From NCBI GenBank assembly GCA_032622095.1, contig CP136067.1, positions 94,292,707 to 94,356,706 on the forward strand: DNA of 64,000 nucleotides. Reading direction: 5' to 3'. Origin of the DNA: Siphonodentalium dalli (lineage: Eukaryota; Mollusca; Scaphopoda; Gadilida; Siphonodentaliidae). The notes beneath the pieces are model-generated. The model was not told the origin of the DNA, ran no database searches, and saw only the letters and a program-made list of their open reading frames with translations. Positions 1-64,000 of this stretch are shown here, in pieces. A program made the position numbers and the translations under genes. Within the stretch, counting starts at the first letter, position 1; every line of letters begins with the position of its first letter.

Positions 1-51
1 CTGATGCCAGTGTTAGTACAACTGTCTTTGGGGATGTGAGTATGCGGTATG

Positions 52-417
52 CAAGCCTGAATTTAATGTGCCTTGACATTTGCAGAATGAGGTCCCCAGA
101 GGGTGAATTTAGTATGGTAATGCTACCCCGCACAGTGGGCTAGCATCACCAAATTCACCCTCTGGGGACCTATTTCTACTCTGGGAAGTATCTGCAGTCT
201 CAAATTGTTTTTAGTTACTAATTGGAAGAAGATAACATGCATAAATGAGGTGACTTATGGGTGAACATCACCATACCATAGCAGTTGAGGCCGAAGCAGA
301 ATGAGGTCCCCAGAGGGTGAATTTAGTTATGCTAGCCCACAATGCGTGATAGCGCTACTAAATTCACCCTCTGGGGACCTCATTCTGCAAATGTCAGACA
401 CACTAATTTCAGGCTTG
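52..417. mobile_element. hAT-like nested-palindrome element (family F1)
   Basis: Ends CAAGCCTGAA...AATTTCAGGCTTG, flanked by a perfect 8-bp target duplication GCGGTATG. Each end is itself a hairpin built from GAGGTCCCCAGAGGGTGAAT and its complement. Shared with copy A at 29196-29606, so it predates the gene duplication. Confidence 0.82.
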
Positions 418-419
418 GC

Positions 420-553
420 GGTATGGTAAATCACATTATTGTATGCTACCTGATGCCTGTGATGCTGTGAGGGCCGCATATATGTTTTATGTTTCTTCAA
501 GCACAAACAAGTCTTCAGAAGTATATCCAATCTTTGAATCACGTTATCGTATG
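420..553. repeat. 3' flank of copy B with a repeat of the stop-codon region
   Basis: TATGCTACCTGATGCCTGTG (about 441) repeats the end of exon 7 (about 550), as in copy A at 29631 / 29740. It lies in the probable 3' UTR. No clear polyadenylation signal was chosen. Confidence 0.5.
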
Positions 554-724
554 CTACCTGACGCCTTTGTTGCTATGACCGTCTTTAAACATGTTATGCA
601 CGACGTTTTCCACGTTCTTCCAGTACGCACTCTCCAGTCGACCACAGTATCCCTGGTCCTTGACTTCTGTCACCTTATTTTTGAGAGTTTCTAACAGTTT
701 CATAGGGCCGTCATTCAGATTGTG
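554..724 (-). CDS. Copy B exon 7 (stop TAG)
   Basis: 171 nt with three single-base differences from copy A exon 7, one of which changes a residue near the C-terminus (Leu to Val). The open frame on the other strand at 443-694 is a shadow of this exon. Confidence 0.76.
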   Translation of the reverse strand, partial: HNLNDGPMKLLETLKNKVTEVKDQGYCGRLESAYWKNVENVVHNMFKDGHSNKGVR

Positions 725-3700
725 CTGAAATAGAATTTTTTTTTGTTTAATTAAGAAATATGTAGGTAATACTGTTTCTTAGTCTCTTCGCTTCTCGGGA
801 TGGAGTGGGGGGGGGGGGGGGGGGGTCTGTATCATTATTAGACCTACCTCTCTGAATGTCATGTATACAGCTTTGAATCCTGGTTGTTTGGCATTATGCA
901 TGACTCGACAACTTCCATGCAGTAATCGCACACCTTCTCTCAAGCTGAGGGGGGTGGTATGTCTGGGAGAAGGGGGTCGATGGTTGTCTGATTATTAGAC
1001 CTACCTCTCTGAATGTCGTGTAGACAGCTTTGAATACTGGTTGTTTGGTGTTATGCATGACTCGACGACTTCCATGCAGTAATCGTACGCCTTCCTTCTC
1101 TGCCGGCTGACACAGGCTTTTATACATACAGTGATCTGTTCTATAATTCCAGTGACAATCATAAATGTACAATTGTTCTGAAAAAAAATAAATAAATAAA
1201 AACTTGTGATGTAATTCCCTCTTGGATGTCTTAATCTTAAGGCCATATAAACAAAATAGTTTGTTTTTCAGGGATTTTTTTTTTTAAAGTGATGAGGGAG
1301 GCAGTTATTTATATTTATTATTTTTTTCAAATTAATTCTGTGGTGAGGCAGGTATTTATTTATAAAGTATTTACTGGAATCCCATATTAAGCAGTAATAT
1401 GGGCAATATACCGAAGCAGGGAAGCTGCATGACCATCATATCATATATCAGATTTGTAATAGAGTTGTATAGAGCAAACAAGGACGTGGCTAGAGGGTCT
1501 CCATTAGGGGGGTGTGTCCACATTGGTAATTCCAACTGCACCCCCCCCCCCCCTTGAATCAAACCAAAACAGTCCTTGAATCAGACCAAATGTTTTGCAT
1601 AATTCCATTCCCTCCTTGCACCTAAGTGTTCACATGCCTAATAGCCTATTTATAAACCATGGTTCAATCTACCCGGTATCATAATATTCGTATATTTGAA
1701 CCTGAAAATTTCGCAAATCCTAACATCTACAGTAGTGGTCTAACTCCAGACAAATGCACACAACTATGGGCAATAGCCCAGGACACACCGGGCCAACTAT
1801 GGTTGTTCGGCCCGGTGTGAGAAAATTTTGAAAACTAAACAAGAAAATCGCTAAATCCTGGCATCTAGACTGACCTCAAGTTTTCCTAGTGTTGGAAATT
1901 TCAAACCTCATACTCTTCCTTAGTTTGGAAATTTTCCAACTGATGACCATTTTAACCAAATGTAGTAAAATATTGTTTTCTTACCAGACTAGGCTTACTC
2001 ACGAGGATGGGCTTACTGACCGGTGTATACAGTAATATCATTAGCAGATTTTTTATTGGCCACGGGGAGGGACCACGGCACACCGGGCCGACCATGGTTC
2101 GCCCCGGTATGCGAAAATTTTGAAATCTGAACAAGAAAATCGCAAAATCCTAGCATCTAGACTAGCCTCAAGCATTCATAGAGTTGGAATTTTCAAACCT
2201 GACACCGTGACTTAGGTTGGAAATTTCCAACTGATGACAATTCCAGTAACAATTTTGACCAAATGTAGGACAATATTGTTTTCTTAAATAAACTAGCAGT
2301 TTTTGACTGGTCACGGGGGAGGGACCAGGACACAAGCTTTCCAAGTGTTGGATATTTCCAACCTGACACCCCCTAAGGTTGGAAAATTTTCAACCGATGG
2401 CCATTTCAGTCCAATATTTTTACCAAAAGAAGGAAAATATGCAAATATTGGTCCAAAAACAATAAATTCCTCCCAATAAATTGTTTGGAAATCAAACTAC
2501 AAGAACATTTTCAACCTACTGTTGGCGTGAGACACCCCACCCCCCAACCCCCCTCTGTCGCCACGTCTCTGAGAGCAAACAGTTTGAGTTTTTCACTCAT
2601 ATGGCAGAAGATGCGAAAACTACATCGGTGAAATTTGACGTAACTCAGGGTGACCAGCCAGATCAAGCTTTATTGGAAGGAGTTCCACTGGACTACACAT
2701 GAATTGATAATATTAAATCACAACAATAATTTCTGAAATAAAAGGTTCATTTTCTAATTAATCAGACTTTCATAAAAATTACAACAAATGCACCAAAAAA
2801 AAAAATATACCAGTTGTTGTGGAACATGACATGAGCGATCTTGAAGTTTGGAATAGTGCTGATCCACAAACCAGTGTGCATTACATACAACAGCCACAAA
2901 CTGCCAACCCACACTGTCAACGCTATCATTTCGGAAGCCCACTTTGTTTTCACCTAACCAGTCAATGATTGAATGAATGAATTGCACAATTCGTCACGTT
3001 TGTTTTTCACATTTGTCTTACTGGGCAACACCACCTCATTGCAACTTGTCATCAGTACCGAGAATACATCAACTACTTCTCCCGATTTCTTCTGTGGTAC
3101 ATCTTCTTTGGTCACTCGAATTTGAAAATATCGTCCGAAAAATTGCGTGACTTCAGAAACCATGATGTCGCCTGCAACTGTGTCAAAGTCCCGTTTTGTT
3201 TTTGAAACAACCAGGTCAAAATCATCATCAATGTCTTTCGTGGACATGAAATCATCAGCCATTTGACGAACAGTTTTTGATCTGTTGACTGATATAATTG
3301 TCCATTTGCCTTCCGACGCATTCTGCACGATACAAATGTTCACCAAAGTTGCCATTTTGTTATTATTTTAAACAGGAAGTTCGCCGAATTATTCGCCCTT
3401 GTTGTTTGTGAATGTATAAAGTCCAGATAGATTTGCAGTCCAGATAGATTTGCAGTTTGCAGAAAGTTTCAAGACAAAGTTATCAGTCTGGGGCGGTTGG
3501 GATATGCGGTATTTATATATTTATTATTTACAGCTGCCAATAAATAAGGGGTAGCGCAGGTTTTTTTTGGGAGGCGGCGATCCCTGATAAATGAACCATT
3601 ATGTTTATATGGCCTAATATAAACTGATTCACACTCCTCGGCCAATCAAATTGCTCCAACCCATGAACATTATTTCTTGTATGAATCTGTATTTCGCCAG

Positions 3701-6700
3701 GACCAAAATATAGACTTGAGATAACACTCAATCAAGAAATTGGCATTAATGGCTCTGGGAAAAGTTTGGAGAGTAGCAGACGGGAGAACTCGATCAATTT
3801 CTATCTGACACCGACTCAACATTTCATGACAGTCTGTTCTAAATATAGTAATGAATAAATGCCCCAATTGATTATCTCATTATTTAATAAACTGTTGATA
3901 TAAAATCAATATTAATTGACAGAAACTTTTCCAGACAGGTGTTTTCGACTAATATTTATTATTTTATACCCTGGAAATTATATAAAATGTTTATAGGAAG
4001 AGATAATCCATCTCTAAAATGTTTGGTGGCTTGAATTAAAATGGAGATAAACAAGCGTGGAAATAGTGTGTCTGTCATTTGCATAATGAGGTCCCCAGAG
4101 GGTGAATTTAGTGACACTATCCCATACAGCTGGCTAGCATCACCAAATTCACCCTATGGAGACCCCATTCTGCTTTGGCCTCAACTTCTGGGAAGTATCT
4201 ATAGTATCAAATTAACATTCTTTTTAGTCACTTTATCCCTTCTGGGAAATTTGTATATCCCCTAATTTGCAGCAGATCAAATGCATAATCGAGGTGACTA
4301 ATGGTGCACATCACCAACTTCAACTGGGGAAACTTCAATCTGATCCTAGGTCTCCCATAGCAGTTGAGGCCTAAGCAGAATGAGGTTCCTAGAGGGTGAA
4401 TTTAGCATCACTAAATTCACCCTCTGGGGACCTCATTCTGCAAATGACAGACACACTATTTGCAGGATTGAAGATAACGGTACCCTGTATGGTTGGATAA
4501 TTGTGGATACGAGCATGAAAACAAGCCAACCTGTTCACAAACTTTTGTCCTCATATATCCAACTCATTAAAGTACGATTATCTCTTAAATGAAATTAGCT
4601 TACCTGGAAAATAGTGGAAATAAATATTAATGAGATCCTGGTCGCCCCATGTTATTTTTGTTTTATAATCTTTATAATATTCTGTGATTTTCTCAATCCA
4701 TGGAACCAATCTCAGCCTAGTCAAGTTCATTAACATCACGCCTGAATTTATACCTGAAAAAAATGAGGTTCATTAAAGACATATTATATGCACATTTCAC
4801 TACTTCAAACAGATATTTTACTATTCAATCACTACACCCATGTGATGAATTAATTGTTGAAAAATTCAACAACCTTGGATTTACTCTTTCTTAAAATACA
4901 TTATCTGAACTATGCAAATACCGGTATGTAAATAAGCAGTCTGTCATTCGTCCCGAACAAATTGCTGATAAACTAACGACAATGATTTCGCTAAAGAGAG
5001 TCACTATATTTTTGATTGTGTGCTGAGAAATTTGATACAAAATTCATTAAAACACCTGCTTTCAGCAAATTTAATCTGTGATAATGCATTCTTTTATTAG
5101 TGCGAGTCACACATATATAAGAGCATACATTGGCTTAGAATATTTACCTTGACCTTGTAAGCCAGTGCATTCTCTTATATATGAGAGGCTCCCTTTGGGA
5201 GAATTGCACATATAAGTGAATGCATTGGCACATGGTTTTCGCAAAATTTCAGGAAGCTCCAGTCATGGAATGTTTAACATCAATCCTGAATTTAAACCTG
5301 AAAGAAATATTTGCAGGTTCCTCTGTGTATAATTATGACATCCTTCAAATAAAACTTGACAATCAAAGATATATATAGAATATGTAGCTAATGCCGTCTC
5401 TTGAACGGTTTATATCAATGAGGGAGATTTGGCATCTATTGGACTCAATTTTCCCTCGTGGATATAAACTGTTTAAGCAACAGCATTAACAATGAATGGA
5501 ATTCAATTTACACCCCAACATCACCCTTCTATGATGCAATAAGTTCCTCAGTTGAACATGGTGATGTTCACCCATTAGTCACCTCAATTAAGCATTTTAT
5601 ATTTTGCAAATTAGGGAATATATAAACTGAACAGATGGGAAAATGTGTACTAAAAATAATGTCCCAAGCATCTTTTAGTATATGCTACAAAATGTGTAAC
5701 CATTACGAGCAAACCTACCTAAAGGGGGATAATAAGGATGTCATGCGAAGCATCCGTACCAAATCTTGGCTCGATCTGTCATGGGGCATAATAACATGTA
5801 AACTAAGTACTTACCTAAAGGGGGGTTATAAGGTTATTGTGCAAAACATCCATACCACCTCGTGGCTCGGTCTGTCATGGGGCATAATAACATGTAAACT
5901 AAGTACTTACCTAAAGGGGGGTAATAAGGTTATTGTGCAAAACATCCATACCACCTCGTGGCTCGGTCTGTCATGGGGCATAATAACATGTAAACTAACC
6001 TAAAGGGGGGTAATAAGGAATTTGTGCAAACCATCCATACCACCTCGTGGCTCGGTCTGTCATGGGGCTATATCAACAAATTCCTTATTACTCTCCTTTA
6101 GGTTAGTTTACATGTTATTAAATAACATGTAAACTAACCTAAAGGAGAGTAATAAGGAATTCGTGTGAAGCGTCCATACAAACTTGTGGCTTGGTCAAGT
6201 GACTCTATGCTAAAAGCTGCAATCTGGGAGGAGTTAAACTTAGTGAAGAAACTCCAAATATTCTCCATTGGATCGAGCAGCAAAACATCTGTGTCAAGGT
6301 AGAGCACTGAATCAACATTCTTTAGTATATACTACAAAAGATGAGTGAAGTATCATTAAAGGTAGAGCACTGAATCAACATTCTTTAGCATATACTACAA
6401 AAGATGAGCGAAATATCATTAAAGGTAGAGCACTGAATCAACATTCTTTAGCATATACTACAAAAGATGAGTGAAGTATCATTAAAGGTAGAGCACTGAA
6501 TCAACATTCTTTAGTATATACTACAAAAGATGAGCGAAATATCATTAAAGGTAGAGCACTGAATCAACATTCTTTAGTATATACTACAAAAGATGAGCGA
6601 AATATCATTATTAAAGGTAGAGCACTGAATAAACATTCTTTAGTATATACTACAAAAGATGAGCGAAATATCATTAAAGGTAGAGCACTGAATCAACATT

Positions 6701-9700
6701 CTTTAGTATATACTACAAAAGATGAGCGAAATATCATTAAAGGTAGAGCACTGAATCAACATTCTTTAGTATATACTACAAAAGATGAGTGAAGTATCAT
6801 TAAAGGTAGAGCACTGAATCAACATTCTTTAGTATATACTACAAAAGATGAGCGAAATATCATTAAAGGTAGAGCACTGAATCAACATTCTTTAGTCTAT
6901 ACTACAAAAGATGAGTGAAATATCATTAAAGGTAGAGCACTGAATCAACATTCTTTAGTAAATACTACAAAAGATGAGCGAAATATCATTATTAAAGGTA
7001 GAGCACTGAATCAACATTCTTTAGTATATACTACAAAAGATGAGCGAAATATCATTAAAGGTAGAGCACTGAATCAACATTCTTTAGTATATACTACAAA
7101 AGATGAGTGAAATATCATTAAAGGTAGAGCACTGAATCAACATTCTTCAGTATATACTACAAAAGATGAGTGAAATATCATTAAAGGTAGAGCACTGAAT
7201 CAACATTCTTCAGTATATACTACAAAAGATGAGTGAAGTATCATTAAAGGTAGAGCACTGAATCAACATTCTTCAGTATATACTACAAAAGATGAGTGAA
7301 GTATCATTAAAGGTAGAGCACTGAATCAACATTCTTTAGTATATACTACAAAAGATGAGCGAAATATCATTATTAAAGGTAGAGCACTGAATCAACATTC
7401 TTTAGTATATACTACAAAAGATGAGCGAAATATCATTAAAGGTAGAGCACTGAATCAACATTCTTTAGTATATACTACAAAAGATGAGTGAAATATCATT
7501 AAAGGTAGAGCACTGAATCAACATTCTTCAGTATATACTACAAAAGATGAGTGAAATATCATTAAAGGTAGAGCACTGAATCAACATTCTTCAGTATATA
7601 CTACAAAAGATGAGTGAAGTATCATTAAAGGTAGAGCACTGAATCAACATTCTTCAGTATATACTACAAAAGATGAGTGAAGTATCATTAAAGGTAGAGC
7701 ACTGAATCAACATTCTTTAGTATATACTACAAAAGATGAGCGAAATATCATTATTAAAGGTAGAGCACTGAATCAACATTCTTTAGTATATACTACAAAA
7801 GATGAGCGAAATATCATTAAAGGTAGAGCACTGAATCAACATTCTTTAGTAAATACTACAAAAGATGAGCGAAATATCATTATTAAAGGTAGAGCACTGA
7901 ATCAACATTCTTTAGTATATACTACAAAAGATGAGCGAAATATCATTAAAGGTAGAGCACTGAATCAACATTCTTTAGTATATACTACAAAAGATGAGTG
8001 AAGTATCATTAAAGGTAGAGCACTGAATCAACATTCTTTAGTATATACTACAAAAGATGAGCGAAATATCATTATTAAAGGTAGAGCACTGAATCAACAT
8101 TCTTTAGTATATACTACAAAAGATGAGCGAAATATCATTAAAGGTAGAGCACTGAATCAACATTCTTCAGTATATACTATAAAAGATGAGTGAAGTATCA
8201 TTAAAGGTAGAGCACTGAATCAACATTCTTCAGTATATACTACAAAAGATGAGTGAAGTATCATTAAAGGTAGAGCACTGAATCAACATTCTTCAGTATA
8301 TACTACAAAAGATGAGTGAAGTATCATTAAAGGTAGAGCACTGAATCAACATTCTTTAGTATATACTACAAAAGATGAGTGAAATATCATTATTAAAGGT
8401 AGAGCACTGAATCAACATTCTTTAGTATATACTACAAAAGATGAGTGAAGTATCATTAAAGGTAGAGCACTGAATCAACATTCTTTAGTATATACTACAA
8501 AAGATGAGCAAAATATCATTAAAGGTAGAGCACTGAATCAACATTCTTCAGTATATACTACAAAAGATGAGTGAAGTATCATTAAAGGTAGAGCACTGAA
8601 TCAACATTCTTTAGTATATACTACAAAAGATGAGCAAAATATCATTAAAGGTAGAGCACTGAATCAACATTCTTCAGTATATACTACAAAAGATGAGTGA
8701 AATATCATTAAAGGTAGAGCACTGAATCAACATTCTTTAGTATATACTACAAAAGATGAGCGAAATATCATTAAATGTAGAGCACTGAATCAACATTCTT
8801 TAGTATCTATATCTATATTTGCGAATGTCTGTCTGTCTGTCTGTCTGTCTGTGTTCTATAGAAATCCACAGGGGACCATCTAGATGATACCAAAGGCATC
8901 TACTAGGGGTAACTTTTTACGAGAAAGATAATGGTGGGGGTTAGAATTTTCTAAAGTGACGCCGTTGTTGTCAGGGGCAGAACATGGGGAGGGGCAGAAT
9001 TTTTTTTTGTCGCTGATTGCCACGAAACTTACATATAATCATCCCCATGATATGAAGAATCTAATGGCGTGGTTTATATATGTCAAAAGTGGCATTGTTC
9101 GAGTCAGTGATGCACGGAAGGGGAGAGGGGCACCAAAATTGATAAAACTAATTTTAGCGCCGATTTCCACCAAATTGATATATAGATACCAAAGGCGTCT
9201 ACTAGGGGTAACTTTTTACGAGAAAGATAATGGTGGGGGTTAGAATTTTCTAAAGTGACGCCGTTGTTGTCAGGGGCAGAACATGGGGAGGGGCAGAATT
9301 TGTTTTTGTCGCTGATTGCCACGAAACTTACATATAATCATTCCCATTTAACAACGCCAAATTGTTGTCGTTTGGATGAGAGATTGGGGGGGTGGGCACT
9401 AAATTTGATAAGAATGGTTTTAGTCGCCGATTGCCGATTGCCGATTGCCGATAATGGTGGGGGTTAGAATTTTCTAAAGTGACGCCGTTGTTGTCAGGGG
9501 CAGAACATGGGGAGGGGCAGAATTTGTTTTTGTCGCTGATTGCCACGAAACTTACATATAATCATTCCCATTTAACAACGCCAAATTGTTGTCGTTTGGA
9601 TGAGAGATTGGGGGGGGTGGGCACTAAATTTGATAAGAATGGTTTTAGTCGCCGATTGCCACCACCTATTCAAAATCATCCCCATGGTATGAGGAGTCTA

Positions 9701-12700
9701 ATGGTGTGGCGTAAATCTGTCATATGTGGCCTCATTCGAGTCAGGGGTGCACTGAAAGGGAGAGGGGCACCAAATTTTATACACATTATTTTTAGCGCCA
9801 ATTTCCACCAAATTGATACACGTTCTTATCCATGATACGAGGAATCTAATCGTGTGATTTAAAGACCCCATATTGGTGCTGTCTGTGTGAGCGATGGGGA
9901 GGGGAGGGGTGGGAACCAAATTTGATAAATATTTGTTTAGTCGCCGATTAGCACCAAACTTATAAATAATCATCTTCATGATATCAGGAGTCTAATTGTG
10001 TGATTTAAGGATGTCACAAGTGGGGCCATTCGAATAAGTGGTGTATAGAGGTGAGAGGGACACAAACAAAAATGATAACAATATGTTTAGCGCCGATTTC
10101 CACCAGATTGATACATATTCTTCTCCGTGATACGAGGAATCTTATCGCGTGGTTTAGATACACCGAATTGGTGCCCTCTGGGTGAGAGATACAAACGCAT
10201 AAACATAATCATCTCCACGATATGGCGCTGTTCGAGTCAGCGTTGCAGGGGGCATCAACAATTGATTTAATAAACTATTTTTAGCGCAGATTTCCACCAA
10301 ATTGATATATTGTTCTTCTCTATGATACGAGGAATATAATCGTGTGATTTAAAGACGCCAAATTGCTGCCGTTTGGGTGAGAGATGGGGGGGGGGGGGGT
10401 CTAATGGACGTGGTTTAAATATGTCAAAAGTGGCGCCGTTAAAGTCATGCATGAGGATGGCAGTTGCACCAAAGCTGATACAAATATATTTAGCACTAAT
10501 TTGCAGCAAATTAATACACGTTCTTCTCGAATGATACAATGAATTAAATCACATTTGGTGTCGTTTGGGTCACGGATGGCGAGAGGATATGCACTATCAT
10601 TAATAAGATTGCTATTCGCCGATATATCATTTTAAGGAGTTTTGGGCGTTCAAATTTCACAATCTCGACAAATGGTGACCCAATTAAGTCACTTGAATAA
10701 TTATATCTTCTCAACTGTCATATTTATATGGGGATGGCAATCAGGGAATTGGGAATTCACATAATGAGCTAGCAAAAAGAGATACATAGAAGACGCATTA
10801 AAAGTATATTTATCATTCTATTTAAGAGATACATATATTCTTGCAAACTGAGAGACCTTGAACCGTCAGAGGATTGCATATAATACAGTTTCCACAAACA
10901 AGTTACAATTTGTCAAGACATATGGAAATGTATCGGAGGCCTGTTCAAAAATAGTGGTCACAGTGTGCAGTCAATTATATTTTCGTCTGATATAAAAGAA
11001 AACGCATTCAGTAGCACATGAATTTTCAGGATCCTCCAATACTGACATCTGACAAGGGTATATCTGCCCAATACAGCTGAATTTTTAGAACAGACTCATC
11101 GACTAACATGTCTTATACACTGAGAATATTTAGCCAGTTTATAGCACCATGAACAGAGGAGCACCTGGAAATTTCTTTAAAACATATGTATCTTCATGGA
11201 GATATGATGGCCAGGTGTCCTCATGATCTTAGTCCAACTCACTAGATTGATTGATACATCTCTATATGTAAAACCCAATTGTTGTCTTTTATTTTTGCGA
11301 ACTAATGTGTTTATGATGTTCATGTATCATATTATAACGTCTAAAGTATACGCAGTTGTAAATAAATAAATACTTCATTATTGGTGGAACGTATTAATCG
11401 CGATAAACAAAATGACAATCGACAAGGTGAGCCACTACTTATATTCCATGACTGTGTAAGAATACTGTTTTGTGATGCTATTTGAATATACAATTTATGA
11501 GAATACATGTAACACTTTGAGCAAGAGTATTCTCTATTCCAAACAAATATCCACGTCATGCAGAGGGTTTTTTCACATCACTTTAACCTGGGCAACGCCG
11601 GGTAACCCTGCTAGTATACTATAAAAGATGAACAAATATCATTAAAGTACAAGTAAAGTAAAAGAGTAGGATCTATCTGTCCATCCCCCCTCTGTTCGGA
11701 TTTTTATCTCAGACCCTGGACAGATTTCTTGGTGACTCAGTGTACCCCGGCGGATGTTATAATTAGTATTTCAAAATTTTGATTAAAAAAATTATTATTT
11801 ATTACTTTTAAAGGCACTCAATCCGATCAAATTACTATTTCTTTGGCTTCGGGGGTAAAAAAAATAGTCCGAACTTTTCAAATTCAAATGAGTTCCACTG
11901 ATTGATCAGTCACACCATTAGAAGCAATAGCAATTTATATTTATTTTTCACATTTGGCTAAAATGGCTAATGGCAGCGCAAACACTGGCTATGGGAGACC
12001 TAGGATCAGATTGAAGTTCCCCAGTTGAAGTTGGTGATATTCACACATTAGTCACTCTCAATTATGCATTTTATCTTCAACAAATTAGGGGATATAGAAA
12101 CTGAACATAAGGGGAAAAAGTACCAAAGCAATGTTAATTTGAGACTGTAGATACCGGTACTTCCCAGAAGATAAGGCCTAAGCAGAACGAGGTCCACAGA
12201 GGGTGAATTTGGTGATGCAAGCTCGCTGTGCGGGGTAGCATCACAAATTTCACGCTCGGAAGACCTCATTATGCAAATGACAGACACACTATTTCAAGGC
12301 TCGGTTTTGACGTACCGGAACAAACATTCTCTGACTTGCGCATGGTTTGAACAGCTTTCTCCATTCTTCGGGGTCATAGGCCGATGGATATTGTATATCG
12401 TAGATATTGAGTTCAAGGTTATCTCTAAATTTCTTTGGCCACCCTTCAACCTGGAATTGAGACAACAGTTAACATATTTGTTTGAGATTATAGTAATGCC
12501 CTAAATAATCGACTCCTTAACCACAGCATAATTATGGGTAACTTTTCAGGATTAGGTCGGAAATATGGCTTTTTGCCATTCCTCGAAAAGCTCTCAATTA
12601 CCCATAATTCTGCTGTGGTTAAGGAGTCGATTATGTAGGGCATTACTGTATGCCTATACAGTCAATTTCAGTTAATTTAATATCGCTTAAGTGAATATTT

Positions 12701-15210
12701 CGGATATTTGCATAAAAATCGTCTGTACCAAACCATTTCCTTGTATGAAGACTGTTTCTTACCTCATTATTTGTTTCTAATGGTAATCTGCTCAAATCAA
12801 TTGAATATTTGAATATAAGTCGCCACTCCTTTCCAATATTTAAAAAATAATTCAGATTATTTTTGCATTCTGAGAGTTGTCTTCTGCGAAATCACATTGT
12901 AAATATTTTGAAATATTGGAAAGATGTGGCGAAATTGCTTCAAATATATGATTAATTTGAGCAGATGTACGTGGACCAGATAATGTTTCATGATATGAAA
13001 ACACAAAAAGTGAGAACATATGTCACCAAGCTTGAGTTAAACATCTGCAGCTCTAAAATCCAATTTTTATTTTTGGAAAACAACAAATTGTGGAAAAATG
13101 ACATAATTCAAATAAATTTTAAGTGAGTGAAGAAATTTACAACCAGAAGGGCAATTTTTATCAAAATGGACTCCTTCAGGCTTTTCGAGGCAGAAATTAT
13201 AATTACCTCAGTACGGCATTGTTTCTTTAGATCCTTGTCTGCAAACACATGGAACACTAGATGACTTTTAGTGAAAATGACGGCAGATTTCAGAACCACC
13301 AATGTCTCGTTCATTCGGTCACCACATGCCACCAGTACCAGATGTAGAGATTGCTTCCTCTCTCTAGAATGAAAGTTTCGATGACATTTTAGTATAGTAA
13401 ACATTTTGAAGATGATTATCTCTTTCTTAACTATTAAAATACTTATTGACGAGTGCAGGGACCAGCCATGAGATTAAAAATTTAGAGAAGTCACATCTCC
13501 CTGTTTGGCTAAGTGGACTCTTATCAAGAAAAGTGCATTCCGATAAATGGCAACAAGCCATATTTCCGACTAAATCCTGAAAAGTTACCCATAATTCTGC
13601 TGTGGTTAAGAAGTCGATTACTTAGAGCATTACTGTACATGTAGTATTGTAATGAGTGTTTTAAAAAAAATATGTTGTTGCTGTAATTTTGGCACCATCT
13701 TTAAAATAAGCAAAATTTTAAGGCAGACTACTATTCAATGGTCATGACTCCACCAACGTCATTGGCCAGTTTATAACAAATGTTTCACCTATTAGCTCTT
13801 TTGATTGGCTGTTCTTCATGAGTATTTTTAGCATCGATGTGTTCTTTGTTACCATCCTTTCCTTGATCGTTTACGATTCTATGAGCCTGTTGAGTTTGAT
13901 CATCTTTAATACCACTGTTATCTGGGGTTTCTACATCTAGTTCATCCTTGTTGTGAATTGCGCAGAACAAGCATACAGCGACTAAGATGATGACCATCAC
14001 ACCTATGGGAGGCCAAATTCACATTTAATATCGAATTGCGCTAAAGCGCAAATAGTTGCGCTTAACCACAAATACCACATATTGTGCTTAAGCACAAATA
14101 GGGCATTTACGTTTAAGCGTAATTAGTTGCGATTAAGCTTAATTAATTGCGCTTAAGCATAATTGTAACTACTATCTAACCTACCCATAAACTATTGGCA
14201 TGACCTGGTGTTTAACCTGGCAACACAAGAGGAGCATTGGGCTAATTTTAACCTGTTTTAATTAGCCTGAGTACTCAACAGTCAACTGTGAGTATGTGTT
14301 CAACAATGATAATCCCTAATTACATATTATCAGCATCCCTATATCCAAAAATTGATGTCTCGATCCTTCCCGGAACTCTAGTAATTTTTTATATGATGTT
14401 TTTTAATGTATTTTTGCACAGATTTGGGCCATTACTATGGTCATATCCTATAGCATGCATGTGGTGTCACTACATGTACATGAGGGCTTGCTTACCTCAT
14501 ATGGTTTACTTATTGACTTAAATCAGGGAAAAAACCCTATTTTCATATTATCAGCATCCCTGTCCCAAAAATTGGTGTCTCATTCCTGGAGCTTTGGTGT
14601 CTCGATCAGTCCTCGGGTTCTAGTGTTTTTTTTTATTAAATCAGCATCTCTTGCACAGATCTATAGTATTTCCATGGTCATGTAGTGTGAATGTGGTGTC
14701 ACTGAGGGCTTGCTTCCCTCATATGGGGTGCCTGTATACTCGAAAATTGAAGAAAACCAAAGTCGCCCGACTAATACAGAAAGTAATGCTATCGCGAGTG
14801 GCCCCAACTAATATACACAGAAGATAATATAATGCTATCACGAGTCGCTCCAACTATTAAAAACAGAAGGTAATTTAATACTATTGCGAGTCAGCCATTT
14901 TGATAAAGAAGTTGGGCTAGCTCCCTACCCATCCAAACCAATGAAAACGAGAGGTGATATGTCAATAGGAGTTAAGGTTAAGTTATGGATAAACCTATTT
15001 ATTCACCAGGGGTGTTTAGTTACATATAACTATGAATTGCGCTTAAGCGCAAATAATTGTGCTTAAGCGCAATTAATTGCACTTAAGCGCAAATAATTAC
15101 GCTTAAGCGCAATTAATTGAGCTTAATCGTAATTATTTGCGCTTCAGCGCAATTTATAAAATTATTAAATGTGAATTTGGCCTGCCATACACACCGAGCT
15201 TGAACAACAT
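554..15210 (-). CDS. Glucoside xylosyltransferase-like GT8 glycosyltransferase, copy B (tandem paralogue, exon 1 split by an insertion)
   Basis: Spliced CDS, minus strand: 15210-15195, 14002-13789, 13363-13207, 12450-12316, 6331-6139, 4753-4604, 1177-1005, 724-554. If the element in exon 1 is spliced out, the CDS is 1209 nt, exactly as in copy A. No stop or frameshift was found in any exon. Most differences from copy A are silent or conservative. The exception is the end of exon 4, where the family block W-Y-x-R-F-A-R-H-P-Y-Y-P-P reads L-Y-G-R-F-T-R-I-P-Y-Y-S-P. The DxD, WGDQD and HG blocks are intact. Intron 3 holds about 39 repeats of the exon 4 acceptor plus a Helitron, and intron 5 holds a Harbinger-like element. 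It could be a working gene, a gene with altered activity, or an early pseudogene; the open frame favours recent or present function. Confidence 0.82.
807..1000. repeat. Partial exon 6 copy and G-run, copy B intron 6
   Basis: One exon 6 partial copy (from about 833, junction with donor kept) lies beside a 19-G run at 807-825, matching the spacer type of copy A. Fewer units than in copy A, so the number changed after duplication. Confidence 0.82.
1005..1177 (-). CDS. Copy B exon 6
   Basis: 173 nt, acceptor TTTTTTCAG, donor GAGAG|GTAGGT. Encodes CHWNYRTDHCMYKSLC and LLHGSRRVMHNTKQPVFKAV. One partial copy lies at about 833-935. Confidence 0.9.
1241..3614. mobile_element. Harbinger-like element in copy B intron 5
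   Basis: 2374 bp, inverted ends GGCCATATAAACAWAAT, flanked by TAA on both sides (1238-1240, 3615-3617). Copy A carries the empty site (around 31205), so the insertion followed the duplication or was lost from A. A TWA target and GGCC-type ends are typical of PIF/Harbinger. The interior holds repeated CACCGGGCCGACCATGGTTC-like segments near 1780, 2080 and 2320. No transposase was recognised; it carries the reading frame at 2954-3355. Confidence 0.72.
2954..3355 (-). CDS. 133-codon reading frame of unknown function carried by the Harbinger-like element
   Basis: Starts MATLVNICIVQNASEGKW and is hydrophilic with a balanced, protein-like composition. At about 2965 it stops, but a coding-like continuation appears in another frame down to 2754 (W-L-G-E-N-K ... 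H-W-F-V-D-Q-H ... C-H-V-P-Q), so one frameshift probably truncated a protein of roughly 200 residues. I do not recognise the family. It is not a recognisable transposase and may be captured cargo. Confidence 0.5.
   Translation of the reverse strand: MATLVNICIVQNASEGKWTIISVNRSKTVRQMADDFMSTKDIDDDFDLVVSKTKRDFDTVAGDIMVSEVTQFFGRYFQIRVTKEDVPQKKSGEVVDVFSVLMTSCNEVVLPSKTNVKNKRDELCNSFIQSLTG
3857..4020. repeat. Dispersed repeat F5, copy B intron 5
   Basis: GATTATCTCATT ... ATTTATTATTTTATACCCTG ... AGAGATAATCCATC. Copy A counterpart at 31380-31527; other copies at about 22700-22842, 42200-42305, 53260-53530 and 53820-53920. Confidence 0.6.
4052..4470. mobile_element. F1 element in copy B intron 5
   Basis: CAAGCGTGGAAATAGTG start, TTTGCAGGATTG end, two GAGGT...ACCTC hairpins. 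The right-hand hairpin is shortened to the arms only. Imperfect 8-bp flanks. Confidence 0.7.
4604..4753 (-). CDS. Copy B exon 5
   Basis: 150 nt, acceptor ATTTTTTTCAG, donor CCAG|GTAAGC. The encoded protein is the same as copy A by eye (NSGVMLMNLTRLR, WGDQDLINIYF). Confidence 0.9.
5080..5270. mobile_element. F4-type foldback, copy B intron 4
   Basis: ATGCATTCTTTTATTAGTGC ... GCTCCAGTCATGGAATG with a ladder of TTATATATGAGAG words. Orthologous to 33000-33188. Confidence 0.62.
5690..6130. repeat. Tandem copies of exon 4 3' end plus donor, copy B intron 4
   Basis: Four direct degenerate copies of the last ~70 nt of exon 4 with the following donor, at roughly 5700, 5795, 5895 and 5985, plus one inverted copy ending at 6119. 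Each keeps the CCTTTAGGT-like junction. The copies carry stops or missense changes, so they are intronic relics. The apparent plus-strand open frame at 5635-6003 is a by-product of this array. Confidence 0.85.
6079..6161. repeat. Perfect 41-bp inverted repeat over the exon 4 donor of copy B
   Basis: Arms 6079-6119 and 6121-6161 are exact reverse complements with one base between. The arm contains the last 23 nt of exon 4, the GTTAGT donor and intron sequence. In the transcript it would fold into a 41-bp hairpin hiding the splice site. Copy A lacks it. Confidence 0.93.
6139..6331 (-). CDS. Copy B exon 4 (DxD exon, altered 3' end)
   Basis: 193 nt with acceptor CTTTTGTAG and donor TTTAG|GTTAGT. 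The D-T-D motif is intact. The last 20 residues differ from copy A at conserved places (W to L, A to T, H to I, P to S). The acceptor with 34 nt of this exon is repeated about 39 times upstream in the transcript, and the donor lies within a perfect hairpin (6079-6161). Confidence 0.85.
6298..8805. repeat. 63-bp satellite made of the exon 4 acceptor (about 39 units)
   Basis: On the gene strand each unit contains 29 nt of intron tail ending CTCATCTTTTGTAG, then the first 34 nt of exon 4 (coding Y-I-L-K-N-V-D-S-V-L-Y). Seven units carry an extra ATT and are 66 bp. A six-unit, 381-bp higher-order block occurs twice in a row (6988-7368 and 7369-7749) and looks identical. The first unit is the true exon 4 edge and the last is cut by the Helitron. 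Copy A has one unit only. Confidence 0.95.
8806..11614 (+). mobile_element. Non-autonomous Helitron, inserted in the copy B exon-4 satellite
   Basis: Starts TCTATATCTATATTTGCG followed by a GTCTGTCTGTCTG run, and ends with a GC-rich hairpin (GGGCAACGCCGGGTAACCC) and CTAG, the classic Helitron terminus. It sits between A (8805) and T (11615) with no target duplication. The left and right flanks rejoin to one satellite unit. The interior has degenerate tandem modules, including three near-identical ~118-bp blocks at about 8929, 9223 and 9449. No Rep/helicase frame was seen; open frames here are repeat shadows. Confidence 0.88.
11990..12305. mobile_element. Truncated F1 element, copy B intron 3
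   Basis: Only the middle and the right hairpin remain (CATTATGCAAATGACAGAC end). The right end abuts exon 3. Confidence 0.65.
12316..12450 (-). CDS. Copy B exon 3
   Basis: 135 nt, acceptor ATTCCAG, donor CCG|GTACGT. Encodes VEGWPKKFRDNLELNIYD and RKLFKPCASQRMFVP. The antisense strand shows a misleading open frame here. Confidence 0.87.
12491..12648. mobile_element. TA-flanked hairpin (family F2), copy B intron 2
   Basis: Inverted repeat beginning AGTAATGCCCTAAATAAT and ending GGGCATTACTG, with shortened arms. Counterpart in copy A at 38860-39001. Confidence 0.75.
13207..13363 (-). CDS. Copy B exon 2
   Basis: 157 nt, same splice sites as copy A (CATTCTAG acceptor, GAG|GTAATT donor). Encodes SLHLVLVACGDRMNETLVVL and FHVFADKDLKKQC. 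No frame damage. Confidence 0.87.
13539..13635. mobile_element. Half F2 element
   Basis: Only the right arm (CCGATAAATGGCAACAAGCC to GAGCATTACTG) remains, in copy B intron 1. Confidence 0.65.
13789..14002 (-). CDS. Copy B exon 1b (anchor and stem)
   Basis: Begins right after CTCCCATAG and runs 214 nt to an AATAG|GTGAAA donor. Encodes the signal anchor MVIILVAVCLF and a stem near-identical to copy A. The 16 + 214 nt equals the 230 nt of the intact exon in copy A. Confidence 0.72.
14004..15189. mobile_element. Introner-like terminal-inverted-repeat element inside copy B exon 1
   Basis: 1186 bp with inverted ends of about 26 bp (TATGGSAGGCCAAATTCACA). It is flanked by a perfect 6-bp target duplication, CACACC, at 13998-14003 and 15190-15195. 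Copy A has the same exon uninterrupted with a single CACACC. Inside both ends lie irregular arrays of GCGCTTAAGCGCAATTAATT-type motifs (14030-14170 and 15035-15155). There is no long open frame, so it is non-autonomous. On the gene strand its borders create a GT...AG intron of 1192 nt. The superfamily is not assigned. Confidence 0.85.
15195..15210 (-). CDS. Copy B exon 1a (16 nt: ATG to mid codon 6)
   Basis: Encodes M-L-F-K-L and the first base of Gly-6. It is followed by GTGTGTATGG, a usable 5' splice site formed by the target duplication plus the end of the inserted element. Exists as a separate exon only if the 1192-nt intron is spliced. Confidence 0.6.
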
Positions 15211-15283
15211 CCATCGCCTTCTGATACTGTGAATCAAATAGAGCACAGTCATGTATCAGAATTAAAAATCATTGCCCAAAGTA

Positions 15284-15482
15284 CAGTAATGCCCTAAGTA
15301 ATCGACTCCTTAAACACAGCAGAATTATGGGTAACCTTTCAGGATTTAGTCGGAAATATGGCTTGTTACCATTCACCGAGAGCTTTCCGATGAATGGCAA
15401 CAAGCCATATTTCCGACTAAATCCTGAAAAGTTACCCATAATTCTGCTGTGTTTAAGGAGTCGATTAATTAGGGCATTACTG
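15284..15482. mobile_element. F2 hairpin just upstream of copy B
   Basis: CAGTAATGCCCTAAGTAATC to GGGCATTACTG, about 95-bp arms nearly perfect, TA on both sides. Copy A has no insertion here, so it is post-duplication. Confidence 0.88.
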
Positions 15483-15638
15483 TAAGTAATAATAAGTTCA
15501 CTGCCAAGAGTATCCCCAGCAAAGTGGCTTTCCGCTGAGGTATATTAATTTTATGATGTCACTTAATTTCGAAGATGTCTTTAATAATCTACCAAATTTC
15601 ATTCAGATCTGACAACCCATGGCTGGGATATGTCTGCT

Positions 15639-15994
15639 TAAAGACATATTATGTACTTGTTCATGTGCGTGAAACTGATCAGTTAGTATATCCAGGCACT
15701 GTGCCAACTGGAGGAATGTAGCATTCTACTAACAGCGAATCGACCGTAACACTCATAGAAACCATCGTCTCAACTACGCTCAATTGCAAATATTTACTTC
15801 TCGATTCGGGACGCATCTATCGGCGATAAACTAACAAAAACGAGTTCGCCACCGAGAATCACTGTATTTAAATAATATATAGAATGACGGTGTGTGTTGT
15901 CAATTCGGATATAATATTTGTAAAAATTACTACTTTGAACAAGATTTTTCTCCATTTATATTTGATCACCCAACTGGGGAGTTGTACATCACTT
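15639..15994 (+). repeat. Helitron-tail-like dispersed repeat (family F6)
   Basis: TTAAAGACATATTATG ... GATTCGGGACGCA...ATCACTTTAA. Its last part resembles the 3' region of the Helitron at 11300-11590 (TTTCACATCACTTTAA). Confidence 0.6.
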
Positions 15995-16262
15995 TAAACA
16001 GACAAAAACAAATGATTTACAGAAAAAGAAGGATAACTCCAAAAATGGAAAAGTGAAAGTCATTTGCCCCCTATTCTGTAAGCAATCATCTGATCATGAT
16101 GATGATGAAGCTCCATACTAAATTTCATTTATATCCTATAACCATTGGTTGAGATATATCCAATATAGACTCAACACATGCAGTGTAAATCAAGTGTGGT
16201 ACTGGATGCCTAAGGTGGTCTATATCACTTACCATACTGGTGGCCGCATCATGTCGGTTAAT

Positions 16263-16264
16263 AA
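16263..16264. other. Duplication breakpoint beside copy B
   Basis: Similarity to the region upstream of copy A (45945-46025) stops after GGTTAATA, within the coding part of the exon-like segment. Confidence 0.65.
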
Positions 16265-17095
16265 GAATAATCTCCAATCTGGGCCTTGCGCACTGATTTG
16301 GGCATGTACCTGGTATTGAACTTCTCACTAAAGCGAGGGATTTGGATTTTGCTCTATTTGCACGACATATAAATCATTAGATTTTTTCCATGATTAATAA
16401 GAATTTGTGGCACACACAGGTGAATGCATTGGTATGCGACTGGTTATTAGATTATCTTACCACTGTTGATTCTCACAGCATGATGTGTCTGACTTCAGAA
16501 TGTGAAAGCAATTATATAATATACTGGTATGTGCGTGTTTGGTGGGGTGGGTGGGATTGCAGTGTGCACGGCTGCATGCATTTGCACTTATGTATAACAT
16601 GCTAGACGGCTTATTGTTTGAATATGCATGTACACGTACATACATTATACTATGTGTGGTTTATGTAAGTTTGTGTGCTCTCTGTAAGACACATGTAACT
16701 GGCTGTGCTGTATGTATACAGTCGTTCAGTCATCATACAGTAGCTATGTCATCGTTGGACGAATCAATGGATGATGCTCCCAACTTCCAAGCGGACAACA
16801 GAGCACATGTACGCCAATATAAATATCTGAGAACAAGGTGCTCGCGTTTTGAAACACCAAACATCTCTTCTGCTAATTTTGTTTTCGCAACGGAAGTACA
16901 TTCTCGGTTATTCCAGTTTCGTTGATGAAAATGATAAAGCGGGACATTTATTTGAGAGTTTGGACCGTCGCTTGGTTTATTATTAATTTTTTCCCTCAAA
17001 ACCAATAAAAAGGACATATGTCGGGGGTAGCCCGGATAGGGGTGGACTGTATAGGGGAAAGGAGCATATTATTCACATAATTGGCCTAAAAGGGA
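16264..17095. other. No supported gene
   Basis: Unique-looking sequence with overlapping short frames on both strands (16539-16925 and 16733-17017); none has recognisable motifs or splice support. Confidence 0.5.
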
Positions 17096-17520
17096 AGCGG
17101 TGCACTTAGGCTGGTGCGGTGTTGTCCCGGAAAGCCGATTAAAGTGATATGAAACACTCCGGTTGGGTGATCAAATAGAAATGGAGAATAACCTTGCTTA
17201 AAGTAGTTATTTTTATGAATATTAATCCAAATTTACAACACACCCCGCCAGTCTTATACATTTATTAAATGCAATGAGTATCGATGGCGAAATCATTTGC
17301 GTTAGTTTATCGCCGATTGTTGCGTCCCGTATCGAGATGTAAATATTTACAATTGAGCGTAGTTCAGGCGGTGTTTTCTATGGAGTTGTATGGTCGATTT
17401 CTTTGAGATTTTGGGCAATGTTAGTAGAGTGCTACATCCCCCAGTTGGCATGGCGTCTTGAGTACTAATTTATCAGTTTTACGCACCTGAACAAATCCAT
17501 AATATGTCATAATTTAGCAC
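17095..17520 (-). repeat. F6 repeat, reverse, with Helitron-like tail
   Basis: Reverse copy of the same family. The tail GTGCGGTGTTGTCCCGGAAAG resembles a decayed Helitron terminal hairpin. Confidence 0.6.
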
Positions 17521-18230
17521 AATTCTAAAGTGAGTGAAGGATGGCCACCCCTACCTCCCAACCCACCCCCACATATCCCTGACTGACCATAACAGACTCA
17601 CCTGTGATGAAATAATAGTAATTTAAGCTGGACATCGATCAGGTAGAAGCAAAACAAAAGATCTTCAATGATATTATTACTGCATTTTCCAATGAGAAAC
17701 AGAGGAAAAAGTAGATGTAAAATCTTCAACTTTAGATAATATAGATAAATCGCTGATTTAATATAATGTTCATGTAAATAGACATGGACACTCCATGCTT
17801 CAAATGTGACACCAAATTATGAATTTAAAGCAAATCACTGATGCCTGTAGTGATTTGATACTGGTAACAGAAAAACCACTGATGCAAGGAATGATGCATT
17901 GTCACAGTTCATGGCTGGATGATGAGCATTCTGAAGATGAATAAAAGGTCACTAACCATCATCCGCAGAAAAAGGCAGCTTTTTTGGGGGGGTGGTGGCT
18001 TATTTTTTATCTTGAAATTCCTTTGAAGATTGCTCAAGTTATCATCCGGACAACACAAAAATTGTGACTTCTAAATTGAACAAATGCACATAACTCCTAG
18101 TAAATCAACGGAATGTTACCAAATTCTAACCTGACCTGTGACCTGACCTGTGGCTTTTGAACTGTGTTTGATTAGTCTATTGTTATATTAACGATTTTCA
18201 TGGAATTATCTTTGTTCAAACAAAATCATC
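17520..18230. other. No gene recognised
   Basis: AT-rich, a poly-G patch at about 17980, no coding frame of note. Confidence 0.5.
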
Positions 18231-18235
18231 TGATC

Positions 18236-18695
18236 CAAGCCTGAGTTTAGTGTGCCAGACATTTGCAGAATGAGGTCCCCAGAGGTTGAATTTAGTGATG
18301 CTAACCCAAATAGCAGGCTAGCATCACCAAATTCATTCTCTGGGAGCCTCATTCTGCTTAGGCCTCATCTGCTATGGGAGACATAGACTCTGGGTTGAAG
18401 TTCCCAAATGGCGAATATTGTGATGTACACCCATTGGGAACCTTGATTATGCAATGTCATCTGCCAATTTGAGGATATAGAGAAACTAAACTAAAAAAGA
18501 AATAGAATTTATTTGAAGAAGTTTCCATAGAAGTTTGATAATAAAGAAACTTTCCAGAGAAGATGAGACCTAAGCAGAATGAGGTCCCTAGAGGGTGAAT
18601 TTTGTGATGCTAGCCCTCTATGCAGGATAGCATCACTAAATTCACCCTCTGGGGACCTCATTCTGCAAGTAACAGGCACATTCGACTCAGACTTG
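18236..18695. mobile_element. Full-length F1 hAT-like element
   Basis: CAAGCCTGAGTTTAG start, ACTCAGACTTG end, perfect 8-bp target duplication ATCTGATC (18228-18235 and 18696-18703). The best reference copy of the family: 460 bp, a palindromic hairpin at each end, about 230 bp between. Confidence 0.88.
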
Positions 18696-18699
18696 ATCT

Positions 18700-19410
18700 G
18701 ATCACATATTAGTCCAGTGCATTTATTATTTTGTCCGGAACTTATTGCAACATAATTTTTTTGCAGAAGTACATAAACCCATCATAAACAACAAACTAAA
18801 AATCAACAAAAGGGAAATTGGTGAAATAAATTTGGGAAATTTTATTGGTCAAATAATCATTTTATAGATTTTCTGGGAATGATCTTCTGTTCCGAAATGA
18901 GGAAAGTAAGGTCGAAAAATGGACATGAAATTTGAAGGACTTGTGAATTTTTTATAAAAACCCACATGCCAAAGGTTTTGGCAAATGAATTGTTTTTTTT
19001 GCCAAATGAAATTAGTTTTTGCCAAATGAAATTAGTATTTGCCAAATGAACTTAATTTTTCGCATTGGCAAATGGCAAGTTGCAGCATGAACCCTGGGGG
19101 TTGGAATATTAAGTAAGAAGTGAATGATTCTTATTAAGAATATGTATTACTTACAACAATTTGGCACATAAAAATATACAATCTTAAAAAATAAATCAAA
19201 TGCAAATCTCTGAATCTGATGGCATTAACATGGATGCATGATGAACTAATATACAAAATAATATATCAATACATAGATCTGTATGTCAAATGATGGGATG
19301 AAATATGATGTGTAATGCACCCAGGGTTTCCACTAGGGGTTGAGGGCATGGGAGACAAACTCAGTCCAAGCAACCAACTGTAAATATATAATTATGGTAA
19401 ATCAGCCATC
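18700..19410. other. No gene recognised; short repeat patch
   Basis: TTTTGCCAAATGAAATTAGT occurs about three times at 18975-19060. Otherwise AT-rich unique DNA. Confidence 0.5.
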
Positions 19411-19416
19411 ACTTAA

Positions 19417-19527
19417 CCCTTTCAGTGCCAAGTCCAATTTTTGTAACACATTATTATAATCAATAAATTTGAAAAATGATCAAGGAAATATGGGTTGATA
19501 CAAAAATCGGACTTGGCACTGAAAGGG
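19417..19527. mobile_element. TTAA-flanked foldback (family F3, piggyBac-like ends)
   Basis: CCCTTTCAGTGCCAAGTCC ... GGACTTGGCACTGAAAGGG between TTAA and TTAA; loop deleted. Confidence 0.78.
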
Positions 19528-19532
19528 TTAAA

Positions 19533-19903
19533 GGCACGGATGGCCTTCACAGTGGGTATGCTGTTAAAATAGTCAAACCTGTTAAAACTGCCTTAAACAG
19601 AAATAATACTAAAATATGGACATATTTTGTTCTTATACCACTCATAGATATCGCATAAATAGTATGTTATTGTCAAATTTGTATGCTGTATTATGTGAAC
19701 AAAAGTCAGGTTCTGTAACATTTTTGGCTGTTGTTTACATAACAAAGCATACAAACTTGACAATAGCATACTATTTACGTGATTTTTATCATTGGTATAA
19801 GAACAAGGTTTGTCTATGTTTTAATATTCTTTCTCTTTATATGGTGGTTTTAATAGATGTGACTGTTTTAACAGCAATAGCCGTCGCGAACGGCATCCAT
19901 GCC
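19533..19903. mobile_element. Foldback element with long inverted arms
   Basis: Left arm from GGCACGGATGGCC pairs imperfectly over about 190 bp with the right arm ending GGCATCCATGCC. It starts next to the TTAA of the F3 element. The 101-codon plus-strand frame across it is a by-product. Confidence 0.65.
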
Positions 19904-19958
19904 CAAATGCTGAACATATAAGGTATTATAAGTAAATTAATCAAGGAATCACAATTAA

Positions 19959-20210
19959 CCCTTTCATTCTGGGGACTATGCTAGTGCAGCATTAAAGATC
20001 CGGTGCCATTGCATTCTCGTATATGCGAGTCTCCCATAGAAAACCTCACATACATAAGAGAATGCACTGGTTTACAAGATCAAGGAAATTATTGTTTGGG
20101 CAATGCATTCTCTAATATATGCGAGGCACCCTATGGGTGACTCTCTATATAAGAGATTGCATTGGCACAGGGTTTTTGCAAAAATTCAGAAAGCTCCAGT
20201 CACGAAAGGG
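19959..20210. mobile_element. TTAA foldback (family F4)
   Basis: CCCTTTCATTCTGGGG ... CCAGTCACGAAAGGG, with two inner palindromes of the TGCATTCTCTTATATATGCG type. Confidence 0.75.
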
Positions 20211-20309
20211 CTGAATCAAAATGCTGAACATATAAGGTAATATAAGTAGATTAATTTAAGGAATCACAAATAAATAATAACTGTTTTTATTTTTGACAAA
20301 CTGATTGTA

Positions 20310-20454
20310 CAGTAATGCCCTAAATAATCGACTCCTTATTTAGAGCAGTGAGAGCTTTCCGGTGAATGGCAACAAGCCATATTTCTGACTAAATCTTGAA
20401 AAGTTACCCATAATTCTGCTGTGGTTAAGGGGTCGATTATTTAGGGCATTACTG
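20310..20454. mobile_element. F2 hairpin, left arm shortened
   Basis: TA-flanked, CAGTAATGCCCTAAATAATC start, GGGCATTACTG end. Confidence 0.8.
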
Positions 20455-20459
20455 TATAT

Positions 20460-21450
20460 CCAGGCACAATCAGAAGCTTTTAGCGATGCACACCTAGATA
20501 TCTTTCAGAATACGGCAATAACTATCGATTTGCATCGCCTTGAAAAATATTATTTGCCATAAAATGGTCAACTAGTGGTCAACGTTGACAAAGACAAATT
20601 AAGTATTTTTGTTTATCACTCACTGTTGGTTTTATATAGTGGGATATAAATGATATATATATTAATCTGTGGGTGGGGTAGGGGAATGTGAGATGGGAGA
20701 TATGTGCCAGGGGGAAAGGGACCATAAAATGGGACAAGCGGAAACCCAGTCTCTTTGAAAAGCCAACAAAACTTCGATCGGATGCACGTCTCTAGATTTG
20801 TCGATTATATTTCATTTCTATGAAGAAGTGGCATTCCCAACATGGCATAGTAAACCGTTTCAAATATGGAGTGCATTCCTGGCGTAGTAAATAGGAATTG
20901 TAGTATTTAGAAATAGTTATAAATAAAACAAGATGCGAAAGAATAATCAGTCATGAATATCGTTGAATGATAAAAATTGATGTCTCCTATGTTGCGATAA
21001 GTATAATAAATTATGGATATATATCGCCTACATTCAGTTTTCCAACAATATTTGTGCTTGACAATGCGTGGGAGAATTGTCAGCATATCATTGACCTCTG
21101 ATCTCTGAAGTGATCTGTTAAGCCATCAATGAAATAGCACGTAATATGTGCCACTCTTCAATGAAATGGAGGGAATCCCATCAATACAGAAACTGATTTT
21201 AACCCTTTCAGTGCCAAGTCCGATTTTTGTATCAACCCATATTTCCATCAATGTATCACATTATTATAATCAATAAATTTGAAAAATGATCAAGGAAATA
21301 TGGGTTGATACAAAAATCGGACTTGGCACTAAAAGGGTTATTAAATCACAAATCTAGATATGTACATCAGTTAGGATTTTGTCAGTGCTAGGGGAAAAGG
21401 ACCATACAAGGGACTCACTGCCCCTCCAGCGGAAACCTTGATCAACCAAT
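20460..21450. other. Intergenic, no gene recognised
   Basis: Contains the F3 foldback (21203-21337) and two copies of a GGGAAAGGGACCAT / AGCGGAAACC phrase at about 20718 and 21391, probably an old dispersed repeat. Confidence 0.45.
21203..21337. mobile_element. F3 foldback
   Basis: TTAA on the left; CCCTTTCAGTGCCAAGTCCG arms, intermediate length. Confidence 0.77.
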
Positions 21451-21453
21451 ATA

Positions 21454-21610
21454 CAGTAATGCTTTAAGTAATCGACTCCTTAACCACAGCAGAATTATGG
21501 GTAACTTTTCAGGATTTAGTCGGAAATATGGCTTGTTGCCATTCATCGGAAAGCTCTAAGTTACCCATAATTTGCTGCGGTTAAGGAGTCGATTACTCAG
21601 GGCATTACTG
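21454..21610. mobile_element. F2 hairpin, right arm shortened
   Basis: TA-flanked. Followed at once by a half element of the same family. Confidence 0.8.
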
Positions 21611-21616
21611 TAGGGG

Positions 21617-21720
21617 AGAGCTTTCCTATGAATGGCAACAAACCATATTTCCGACTAAATCCTGAAAAGTTACCCATAATTCTGCTGGGGTTAAGGAGTC
21701 GATTATTTAGGGCATTACTA
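21617..21720. mobile_element. Half F2 element
   Basis: Right arm only, directly after the full copy at 21454-21610; suggests nested insertion or unequal exchange. Confidence 0.7.
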
Positions 21721-21724
21721 TACA

Positions 21725-23425
21725 TTTATTTTTTATAGATACTCCATCTTTTGCTATCAACAATTCCAACAACAACGAAAACACAGACAAAACTGAAGAT
21801 TTGTCAATAAAGTCATTTGGGGTTCCTTCGATGGTCCCATGTTACTGATGTCGGACTTTGAGTTGCAAGTCACATTCAGGGTTCGAATGCCTCCCAATCC
21901 AAAAAATGTGCATTGTCTCAAAAACTCATGCAGCTTCTAAAAATCGGCACCTTATGTGTTATATAGTCCCAGGCATGTACACAGGGCGATGATCAGCATG
22001 TCTCGGAGACAAGTAAATATAACATTTAACATGCAGCTATGCCAAAAAGCTACAATATATAAAGTCAAAATATCTGAATCAAAATGATATTTTGCCTTGA
22101 TGGAGAGCACTTACAAGATAAGAGTTCTCCCTCTGATGTTTCTGTGAGATCGCCAGAAGTTTCCACTCTGAAAATAACCCATAAAACTGTCCCGAAATGG
22201 TTGAAATGTATTATACTACAAATAGAGGATCTACAAAGAGTCCCCAGTTTATAGCGAAAGTTACAAAACGAGTCCGGTAAATTGTCTCGTTCTAATTTAC
22301 TTGACGAGTTTGTAAATTCTGCTATAAACTGGGAATCGTTTATTACATGATCCAAAACCTCAATATACATACTTAAATCAACAAATAGCACATGAAACTA
22401 ACATCGACTTCTATAAGGCATGCGATGACATTTCAAGTAAATATGCATTGCTTGTCCGCATAAGGAAATAGTCCCAGATAAATAAAGACTCTTTGACGTA
22501 TTTAATGGCAAATATTTAATGAAATAAGTTTCAAACTCTTTATTCATTAGAGTTTGTTGGAAAAAATATTGGAAGCCATAGTATTTTGAGACGTAGCATA
22601 GAGAATGTAAACAGATGAGAAATCGGAAGTCAAAGGTCACCTGGCACTATTTCTTGTTATGCAACAAACATTGCATATCACAATTTATAGAATGTAATAA
22701 GGGTAGGATCATGTAATAAAAATTAATATTAATTGATAGAAGCATTTCCGGACATGGGTCTTCAATTCATATCTATTATTTTATACCCAGGAAACTGTAT
22801 AAAAACCTGTTATAAGAAGAGATACGCTATCTTTATCATTATCAACTGATATGTAGCTTCAATCAACAAAACTGGAGCCACCTGATGTTGCTGAGACCTG
22901 TGGTAATTTAACTCGCGCAAACTAACATAAAAATGGACTTGTGTCAGGTTTAACTTAACCTCTTTACTGCTATGATGTCCGTAACTATTACGGACGTAAA
23001 CGTGCATGCTGTGTGCTATATGGTCCGTAGGTACTACAGACCTACTTCAGCACACTAGCAGTAGGTCATTATACATAACTGGAACTCAGAGATTAGTACA
23101 TCGGAATAACTGTATCTCGAAGTTTCAAACTGTGTATGATGTTCCACGATTGTGAACGATAATAGCCTTTCAACTGAGTCAGTTTTATGGTTCTTGTGAT
23201 ATTCACATTATATTTTCCCACTGTAAAATGGCAATAACGTCAACAGCCCAGCATACGACGTCATAACGTCATTCAGCAGCGAAGAGGTTAAAGGGTATGT
23301 AGGTAAATAGGTAAAATATAATATATACAATGTGTATTAAGTAGAGTAATGCATAAGTAGAGTAATGTGTAAGTAGAGTAATGCATAAGTACCAACCAGA
23401 CGATAAAGTAAAATGTTTGATTTTT
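21725..23425. other. Intergenic, one unassigned frame
   Basis: Includes the 22065-22640 frame and an F5 repeat fragment (22700-22842). A short ACGTCATAACGTCATT palindromic patch lies near 23255. Nothing else. Confidence 0.4.
22065..22640 (-). other. Long nearly open minus-strand frame, unassigned
   Basis: About 190 codons in one frame with a single TAG at 22398-22400. No family recognised and no good splice sites chosen. May be a decayed coding piece or chance. Confidence 0.25.
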
Positions 23426-23427
23426 AA

Positions 23428-23574
23428 CCCTTTAATGCCAGGAGCTTAGCTGGTACAGCATTAATGATCCTGTGCCAGTGCATTCTCTTATATATGAGAG
23501 GTTCCCTATGTGAGAATAGCATACATAACAGGGTTTTGCACAAAATTTCAAGAAGCTAAAGTCATGAAAAGGAT
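23428..23574. mobile_element. F4 foldback, truncated
   Basis: TTAA on the left, ends GCTAAAGTCATGAAAAGG; one inner palindrome left. Confidence 0.68.
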
Positions 23575-24067
23575 AAACATAAACATAGTTACCAAATACC
23601 TTGTGAGTCAAGAAGTGCATAGAGATAGATATATATAACAGGGCCAGGAATCGATGTAACCAATCAAAGCGTTTTTTTATTTTAAATTTGTTTAAAACAT
23701 ATCTAAATATTTGTTTGACGGGATAAACTATTACATGAGCCATGGAAATTCACAATGCACGTTCAAAAATCAGTAAACATTAAAATCTCATATTAATAAC
23801 TGAAATTTACAAATAAAATAGGTATGGATTTTTTCCCCAGATTTTGAATATCAAACACACATCATCCATTTTAAATGTACTTAAAATGTACACAATCCCT
23901 TTCACTTGTGAGTACAATAACACATGCAACAAATATCTAGCTCATCCACTGTACGAGTTCCAGAGAGCAGCTATCCGAAAGACTGAAGGGACGGTTTAGA
24001 GATTACATTAGTGACGTATGTTTCTGAATGTCTGAAGCGATGGTTTAGAGATTACATTAGTGAAGTA

Positions 24068-24280
24068 CAGTAATGCCCTAAGTAATCGACTCTTTAACCA
24101 CAGCAGAATTATGGGTAACTTTTCAGGATTTAGTCGGAAATATGGCTTGTTGCCATTCATCGGAAAGCTCTCCCCGAGAGCTTTCCGATGAATGGCAACA
24201 AGCCATATTTCCGACTAAATCCTGAAAAGTTACCCATAATTCTGCTGTGGTTAATGAGTCTATTACTTTGGGCATTACTG
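24068..24280. mobile_element. Full F2 hairpin (reference copy)
   Basis: 213 bp, arms of about 105 bp meeting at CTCTCCCCGAGAG, TA both sides, almost perfect pairing. Tc1/mariner-like target; no coding capacity. Confidence 0.9.
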
Positions 24281-24747
24281 TAGGTTCCTGGCCTTGGGTA
24301 CAAACATCAGAAACTGCAAATTCTCATTTCTTATCGAAATGGCCATGTGTCGATCGGAATAGCACATTGTGATGTCCCTCAACTCAGATCAAGCTTGAAA
24401 ATCGGTCCGGATTTTCATCCATGTTGGGTAGATTTTGGACAGACAAAAAAATGAGTAATCTCAGATGAAGAGATAAAATAGTGGAATGTAAAATTTGAGC
24501 AAATTACCAGCCGAACAGTGCTGAATCGCTGGATTTATGAGTTTGAGCAATTTACCAGCTAAATGACGGTCTGACTATTTGCAGTAAGTTCCAATTCATG
24601 GAGGTCCGTGTATTTGCAGAGGTTCTTTTTATTGTATTTATATGGGTCAGTTAAGATATAATTGAATTGAATAACTGACTAAGAATGAATAATAATAATA
24701 ATATCATGAATTATTTCCATTATGAGGGGGTGTTTACGTCTATACGA

Positions 24748-25180
24748 CAAGCCTGAGTTCAGTGTGCCTGTCAATTGCAGAATGAGCTCCCCAGAGGGTG
24801 AATTTAGTGACAATATCCCGCATAGTGGGCTAGCATCACTAAATTCACACTCTGGGAACCTCATTCTGCTTAGTGCTCTGGAAAGTTTCTTTATTATCAA
24901 ATTTCTTTAGAAACTTCTTCACATATTCTATTTCTTTTTTAGTTTAGTTTCTCTATATCCCCAAATTGGCAGAGAACACATTGCATAATCGAGGTTCCCA
25001 ATGGGTGCATATCACAATAGTCACCATTTGGAGCTTCAATCTGAGTCTATGTCTCTCTTAACAGATGAGGCAATGCAGAATGAGGTTCCCATAGGGTGAA
25101 TTTAGTGATGCTTGCCCACTATGCGGGATAGAGTCACTAAATTCACCCTCTGGGGACCTCATTCTGCAAATGACACACAC
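24748..25180. mobile_element. F1 element
   Basis: CAAGCCTGAGTTCAG start with both hairpins present; the extreme right end is diverged. Confidence 0.7.
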
Positions 25181-25539
25181 TGCTTTTCGCCAGATAACAT
25201 TCATGTGTGGGGAATATTCCAACATAAAATCGTGAAGATAAACAAAGATATTCATAGATATTCACCCCAGATTGTCGAATCGAATACGAATCGAATACTC
25301 AGGTTGAATCAAATATCACTTCAAACATCCAATATTCGCAGGACACTAATGTTCACCTGAGAGATCGGCAACTTGATATTTTAGAATGCTATTTTGGGCA
25401 TAAAGTTTCCATTTCCTTGAGAAAAACCATCAACATTGATATTATTTAACAAATGAACATATCAATGATGGTTATTTCAATGTCTCAATATACTGACATT
25501 TATCCAGTATTTCCCAAAAATAACAATACATAAAAGGTC

Positions 25540-26255
25540 GGTAGACCTCATGTCCGCCTCTAAGTGTTGGCTTGATACGACCGTTGTTTGCGCATAAAAA
25601 CCTGTCTTTAGTGCTAGTAAACCTACATACCAAATTTAATTTCATTCAGTACACATTTACTAAAGTTATCATCCGGAAACCTCAAATTGGCAAAAATTCT
25701 ACGTAAAAAAGGGACATAACTCTGGTGAAAATTGGCGGGCGGAATCCGAATTCGAACTTGACCTGTGTTTTGCTGGGAGAAAGACACATACCATCTTTGG
25801 TTCAGATCAAATAATCCAAACTGGAGTTATCGGTCAGAAACCAAAAATGTTAACCAACGGTCAAATTCTAAGTCGAAAAAGGGCCGTAACTCATGTAAAA
25901 ATAATTGGACGGAACCCATATTCGAACTTGGCCTGTATCTTTAGCTGGGAAATACACGTACCAACTTTGGTTCAGATCAAATAATCCAAACTGGAGTTAT
26001 CGGTCGGAAACCAAAAATGTTAACAGACAGCCAAATTCTAAGTCGAAAAAGGGGCATAACTCTGGTGAAAATTGGTGGACGGAACCAGAATTCGAACTTG
26101 ACCTGTCTTTTCTGCTAGTAAACCCACATACCAAATTCAATTTAATTTGGTTCAATCTAACTAAAGTTATCATCCGGAAACCTCGGACGGACGTACGGAC
26201 GGACGCACAGGCTGATTATAATAGTCCTCCGAACCCGTTGGGTCGGCGGACAATA
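25540..26255. repeat. Dispersed repeat with internal duplication, ending in a GACGGACG run
   Basis: GAAAAAGGGCCATAACTC-type modules occur three times. Ends GACGGACGTACGGACGGACG then TTGGGTCGGCGGACAATAAA, echoing GGTCGGTAGACCTCATGTCC at the start. Non-coding; the 128-codon plus frame is a by-product. Confidence 0.7.
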
Positions 26256-26765
26256 AAATACATCATATGTATACTAGTAAATATAAAATGATTTTCAAGC
26301 ACGCATTTCTCTCATTAATATTGCATTGTAGGATATACAAGCCAATGCAGCAATATGTAAACTGAGCACACACTTCAGTCAAACTGTCTATCGTTGTATG
26401 ATAGGGTGCATCGAAAAACCGAACATAACCGAACACAAGTTCAAATAAGAGGAAATACAACAAATAAAGTTGATAGACATGCATATTTATGACTAAACTA
26501 GTCTCATGTGAAGTTTTGTGTAGTTTGGGTCACTAATAAGATCTTTAATGCATGTTTGGTATAACATGTAAATTTGTGTTCAGCATCCAAGCATTCAGTC
26601 ACTGGTAATTAATTAACTTCTGGTAGCATTAGTACAGCGAACTCAATGACAAACATGTGTTAGGCAATTAGGCATTGGATACAGATCTTGAGTATACTGT
26701 TTTTTATTTTTATTTTTATTGATACACAAAGAGACAGATGATTTTAAAGCAAGACAGATGAACTA

Positions 26766-26980
26766 CAGTAACGCCCTAAATAATCGGCTCCTTAACTACA
26801 ACAGAATTATTTGGTTAATTTTTCAGGATTTAGTCGGAAATATGGCTTGTTGCCATTCATCGGAAAGCTCTAACTGAGAGCTTTCCGATGAATGGCAACA
26901 ATCCATATTTCCGACTAAATCCTGAAAAATTACCCACAATTCTGCTGTGGTTAAGGAGTTGATTATTTAGGGCATTACTG
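26766..26980. mobile_element. Full F2 hairpin
   Basis: TA-flanked with arms of about 105 bp and a few mismatches. Confidence 0.87.
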
Positions 26981-27025
26981 TATACACTATGGTGTTTACA
27001 ATAGAGAACATTCATCTGACACATA

Positions 27026-27222
27026 CAGTAATGCCCTAAATAATCGACTCCTTAACCACAGCATAATTATGGGTAACTTTTCAGGATTTAGTCGGAAATA
27101 TGGCTTGTTGCCATTCTGAGAGCTTTCCGATGAATGGCAACAAGCCATATTTCCGACTAAATCCTGAAAAGTTAACCATAATTCTGCTGTGGTTAAGGGG
27201 TCGATTATTTAGGGCATTACTG
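27026..27222. mobile_element. F2 hairpin
   Basis: TA-flanked, left arm slightly shortened; lies 45 bp from the previous copy. Confidence 0.87.
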
Positions 27223-27320
27223 TATATTGTTTACAATAGAGAACTTTCATCTGACACATATATTCAATCATTTCTCTTTCACGTACACTTGCACACTAGC
27301 TTACAAACTTCAACCATAAA

Positions 27321-27775
27321 CAGACCTGAAAATATGGTGCTGGACATTTGCAGAATGAGGTCCCCAGAAGGTGAATTTAGCGATGCACATCGGGTTAGCA
27401 CTACCCTATTCACCTTCTGGGGGCCGTCTTCCTCTTAGTCCTCATCTTCTCTGGAAAGTATCTTTATTATAAACTTAATACATTTTTTAGTTTCCTCAAA
27501 AAGTTTCTTTTTTACTTTTTTAGTTTAGTTTCTCTATATCCCAAATTGGCAAACATCACTGTGTATAATTGAGGTGCCCAATGGGTGCACATCACCACCT
27601 TCACCATCTGGGAACTTAAATCTGTGTCTAGGTCTCCCATAGCAGATGAGGCCATGCAGAATGAGGTCCCCAGAGGATGAATTTGGTGACCGTACCCAGT
27701 TATGCGGGGTAATGTCACTAAACTCATACTATAGGAACCTCATTCTATAAATGTCCAGCACCATATTGTCAGGCC
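27321..27775. mobile_element. F1 element, divergent ends
   Basis: CAGACCTGAAAATATGGTGC start and its inverted match at the right end. Hairpins are partly decayed. Confidence 0.65.
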
Positions 27776-27812
27776 CGAGAATAATCTCAAGAATACTCCC
27801 AGTCCAGGTATA

Positions 27813-28020
27813 CAGTAATGCCCAAAATAAACGACTCTTTAACCACATCAGAATTATGGTAATTTTTCAGTAGTCGGAAATATGGCTTGTTGCCATTCAT
27901 CGGAAAGCTCTCACTGAGAGCTTTCCTATGAATGGCAACAAGCCATATTTCCGACTAAATCCTGAAAAATTACCCATAATTCTGCTGTGGTTAAAGAGTC
28001 AATTATTTAGGGCATTACTG
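27813..28020. mobile_element. Full F2 hairpin
   Basis: TA-flanked, near-perfect arms around CTCTCACTGAGAG. Confidence 0.87.
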
Positions 28021-28596
28021 TATCTCTGATTCTGTGACTTTCTGCATACTGTGCTGAATGGCTTTCGTGGTTTCTTATAAAAAGTCCGTATCATGGGGAT
28101 GAGAATTTGTGTGGATCTAGGTATCATTTTTATCCAGATCAACATGTCCAAAAATAGCAGGTTTATGATATCTTTGAGTAGTCAATGTTGAAAAATGGGA
28201 CATCCAGATATTTCAGCGCCAAAAGGGCATTACGCAAACAGTGAACTGGTATAATTTCACATGCTGGCTATATAGTTATTTCTTGTTTTATGTAACCTCC
28301 ACATGGTGAAACTATGCATTAGCCTTGATCAAGAGACCAATTCACTGCTAATATTTATAGAAACTATTATTGAATGGATCAGACAATGTAGTAAATAACA
28401 AATAGACCACTGACAAACGACTGATATTTTTTATAAATAGATTACGTTTCATCTTGTCTCATATTATGACACAGCAAAAAACAGACATACCACAGTACAC
28501 AATGCACGATCTTTGTTTTCATCTCGTACATTGTATATTGATATATACTCTACCAACTCAGTGTAAATTATTTCGTTGAATGTTGATTTCGTGGAT

Positions 28597-28725
28597 TTTA
28601 CAGTACATAATATACATGATGTTTTCACAAATTAAAAGGATTTTACTGTACATAATATACATGATGTTTTCACAAATTAAAAGGATTTTACAGTATATAA
28701 TATAAATGATGTTTTCAAGAATTAA
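28597..28725. repeat. Three tandem ~49-bp units
   Basis: TTTTACAGTACATAATATAC plus ATGATGTTTTCACAAATTAA, three times with small changes. Confidence 0.85.
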
Positions 28726-28779
28726 GTTTTTCCATTTTCATCTGGAACATACTGTTGTCAACTAGTTTCCGAAGTATTT

Positions 28780-29160
28780 ATGATCTTTGAATCACATAAT
28801 CCATCTGACTGGGTATATCTGTGTCGTGTATATCTGTGTTGCTGTGACTTTCTGCTTACATAGTATATATGACGTTGTCCCACTTTCTTCCAATACAAAC
28901 TCAACTTGTCATCCAAAGGATCTCAGATCTTTGAATCACATAATTCTGTATACATTTTATGCACCACATTTTCTCGTTATTTCAGAATGCATTCTCGTGA
29001 TCTTCCATAGTACCTGGTATGTTAAATCACATAATTGTCTGCTTACCATCATTGCTTTTCTTTCCTATGACCTTCTTTAAACATGTAATACATTATTTTT
29101 TTGCACATCTTTGAATCATATTAACATATGATATCTGATGCCAGTATTAGTACAACCATC
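28780..29160. repeat. Degenerate copies of the exon 7 3' region, downstream of copy A
   Basis: Recurring words such as CTTTGAATCACATAA, TTTCCTATGACCTTCTTTAA and TGATATCTGATGCC echo the end of exon 7 and its 3' flank (29720-29790). A closer repeat of the stop-codon region, TATGCTACCTGATGCCTGTG, is at 29631. They look like old, diverged tandem copies. Confidence 0.55.
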
Positions 29161-29195
29161 TTTGAGGATGTGATCATTCCACAGTATGCGGTATG

Positions 29196-29606
29196 CAAGT
29201 CTGAATTTAGTGTGCCTTGACATTTGCAGAATGAGGTCCCCAGAGGGTGAATTTAGTGACGTTACCCCGCACAGTGGGCTAGCATCACCAAATTCAGCCT
29301 CTGGGGACCTCATTCTGCTAGGCCCCATCTGGGAAGTATCTACAGTCTCAAATTAACATTGTTTTTAGTTAATAATTTGAAGAAGATAAAATGCATAAAC
29401 AAGGTGACTTATGGGTGAACATCACCAACTTCAACTGGGGAACTTCAATCTGATCCTAGGTGTCCCATACCAGTAGAGGCCTAAGCAGAATGGGGTCCCC
29501 CGAGGGTGAATTTGGTGATGCTAGCCCACTATGCGTGATAGCGCTACTAAACTCACCCTCTGGGGACCTCATTCTGCAAATGTCAGACACACTAAATTCA
29601 GACTTG
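29196..29606. mobile_element. F1 hAT-like element, orthologous insertion downstream of copy A
   Basis: Same site and same GCGGTATG 8-bp duplication as the element at 52-417. Ends CAAGTCTGAATTTAG / ATTCAGACTTG. Confidence 0.82.
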
Positions 29607-29742
29607 GCGGTATGGTAAATCACATTATTGTATGCTACCTGATGCCTGTGATGCTGTGAGGGCCGCATATATGTTTTATGTTTCTTCAAGCACAAACAAG
29701 TCTTCAGAAGTATATCCAATCTTTGAATCACGTTAACGTATG

Positions 29743-29913
29743 CTACCTGATGCCTTTGTTGCTATGACCGTCTTTAAACATGTTATGCAGGACGTTTTCC
29801 ACGTTCTTCCAGTACGCACTCTCCAGTCGACCACAGTATCCCTGGTCCTTGACTTCTGTCACCTTATTTTTGAGAGTTTCTAACAGTTTCATAGGCCCGT
29901 CATTCAGATTGTG
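29743..29913 (-). CDS. Copy A exon 7 (C-terminal exon, stop TAG)
   Basis: Acceptor TATTTCAG, phase 0, 171 nt ending in TAG. Encodes about 56 residues including KVTEVKDQGYCGRLESAYW, which resembles the weakly conserved C-terminal tail of GXYLT (the ...TVHTYCG region). Copy B has an equivalent exon of identical length. Confidence 0.78.
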   Translation of the reverse strand, partial: HNLNDGPMKLLETLKNKVTEVKDQGYCGRLESAYWKNVENVLHNMFKDGHSNKGIR

Positions 29914-32900
29914 CTGAAATAGATTTTTTGTTTGTTTAAAGCCACATGGCGGTTTGCGATCCAAAATACACATAATATTAATGGTTCCAGCTCAAGATTG
30001 CATGATTTAGACAACTTTTGTGAACCAATTTCACAATAAACATTGAATAGATCACCCGGTGGAAATTTCATGATTGTCAGTGATACAAAGAGAAATCAGC
30101 TCCTTCTCTCAGACTGAGGGGGGTATGTCTGGGAGGAGGGGGGTGGTCTGTCCGATTATTAGACCTACCTCTCTGAATGTCATGTAGACGGCTTTGAATA
30201 CTGGTTGTTTGGCTTAATGCTGGAACTCAACGACTTCCATGCAGTAATCGCACACCTTCTCTCTCGGGATGGAGGAGGAGGGCCTGTATCATTATTAGAC
30301 CTACCTTTCTGAATGTCGTGTAGACGGCTTTGAATACTGGCTGTTTGGCATTATGCATGACTCGATGACTTCCTTGCATTAATCACACTCTTTCTCTCAG
30401 GCAGATGGGGGTGGGGGGTGTCATATGTCTGGGAGGAGGAGGAGGGGGTATGTCTGGGAGGAGGGGGTCAATGGTTGTCTGATTATTAGACCTACCTCTC
30501 CGAATGTCATGTAGACAGCTTTGAATACTGGTTGTTTGGCATTATGCATGACTTGACGACTTCCATGCAGTAATCACACACCTTCTCTCAGACTGAGGGG
30601 GGGGGGGGGGGGGGGTGGTGGTATGTCTTGGAGAAGGGGGTCGATGGTTGTCTGATTATTAGACCTACCTCTCTGAATGTCGTGTAGATGGCTTTGAATA
30701 CTGGTTGTTTGGCATTATGCATGACTCAACGACTTCCATGCAGTAATCGCACACCTTCTCTCTTGGAATGGAGGAGGGGGGGTCTGTATCATTATTAGAC
30801 CTACCTCTCTGAATGTTGTGTGGACGGCTTTGAATACTGGTTGTTTGACATTATGCATGACTCGATGACTTCCATGCATTAATCACACTCTTTCTCTCAG
30901 GCTGAGGGGGGGGGGGGGTGGTATGTCTGGGAGAAGGGGGTCGATGGTTGTCTGATTATTAGACCTACCTCTCTGAATGTCGTGTAGACAGCTTTGAATA
31001 CTGGTTGTTTGGCATTATGCATGACTCGACGACTTCCATGCAGTAATCGCACACCTTCCTTCTCTGCTGGCTGACACAAGCTTTTATACATACAGTGATC
31101 TGTTCTATAATTCCAATGACAATCATAAATGTACAATTGTTCTGAAAATAACAAAATAAAAACTTGTGACGTAATTCCCTCTTGGGTGTCTTAATCTTAA
31201 TCTTAATCTTAATATAAACCGATTCATACTCCTCGGCCAATCAAATCGCTCCAACCCATGAACAATATTTCTTGTATGAATCTGTATTTTGCCAGGGCAA
31301 AAATATAGACTTGTGATAATACTATCTGACATCGACTCAACATTTCATGACAGTCTGTTCTCAAAATAGTAACGAAAAAGTGCCCAATTGATTATCTCAT
31401 TAAGTAAGAAAATGACAATATAAAATCAATATTAGAATAGAAGCTTTTCCAGACAGGTGTTTTCAACTAATATTTATTATTTTATACCCTGGAAATTATA
31501 TATAGGAAAAGATAATCCATCTTTAAAAATAGTGTGTCTGTCATTTGCATAATGAGGTTCCCAGAGGGTGAATTTAGTGACACTATCCCACACAGCTGGC
31601 TAGCATCACCAAATTCACCCTATGGGGACCCAATTCTGCTTTGACCTCAACTTCTGGGAAGTATCTATAGTATCAAATTAACATTATGTTTAGTCACTTT
31701 ATTCCTTCTGGGAAGTTTCTATATCCCCTAATTTGCAGCAGATAAAATGCATAATCAAGGTGACTAATGGTGCACATCACCAACTTCAACTGGGGAAACT
31801 TCAATCTGATCCTAGGTCTCCCATAGCAGTTGAGGCCTAAGCAGAATGAGGTTCCTATAGGGTGAATTTAGCATCACTAAATTCACCCTCTGGGGACCTC
31901 ATTCTGCAAATGACAGACACACTATTTGCAGGATTGAAGATAACGGTACCCTGTATGGTTGGATAATTGTGGATACGAGCATGAAAACAAGCCAACTCGT
32001 TCACAAACTTTTTTCATGCATCCTCATATATCCAACTCATTAAAGTACGTTTATCTATTAAATGAAATTAGCTTACCTGGAAAATAGTGGAAATAAATAT
32101 TAATGAGATCCTGGTCGCCCCATGTTATTTTAGTTTTATAATCTTTATAATATTCTGTGATTTTCTCAATCCATGGAACCAATCTCAGCCTCGTCAAGTT
32201 CATTAACATCACTCCTGAATTTATACCTGAAAAAAAAAGAAAGAGGTTCATTAAAGACATATTATATGCATATTTCACTACTTCAAACAGATATTTTACT
32301 ATTCAATCACTACACCCATGTGATGAATTAATTGTTGAAAAATTCAACAACCTTGGATGTACACTTTCGTAAAATACAATATCTGAACTATGCAAATATG
32401 TAAATAAGCAGTCTGCCATTCGTCCCGAACAAATCGCTGACAAACTTGTGATGTAATGACGACACATATATATGATACCAATCTTTAATGTATGATGTAT
32501 AATACACAATCAATGTATACAAAAGAAGTCGCTGAATTAATGTGTACAAAGCCGCGAAGTGATGGCCCCGAATGATAGGTGATGCCCGGTTTAAGTATAG
32601 GAACCTCAAGACAAGATGAGTCAAGTGAAAGCATGAAGTGATGGGGTGTAGCGGTGTCTTATATACTCTTGGGATGAATATAGGATGAGATATTTGGCAA
32701 TACACATCGGCATTGGCTCTGCCGTTATGGTCATTCCCTATGACCATATTTGGGGGATCGCCTTCATTGTGTGTGGGTCTGAGCTGTGATTAAGATGTGC
32801 GAGCTGAGGTTCCTGTAAGGAACCGAGCACTGATATTGAGTTCTATACTATACTTAGCACGTTAGCACAGGGGGACGATATAGTTATGTCACAAACTAAC

Positions 32901-35900
32901 GACAATGATTTCGCTAAAGAGAGTCACTATATTTGATTGTGTGCTGAGAAATTTGATACAAAATTCATTAAAACACCTGCTTTCAGCAAATTTAATCTGT
33001 GCTAATGCATTCTTTTATTAGTGCGAGTCACATATATATAAGAGCATACATTGGCTTAGAATATTTACCTTGACCTTGTAAGCCAGTGCATTCTCTTATA
33101 TATGAGAGGCTCCCTTTGGGAGAATTATATATATATGTGAATGCATTGGCACATAGTTTTCGCAAAATTTCAGGAAGCTCCAGTCATGGATTGTTTAACA
33201 TCAATCCTGAATTTAAACCTGAATTTAAATCTGTGTATAATTATGACATCCTTCAAGTAAAACTTGACAATCAAAGATATATATAGAATAATTAGCTAAT
33301 GCCGTCTCTTGAACGGTTTATATCAATGAGGAAGATTTGGCATCTATTGGACTCAAATCTCCCTGGTGGATATAAACTGTTTAAGCAACGGCATTAACAA
33401 TGAATGAAATTCAATTTACACCCCAACATCACCCTTCTATCATGCAATAAGTTCCCCAGTTGAAGTTGGTGATGTTCACCCATTAGTCACCTCAATTAAG
33501 CATTTTATATTCTGCAAATTAGGGGATATAGAAACTGAACAGAAGGGAACAAGAGCAAACCGTCGGGGTGTGGCATAATACGCCCGTTTCTGGAGTAGAG
33601 TGGGGCATGTAGACAGAACACATATTTGAATTTGAGCTGTATACCAAATTTGGTTCAGTTCACTTGATTCAATCTAAAGTTATCATTCGGAAACCGCAAA
33701 TCAGGTAAAATCTAAGTTGAAAAAGGGGCATAACTCAGTCAAAATCATGCGGACGAAACCCATATTCGAACTTGATCTTTATTTTGGTGTGGTAAACTAA
33801 CATACCAAATTTGGTTCAGTTCACTCGATTCAATCTAAAGTTATCATCCAGAAACCAAAAGCGGACAGACGGACGACGGACGGACAACGGACAGACGGAC
33901 GGACAACCCATTTACATAATACGACCGTTTTTTCAAACGGGCGTATAAACAGTAATAATGTCCCCAGCATCTTTTAGTATATGCTACAAAATGTGTAACC
34001 ATTACGTGCAAATCTACCTAAAGGGGGATATTAAGGATGTCATGCGAAGCGTCCATACCAAATCTTGGCTCGATCTGTCATGGGGCTTAATAGCATGTAA
34101 ACTTAGTACTTACCTAAAGGGGGTAATAAGGATATTGTGCAAAGCATCCACACCACCTCGTGGCTCGGTCTGTCATGGGGCATAATAACATGTAAACTCA
34201 CCTAAAGGGGGATAATAAGGATGTCTTGCGAAGCGTCCGTACCAACTCGTGGCTTGATCTGTTGATTCTAAGCTAACTCCCGCTATCTGGGAGGAGTTAA
34301 ACTGATTGAAGAAACTCCAAATATTCTCCATTGGGTCGAGCAGCAAAACATCTGTGTCAAGGTAGAGCACTGAATCAACATTCTTCAGTATATACTACAA
34401 AAGATGAGTGAAATATCACTAAAGTACCTGAAAGTACAAGTAAAGTAAAAGAGTAGGATCTGTCTGTCCGTCCCCCCTCAGTTCGTGTTTTTCTCCCAGA
34501 CCCTGGACAGATTTCTTAGTGACTCAGTGTACCCCGGCAGATGTTATAACAGCATTAGTATTTCAAAATTTTGATTTAAAACAAATTATTATTTTTAATA
34601 ACAAGAACAATGCAAGGGAATGGCAAAATACGTAAGTGTAATTTCAACAATGGGCCATAACTCAAGTGAAAATTGGAGGCAGAACCTAAATTCGAACTTG
34701 ACTTGTTTTTTGTGCTAGCAAACCCTCATACCAAATTTCAGTCCATTCAGTTCAGACTTACTAAAGTCATCAACAGGAAACCAAAAGCGAATGGACAGAC
34801 GGACGGACATTGATTGAGCAAGGAGTTCAATCTAAACAAAAATAAAAATAAAATTCTTTAACTTTAACAGACTTGAGCTCACAGAGATAAAATTTCAATT
34901 TGAACCAAAGAAAGGAAGTTTTCAGAGTCATCACTAGCTACGAAGAGCTCAAGTGTAATAGTGCCCTGCAAATCGGGGGTTTTCATTTCAAATAGAATCA
35001 GGCAGAAGATTCAAAATTGCATCGGATCTCGAATAAAATCATTGTGTCAAGTAAACAATAAATACATGTAGTGCAGGTATGAAACAGTTAAAGACATATT
35101 ACAGACTTGTTTGGTTGTGCAAAATTGATAAGTTAGTACTCAGACACTATGCGAACAGGAGGAATGTAACAATTTAATAACATCACCGAAAATCTCAATC
35201 AAATTGACCATACCACTCAATTGTCTGAACTACACTCAATTTTATATATTTACTTCTCGATTCGGGACGCAACTAAATTAACGCAAACAAATTCGGAAAT
35301 GAGAGTTACTGCATTTAATTAATATATAAGAATGATGGTGTGTGTTTGTCAATTTGGATACAATATTTGTAACAAATAACAACTTTGAGCAAGATTAGTT
35401 TCCATTTCTATTTGATCATCTTACCGGAGTGTTTCACATCACTTTAATAGAAAACTCAAAATGGTGGCCATAATAATTCGAAACCTCACTATGATAAGAG
35501 ATCATTAATGAAATATGATTTAAATGGATCATGTTCTTATCTAATCAAAGTAATTCGACATAAAAGACACCTTCAGCAGTGACAGCCACTCCATAATACA
35601 AACTGCTAACATCATTAACAGAGGCTGCGCCACAAAAAAAAATTAATTGAGTCTCAGACAATTTTTTCTGAATCAATGAGGGAGGGAAAACTTTATATTT
35701 AGCATGGATTATAATAGCTTTCCTTGTCTAGTAATGGTCCGAAAATTTTGCATCCGCTTATTTAATCTGATGTAAAAATTATATTGTGGCACTAGTATAC
35801 CTGTATTACAAAGGGAAATATTAAGATATTAGCCATTTCATGATGCTGGTGCAGCATTAAAGATCATGTACCAATGTATTCTCTTATATATGCGAGTCTC

Positions 35901-38248
35901 CCATAGGGAGCATGGTATATAATAAGAGATTGCACTGGCTTACAAGGGTCGTGGTGGGAGATGTGCTGGTGCAGCATTAAAGATCCTGTTCCAATACATT
36001 CTCCCATAGGGAGCCTCGCATATATAAGAGAATGCACAAGCTATACAATATATTATATATTGTTAGGCCAATGTATTCTCTTATATAAGCGAGGCTCTCT
36101 ATGGGAGACTCACATATATAAGAGATTGCATTGGAACATGGTTTTCGCAAAATTTCAAGAAGCTCCAGTCATGGAAGGGTTAAGTAAACAAACAGCCGTT
36201 TGTTGAATGAATTATTTGAACATTTCCTTAGGGAACTACAGTAATGCCATAAATAATCGACTCCTTAACCGCATCAGAATTATGGGTAATTTTTCAGGAT
36301 TTAGTCGGAAATATGGCTTGTTGCCATTCATCGGAAAGCTCTGTGTGAGCTTTCTGATGAATGGCAACAAGCCATATTTCCGACTAAATCCTGAAAAATT
36401 ACCCATAATTCTGATGCGGTTAAGGAGTCAATTATTTAGGCCATTACTGTATTTGTCAGTGAGTGTTTAGTAAAGGAAGGGTTAATCAGCAGTGATAACT
36501 ATGTAACAACAGACTGAGAGATGGGTGGCATTGTCAGAACAAACAATTAGGGAAAAGAGTAAATAAAACTCCAGCGGAAAATACAACAAAGCTTTTATAG
36601 ACGACCTGTTTAATAAGAGAGCACATTGATGATTGTTTGTCTGGATATCAATGTTAGTTCAGGTGATCCTTTGACCGTGAATTAGTTTTATCTAGATCTG
36701 CCTGTGAGTGGCAAAATATAGTTGACAAGGATATCTCCCAAAACCATCAATGGACCACGAAGCAACAGATTTTATTTTATCATGCTGGCCTATTGGATTG
36801 ACCAATGAGAATGTAGATCTACTGACAGGATATGAGGGTATATTAGGTTCACTTTGATTGACACTAACCCCATATTGAAAGCCCCAGGGGGTATATGGAT
36901 TCATATGGGGTCGATAGATGCCATCTTGTTTTTATTGGAACCCTGCCGCCTCGGGGATATTTTCGGTGTATTTTGGCACCAAGAAAAGGGAAATTTGTCG
37001 GAAATCATGTTTTGCAAATTTAAAGACTAAGTACCATGTACCAAAACATGTATGTGATATACTTGAGGAATTCTAAATACTCATAAATGAATTATCAAAC
37101 TCAATTTGTTGTCCTTCTTCTGGTGATTAGCTATTGACTCAATCCGTTGACGTTCAACGACATGCTGCGTCACTGTGACGTTACATAAGTTAATGGCCAT
37201 ATGAGACATATTTAACTTACTAGATTACTGAACTTCGTACAAGAAATTAAAATTCTCACATGGAAAGCATGATAAAATCGTTACAGGACTCTTTGTTGCC
37301 GGCTACAGTGACAAATGAGGCTCAGCGAGATAAATATTGGGCGAGGCGCTACAAAAAACTTAATATCTAAATATTTCTTACATATGAATAGGAATCCTTA
37401 TGTGAATCTATTTTTATCTGTTCATCTGTCTGTGGTATGCATATATTTCCTGAATACCCCTTAAGATGAAGAATAGACCAATCCAATGTATACTTTGTTT
37501 ATTTCGATCATAATATCGTGGTGAAATCTATAGACGTAATGCAATTTGCCGTGATTGAGGGTGCCACTAACATAGACCACCTGTTTAAAGACATATTATG
37601 GACTTGTTCGAGTATGTGAAACTGGTAAGTTAGTATTCAGGCACCATGCCAACTGGAGGAATGTAACATTCTACTAACATAGCCGAAAATCTGAAGCAAA
37701 TCGACCTTACCATTCCAAAGAAAACATCGTCAAAACTACGCTCAAATCTAGATTCGGGACGCAACTATCGGCGATAAACTTATGAAAATTATTTTGCCAC
37801 CGAGAGTCACTGCATTTCATTAATATATAAGAATGACGGTGTGTGTTGTCAACTTGGATATAATATATGTAAAATATAACCACATTGAGGAAGATTATTC
37901 AACATTTTTATTTGATCACCCTACTGGAGTGTTTCACATCACTTTAATAAGAGACCACATTGATGATTGTTATTCTGGATATCATTGTTAGTTTGGGTGA
38001 TCCGTTGACCGTGATTCAGTTTGAACTACCGGTACATGCATTCGAATAGATACATGTAGTAAAGACTAGTCCAAATAGTGTAAAGTTTACTTTATCAAGG
38101 GAACCTGAGTGATCATCTTATGAACTGATTTAAAATATTTGCACCTGTCTTAAATACTTTCTACATAATTCATCAAAGAAATAGTCTGAACTGTTCATAT
38201 TCAAATGAATTCCACTGATTGATCAGTCACACCATTAGACGTAATGGT

Positions 38249-38293
<45 letters not shown>

Positions 38294-41200
38294 AATAGCA
38301 ATTTCTATTTATTTTTTGCATTTAGCTAAAATGGCTAACGGCAGCGCGAACCCTGATTATGGGAGACCTAGGATCAGATTGAAGTTCCCCAGGTGAAGTT
38401 GGTGATGTTCACCCATTAGTCATCTCGATTATGCATTTTATCTTCTACAAATTAGGGGATATAGAAACTGAACATAAGGGGAAAAAGTATCTAAAAACAA
38501 TGTTAATTTGAGACTATAGATACCGGTACTTCCCAGAAGATAAGGCCTAAGCACAATGAGGTCCACAGAGGCTGTATTTAGTGATTCAAGCCCGTTGTAT
38601 GGAGTAGCGTCAATAAATTCAGCATCTTAGGACCTCATTCTGCAAATGACAGACACACTATTTCAAGACTTGATTTTGACGTACCGGTATAAACATTCTC
38701 TGACTTGCGCAGGGTTTGAACAGCTTTCTCCATTCTTCGGGGTCGTAACCCGATGGATATTGTATATCATAGATATTGAGTTCAAGGTTATCTCTATATT
38801 TCTTTGGCCACCCTTCAACCTGGAATTGAGACAACAGTTAACATATTTGTTTGAGATTACAGTAATGGCCTAAATAATCGACTCCTTAACCTCACTGAGA
38901 GCTTTCCGATGAATGACAACAAGCCATATTTCCGACTAAATCCTGAAAAGTTAAACATTATTCTGCTGTGGTTAAGGAGGCGATTATTTAGGGCATCACT
39001 GTATGCCTATACAGTCAATTTCAGTTAATTGAATATCGCTTAACTGAATATTTCTGATATTTGCATAAAAATCACCTGTACCAAACCATTTCCTTACCTG
39101 TTTCTTACCTCTTTATTTGTTTCTAATGGTAATCTGCCCAAATCAATTGAACATTTGAATAAAAGTCGCCACTCCTTTCCAATATTTAAAAAATAATTCA
39201 AATTATTTTTGCATTCTGATTATTGTCTTCTGTGAAATCACTTCGTAAATATTTTTGAAATATTGGAAAGGAGTGGCGATATTGCTTCAAATATGTGATT
39301 GATTTGAGCAGATGTGGACGAGATAATATTTCATGATATGAAAACACAAAAGGTGAGAACATGTCACCAAGCTTGAGTTAAACATTTGCAGCTCTAAAAT
39401 TATTATTTTTTTTGGAAAACGACAAATTGTGAAAAAATGACGTATTTCAAATAAATTTTAAGTGAGTGAAGAACTTTACAGACCAGATCAGACCAGAAGC
39501 GCAATTTTTATCAAAATGGACTCCTTCAGGCTTTTAGAGGCAGAAATTCTAATTACCTCAGTGCGGCATTGTTTCTTTAGATCCTCGTCTGCAAACACGT
39601 GGAACACTAGATGACTTTTAGTGAAAATGACGGCAGATTTAAGAACCACCAACGTCTCATTCATCCTGTCACCACATGCCACCAGTACCAGATGTAGAGA
39701 TTTCTTCCTCTCTCTAGAATGAAAGTTTTGATAAAAATAAAGCACAATTTGACAGTAAACATTTTGAAGATGATTATATCTCTTTCTTTACTATTAAAAT
39801 ACTTATTGATGATTACAGGGACCAGCCGTGAGGTTTCAAATTTAGAGAAGACACATCTCCCTGTTTGGCTATTAGCAAGAAGTGGACTCTTATCAGGGAA
39901 AAGTAACAATGAATGAATTTCAATTTTCACCCCAAACTCACCCTTCTATGATTCAATAAGTATTATGCAACATCAGAGCCCATTTATAAAACCATTATAG
40001 TGAGTAAGAACACCATTATAATCTGTAAATGCACTTTAAATATGCTGTTCCGACATATGCATACTGGTATATCAGAGAGAAGTCACTTCTCCTTAAGACA
40101 ATAACAGGGAGAAGTTACACATTTTAGAGAGAAGTGTCTCCCAAGTAGTCCTCTAGGCTGATCCCTGAAAAAGTAGTTCCCTTAGGCCAAAGTGAAATAG
40201 ATCTGTGTTACTGGTGACCCGCCTGCCCTTATTCCTGCATCCCCGACCGTTTTCATTTGATTGATTTTGCAAAATTAGTATGCATCCGATTGTATTTTCC
40301 AAGTAAACGGATTCATTTCCATGTAAAACGGACACATCGCTTGCACAGTTAACCGGAAATTATACCAATTAAACTTACTTTTTTAAATAAAACAATAAAT
40401 TACACTATATTCTAATATTAGTAGTTCCCTTAGGAAATGTTCAGATTTTAAGCTGTCATTTGCTGAACTTATTATTTTCCTCCAATGAATATGTATCCTT
40501 CTGCACTTATATTATATTTTCCCTGTCCGTTACCTGCTTTTATTACTTGAACATCCCTCTAGCTGAATAATAGACCATTCCAATGTATACTTGATTAACT
40601 GAATGGGAGAATCCATTCAATATAGAAAGGGTTAAGGTAAATCTCTTCCCTGTACTTTTGTTTATATTTAACCCTTTCATTGCCAAGTCCAATTTTTGTA
40701 ACCCATATTTCCTTGATCATTTTTAAAATTTATTGATTATAATAATGTGATACATTGATAGAAAGAGCTCAAAAGAGCTCTTTCAATCAATGTATCACAT
40801 TATTATAATCAATAAATTTGAAAAATGATCAAGGAAATATGGGTTGATACAAAAATCGGACTTGGCACTGAAAGGTTTAAAGTAATAATTTGAGTAGGAG
40901 ACCAGTCAACACATCGGTGGTTTGGATTTGCTGTTGAAATTAAGAAGGAATTTCATGAGTATTCATCTAAACACTCCTTATTTTAAGTTGCATTTTCTTT
41001 TGACAAGAATGCTATGAACCCTTAAAGTCATGTGGAACACTCAGCTCGGGGTGATAGAACACTATGAAGACTAAAAGTCATGTGGAACACTCATTTCGGG
41101 GTGGTCAAACACTATGAAGACTAAAAGTCACATGAAACACTCAGATCGGTGATGGAACGATGCAAACATTTAACGACATGTAGAACACTCAGCTCGGGGT

Positions 41201-43290
41201 GATCAAACACTATGAATACTTGAAGTCATGTGGAACATTAAGATGTGTGATGGAACACTATGAACACTTAAAGTCATGTGGAACGCTCAGCTTTAGGTGA
41301 TCGAACACTATGAACACTTAGTCATGTGTAACTCTCAGATTGGTGATGGAACACTATGAACACTTAAAGTCATGTGAAACACTCAGCTCGGGGTGATCAA
41401 ACACTATGAAGACTTAGTCATGTGAAACACTCAGTTCGGGGTGATTAAATACTATGAAGACTTAATAGTCATGTGGAACATTAATTTAAGATGTGTGATG
41501 GAACACTATGAACACTTAAAGTCATGTGGAACACCCAGATCTGGGGTAATTGAACATTATGAACACTTAAAGTCACATGGAACACTCAGCTGGGTGATGG
41601 AACACTATGATCACTTAAAGTCATGTGAAACACTCATATCAGGGTGATCAAACACTATGAACACTTAAAGTCACATGGAACACTCAGATGGGTGATAAAA
41701 CACTATGGACACTTTAAGCCACATGGAACACTCAGCTTGGATTGATTGAACACTATGAACACTTTAAGTCAAGTGGAATACTCAGATGGGTGATTGAACA
41801 CTATGAACACTTCACTTAAAGTGACATGGAACACTCATAATGGTGATAGAACACTTTAAACACTTAAAGTCACATGGAACACTCAGATGGGTGATCAAAA
41901 ACTTAAAGTCATGTGTAACACACAGCTCGGGGTGATCAAATGGGAAAACAATATACAGCAGTTGGTTTCATACTTTTATATCAAATTGGCATATTATTGT
42001 ATATGAATTATATGCAGCAACTCTCATTGTAGGAATCATAGCTGTTTCATCCATAGGTGAAAATTCGCCTAAAATTAAGGCGTATATGTTCACAATTTTG
42101 AGAATTTTAGAGGTTGTGTTTTCTGAAATGGCACAATTGAGAACTTTCGTTAATATGCTACATTCTTTCAGTGTGTAAAGTGCCTGTTACTCACTTATTA
42201 GTTTGAGATAAGTACATAGTTTGTCTTTAAAGATAGTGTATCTCTTTCTATAACAAGTTATATATAGTTTCCTGGGTATAAAATAATAAATATGAATCGC
42301 TATTTTTAGAACTGAAACTCGCAGCAATGTTCAGGGCAGAGCATGAGTGAGAACTCTATCTTGTTACCACTCTTCATCAAGGCATAATGCCCTTTCGATA
42401 CAGATATTTTGCTCATCTACATCAGGAACAAACTGCTTTATTTACAAATAATATATCCAATTTTGTTTTGGTCTGTGTTGTATTCAAAGAAAAAGGTAGA
42501 TGTAGTCTTGTAATCAGAGTTTTAAAAAAAATATGTTGTTTTGTAATTTTGGCATCATCTTTTAACCCTTTACCCAACAAACCGGCCAAAACCGGCCAAA
42601 TAAAGCTTCAACAGCCTAAAATATCTTCGGTCTGTCTCAATAGAACCATACAAATATGGATATCATTGGAACCGGCTCCTTGACCACATTGTGATAGTTA
42701 CAGTTATGCCCTGTGCCAATGCATTCTCTTATATATGTGAGTCGACCATAGGTCGCCTCGCATATATAAGAGAATGCATTGGCCTAAAAAAACACTTTTT
42801 TTAACACTTTTTACCATTTTTTCTTACATTCTTTAACAATTTTATAATTTTTAATGTGTTAAGCCAATGCATTCTCTTATATATGCGAGGCGACCTATGG
42901 TCGACTCGCATATATAAGAGAATGCATTGGCACTGGGCCGCTCTGTTGGGTAAAGGGTTAAAAAATATCAAAATGGAAAAGCAAAATTTCAAGGCAGACT
43001 ACTATTCAATGGTCCGTACTCCACCAACGTCATTGGCTAGTTACTAAACAAATGTCTCACCTATTAGCTCTTTTGATTGGCTGTTCTTCGTGAGTATTTT
43101 TAGCATCGATGTGATCATTGTTACCATTCTTTCCTCGATCGTTTACGATTCTATGAGCTTGTTGAGTTTGATCATCTTTAATACCACTGACATCTGGTGT
43201 TTCTACATCTAGTTCATCCTTGTTATGAATTGCGTAGAACAAGCATACAGCGACTAAGATGATTACCGTCACACCGAGCTTGAACAACAT
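29743..43290 (-). CDS. Glucoside xylosyltransferase-like GT8 glycosyltransferase, copy A (7 exons)
   Basis: Spliced CDS, minus strand: 43290-43061, 39713-39557, 38819-38685, 34394-34202, 32226-32077, 31141-30969, 29913-29743. The total is 1209 nt, giving 402 residues; vertebrate GXYLT1/2 are about 440. All introns are GT-AG and phases agree. Residues 5-21 form a signal anchor after a short basic N-terminus, then a polar stem to about residue 80, then the catalytic domain. Recognisable blocks are VLVACGDR (~85), KLFKPCASQR (~160), YLDTD with the DxD metal motif at 187-189, FARHPYY (~230), NSGVMLMN (~242), WGDQD (274-278), WNYRTDHC (~298) and an HG block (323). Family knowledge: GXYLT enzymes transfer xylose from UDP-xylose to O-linked glucose on Notch EGF repeats in the secretory pathway. 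Substrate here is inferred from family only. An in-frame TTG lies 9 codons upstream; I chose the first ATG, which sits just before the anchor. Confidence 0.88.
30155..30968. repeat. Five partial copies of exon 6 in intron 6, copy A
   Basis: Units begin near 30155, 30291, 30482, 30655 and 30791; the true exon begins at 30955 in the same register. Each contains about 100 nt of exon 6 3' sequence plus its donor, separated by G-rich spacers (including a run of about 19 G near 30597). Some copies carry stops (for example CGA to TGA in the unit at 30791). The GTAGGT donor is kept in all. Confidence 0.88.
30969..31141 (-). CDS. Copy A exon 6
   Basis: Acceptor TTATTTTCAG, donor GAGAG|GTAGGT, 173 nt. 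Encodes CHWNYRTDHCMYKSLC and LLHGSRRVMHNAKQPVFKAV, matching the conserved C-terminal GXYLT block. Five partial copies of its 3' two thirds follow in intron 6. Confidence 0.9.
31380..31527. repeat. Dispersed repeat F5, copy A intron 5
   Basis: Same insertion as 3857-4020, slightly shorter. Confidence 0.6.
31528..31936. mobile_element. F1 element in copy A intron 5
   Basis: Counterpart of 4052-4470, with the extreme left end missing. Same shortened right hairpin. Confidence 0.7.
32077..32226 (-). CDS. Copy A exon 5
   Basis: Acceptor TTTTTTTCAG, donor CCAG|GTAAGC, 150 nt. Encodes GINSGVMLMNLTRLR and ITWGDQDLINI, both strongly conserved in GXYLT proteins. Confidence 0.92.
33000..33188. mobile_element. 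F4-type foldback, copy A intron 4
   Basis: Same as 5080-5270, so predates the duplication. Confidence 0.62.
33555..33952. repeat. Terminal-inverted repeat with GACGGACGGAC run, copy A intron 4
   Basis: ATACGCCCGTTTCTGG near the left and AAACGGGCGTATAA at the right are inverted ends. It contains GAAAAAGGGGCATAACTC modules. Not present in copy B. Confidence 0.7.
33985..34200. repeat. Tandem copies of exon 4 3' end plus donor, copy A intron 4
   Basis: Two degenerate copies (junctions near 34016 and 34112) of the last part of exon 4 with donor, before the true donor at 34200-34201. It is the shorter counterpart of the copy B array, so the amplification began before the gene duplication and continued afterwards. 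Confidence 0.8.
34202..34394 (-). CDS. Copy A exon 4 (DxD metal-binding motif)
   Basis: Acceptor CATCTTTTGTAG, donor TTTAG|GTGAGT, 193 nt. Encodes YILKNVDSVLYLDTDVLLLD followed by an ENIW...FNSSQIAG region and WYGRFARHPYYPPLG. D-T-D is the nucleotide-sugar/metal motif. Two decayed copies of the 3' part of this exon lie downstream in intron 4 (33990-34195). Confidence 0.92.
34600..34820. repeat. GGGCCATAACTC-type repeat fragment, copy A intron 3
   Basis: Same module family, ending GACAGACGGACGGAC. Confidence 0.62.
35085..35450 (+). repeat. F6 repeat, copy A intron 3
   Basis: AAAGACATATTACAGACTTG ... GTGTTTCACATCACTTTAAT. Confidence 0.6.
35825..36179. mobile_element. F4 foldback, internally duplicated
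   Basis: Contains the left half twice (35845 and 35968, ATGCTGGTGCAGCATTAAAG and a close match) and ends CCAGTCATGGAAGGG before TTAA. Confidence 0.7.
36239..36449. mobile_element. Full F2 hairpin, copy A intron 3
   Basis: TA-flanked, near-perfect arms around CTCTGTGTGAG. Lies in sequence absent from copy B. Confidence 0.87.
37586..37953 (+). repeat. F6 repeat, copy A intron 3
   Basis: TTTAAAGACATATTATGGAC ... GTGTTTCACATCACTTTAAT; second copy in the same intron. Confidence 0.6.
38249..38292. repeat. Uninterrupted run of 44 G, copy A intron 3
   Basis: 44 consecutive G between GTAATGGT and TAATAGC. Copy B has no G run at the matching place (about 11928). Confidence 0.9.
38355..38670. mobile_element. 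Truncated F1 element, copy A intron 3
   Basis: Counterpart of 11990-12305, same truncation, right end abutting exon 3. Confidence 0.65.
38685..38819 (-). CDS. Copy A exon 3
   Basis: Acceptor CTCAATTCCAG, donor CCG|GTACGT, 135 nt in phase 0 at both ends. Encodes 45 residues ending in EEWRKLFKPCASQRMFIP, which is close to the GXYLT consensus before the DxD strand. Confidence 0.88.
38860..39001. mobile_element. F2 hairpin, copy A intron 2
   Basis: Same insertion as 12491-12648; left arm mostly deleted. Confidence 0.72.
39557..39713 (-). CDS. Copy A exon 2 (start of GT8 domain)
   Basis: Acceptor CATTCTAG, donor GAG|GTAATT, 157 nt. Encodes the SLHLVLVACGDR strand, the helix NETLVVLKSAV and the FHVFADEDLK segment, matching the first beta-alpha-beta unit of GXYLT proteins. 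Confidence 0.88.
40672..40876. mobile_element. F3 foldback, longest copy (copy A intron 1)
   Basis: 205 bp with arms of about 100 bp meeting at AAAGAGCTCAAAAGAGCTCTTT, TTAA flanks. Confidence 0.8.
41022..41940. repeat. Minisatellite in copy A intron 1
   Basis: About 16 degenerate units of roughly 57 bp built on AACACTATGAACACTTAAAG, TCATGTGGAACACTCAGCTC and GGGGTGATCAAAC. Not present in copy B. Confidence 0.88.
42566..42957. mobile_element. F4-related TTAA foldback (CCCTTTACCCAACA ends), copy A intron 1/upstream
   Basis: 392 bp between TTAA sites, end pair CCCTTTACCCAACA / TGTTGGGTAAAGGG, two 32-bp palindromes with TCGACCATAGGTCG centres. Near-identical to 47346-47739. Confidence 0.83.
43061..43290 (-). 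CDS. Copy A exon 1 (signal anchor and stem)
   Basis: Starts with ATG in a basic context, then a hydrophobic run of about 17 residues (type II anchor) and a hydrophilic stem rich in D, N, Q and K. Ends at an AATAG|GTGAGA donor in phase 2. This is the uninterrupted allele of the site that carries an insertion in copy B. A hAT-like repeat lies a few tens of bases upstream, from 43325. Confidence 0.85.
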
Positions 43291-43324
43291 CCTTCGCCTT
43301 CTGATACTGTGAATCAAATAGAGC

Positions 43325-43690
43325 CAAACCTGAGTTTAGTTTGCCTGTCATTTGCAGAATGATGTCCCCAGAGGGTGAATTTAGTGATGCTATCCCTCTG
43401 GTGACCTCATTCTGCTTAGGCCTCATCTGCTATGGGAGACGTACATAAGACTCAGATTGAAGTTCCCAAATGGGAAATATTGTTATGTACACCCATTGGG
43501 AGCCTCGATTATGCAATGTGACGTCTGCCAATTTGGGGATATGGAGAAACTAAACTAAACAAGAAATAGAATCTATGTGAAGAAATTTCTATAGAAACTT
43601 GATAATAAAAACAACTTTTCAGAGAAAAAGAGGCCTAAGCAGAATGAGGTCCCCAGAGGGTGAATTTATTGATGCTAGCCTGAGGCTTGC
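43325..43690. mobile_element. Truncated F1 element upstream of copy A exon 1
   Basis: AAACCTGAGTTTAGTTTGCC start; the right hairpin is cut after its first arm. Absent at the matching place in copy B (around 15250), so it is a post-duplication insertion close to the start codon and possibly in the promoter or 5' UTR. Confidence 0.7.
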
Positions 43691-43939
43691 ACATGTATCA
43701 TAATTAAATATCATTGCCTAAAGTAAATAATAACACGTGCCCGCCTAGAGTATCCCCGCCAAGGTGGCTTTCCGCTAAAGGTATATTAATTTTATGATAT
43801 TGCTTAATTTCGAAGATGTCTTAATCTGGCCTGTGATAACTAAAATCAGTTCATATTTATTTGAGTTATCTAGCCGGACAAGGCAAAATTGCAAAACAAT
43901 TGACAACCTATAGTCGATAACTGAGACAAATTGCATTAT

Positions 43940-44550
43940 GGCAAACATCCATACCAAATTTCATTCAGATCTGACAACCCATGGCTGGGATATCTGCTTG
44001 AACAGTCAAAAAAAATTTGATTTACATATAAAGAATGATAACTCTAAAATGGAAAAGTGAACATCATTTGCCCCTATTCTGTAAGTAATCATGATGATGA
44101 AGCTCCATACTAAATTTCTTTTAAATCCTATATCCATTGGTTGAGATATATGCAAGGATGGACAAAAACAAACACAATTCCAGATAAACAAGATGGCTGC
44201 TGGCGTTCATTTGTTAAAAAAAAATTTGAAAAATAAAATTGACACATCCCAACTAGAGACCACCCAAAAGATCCATATGAAGTTTGGTGATGATTGGATG
44301 AGGGATGTGGCCAATAGCTTACATTTTCACAAGTCTTATTTACACAATAAGGGCAGTAACTCTGGAAAAATATCAATGGACAAATCCCGCTGTTTGTAAA
44401 TACTCTTTCCGCCCATGTTGCTTCATCAATATACTGAAGATCATTAACTTTTGACAGACGATGACAAAGAAATAGAACTTCAAAGTTGTTATGGACGGCA
44501 GGACCGATTCACGGACTGACAGACAGACCAATAACATAAGATGTTCCATT
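43940..44550. repeat. GGGCAGTAACTC-type repeat
   Basis: Two or more degenerate modules ending ACGGACTGACAGACAGAC. Part is also found at 15590-16140 upstream of copy B. Confidence 0.55.
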
Positions 44551-44559
44551 TAAAAATAA

Positions 44560-45490
44560 AAACGATTCGAGTCGAGGAACCCACCTATCAAAGCTCAGAG
44601 ATCAATTTTTTTAATTTATTTTTCGAGATATGTACTTATTTTTGGCCTTATTTGTGGTAATACGGCAAATTTTGTGATATTCAAGTGATAATAGGGCCAT
44701 ATTTCATTGAACAACATGTTGATAAATAAAATGTTTTGGGAAATGTTATACCATAGTTGACAGTAGTTAGCGTATTTTGAAGAAATGTTGTTGTTGTTGT
44801 TGTTGTAACTTGATCATATGGGGACCGTCTGATCTGATTGAGAACCTTAATAAAAGAATGTAATTTGTGCTGGAAAATTGTAAGCATCCATTGTGTAAAG
44901 AACTAGTATAAACTTTTTGGGCCAGATGATTTTTTATGTCATGTGACATGTCAAATCCTCAGCTGACCAGCTATCTCTAACACTGTGTCCTATTTACCAT
45001 TGACTTCTCCCTGCTTGAGTGATAACCTGCATATACTAACATTTGTATTAATTGGGCTGGTTCTTCAAGGTAACAGTGCTTACAAACTATCATTCTTTTA
45101 ACAGTCTTGAAGCAGCATTGCTCTCTGTTAAATACTCATTTCAGCCTTTCGCTAGTTCAGATCATGTACATTTTATGGCAATTAATCATTTCCAATATTG
45201 TTTTTTATACTTGCTAAGAACACTCTTCACAAAATTTCCCTAAAGTATTCTTTTTGACATTTTTATTGTCATATAATATGCTAGGTGTGGTCTTCAGATA
45301 GTACAGATGCCTTCATGTGGTGTACTAGCTTAACAATTAAGTAGTAAACTTTCCACCTCCTAGGTGTGGAAACCCCTTAAAAAGGACATTATCCTGAGAC
45401 ATATTAAACAAGACTCCATTCCCATGAAGTTTAAACAAGAATCTCTGCCCATGTAATTTAGAAGCCACATAACTTCATACAAATTTATTT
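44560..45490. other. No gene recognised
   Basis: AT-rich, a (GTT)n microsatellite at about 44788-44806; no supported exon. Confidence 0.5.
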
Positions 45491-45492
45491 AA

Positions 45493-45751
45493 CCCTTCCA
45501 TGACTGAAGTTTCCTGAAATTTTGTGAAAACCCTGTGCCAATGCATTCTCTTATATAAGCGAGTCTCCCGAAGCTTGCCTCACATATATAAGAGAATACA
45601 TTGGCCTAACAATGTTTACCTTGACATTGTAAGGCAGTGCCTTCTCTTATATATACAAGGTTCCCTATGAAAGCTGGCTTATATAAGAGAATGCACTGGC
45701 ACAGGATCTTTAATGCTACACCAGCGCAGCTCCTGTCATGAATTGAAAGGG
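45493..45751. mobile_element. F4 foldback
   Basis: CCCTTCCATGACTGAAG ... AATTGAAAGGG, TTAA on both sides. Confidence 0.77.
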
Positions 45752-45795
45752 TTAACAATATGATGAAATTCAGAAACCAATATAAACTCAACATA

Positions 45796-45942
45796 CAGTA
45801 ATGCCCTAAATAATCGACTCCTTAACCACAGCAGAATTATGAGTAACTTTTCAGGATTTAGTCGGAAATATGGCTTGTTGCCATTCATCGGAAAGCTCTC
45901 ATTCTTCTGTGGTTAAGGAGTCGATTATTTAGGGCATTACAG
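45796..45942. mobile_element. F2 hairpin, right arm shortened
   Basis: TA-flanked, CAGTAATGCCCTAAATAATC start. It ends next to the donor side of the exon-like segment at 45996. Confidence 0.82.
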
Positions 45943-45995
45943 TAGTGTAAATCAAGTGTGGTACTGGATGTGTAAGGTGGGTCAATATTACTTAC

Positions 45996-46271
45996 CATAA
46001 TGGTGGCTGCATCATGTTGGTTAATAGCCTCAGTGTATCCAATACAAAGCCTCACACACTTAGAATCATGGTAATATGTAGAGATATAGTGATATGAGAT
46101 GACCCCAGCTTTCCATACAACATAAGCTGATATCAAGAACAGTGCATTTGTGATTCCCTCCTCAACAAAATAAAATCCACAGATGTTGTCAGAACAGTCA
46201 AAAGAAGACTCGATTTGTGCTATAATATTATATGGATGATGGCTATTGGCTATAAATAAGACTCCCTGCAT
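45996..46271 (-). CDS. Exon-like segment of an unidentified, probably membrane, protein
   Basis: Open frame ending at ATTATG|GTAAGT, an excellent donor. The peptide has a Cys-rich FDCSDNICGFYF stretch, a hydrophobic helix ITNALFLISAYVVW, then CVRLCIGYTEAINQHDAATIM. Candidate acceptors are CTCATGCAG at about 46263 or ATTATAG at about 46220. A truncated relic of the last ~10 codons is at 16233-16263 next to copy B, with the GTAAGT kept. I do not recognise the family. The next exon is not identified. Confidence 0.5.
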
Positions 46272-46995
46272 GAGTGCATGTACGGTAATATGTTATGGAT
46301 GGTGGCTATAGACGTATGTAGAAAAATAAATATATTGATAGGACACCACACAAGTTGTTCCTCAATCAAAAAAGTGTCTGCGTTCAACAGGATGTTATCC
46401 AGAGACAATTTAAACAAGACTCCCTGTCCAGATAACTTCATTAAAATTCATTTAACAATAGAATGAAATCCGGAGACCAATAATACAACACAGTGTAAAT
46501 TCAAGTGCGGTACTTCAGGGACAAATTTATGTACTCAAGACTCAACAAGAGACTGAGCCGCACTGATGAGGTTATTAGGTCAGTATAAAAAGTTACTAGA
46601 TTAACGTCCCCACAATGAGAGGGACCAACCAAGAGGTATTGAATAAAGAGTAGATCCATATATACTAAATACTCATTGATGAGTAGTTATCCCATAGGAA
46701 ATCATTGCGTTAAGCTCTTAAGTCACGGTATGTGCCGATAATACATGTGTGTCTTACTAAACAATATGAGGCCGGGTTTAGTGGCTAATTATGTGATAAA
46801 ATAAGTTCAACAACATTAATAGGATTCCTTCTGCAATTTCTATTAACAGTCTTCTGCTTACATTTCTTGAACATCCCTCCAGATGAATAATAGACCATTC
46901 TAATGTATACTTTTATAACTGATTGGGAGAATCCATTTATTATAGAAAGGGTTAATAAACACAATGTGATGAAGGATCCAGTCATCGTAGGCCAG

Positions 46996-47245
46996 CAAGC
47001 CTGAATTTAGTGTGTATGGCATTTGCAGAATGAGTCCCCAGAGGGTGAATTTAGTGATGCTATCCCGCATGGTGAGCTAGCATCACCAAACTCACCCTCT
47101 GGGACTCTGCTCAGGCCTCATCTTCTGGGAGGTATCTATAGTCTCAAATTAACATTATTTTCATTTACTTTTTCCCTTCTGGGAAGTTTCTATATCCCCT
47201 AATTTACAGAAGATAAAATTCACAATTGAGGTGACTAATATATCT
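46996..47245. mobile_element. 5'-half F1 element
   Basis: Left hairpin and part of the middle, truncated at about 47245. Confidence 0.65.
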
Positions 47246-47345
47246 CAATCCGGCATGCAATGAGTGAACAAACCTATTGCATGTGGATATTCTTCATCCC
47301 GTTGTAGTTCAGGGCTATACCAGAGATTATTATCATCTGTTTTAA

Positions 47346-47739
47346 CCCTTTACCCAACAAAACGGCCAAAAAAACGGCCAACTAAAGCTTCAACAGCCTA
47401 AAATATCTTCGGTCTGTCTCAATAGAACCATACAAATATGGATATCATTGGAACCGGCTCCTTTACCACTTTGTGATAGTTACAGTTATGCCCTGTGCCA
47501 ATGCATTCTCTTATATATGCGAGTCGACCATAGGTCGCCTCGCATATATAAGAGAATTCATTGGCCTAAAAAAAATCTGTTTTTAACACTTTTTACCATT
47601 TTTTCTTACATTCTTTAACAATTTTATAATTTTTAATGTGTTAAGCCAATGCATTCTCTTATATATGCGAGGCGACCTATGGTCGACTCGCATATATAAG
47701 AGAATGCATTGGCACAGGGCCCTTCTGTTGGGTAAAGGG
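47346..47739. mobile_element. F4-related TTAA foldback, sister of 42566-42957
   Basis: Same ends and interior with very few differences, implying recent movement. TTAA at both ends. Confidence 0.83.
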
Positions 47740-47744
47740 TTAAG

Positions 47745-48195
47745 CAAGCCTGGTTATAGCATGTCTGTCATCTGCAGAATGAGGTCCACAGAGGGTGAGT
47801 TTAGTGACGCTATCCCATATAGCGGGTTAGCATCACCAAATCCACTCTCTGGGGGACCTCATTCTGCACAGCCTCATCTGCTATGGGAGACATAGACTCA
47901 GTTTGAAGTTCCCAAATTGTGAATATTTTGATGTACACCCACCCATTGGGAACTTCAATTATGCAATATGTCGTCTGCCAATTTGGGGATATAGAGAAAC
48001 TAAACTAAAAAAGAAATATAATCTATGTGAAGAAGTTTCTGTGGAAAATTGATAATAAAGAAGATGAGGCCTAAGCAGAATGAGGTCCTCAGAGGGTGAA
48101 TTTGGTGATGCTAGCCCACTATGCGGGATAGCGTCACTAAATGCAGCCTCTGGGGACCTCATTCTGCAAATAATAGGCACAATAAACTCAGGCTT
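47745..48195. mobile_element. F1 element abutting a TTAA foldback
   Basis: CAAGCCTGGTTATAG start, AACTCAGGCTTG end. It begins one base after the TTAA of the neighbouring foldback (47346-47739). Confidence 0.75.
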
Positions 48196-48326
48196 GGTTC
48201 TAAGATGACGAAGATAAAGCGATGGATTTATTTAATATACTCTAAGGGCCATAACTTGAGAAGAAATAATTGGCCAAAATCTTTGACATCTCGATATCGT
48301 TCTCTTCATGCTGCCTCTGACATGAA

Positions 48327-48770
48327 CAAGCCAGCAAATAGTGTCTGTCATTTCCAGAATGAGGTCCCCAGAGGGTGAATTTAGTGACAGTATCCCGTAA
48401 GGCAAACTAGCATCATCAAATTCACCCTCTTGGAACCTGCTTTATAGGCCTCAACTGCTATGGAAGACCTAGGATATCAGATTGAAGTTCCCCAGTTGAA
48501 GTCAATGATGTTCACTCATAAGTCACATCGATTATGCATTTTATCTTCCGCAAATTAGGGGATATAGAAATTTCCCAGAAGGAAAAAAGTAACTAAAACT
48601 AATGTTAATTTTAGACAGGTACATCCCAGAAGATGAAGCCTAAGCAGAATGAGGTCCCCCAGAGAGTTAATTTGGTGATGCTATCCCACTGTGCGGGATA
48701 AAAAAAAGTGTTGTTAAATCACCCCCTGGGGACCTCATTCTGCAAATGACAGACACTATTTGCAGGCTGG
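48327..48770. mobile_element. F1 element
   Basis: Ends CAAGCCAGCAAATAG / CTATTTGCAGGCTGG, flanks GACATGAA and GACGTGAA (7 of 8 match). Confidence 0.75.
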
Positions 48771-48779
48771 GACGTGAAC

Positions 48780-49080
48780 ATACTAAAGATCATTCAAACA
48801 TGACCTACTGAGATAGAGAGATCCAAAGTTGGCACAGACGCATTTTCATTCTAAGTCCAATAACTCTGCAACAAATTAAACGACAGATCCATTCCTCCAT
48901 GCTTGTTCCTGAGCATACCAAAGATCATTCAAATCCGACCTGTGATGACTGACGTAGATAGCTCCAAAGTTGTTACAGATGGTTGCATGGATGTAAAGAC
49001 AGATGGACAGACAGACGTAAGGCACTCATTTCTGTATTCTCTGCTAAACTTCATTTGCGGGGCATAATAGACATAATATT
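48780..49080. repeat. Dispersed repeat ending GACAGATGGACAGACAGAC
   Basis: Modules AAAGATCATTCAAA...GACCT repeated twice, then the GACAGA run and a GGGGCATAATAGAC tail. Confidence 0.6.
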
Positions 49081-50000
49081 TGCCAGTCCTGCTTCAATTT
49101 AAATTTTTTTACTGTATATACCCATTAGTAAGCCAATCCCTGAGCATAAGCCCAGTCTATGTTTTTGCTCCCAAAAAGATCATGATGTGGTCCTCAAAGA
49201 TAAGCCCACCCCCATTTTTATAAGTTAGATGGTGAGTATATATTGATGTCATGTTATAAACTCTGAATGAAGATGACAAAAATTCATGCACAAAAATAGT
49301 ATTACTCCAGCTAATTTCATTGCAAACTCATTGTTACTACCTGCCCCATTGTGTTTCACAAAATTCTGTATTACGATATATAAAATGATCTTTGTATCTT
49401 AATTTCAATATTTATCTTACAAAATAAAACACAAAACAATTATTTTCAATAAAATAAAATAATATACATCATGATTCATATTAAACATGACATTAGATTA
49501 GCACTTAATTAATGCAAACAGAGATTTTGCATGTGGGGGGGTCCTCGAAGGTAAGCCAAGACCCATTTTTTGTGTGTAAAAAGTCAACTGGCCACCAGGC
49601 TTACTGATGGGTGTATACAGTACATGATAATCAAGTAATTTGTTCCAGATGGCCTTATTGAAGATACATTGAGGAACAGCCATGGAATATTTACATATCA
49701 AATTCAACTGGACACCATGGAGAGAGAGAGAGTGAAGAAAAAACATGCATCAACAATTTATTGGTTTATATTAAACACCTTCCTCATGCAATAAGTTTAC
49801 ATAAACTGTTCTCATATGTTCTTATGAATTGAAAAATTAGCTCTATTCAAAAGAATGTCACGGTTCATAAGTTTTTTGAAACTCACTAAAGCATAAAGTG
49901 AAATTTTCTATAAATATCTCAGCTTCAGTATGGATGACTGCATGTAATCAAAATGGATAGAAGCTTTGGTGACATAGAACTAAATCATGGATGAACTGCT
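49080..50000. other. No gene recognised
   Basis: Contains a GGTAAGCC...GGCTTACTGATGGGTGTATACAG segment also seen near 1990-2040 (an old dispersed repeat) and a (GA)n tract at 49722. Confidence 0.45.
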
Positions 50001-50002
50001 AA

Positions 50003-50174
50003 CCCTTCCATGATTGGAGCTGCGCTGGTGCAGCATTAAATATTCTGTGCCAGTTCATTTTCTTATATATGCGAGTCTCCCATAGGGAGTCTGGCATATG
50101 TAAGAGAGTGCACTGGTTTAAAAGATGAAGGTAAGTATTGTTAGGCCAATGCATTCTCTTATATCTGCAGGATT
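50003..50174. mobile_element. F4 foldback, truncated on the right
   Basis: CCCTTCCATGATTGGAGC start. Cut at about 50174 where the AGTGGCGGATCC repeat begins. Confidence 0.67.
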
Positions 50175-50340
50175 CTCAGTGGCGGATCCAGGAAATTTGA
50201 AAAGGGGGGCCGCTATGTATTATTATATATATGATGCATAGCATCATCCGAGCCGCGAAGCGTCGAGTGGGGGGAGAGCACGAGAGGGGGGTTTAACTCC
50301 CTTCTCGTAGGTGGGGGTCCGGGAAATTTTGCGTATACTA
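50174..50340. repeat. AGTGGCGGATCCAGG-type dispersed repeat
   Basis: Starts CAGTGGCGGATCCAGG with GAGCCGCGAAGCGTCGAG and GGTGGGGGTCCGGGAAATTT inside; GC-rich against the background. It interrupts the F4 foldback at 50003-50174. This kind of repeat is widespread in marine invertebrates. Confidence 0.55.
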
Positions 50341-51480
50341 ACATTCAAAACGACGCGTTTTCCTGTGTTCTGGACCCTGTTTATATTGCTTTATATTAGG
50401 CCTATATGGAACGAGTGACAATAACATTCAGTACAATTACGATATACTATGGAAGGTTAGTGATGGAAGATCAAAGCTTCTTTGAACTGTGACCTTATCT
50501 TCTGAAAGTCTGTGCAAATGTGAATTATCTGGGCGACATGATGATTTTGGCGCACCGGACATGCCCATGGATAAGCCCCGGAATCACGGTCGCCTATGGT
50601 TTGGGCTGGTGCATGGGAGAATATTTTGTAATTCAGAATGAATAATCGCAAAATCATGGCTTCTAGACAGTACTAGTATAGAGGTGTTTCGGCTGGTAAT
50701 ACAATGCATCTATCCAACCACTTAATTCCTCCATTGACCATGCTGATTTTTTCAGTTTTACTTCTAATAGTCATCAGCTTCATGATACACCAGCAAAATA
50801 AGTCATCAATACAAGCCAAACGGGTGGTCCGATCACACTCCAATCACATACTCGTTTTATTAGTATAAACACAGTTTCACCTAAAAATATCTGACCAGGA
50901 ACAGATTAATTAGTATTCCAATCCCCTATTCATCTACATTCTGGTTGCATCCGTAATATTAATTAAAATATTGTATGTAAATTAATATCTGTTGTGTAAA
51001 TGTTTGGGTTATGAATAAATATATGTTCAGCCAATCAACTGACTAATGACGATAACGACACATGGAAACCGATGTTTTGAAGGACGAGTTCGTGTCAGAC
51101 TTTTTTTATTAAGCAATGGCAGATGCGTATTTGTCGTGACCTGAAGATGTCTTGTTATCACACATTTGTTCCAATTAGGGTGGCACACCATGTGATGGAA
51201 GATATAACCAATTTTAAATGACATGCATACATACCATTGGAAACGATCCAGCAATGTATTTCTATAATAATTCGAAAATATACTATGTACGGTACATGTA
51301 CATGTATACCATATAGTAGTATGGCGTATGTGCCTTTAGATAATCTATTTACGATGATACTGCCGCCAGTGCGTTTTATAGTCCCGGCGTTGATCGGACT
51401 ACATTGTATAACCTAGAGTGCACTGTAGACGACTCATGTTTATCAATCATTTGTTCTTTACATATATGTAGATGGAATTG
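50340..51480. other. No gene recognised
   Basis: Unique-looking; a minus frame at 50457-50657 has no motif I can name. Confidence 0.45.
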
Positions 51481-51860
51481 TCTAAATTTTGACTCCACTT
51501 TTAGAATTGCTATATTTATTTTTGATAGAAATATTCAGTGTTGAAACTTCGGGCGCCCAAAACTTGGCGCCGGGCAAGATATTTTCCGACACTCTGATAC
51601 AAAATGTCGCAGAAATTGTTTGCTCTGCATGGCGAAAAATAGCCCGCGGGCCTTCTTCTCGGGATGTTGGATTCGCCCCTTGCATGGCTATATATAGTGC
51701 GTGGAATACCAAATTGAAGTCATTTCAACCCATTGTTAAAAATATATACGTTTGAGTAATGTAAAACATGTAAACTGCTGTATTTGCATGCACGTTAGCA
51801 ATATTCAGTGTGGAATCTTCGGGCGCCCGAGACAAATGGCGCCAGTACACCTCGTATATG
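51480..51860. other. GC-richer segment with a repeated GAAACTTCGGGCGCC-like word
   Basis: ATTCAGTGTTGAAACTTCGG (51529) and ATTCAGTGTGGAATCTTCGG (51801) flank about 270 bp with open frames on both strands. Could be a small element or a promoter-type region; no family recognised. Confidence 0.3.
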
Positions 51861-52181
51861 AATATGTATTTTATGTCCATTTTAATGAACAACAAACAAC
51901 CAAGCTATATGCCACAAGAATTTATGTTATTCAATTTATGTACAATTGCTATGCTAATGCTGAATATTAGGAATGCCAATTTAAACATTAAAATATGTGT
52001 TAACATCTCTAAAAGTCATCTTCGAGTCAGTTCATCATAAAAAAAACCAACATATTCCCCATTTTCTTCGGTTTCAGAAATTACACTCAGATGACATATT
52101 AAAATGTGAGAAAATATCGATTATGCCCTACAGATTGTTCACATGTGTGATCTCAAAACACTGATCAAGAAATCACATCAC

Positions 52182-52511
52182 CAAAGCCCTCTGGGGACCT
52201 CATTCTGCATGGCCTCATCTGCTATGGGAGACATAGACTCAGATTGAAGTTCCCAAATGGTGAATATTGTAATGTACACCCATTGGGAACCACGTTATGC
52301 AATGTGTCATCTGCCAATTTGGGGATAAACTAAAAAAGAAATAGAATCTATGTGCAGAAGTTTCTATAGAAATTTGATAATAAAGAAAGTTTCCAGAGAA
52401 GATGAGGCCTAAGCAGAATGAGGTCCCCAGTGGGTGAATTTAGTGATGCTAGCCCGCTATGCGGGATAGCATCACTAAATTCACCCTCTGGGGATCTCAT
52501 ATCTCAGGCTT
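52182..52511. mobile_element. Truncated F1 element
   Basis: Middle plus a well-preserved right hairpin (52419-52500); both ends lost. Confidence 0.65.
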
Positions 52512-52749
52512 GCGAAAAAATGTTTACCATACCAGTCCCAGAAAATATTTCAAATACCAGTCCCAGAAAATGTTTAACAAACCAGTCCCAGAAAAAAATG
52601 TTTAACACACCAGTCCCAGAAATGGAACTGATTACACTCACTGTTCATACGACCCATCATATTGAATTGATAGTTGCCACTTTCATGTTAGAGCATCGCA
52701 AGGTGCGAATCACCCCCTGCAATTGGGAACAAATTGTGTCGTAGAGGCT

Positions 52750-52870
52750 AAAATTGGGAATTCCTCCTATAACAGCAAGAAATATATGTACAAGCAATGT
52801 TATTGTGTACATGAGAGCAATTAAACCACTTATAAGCTTGCATAGCTTCATTAACAATTGAAACAACAGT
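52750..52870 (-). other. Possible membrane-segment exon, uncertain
   Basis: A hydrophobic frame (LIALMYTITLLVHIFLAVIG) bounded by AT-rich sequence, with TGCTGTTATAG as a possible acceptor at about 52763 for a following frame IPNFSLYDTICSQ. Could be chance in AT-rich DNA. Confidence 0.2.
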
Positions 52871-52899
52871 TACACTAACACATTGGCAATTCTCACAAT

Positions 52900-53250
52900 G
52901 AACAACTTTAACTAAATGGAGAATAATCTTGCTCAACGTAGTGATGTTTACACATATTTTATCCAAATTGACAACACACACCATAATTCTTATCTATTAA
53001 CTAAATCAAGTGACTCTCAATGGCAAAATCTTTTTCATTAGTTTATCGTCGATAGTTGCGTCCCGAATTCAGATGTAAATATTTACAATTGAGCTTAGTT
53101 CAGACGATGTTTTCTGTGGAGTGGTACGGTCGATTTGCTTGAACTTTTCGGCGAGTTAGTAGAATGTTACGTTCCTCCAGTTGACATAAAGCCTGGATAT
53201 TAACTTAACAGTTCCAGGCACCGAACAAGACCATGATATGTCTTTAAAGG
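52900..53250 (-). repeat. F6 repeat, reverse
   Basis: TTGCTCAACGTAGTGATG ... CATGATATGTCTTTAAAGG, matching the family in reverse. Confidence 0.58.
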
Positions 53251-53921
53251 TGGATTATCTCTTCATATAAAAAAATTGAAATAGTTTTCATTCATTCCAT
53301 ATTTTATTGAACATCCCAAACATTAACATAATATACCAATATTACACGAGCTGTAACAACAGAAAAAGATGATGGGAGTACAATGGGGATCGGAGCACAA
53401 GTTATTTCAACTTAGGAAATGCTCCTCTCCCCTATTGAAATAGTTGTGTGGGTATAAAATAATAAATATGAATTGAAGACCCCTGTCTGGAAATGCTTCT
53501 ATCAATTAATATTGATTTTATTTCAAATATTTTATTATAAAATGAGATGATTAAATCAGACAATTTTAATATTGTTCTACTTTTAGAACAGACCATTCAG
53601 GCAATACCAAATAGCGATAGAGATCATTAGGGTGTTCACATAGCTACATTCCGAACGTCAAATGTCCCAGATTGATTGTTTGTATTGTTGTATTCCATAG
53701 TTATAAGCGATAATCAGTCTAATTGACGTTTATTTGTAACAAAATTACACAATAAAATTTCTGGTCTCTGTTAACAGTAACCACTATTGTTCGTTACCAA
53801 AACAACCACACATTTTTAGACCAGAAAATAATTTAAATATAATCAATATTAATCGATAGAAACATTTCAGGACAGGGGTCTTCGATTCATATCTAATATT
53901 TTATACCCCGGTAACTATATA

Positions 53922-54088
53922 CAGTAATACTCTAAGTAATCGACTTCTTAACCACAGCAGAATTATGGGTAACTTTTCAGGATTTAGTCGGCAATATGAA
54001 TGGCAACAAGCCATATTTCCGATTAAATGCTGAAAAGTTACCCATAATTCTTCTGTGGTTAAGGAGTCGATTACTTAGGGCATTACTG
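53922..54088. mobile_element. F2 hairpin, shortened loop region
   Basis: TA-flanked; the central 40 bp is missing. Confidence 0.82.
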
Positions 54089-54131
54089 TATATACTGAGA
54101 ATGCAGATAACGATGCAGAAATAATCATTAC

Positions 54132-54267
54132 CTGATTGAATTTGAACACCCAAAAGTCTACCAGTAGCTATGTACATAGTCTGTCCACCAACAGAGTCAC
54201 TGGATCCTTCAAGTGGCAAACGGATTACTTCACCAAAGTTTAAAACAAACCAATACGAGAATGTAAA
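54132..54267 (-). CDS. Exon-like segment of an unidentified protein
   Basis: Acceptor CTGTCATCAG, donor TCAG|GTAATG, 136 nt fully open: FTFSYWFVLNFGEVIRLPLE then GSSDSVGGQTMYIATGRLLG and VQIQS. The composition and clean splice sites look like a real coding exon. It may belong with the segments at 54452-54515 and 45996-46271, but phases do not join 54452 to 54267 directly. Family unknown. Confidence 0.5.
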
Positions 54268-54451
54268 CTGATGACAGGTCTATGCAGTAATTATTGACCC
54301 ATTGTATTGAATAGATAGAACTAAATGTCACCTCATGTTTGAGCATGCACCATCACAATGTATGAGTTATGTTCGATAGGAAGGTCTGTGAATATGAGAA
54401 TTAAATCAATATAAAAGCCACAATAGAAACATGGACAATAGAAGTTCCTAC

Positions 54452-54515
54452 CATAGAAAGATCCAATAAACAAGAGGCCAACAGACATGTGCTCATGTGG
54501 TGTAATATCATTCAT
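54452..54515 (-). CDS. Short exon-like segment
   Basis: MNDITPHEHMSVGLLFIGSF followed by a TATG|GTAGGA donor in phase 1. Looks protein-like, but it is short and has no firm acceptor. Confidence 0.3.
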
Positions 54516-54729
54516 GATCTATTCAAAGTTCCAGGCCAATATTTACGAAAACTGCTTCTCTTTTTGTTTAGATTATTTGGGGATTGACCATAATAAATGA
54601 CGAGTCTATAAATGCTTTTCGATATTTTTTGGTGCATGCTGCCATTTTTGGTCATTTTCATCATTAAGGCTTCATAATTGCCATCAGGTCTATAATGATA
54701 CACTTGGTCACAATACGATACAAACAATA

Positions 54730-55290
54730 TAATACGAATAACGATACATGATCAATGATATGATATGTATCACGATACGCTAAAGTAGTGTTCTCAAATG
54801 ATCTACCACATGAAATATCAGAATCAACATATTTATAATTGGAGATAGAGATAATTTTAACTAAAATGTAGTTTAATAGTGAGCTATATGAGTCAAATAA
54901 ACATAATAGACATGTAAACTTTGAGAGAACTTTGCAGGTTTTGCTGTTTTACACAAACCCATCATCAGATATTACATGATTTCCTGTATCATATAACATG
55001 ATACAATATGCGTATTGTTTGAAAGTGTATGGTGATACATTGAATTCATGATGAATCATTAGAGCCCTAATTGCCATAATGCATTTACTAACAAAATTGA
55101 AATTAACCTTTCAGGATTGTTTCCACCCCCGCCCCTTTGTATAAATGCAATGAATGCTACCAGTCCTGTTAATTTCTTTAAGAATGAGAGGCCGATCACA
55201 ATAAGCAGGTGTTTAACCCATCCCTCGGCGATGGTAAATAGCTATGATCGGAATCATAATCTAGAGTTATGATGTTGAATTATAGAGTAT
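54730..55290. other. No gene recognised
   Basis: AT-rich with irregular TATCACGATACG-like words around 54720-54780 and 54985-55040. Confidence 0.45.
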
Positions 55291-55291
55291 A

Positions 55292-58127
55292 CTAGCAGGG
55301 TTATCCGGCGTTGCCCAGGTTAAAGTGATGTGAAACCCTCTGTAGATATTTGGTGGGAATAGAGAATACTCTTGCTCTCAAAGTGGTACACGTATTCTCA
55401 TAAATTGTATATCCAAATGGCATCACAAAACATGATTCTTACACATGGAATATAAGTAGTGGCTCACCTTGTCAGGTCGGAGCGATTATTATTTTGTTTA
55501 TCGCGAATAATCCGTCCCACCAATAAAGAAGTATTTATTTATTTACAACTGCGCATACTTCAGACGTTATAGCATGAAACATGAACATCATAAACACATT
55601 AGTTCGAAAAAATAAAAGACGACAATTGTGTTTTACATACAGATGTATCAATCAATTAATCAATCTAGTTTATCATATCTTCATGAAGATACAGATGTTT
55701 TAAAGATATGTCCATATGCTCCTCTGTTCTGGTGCTATATACTGGCTAATCATTTTCATAAAAGATTTGATGTTATGCATGCATAGCAGCTACATGTGCC
55801 CGACACAGCGAGATTTTGAGTTGTTTATGTTAGGCGATGAGTCTGTTCTATAAATGAAAGAAATCCTCTGTATCTGGCAGATATACCCTTGTCAGATGTC
55901 AATATTGGAGGATCCTGAAAAGTCATGTGCTACGGACTGCGTTTTCCTTGATCTCAGAAGTAACCATATTTGACTGCACACTGTAACCACTATTTTTGAA
56001 CAGGCCTGCTCTACATTTCCATATCTCTTGGCAATTGTAACTTTTTTGTGGAAACTATATTGAATGGGACAGACTCAATCGTGTTACATATAATATATAC
56101 ATGAGCCATTATAATATGCGATCCTCTGACGATTCGAGGTCCCTCAGTTTGAATGAATATATGTATCTCTTAAATAGATTAATATAAATATACTTTTAAT
56201 GCTTTCTTCTATGTATCTGTGTTGCTAGATCATTAAAGGAATGCCCTGATTTCCATCCCCATATAAATATGACAGTTGAGAAGATATAATTGTTCAAGTG
56301 ACTTAATTCGGTCACCATTTGTCGAGATTGTGAAATTGGAATGCCAAAATCTCCTTAGAATGACATGGAGATGGCCTGGTAGATGACTGTATATAACTTT
56401 GTTGGATATCGGCGAATTGAACAATCTTATAAATGCTAGTGAATCTCCTCGCCATCCATAACCCAAACGAACCCAAATGTGATTTAATTCATCATGTCAT
56501 TAGAGAAAAACGTGCATAAATTTGGTAGAATCAGCGATATTAGACTCATGGTAATCGGCAACTAAACAAATTCTTATCATAGTTATTACCCCCCCCCCCA
56601 TCTCTCACCCAAACGGCACAAATTTCGCGTCTTTAAATCACACGTTTATATTTCTCGTATCACGGAGAAGAATAATATATCAATTTGGTCGAAATCTGTG
56701 ATAAAAATAGCCCTTCCCCTGACATCAACAACGCCACTTTAGAACATTTTAACTCGCACCATTATCTTACTCGTAAAAAGTTACCCCTGTTAGACCGCCT
56801 TGGTGCCATCTCGATTGTACCCTTAAAGTTATATATAGAACAGTCAGATATTCGCAAATATTTGATTCATTGTATCATTTGAGAAGAACGTGTATGAGTT
56901 TGATGGTAATTGGCACTAAACATATTTTTATAAGTTTTTGGTGACCCTCCCGTCCATATGTCGGACTCAAGCGGCGCCACTTTGACATCATTAAACCACA
57001 CACTTAGACTCATTATAGAGATGAATATATATACAATTTATAAAAATTGGCGAGTATGCAAATTCGTATCAAATTTAGGGCCACCATTGCATATCTCTCA
57101 CACAAAAGGCACCAATTTGGCGCAATTAAACCACACGATTAGATTATTCGTATCACAGAGAAGAATATGTATCACTCAGGTGGAAATCGGCGCTAAACAT
57201 ATTGTTTATCAATACACACTCTAGGCACCCCTGACTCGAATGGCCCCACTTTTGACATCTTTAAGCCACATAATTAGACTCCTGATATCATAGAGATTAT
57301 TATTTGTAAGTTTGGTGCTAATCCGCGACTAAACAATTTTTTATCAAATTTAGTGCCCACCCCCATCTCTCACAAAAGCAGCATCAATATGACGTCTTTA
57401 AAATCATACGATTAGATTCCTCATATCATGGATAAGAATGTGTATCAATTTGGTGAAAATTGGCGCTAAAAATATTGTGTATCAATTTTGGTGCCCCTCC
57501 ACTTTCACTGCACCCCTGACTCGAATGACGCCACTTTTGACAGATTTAAGCCACGCAATTAGACACCTCATACCATGGGGATGAATTTGTATAAGATTCG
57601 TGGCAATCGGCGACTAAACCAATTATTGTCAGATTTAGTACCCACCCTCCGCCCCTCAAATATCTCATCCCAACGACACCAATTTGGCGTCTTTAAATCA
57701 CACAATAAGATTCCTTGTATCATGGAGAAGATCTCAGAAGAATGTGCATCAATCTGGTGGAATTCGGCGCTAAAATTATTTTGGATCAAATTTGGTGCCT
57801 CTCTCCCCTTCCGGGCATCCCTGACGCGAACAGCGTGACTTTTGACATATTTAAACCAAACTATTAGATTCCTCATATTATGGGGATGATTATATATAAG
57901 TTTGGTGGCAATCGGCGACAATTTTTTTCTGCCCCTCCCCTTTTCTGCCCCTGACAACAACGGGGTCACTTTAGAAAATTCTAACACTCGCCATTATCTT
58001 TCTCGTAAAAAGTTACCCCTATTAGACCCCTTTTGTGCCATCTAGGTGGTCCCCTGTGAATTTCTATAGAACACAGACAGACAGACAGACAGAAAGACAG
58101 ACAGACATTCGCAAATATAGATATAGA
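55292..58127 (-). mobile_element. Second non-autonomous Helitron (reverse orientation)
   Basis: 2836 bp, mirror image of the 8806-11614 element: CTAG plus hairpin at 55292 and the TC end with a GACAGACAGAC run at about 58075-58127. It lies between A (55291) and T (58128). It shares the same interior modules (GGCGCTAAA, TTTGGTG, CACACGATTAGATTCCTC-like words) but is clearly diverged. No helicase was seen. Confidence 0.87.
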
Positions 58128-58474
58128 TACTGTTATGTAATAAATTAGTATAGACAAATGTACATAATAAGACAAGTTCTCAAACTATTTATGGAATTTA
58201 TGGGTCCTGGTGCCAATTTTGCACTAGTAGGTGTTATTTTGACATCAGTAGGCATATAATAACATTGGAATACCTTATGACCCCTATCCTGAGATAATGA
58301 ACAAAGTCCATACCCTGGTAGTATGTTTTGCTCTCAAGAAATTAGTTTAGACCATACAAAAGTATTATCCATATACTTGTAATGTTTATACAGACATAAT
58401 ATGATGAGGATACTGGCCCTTATGACTCCTAGCCTGAAACAAGTTACCACAGTTCACATAAAAGACATTAACTA

Positions 58475-58718
58475 CAGTAATGCCCCAAGTATTCGACTCC
58501 TTAAACACAGCAGAATTATGGGTAACATTTCAGGATTTAGTCAGAAATATGGCTTGTTGCCATTCATCGGAAAGCTCTCCCCGAGAACTTTCCGATGAAT
58601 GGCAACAAGCCATGAGAGCTTTCCAATGAATGGCAACAAGCCATATTTCCGACTAAATCCTGAAAAGTTTCCCATAAATCTGCTGTGTTTAAGGAGTCAA
58701 TTACTTAGAGCATTACTG
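58475..58718. mobile_element. F2 hairpin with duplicated centre
   Basis: TA-flanked. The segment GAGAACTTTCCGATGAATGG is repeated in the right arm, giving 244 bp. Confidence 0.82.
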
Positions 58719-58719
58719 T

Positions 58720-59500
58720 AGTCCTCAATAAAATGATTTCAGACATTACAATGTTTACAAGTAGCTTGGATGCTAACATCAATAACATTCAATGTTAATC
58801 ACCAAAGCGCTCTGTGACCCCCTAAAATTCTATGAACCATGAGAGTAAGAACATATTGTAAACTATGGTCCATGGCAATAATCCACAACAAGTATTAACA
58901 GCATCTGTCCTCTTGGACTGAAGAACACAAGTTTTTGGAGTACTTATTTTATTTAGAGTTATCTGACCCATATGTTGCCCCCTGTCTTGGACCACCTGAA
59001 GTCTCTGACATGATAATCTTAAGATAGCCCTTTTCCAAATACTTTACTCAATAGAATTTTTTCATACATAGTAAAGAATTTATTTATTTTCTTGAGATGA
59101 AATCCATGAAAACCCTATAGCCCTCATTGTTAATCTTCTGAACCCTCGGTGGTTCCTAAAATTCACTCAACCATAACCATATGAACAAATTATAAACTAT
59201 GTCTTATGCTTATGGCAATGCTCCATACTAACTATTAAGGAAATCCATTTAGTGAGACTGCAGACAAAATTTAAATCATTTAAAATAGTGCTATCAGACC
59301 CTAACCAAAGACCTTTTGTTGCCCCCCATCTGAGACCCTTTAAGCCCGACATGAAACCAGAGTAAACAAGCACATTGAGAATTCTGGAGGAATATCACAC
59401 TTAGCTTTCGATGACTAATACTCTTAAGCTAGTAAATGGGGGAGCTAAAAATATCTCCATTTCAATAAACCACTGTGATAACACTGATAAGGTTCTTATA
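58720..59500. other. No gene recognised
   Basis: Degenerate repeats of phrases like CTGAGACCC...GACAT and TATGACC at 58210-59370; non-coding in all frames. Confidence 0.45.
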
Positions 59501-59870
59501 ATATATTTCACAGTGGGAAGCCTAAGTATTCTAAGTCGAAAAAGGACCATAACTAAAAAATCGGAATTAAACCAATATTCGAATTTGATCAGTGTTTTGG
59601 GCCGAGAAACTCACATATAAAAATTTTGTTCCAATCAAATAAAAAATGTTTGAGTTACCACAGCATGAGTGAATTATAAGTAAAAATAAGGGCCATAACT
59701 CCATAAAGAAACTCAGATAAACTCATATTTGAACTCGATCTGTATTTTGGGCTGAGAAACTCATATACATATTTTGGTTCCGATCGGATAGAAAATGTTG
59801 CACCATGCGTAAAATGTCTATGCCTAGACAGATGGACAGACAGATGGACGGACAGATGGACGAATAATGA
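59500..59870. repeat. GGGCCATAACTC-type repeat
   Basis: Two modules (AAAAAGGACCATAACTAAAA and AAATAAGGGCCATAACTCCA), then GATGGACAGACAGATGGACG. Confidence 0.65.
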
Positions 59871-60311
59871 GTGAACAATCCGGAAGTCAACACAATGTGT
59901 ACAATACTGTATGGTATGGGTATACATATAAAGTAGCTAGCGTCGACAGTGATGTAAACATGTTACTCGGTCTGAATGTGGCTTTTCATATGGGGTTTTG
60001 AACTGCTTTAGATGCATGGTGTGTGGGCAAACAGCATCCCGTGCTTGTCCCCTCGTGATCGAGTATACTCCTTTGATTCCACATTGAGTTAAACTGAGTT
60101 CAGTCAAATCTGTTGATCAAATGCTGATCAGCAACTGATCAGCAACTTTGGTGCTTCCAGAGGCGTCTTACATGTGCATGCATAGGGTCTTATCTATAAT
60201 ATATATAGATTCAAACCAATTAAGGGATTTTCATAACATGGTCATAGACATTCACAGTTAAATTCATGGGAGGACCACACAACAAGCTCACAGACAAACA
60301 TTCACTGTTAA

Positions 60312-60733
60312 CCCTTTCATGACGGGAGCTTCGTGAATTTTTTGAAAACCCTGTGCCAATGCATTCTCTTATATATGCGAGTCGACATTGTTAAAAAATG
60401 TAAGAAAACATTATAAAAAATTATTAAAGAATGTAAGAAATAATGATAAAAAAATTCTAAAATTTATAAAGAATGTAAGATAAAATGATAAAAAATGATA
60501 AAATTGTTAAAGAGTGTAAGAAAAAATGATAAAATTGTTAAAGAATATAAGAAAAAATTCTAAAATTTTTATGGTAAGTAAAAATAAAAATTATAAAAGA
60601 TGATAAAAATTGTTAAAGAATGTAAGAAAAATTTATAAAAATTGATATAAAAGAATGTAAGAAAAATTGATAAAACATTGACCCATGGTCGACTCACATA
60701 TATAAGAGAAAGCATTGGCAAAGGGTCTTTAAT
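60312..60733. mobile_element. F4 foldback with expanded AT-rich loop
   Basis: Normal left end (CCCTTTCATGACGGG), then about 280 bp of degenerate AAAGAATGTAAGAAAAAATG units where related copies have one, then the right inner palindrome. Confidence 0.68.
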
Positions 60734-61030
60734 GTTGCGTCTAGAGGGCGACATTGGAGATATATTCTCCTTAAAATGCGCCACTTCTCAGGGACCAGCC
60801 TGGAGGGTGACATTGGAGATATATTCTCCCTAAAATGTGCCACTTCTCAGGGACCAGCCTGGAGGGCGACTTGGTATATATTCTCCCTAAAATGTACCAG
60901 TTCTCAGGATCAGCCTAGAGGGCAACATTGGAGATATATTTTCCCTAAAATGTGCCACTTCTCAGGGATCAGCCATTAGCCAAGAGGGAGACTTGGGAGA
61001 TATACTCTCCATAAAATACGCCACTTCTCC
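60733..61030. repeat. Minisatellite, ~60-bp unit, five copies
   Basis: Units share CACTTCTCAGGGACCAGCCT and GGAGATATATTCTCCCTAAA. Starts where the F4 foldback ends. The small open frames on both strands are repeat artefacts. Confidence 0.85.
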
Positions 61031-61361
61031 CTAGTTTTGTACCATGGAGAAGTGACTTCTCTCTCATATACAAGTATACATATGTCCCAACAGCATGTTT
61101 AAAGTATCTTATTACAAATAATTAAAAAATAATTATCTCTTTTAACGAGGTCCACAGTCGCACAACATCCGGAACGAAACTGAATTTGTAGTTGTCCCGA
61201 GTAGCCAAAAGGGATGTCTCGACAATGGGGCTGTGTGTGATGACTTAAGTGGGTATAAAGTGAGAAGTTTTCCTTTTCCTTGTTTACAGACATTTCCAAA
61301 CCAATTTTTTTAGAATTGCAGTCATTGAACCAGGTTCATATGTATAGTTTCCAGAACAGAA

Positions 61362-62060
61362 TCATGCTGATCTATGTTGAATTTTATCAAATTCATGAAT
61401 GAGGTTGTCGTAATAAAGATCCCATGCAGATGAGGCATGTTCAATTATAGGAAGAACTAGTCCGAAGTAGGTTTTCACTCTTATGTCTTTGTGATAGCCA
61501 TGAAGATTTCTTTTAAGAAGTCTGAGGACGTGATTTGCTTTGTTATAATTCACATTTATATGTTTTTTTCCAGCTGAGGTTGGATGATATCTGAACACAA
61601 GATATTTAATAGAGTTCACTACTTAAAGTTCAACACCACATAAGCTATAGGGTCAGAAGAGAAAATGTTTCGTTTAACGAGTGAGATGCAGGACATTAAA
61701 CTTTACTGGTTGTAATCTCATACTCCATCATTTCGCCCAATCTCCAAGTTTATTGATGTCCTGTTGAAGAATGGTTCTGTAACAAAACACAGTTATCAGC
61801 GAATAGCCGGATTTCTGAAGAAATATTCTCCGGGATGTCATTTATATGAATTAAGAATAAGGGTGGTCTGGGAACAGTGCCTGGAGAGACTCCTGATAAG
61901 ACCGGAGATTATGAAGAAGATTCATAACCATTGACGACTACCCGTTGGTTCCTATGGCATAAGAAGGCATCAAGTCATCGTAGAAAATGAGGTGATACTC
62001 TGTAGCAGTACATTTTAGATTTTAGTAATTAATGGTGTCAAAAGCTTTTTCAAAATGCAA
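61362..62060 (-). pseudogene. Decayed LINE reverse transcriptase (CR1/Jockey-like)
   Basis: In order on the minus strand: FEKAFDTI (motif A-like, about 62040), a [17 protein letters not shown] segment (about 61860), [10 protein letters not shown] (about 61800, where active enzymes have FADD) and, near 61430-61560, a thumb-like region with VKTYFGLVLPIIEHASSAWD. The order and spacing fit the C-terminal half of a non-LTR retrotransposon reverse transcriptase. Frame breaks and the FADN change indicate it is inactive. No 3' tail was resolved. Confidence 0.78.
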
Positions 62061-62438
62061 TATAAAAATATCAGTTTGAAGAGTTTTGTGCAGGTATAAG
62101 GCACAATTGTCTATGGCAGTGACCTGCCGAATAATAGTGCATGCATGATTATTTAATTTCAGTCAAAAATACAACCCTGCACTATATTATAAGCAATGAG
62201 ACGTATAGTGAAATTGCCTGCATTATTATTAATTTCAGCCGAAAATACAGCCCTGCACAATAATTTGGCCTGCACTAGTATTTGGCAGTATATCATCTAC
62301 AGCAAAAGAATTATCCTATTTCTTCAAAGGAGGTGTAGCCTGAGAGTCTGTACATTTGCCATTTATATTTCCAAAAAGGCTTGGGGTCCTTTTTTATGTT
62401 GCCGATCATATTATCCACATAAGATTGGTGGGCAATTT

Positions 62439-62635
62439 ACAAACTTATGGGTGAACATCACCCGAACTTCAATAGGGGCACTTCAATCTGATCCTAGGTC
62501 TCCCATAGCAGTTGAGGCCTAAGGCAGAATGAGGATTGGATTTGGTGATGCTAGTCCACAATGCAGGATATCATCACTAATTCACTCTCTGGGGACCTCA
62601 TTCTGCAAATGCCAGACACACTAAATCCAGGCTTG
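62439..62635. mobile_element. Truncated F1 element (right half)
   Basis: Right hairpin and terminus AAATCCAGGCTTG only. Confidence 0.65.
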
Positions 62636-62639
62636 CATT

Positions 62640-63270
62640 AATCATAACTGTAGTTCAGACATTTGTACATCAGAACCAGTGTATCGATGTATTAAACTGT
62701 GTATGATGGTCCAGGATTGTGTATGATATAAAGGTAAAATGAAACAAACTTTCTGATTGGCTGCTTAAAATAATCTCCCTCTGTGTGTATGATTTTACTA
62801 GTTATTGAATTTCACTGGTTAGAACATATGGAAAGCCATGTGCTTATAAACCATATAAGGATACCACACAATAGAAAACACAGTAAGTGATGCATAAAAT
62901 TATACAGTAGAATATTAATGTATTGACTACTCGCTCTTCCATATTTATTCTTCTCTTAATGGCAGATCAGTCACTTTCGACAAACGATTTCTTGTATTGG
63001 ATGCCAGCTATTTATCCAATCGGACAAGAAGTTATAACCATGCAAGTGTCCCCTTCAGAAATACATTCCAGGTAAATTCATATGCAGAAGTGACAGTTTC
63101 GAACACAATTTCGTAAGTTCGATAAGAAGCTTAAACAATCTTCAAAAAGTGTTATTAAAATCCCTTTTATCACACCGAAGCTGTTAATTGAAAATTAGTT
63201 GAACCGAAGGTGTTTCTGTGAGTGTGAAGCTCTATAAGTATAAATGAAAGTTAATTCCTGTAGCCATACA
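62640..63270. other. No gene recognised
   Basis: A short segment 62640-62720 (GTATGATGGTCCAGGATTGTG) resembles 23085-23150; otherwise unique. Confidence 0.45.
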
Positions 63271-63274
63271 TATA

Positions 63275-63372
63275 ATTCGCGGATCCGGGCCAGCTCGTCC
63301 CAGGGCCCACTCGGTCCAGACGGTTTTTGGGAAGAGCTGGCCCGGCTTTTGTGGCCGAGTTAGCCCGGGAAT
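63275..63372. repeat. GC-rich hairpin repeat
   Basis: CCGGGCCAGCTCGTCCC pairs with GGGAAGAGCTGGCCCGG around a CAGACGG loop, followed by a GGCCGAGTTAGCCCGGGA tail. A short foldback of unknown class. Confidence 0.6.
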
Positions 63373-63745
63373 TAAATTTGTGGATATGAATTTCTTAAGT
63401 TAAGATTATGATATATTTCAGGATGTTGTCTATCAATTTTGACATTTTGATTACTTTAGCAGTTTAGGCATGTTTGTTTACAAAGATAATAGCCACTAAT
63501 AGTCGATTTGAATGAGAAACCGGCAAATTCATGAAAAATCAATATACATGTATTGTACTGTTTTCACATTCTGAATAAATTTCTCTGATTCTCTATCAGT
63601 TCAATCATCTCACTATCACTGGGTTAATTTTGGAAGAAGCCATCATTGTCCCCACTCCTATCAAAACAATATAAGCATATTGTTTACACAGTAACCAGTC
63701 ACGGTCGGCTCATCACAATTTATCACACTTCGATCAGAGGGTGAG

Positions 63746-63890
63746 ATGGCTTCAGAACGTGTGACAGAACTTGTGGTAAGAACTTGTATACTGAATCATT
63801 TGATACAGATCAAGAATCCAGCGCTGGCAAGAGATATTACAGTGCTGGAAACTGAACTTGGTCTGTGTACGTCATCAAGTAAAAGGAACA
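63746..63890 (+). CDS. Possible first coding exon of a plus-strand gene leaving the window
   Basis: GTGAGATGG start context, then MASERVTELVVRTCILNHLI and 28 further codons to GGAACA|GTAAGC, a good donor. If unspliced, the frame stops at codon 52. Not recognised. The local sequence is less AT-rich and repeat-free, unlike its surroundings. Confidence 0.35.
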
Positions 63891-64000
63891 GTAAGCCATA
63901 ATTAAGAGATCACTGCAATGGGGTTTTGGGTTATTTAGTCAAAATACCCCCGGTGTAGAAAGATGCTATGACATGTGGCATACCGGTACTTGTATAAAAT

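Follow-up and report, generated by a model that had tools for sequence, protein, structure and literature searches.

A recent transposon insertion in exon 1 of a scaphopod glucoside xylosyltransferase-like gene has the register of a GT-AG intron

Maize Ds/dSpm and C. elegans Tc1 elements inserted in exons are removed from pre-mRNA, as has been shown with RNA, and the removal is often imprecise. Introners are described in PMC9860276 (Gozashti et al. 2022) as families of at least four similar annotated introns, with family medians of 30-654 nt. According to the same text, where an introner family is enriched in genes its targets tend towards GC-rich motifs and, among animals and land plants, introners occur in only two groups, both of them animals. 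Passages of PMC10045372 give TA..TA termini and 6-bp target duplications for IS3EU/GingerRoot transposons.

The window analysed here, 64,000 nt of Siphonodentalium dalli contig CP136067.1, carries a transposon insertion that resembles each of these systems in part. As with Ds/dSpm and Tc1, an exonic DNA transposon may be removed by the spliceosome with sites at or near its ends; in contrast to their RNA-documented and often imprecise removal, the precise register is here known from DNA alone. As in the introners covered in PMC9860276, the insertion in the exon is that of a DNA transposon whose ends are inverted and which is flanked by a target duplication, the GT of the candidate intron lies in the duplication, the element supplies most of the candidate 3′ site, and splicing would keep the mRNA length. 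The differences from the families in that text are that there is one candidate, whose splicing is predicted, that no GGT bias is seen among 2780 family ends and that the element, at 1186 bp, exceeds those family medians.

The host gene belongs to a tandem cluster of neighbouring glucoside xylosyltransferase-like paralogues, A, B, C and D. It shares with GXYLT1/GXYLT2 the Glyco_transf_8 domain and a hydrophobic stretch at the N-terminus, interpreted as a type II anchor, and its sequence is of the GXYLT type along its length. Unlike GXYLT1/GXYLT2, the genes are tandem diverged paralogues, in which 7 (A) and 10 (B) of the 98 positions invariant in 13 mollusc orthologues are changed. The best 10 of 120 listed matches to the copy A protein were 50-54% identical, several being named glucoside xylosyltransferase, and none of the 120 is close to copy A. 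Among solved structures, six distant GT8-type relatives were found. We regard the host as a GXYLT1/GXYLT2-like gene with putative xylosyltransferase activity.

The seven exons of copy B are open and have phase-compatible borders (Table 1). Exon 7 was located with a profile of 13 orthologue C-termini, which matched stretches containing the copy B and copy A candidates with E values of 0.004 and 0.011, respectively; both candidates lie in gene order and have good splice sites. The third match of the profile (E 0.035) was an unrelated plus-strand stretch at 13041. A further candidate for the last exon of copy A, at 22.4 kb, was dropped, its E value of 0.67 comparing poorly with those of the two candidates. 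An in-frame stop in the copy B counterpart of that exon (window coordinates about −7047 to −7160), considered as a sign that copy B is broken, was dropped with it. An inverted match between ca. 8.8-11.6 kb and 55.3-58.1 kb is not copy A exon 1.

Table 1. Positions of the insertion, the candidate intron and the exons of copies A and B in the window.
Feature	Position	Strand	Remarks
Element	14004..15189	.	1186 bp; non-autonomous DNA transposon with terminal inverted repeats of 26 bp and, next to them, subterminal palindromic repeats of the TTAAGCGC type
Target-site duplication CACACC (gene strand GGTGTG), gene-downstream copy	13998..14003	.	First G (14003) completes the AG of the acceptor
Target-site duplication CACACC, gene-upstream copy	15190..15195	.	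15195 is the last exon base; 15194-15193 is the GT of the donor
Candidate GT-AG intron, 1192 nt	14003..15194	-	Codon 6, phase 1; removal leaves the seven-exon frame open
Copy B exon 1, left piece, 32 nt	15195..15226	-	5′ untranslated bases, original ATG 15210, derived out-of-frame ATG 15214; preceded by acceptor-like ACAG
Copy B exon 1, right piece, 214 nt	13789..14002	-	New in-frame ATG 13997 directly after the target duplication
Copy B exon 2	13207..13363	-	
Copy B exon 3	12316..12450	-	
Copy B exon 4	6139..6331	-	Carries B-derived W230L and A235T
Copy B exon 5	4604..4753	-	
Copy B exon 6	1005..1177	-	
Copy B exon 7	554..724	-	With stop codon
Copy A exon 1	43061..43306	-	Uninterrupted; empty site, a single CACACC, at 43270-43275
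Copy A exons 2-7	29743..39713	-	39713-39557, 38819-38685, 34394-34202, 32226-32077, 31141-30969, 29913-29743

The ends of the element, TATGGGAGGCCAAATTCACATTTAAT and, inverted, TATGGCAGGCCAAATTCACATTTAAT, are equal at 25 of 26 positions, and a pattern search for these inverted ends returned just two matches, the two ends themselves (mean in shuffles, 0.00). The element interrupts coding exon 1 of copy B, and its flanks match the empty site of copy A at 92.6% over 297 bp and at 98% over 55 bp. An earlier note on this DNA had described the anatomy of the element, the CACACC duplication and the empty site in copy A; all were borne out to the base, and exon 1 of paralogues C and D also proved to be without the element. 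The three uninterrupted paralogues fix the direction of change, i.e., the insertion was gained in copy B. The element diverges from its family consensus by 2.6-3.4%, which marks the insertion as young.

The earlier note had also likened the insertion to introners, a comparison that the survey of the element's family does not support. The 2.2-Gb genome contains 2780 perfect family ends, 37 of which follow GGTNNN, against about 30 expected by arithmetic from the window GC of about 37%; thus, no GGT target preference is seen among the 2780 ends. The target survey covered the GGT register of the family ends. Thirty of the 37 ends were loaded as loci, and 17 of these were complete insertions. Between 24 and 83 codons were open across the site in these 17 copies (null median 57), which gives no sign of coding sites in a test of low power, copy B itself having only 92. 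When six of the frames from the 17 copies were compared with Pfam, the only matches were two that fell short of the curated cut-offs. The main family copies are 85-91% identical to the element, and all 14 complete copies among 20 fetched had TA..TA termini and 6-bp target duplications, the latter with at most one mismatch. Because its termini and the length of its duplications are of this type, the element fits an IS3EU/GingerRoot-like non-autonomous transposon, an assignment made from these two features. An exact 20-mer of the inverted repeat had no matches in viral contigs, and a search of Rfam at gathering thresholds gave none.

On the minus strand, the candidate donor reads TCG/GTGTGT and the acceptor CCCATAG/GTGTG. 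The position previously given for the intron, codon 6 in phase 1, holds when the ATG at 15210 is the start codon, and removal of the GT..AG interval does leave copy B open across all seven exons as far as the stop. The frame is restored automatically whenever an insertion is flanked by a target duplication, and only the GT..AG register is informative. This register occurs in 44 of 1190 six-mers (3.7%) of copy A exons on the gene strand and in 3.0% of window six-mers on either strand; the chance content of the copy B register is therefore about 1 in 30. For elements with TA ends and 6-bp duplications, a frame-neutral GT..AG register is expected at about 3-4% of exonic landings, and occasional intron candidates can therefore arise from a family with thousands of ends that is no specialised introner. 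The genome holds at least a thousand copies of the family, among which such a coincidence is unremarkable. This evidence favours an opportunistic transposon over an introner family.

The new donor scores 5.87, within the range of the 12 natural donors of copies A and B (0.07-10.56) and in the top 2.3% of the 3509 GTs on the gene strand. The new acceptor is a TAG with 9 of 12 pyrimidines, as compared with 5-12 at the natural acceptors of A and B, and only 6.6% of 3316 background AGs combine at least nine pyrimidines with YAG. It is poor on a weight matrix built from 12 sites, 87% of 3313 AGs having an equal or higher score.

If both sites were used, as the earlier note supposed, 15195 would be joined to 14002, the ancestral mRNA would be exactly restored and the ancestral protein would be made from the 15210 ATG with a new phase-1 intron. 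The exact register, the good donor, the pyrimidine-rich TAG acceptor and a frame of 402 codons from the ATG without a stop or a frameshift argue for this outcome, as does the constraint still visible on copy B (see below). If spliced, the element would be a young transposon-made intron in a large-genome animal, beside three uninterrupted paralogues. We nevertheless consider exact restoration rather unlikely: the register is a coincidence of the frequency given above, and the start of the gene has changed in copy B.

The 15210 ATG was taken as the original start because an in-frame TGA closely precedes its position in copies C and D, which also differ there by 2 nt in length, so that the upstream sequence is noncoding in them; a frame beginning further upstream was set aside on the same grounds. 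In the alignment, orthologue starts are mostly earlier than the equivalent of this ATG, by up to 10 residues. Two ATGs are peculiar to copy B. The one at 15214 is out of frame and lies 4 nt ahead of the original start, where the other three copies read AAGG; the one at 13997 is in frame and abuts the duplication, where they read ACG. The change at 13997 is a CpG transition and may be neutral. By the Kozak rule, 15214 (GCGATGG) and 13997 (GTGATGG) are in strong context and the original ATG of B is in weak context. In a precisely spliced mRNA, the 15214 ATG would be the first in exon 1 and would open a 26-codon frame overlapping the original start, which counts against exact restoration. So does the size of the upstream piece, which becomes a 32-nt internal exon if the acceptor-like ACAG before it, common to A, B, C and D, is used. 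Internal exons shorter than about 50 nt are often skipped, and the 32-nt piece could still be included. We infer use of the ACAG, which is mediocre on the 12-site matrix (42% of AGs score as high); alternatively, transcription may start at the 32-nt piece. Given the other changes in B, its original start codon may be out of use.

The reading that we favour, tentatively and at somewhat less than even confidence, combines chance insertion, removal via the 3′ end of the element and translation from the new 13997 ATG. The insertion of this non-autonomous transposon of ca. 1.2 kb at codon 6 is recent and is read as a chance, opportunistic event and not as the work of a specialised intron maker. The end of the transposon would act as a 3′ splice site, with the pyrimidine tract from the inverted repeat, the A from the terminal TA and the G from the duplication, and the element would therefore leave the mRNA. 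In some of the splicing, the 32-nt piece with the old start may be left out. Translation would proceed mainly from the 13997 ATG, so that seven N-terminal residues are lost and the membrane anchor is kept. The fully specified sequence of events, in which the 32-nt piece is skipped, the 214-nt piece is entered via the element end plus the duplicated G, and a later C-to-T change provides the first in-frame ATG after the duplication, appears distinctly improbable. If true, it would mean that a transposon-made intron can be rescued by relocation of the start, for which the available portion of PMC9860276 has no description.

The same ATG could also serve an unspliced element that provides copy B with its promoter or 5′ untranslated region, with transcription starting in or near the gene-proximal end of the element. 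Besides the strong context and the position of the 13997 ATG right after the duplication, it is consistent with this that three upstream ATGs in the last 147 nt of a retained element open frames of 14, 25 and 1 codons, all of which stop before 13997. The ACAG shared with A, C and D suggests an ordinary transcript start further up, and we consider an unspliced element of this kind very unlikely.

The claim of the earlier note that the otherwise open frame suggests splicing stands as to the frame; its inference is weakened by the youth of the insertion, the tendency of copy B to be less constrained and the new upstream out-of-frame ATG. The copy may instead be dying, i.e., broken by the insertion and without a useful product, its frame being open owing to that youth and to gene conversion from A. 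The derived out-of-frame ATG would be in keeping with this, as would B-derived losses at two residues invariant in 13 orthologues, W230L and A235T (in the numbering of the alignment query, which runs 5 ahead of a count from the start Met). H237I was rejected as a B-specific loss, since copy C also has I and the change is hence not B-derived. Intron 3 of copy B contains the exon-4 acceptor motif 38 times, counting the genuine site, against 2 in copy A, and splicing could be spoiled by these repeats of the motif. Omega is 0.38 for B and 0.14 for A, a difference that is not significant. Counted from the 15210 ATG, with the five upstream codons left out, B has 15 nonsynonymous and 10 synonymous changes and A has 11 and 20 (Fisher P 0.11). 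Counts that include these five codons have one more nonsynonymous B change (R5W) and an A/B contrast of P 0.065. Copy B thus seems less constrained than A, though not significantly so, and may be losing constraint.

Against a dying copy, the probability that B would have acquired no stop or frameshift under neutrality since the insertion is 0.006-0.02 with an intron-calibrated indel rate; for exons 1-4 alone it is 0.05-0.10, and lower with element-calibrated indels. The nonsynonymous share in B is below neutral (P 0.018), which suggests that some constraint remains. On the side of decay, the introns of A and B differ by 3-4% around exon 5, as compared with 11% near exons 2-3, and part of B may owe its intactness to gene conversion from A. 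Overall, we judge decay of copy B to be rather unlikely.

The transposon that an earlier note had described between two CACACC copies in exon 1 of copy B, with the empty site in copy A, was recovered as stated. These genes are tandem glucoside xylosyltransferase (GXYLT)-like genes on the minus strand. The element is bordered on either side by CACACC, a pattern search of the window found its inverted ends identical at 25 of 26 positions, and copy A carries a single CACACC. Alignment of the flanks of the insertion site in the two copies showed 92.6% identity over 297 bp and 98% over 55 bp. Since exon 1 is uninterrupted in copy A and in paralogues C and D, both located on the window's contig below the window start, the insertion is, by this comparison, the derived state.

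Positions of the insertion and of the uninterrupted exons, in window coordinates (negative values lie below the window start)
Feature	Position	Remarks
Element in copy B exon 1	14004-15189	1186 bp, 26-bp inverted ends
Candidate intron of copy B	15194..14003	1192 nt, GT..AG
Single CACACC of copy A	43270-43275	
Paralogue C exon 1	from about -13253 downward	
Paralogue D exon 1	from about -32582 downward	

The assembly searched comprises 2.23 Gb in 9 contigs (window, G000:C7:94292707-94356706). The ten best of the 120 listed protein matches of the host gene were 50-54% identical, and the named ones were molluscan. The copy A protein matched Glyco_transf_8 in a domain search (E 2.9e-15) and could be aligned to 13 mollusc relatives over its length. 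Both A and B consist of seven exons, whose borders are GT..AG and compatible in phase. When the candidate intron was removed, copy B read through 402 codons from the ATG to a stop with no internal stops, as did copy A, in agreement with the open frame claimed earlier. The copy B start was set at ATG 15210 because C and D carry an in-frame TGA and a 2-nt length difference upstream of it; with this start, the insertion site indeed falls in codon 6, phase 1. Together with A and B, paralogues C (matched in all seven exons) and D (in exons 1, 2, 5, 6 and 7) form a four-gene tandem array (C and D: loci L081-L084, about -50000 to -10000). In a fifth GXYLT-like gene (G000:C5:16958000-16977999, loci L085-L086), exon 5 was found twice, about 1.2 kb apart, with equal match scores, and is possibly duplicated. 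Between exons 6 and 7, both A and B contain partial exon 6 copies (the VMHNAKQPVFKAVYTTFRE stretch; 810-967 and 30131-30890), some of which carry stops.

There are cases in which transposons such as Ds, dSpm and Tc1 are removed from pre-mRNA. Excising any duplication-flanked insertion together with one duplication recreates the empty site; the presence of GT..AG is the sole informative part. Given TA..TA ends and a 6-bp target, this register is available in 44 of 1190 six-mers of copy A exons (3.7%) and, for either strand, in 3.0% of the six-mers in the window. The candidate donor, TCG|GTGTGT, scored 5.87; the 12 natural donors in copies A and B range from 0.07 to 10.56. In the candidate acceptor, a TAG, the element supplies the inverted-repeat tract and its own terminal A, and the duplication supplies its first G. 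This acceptor has pyrimidines at 9 of 12 positions (natural acceptors, 5-12) and is weak on a matrix of 12 sites, where 87% of AGs equal or exceed its score. Intron 3 of copy B also houses a 63-bp tandem array (6332-8754), in whose units the acceptor motif of exon 4, TTTTGTAG, is found together with the opening bases of that exon; the motif occurs 38 times in this intron, genuine acceptor included, versus 2 in that of copy A, and the extra motifs are potential decoy splice sites.

According to PMC9860276, introners take one splice site from the target duplication and, among animals and land plants, were found in two groups only, both animals. On paper the copy B insertion would resemble them in this use of the duplication; as a single candidate, it leaves the family-defining features open. 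A DNA search for the family gave 4258 first-look candidates, of which 40 were scored. Among 20 fetched copies, 14 were complete, and all 14 had 6-bp duplications of varied sequence with at most one mismatch (family copies L017 and L027 have common flanks). TA..TA termini and 6-bp duplications, the only marks compared, are shared with IS3EU and GingerRoot as described in part of PMC10045372. As to whether the family repeatedly lands with GT in the duplication, a check proposed earlier, a perfect 25-nt family end occurs 2780 times in the genome and is preceded by GGTNNN in 37 cases (excluding the window's gene-upstream end, which has one mismatch), while about 30 are expected from ~37% GC by our own arithmetic, and thus no GGT targeting bias was seen. 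Thirty of the 37 were loaded as loci; 17 were complete and had duplications whose two copies agree at 5 or 6 of 6 bases, and four of these 17 (L036, L043, L044 and L045) share one flank. The longest open stretch over the restored site was 24-83 codons in the 17; the null from random upstream positions (n 1200) has a median of 57, a 90% point of 182 and a maximum of 226 codons. Copy B itself reaches 92, which leaves this comparison little power; 16 of the 17 had just 142-497 bp of downstream flank. Pfam searches with frames of 6 of the 17 gave no matches above curated cut-offs and two below.

Comparison with A, C and D revealed three copy B-derived changes near the insertion site. One is silent (GTA to GTC). 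An A to T change creates an ATG at 15214 that precedes the original start by 4 nt and is out of frame. A C to T change (at a CpG) creates another ATG at 13997, which is in frame and immediately follows the duplication. Both new ATGs have a strong context. Precise restoration as proposed earlier, with 15195 joined to 14002 and the original start kept, is unlikely: the 15214 ATG would come first in such an exon 1, and its 26-codon frame overlaps the original start. An acceptor-like ACAG, common to A, B, C and D, lies just upstream of the 32-nt piece of exon 1 cut off by the insertion; it is mediocre, 42% of AGs matching copy A's score or better on the 12-site matrix. If it is used, the 32 nt between ACAG and the new donor would form an internal exon, and internal exons of about this size are often skipped. 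Were the piece skipped, or transcription begun lower, the 13997 ATG would be the first useful start, and translation from it would lose seven residues (MLFKLGV) and keep the anchor. We tentatively prefer this possibility, namely, that the element is spliced out and copy B starts at the 13997 ATG. That the unspliced element serves as promoter or leader of copy B appears improbable. In copy A, a dispersed repeat (43325-43690), which copy B lacks, is inserted some 18 bp upstream of the acceptor-like site at exon 1. A fold-back (inverted-repeat) element abundant throughout the window (15282-15490, 13532-13640, 24063-24282, 26761-28022 and others) has one copy just upstream of copy B exon 1.

Relative to a leave-one-out consensus built from 20 copies, the element differs at 33 of 1009 sites (K2P 0.034); when well-determined sites are counted, it differs at 25 of 961 and has 9 indels. 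Its age may be underestimated, since these 20 are the best matches to it. Counting from the ATG, 40 synonymous and 28 nonsynonymous changes separate A from B (dS 0.185, omega 0.16, 95% 0.09-0.25). Polarisation with C and D, which left 12 of the 68 differences unplaced, assigned 11 nonsynonymous and 20 synonymous changes to the copy A lineage (omega 0.14) and 15 and 10 to that of copy B (omega 0.38); the contrast between lineages was not significant (Fisher P 0.11). That copy B is dying is doubtful. Its nonsynonymous share is lower than neutral (P 0.018), and the probability of zero stops or frameshifts under neutrality since the insertion is 0.006-0.02 with intron-calibrated indels and about 1e-5 or less with element-calibrated ones (exons 1-4 alone, 0.05-0.10 and about 0.001 or less). 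W230 and A235 (alignment-query numbering), invariant in 13 orthologues and retained in C, are replaced in copy B alone. Copy B is, by these counts, intact and perhaps relaxed. The recount of changes from the ATG left our weighting of the four readings unaltered.

At codon 237 in exon 4 (34202-34394; same numbering), A and the 13 orthologues have H and B and C have I; it appears that copy A reverted to the conserved H237 through two changes or conversion. The introns of A and B diverge by 3-4% in the region of exon 5 and by about 11% in that of exons 2-3 (4061-5641 versus 11926-13511), an unevenness that suggests patchy gene conversion.
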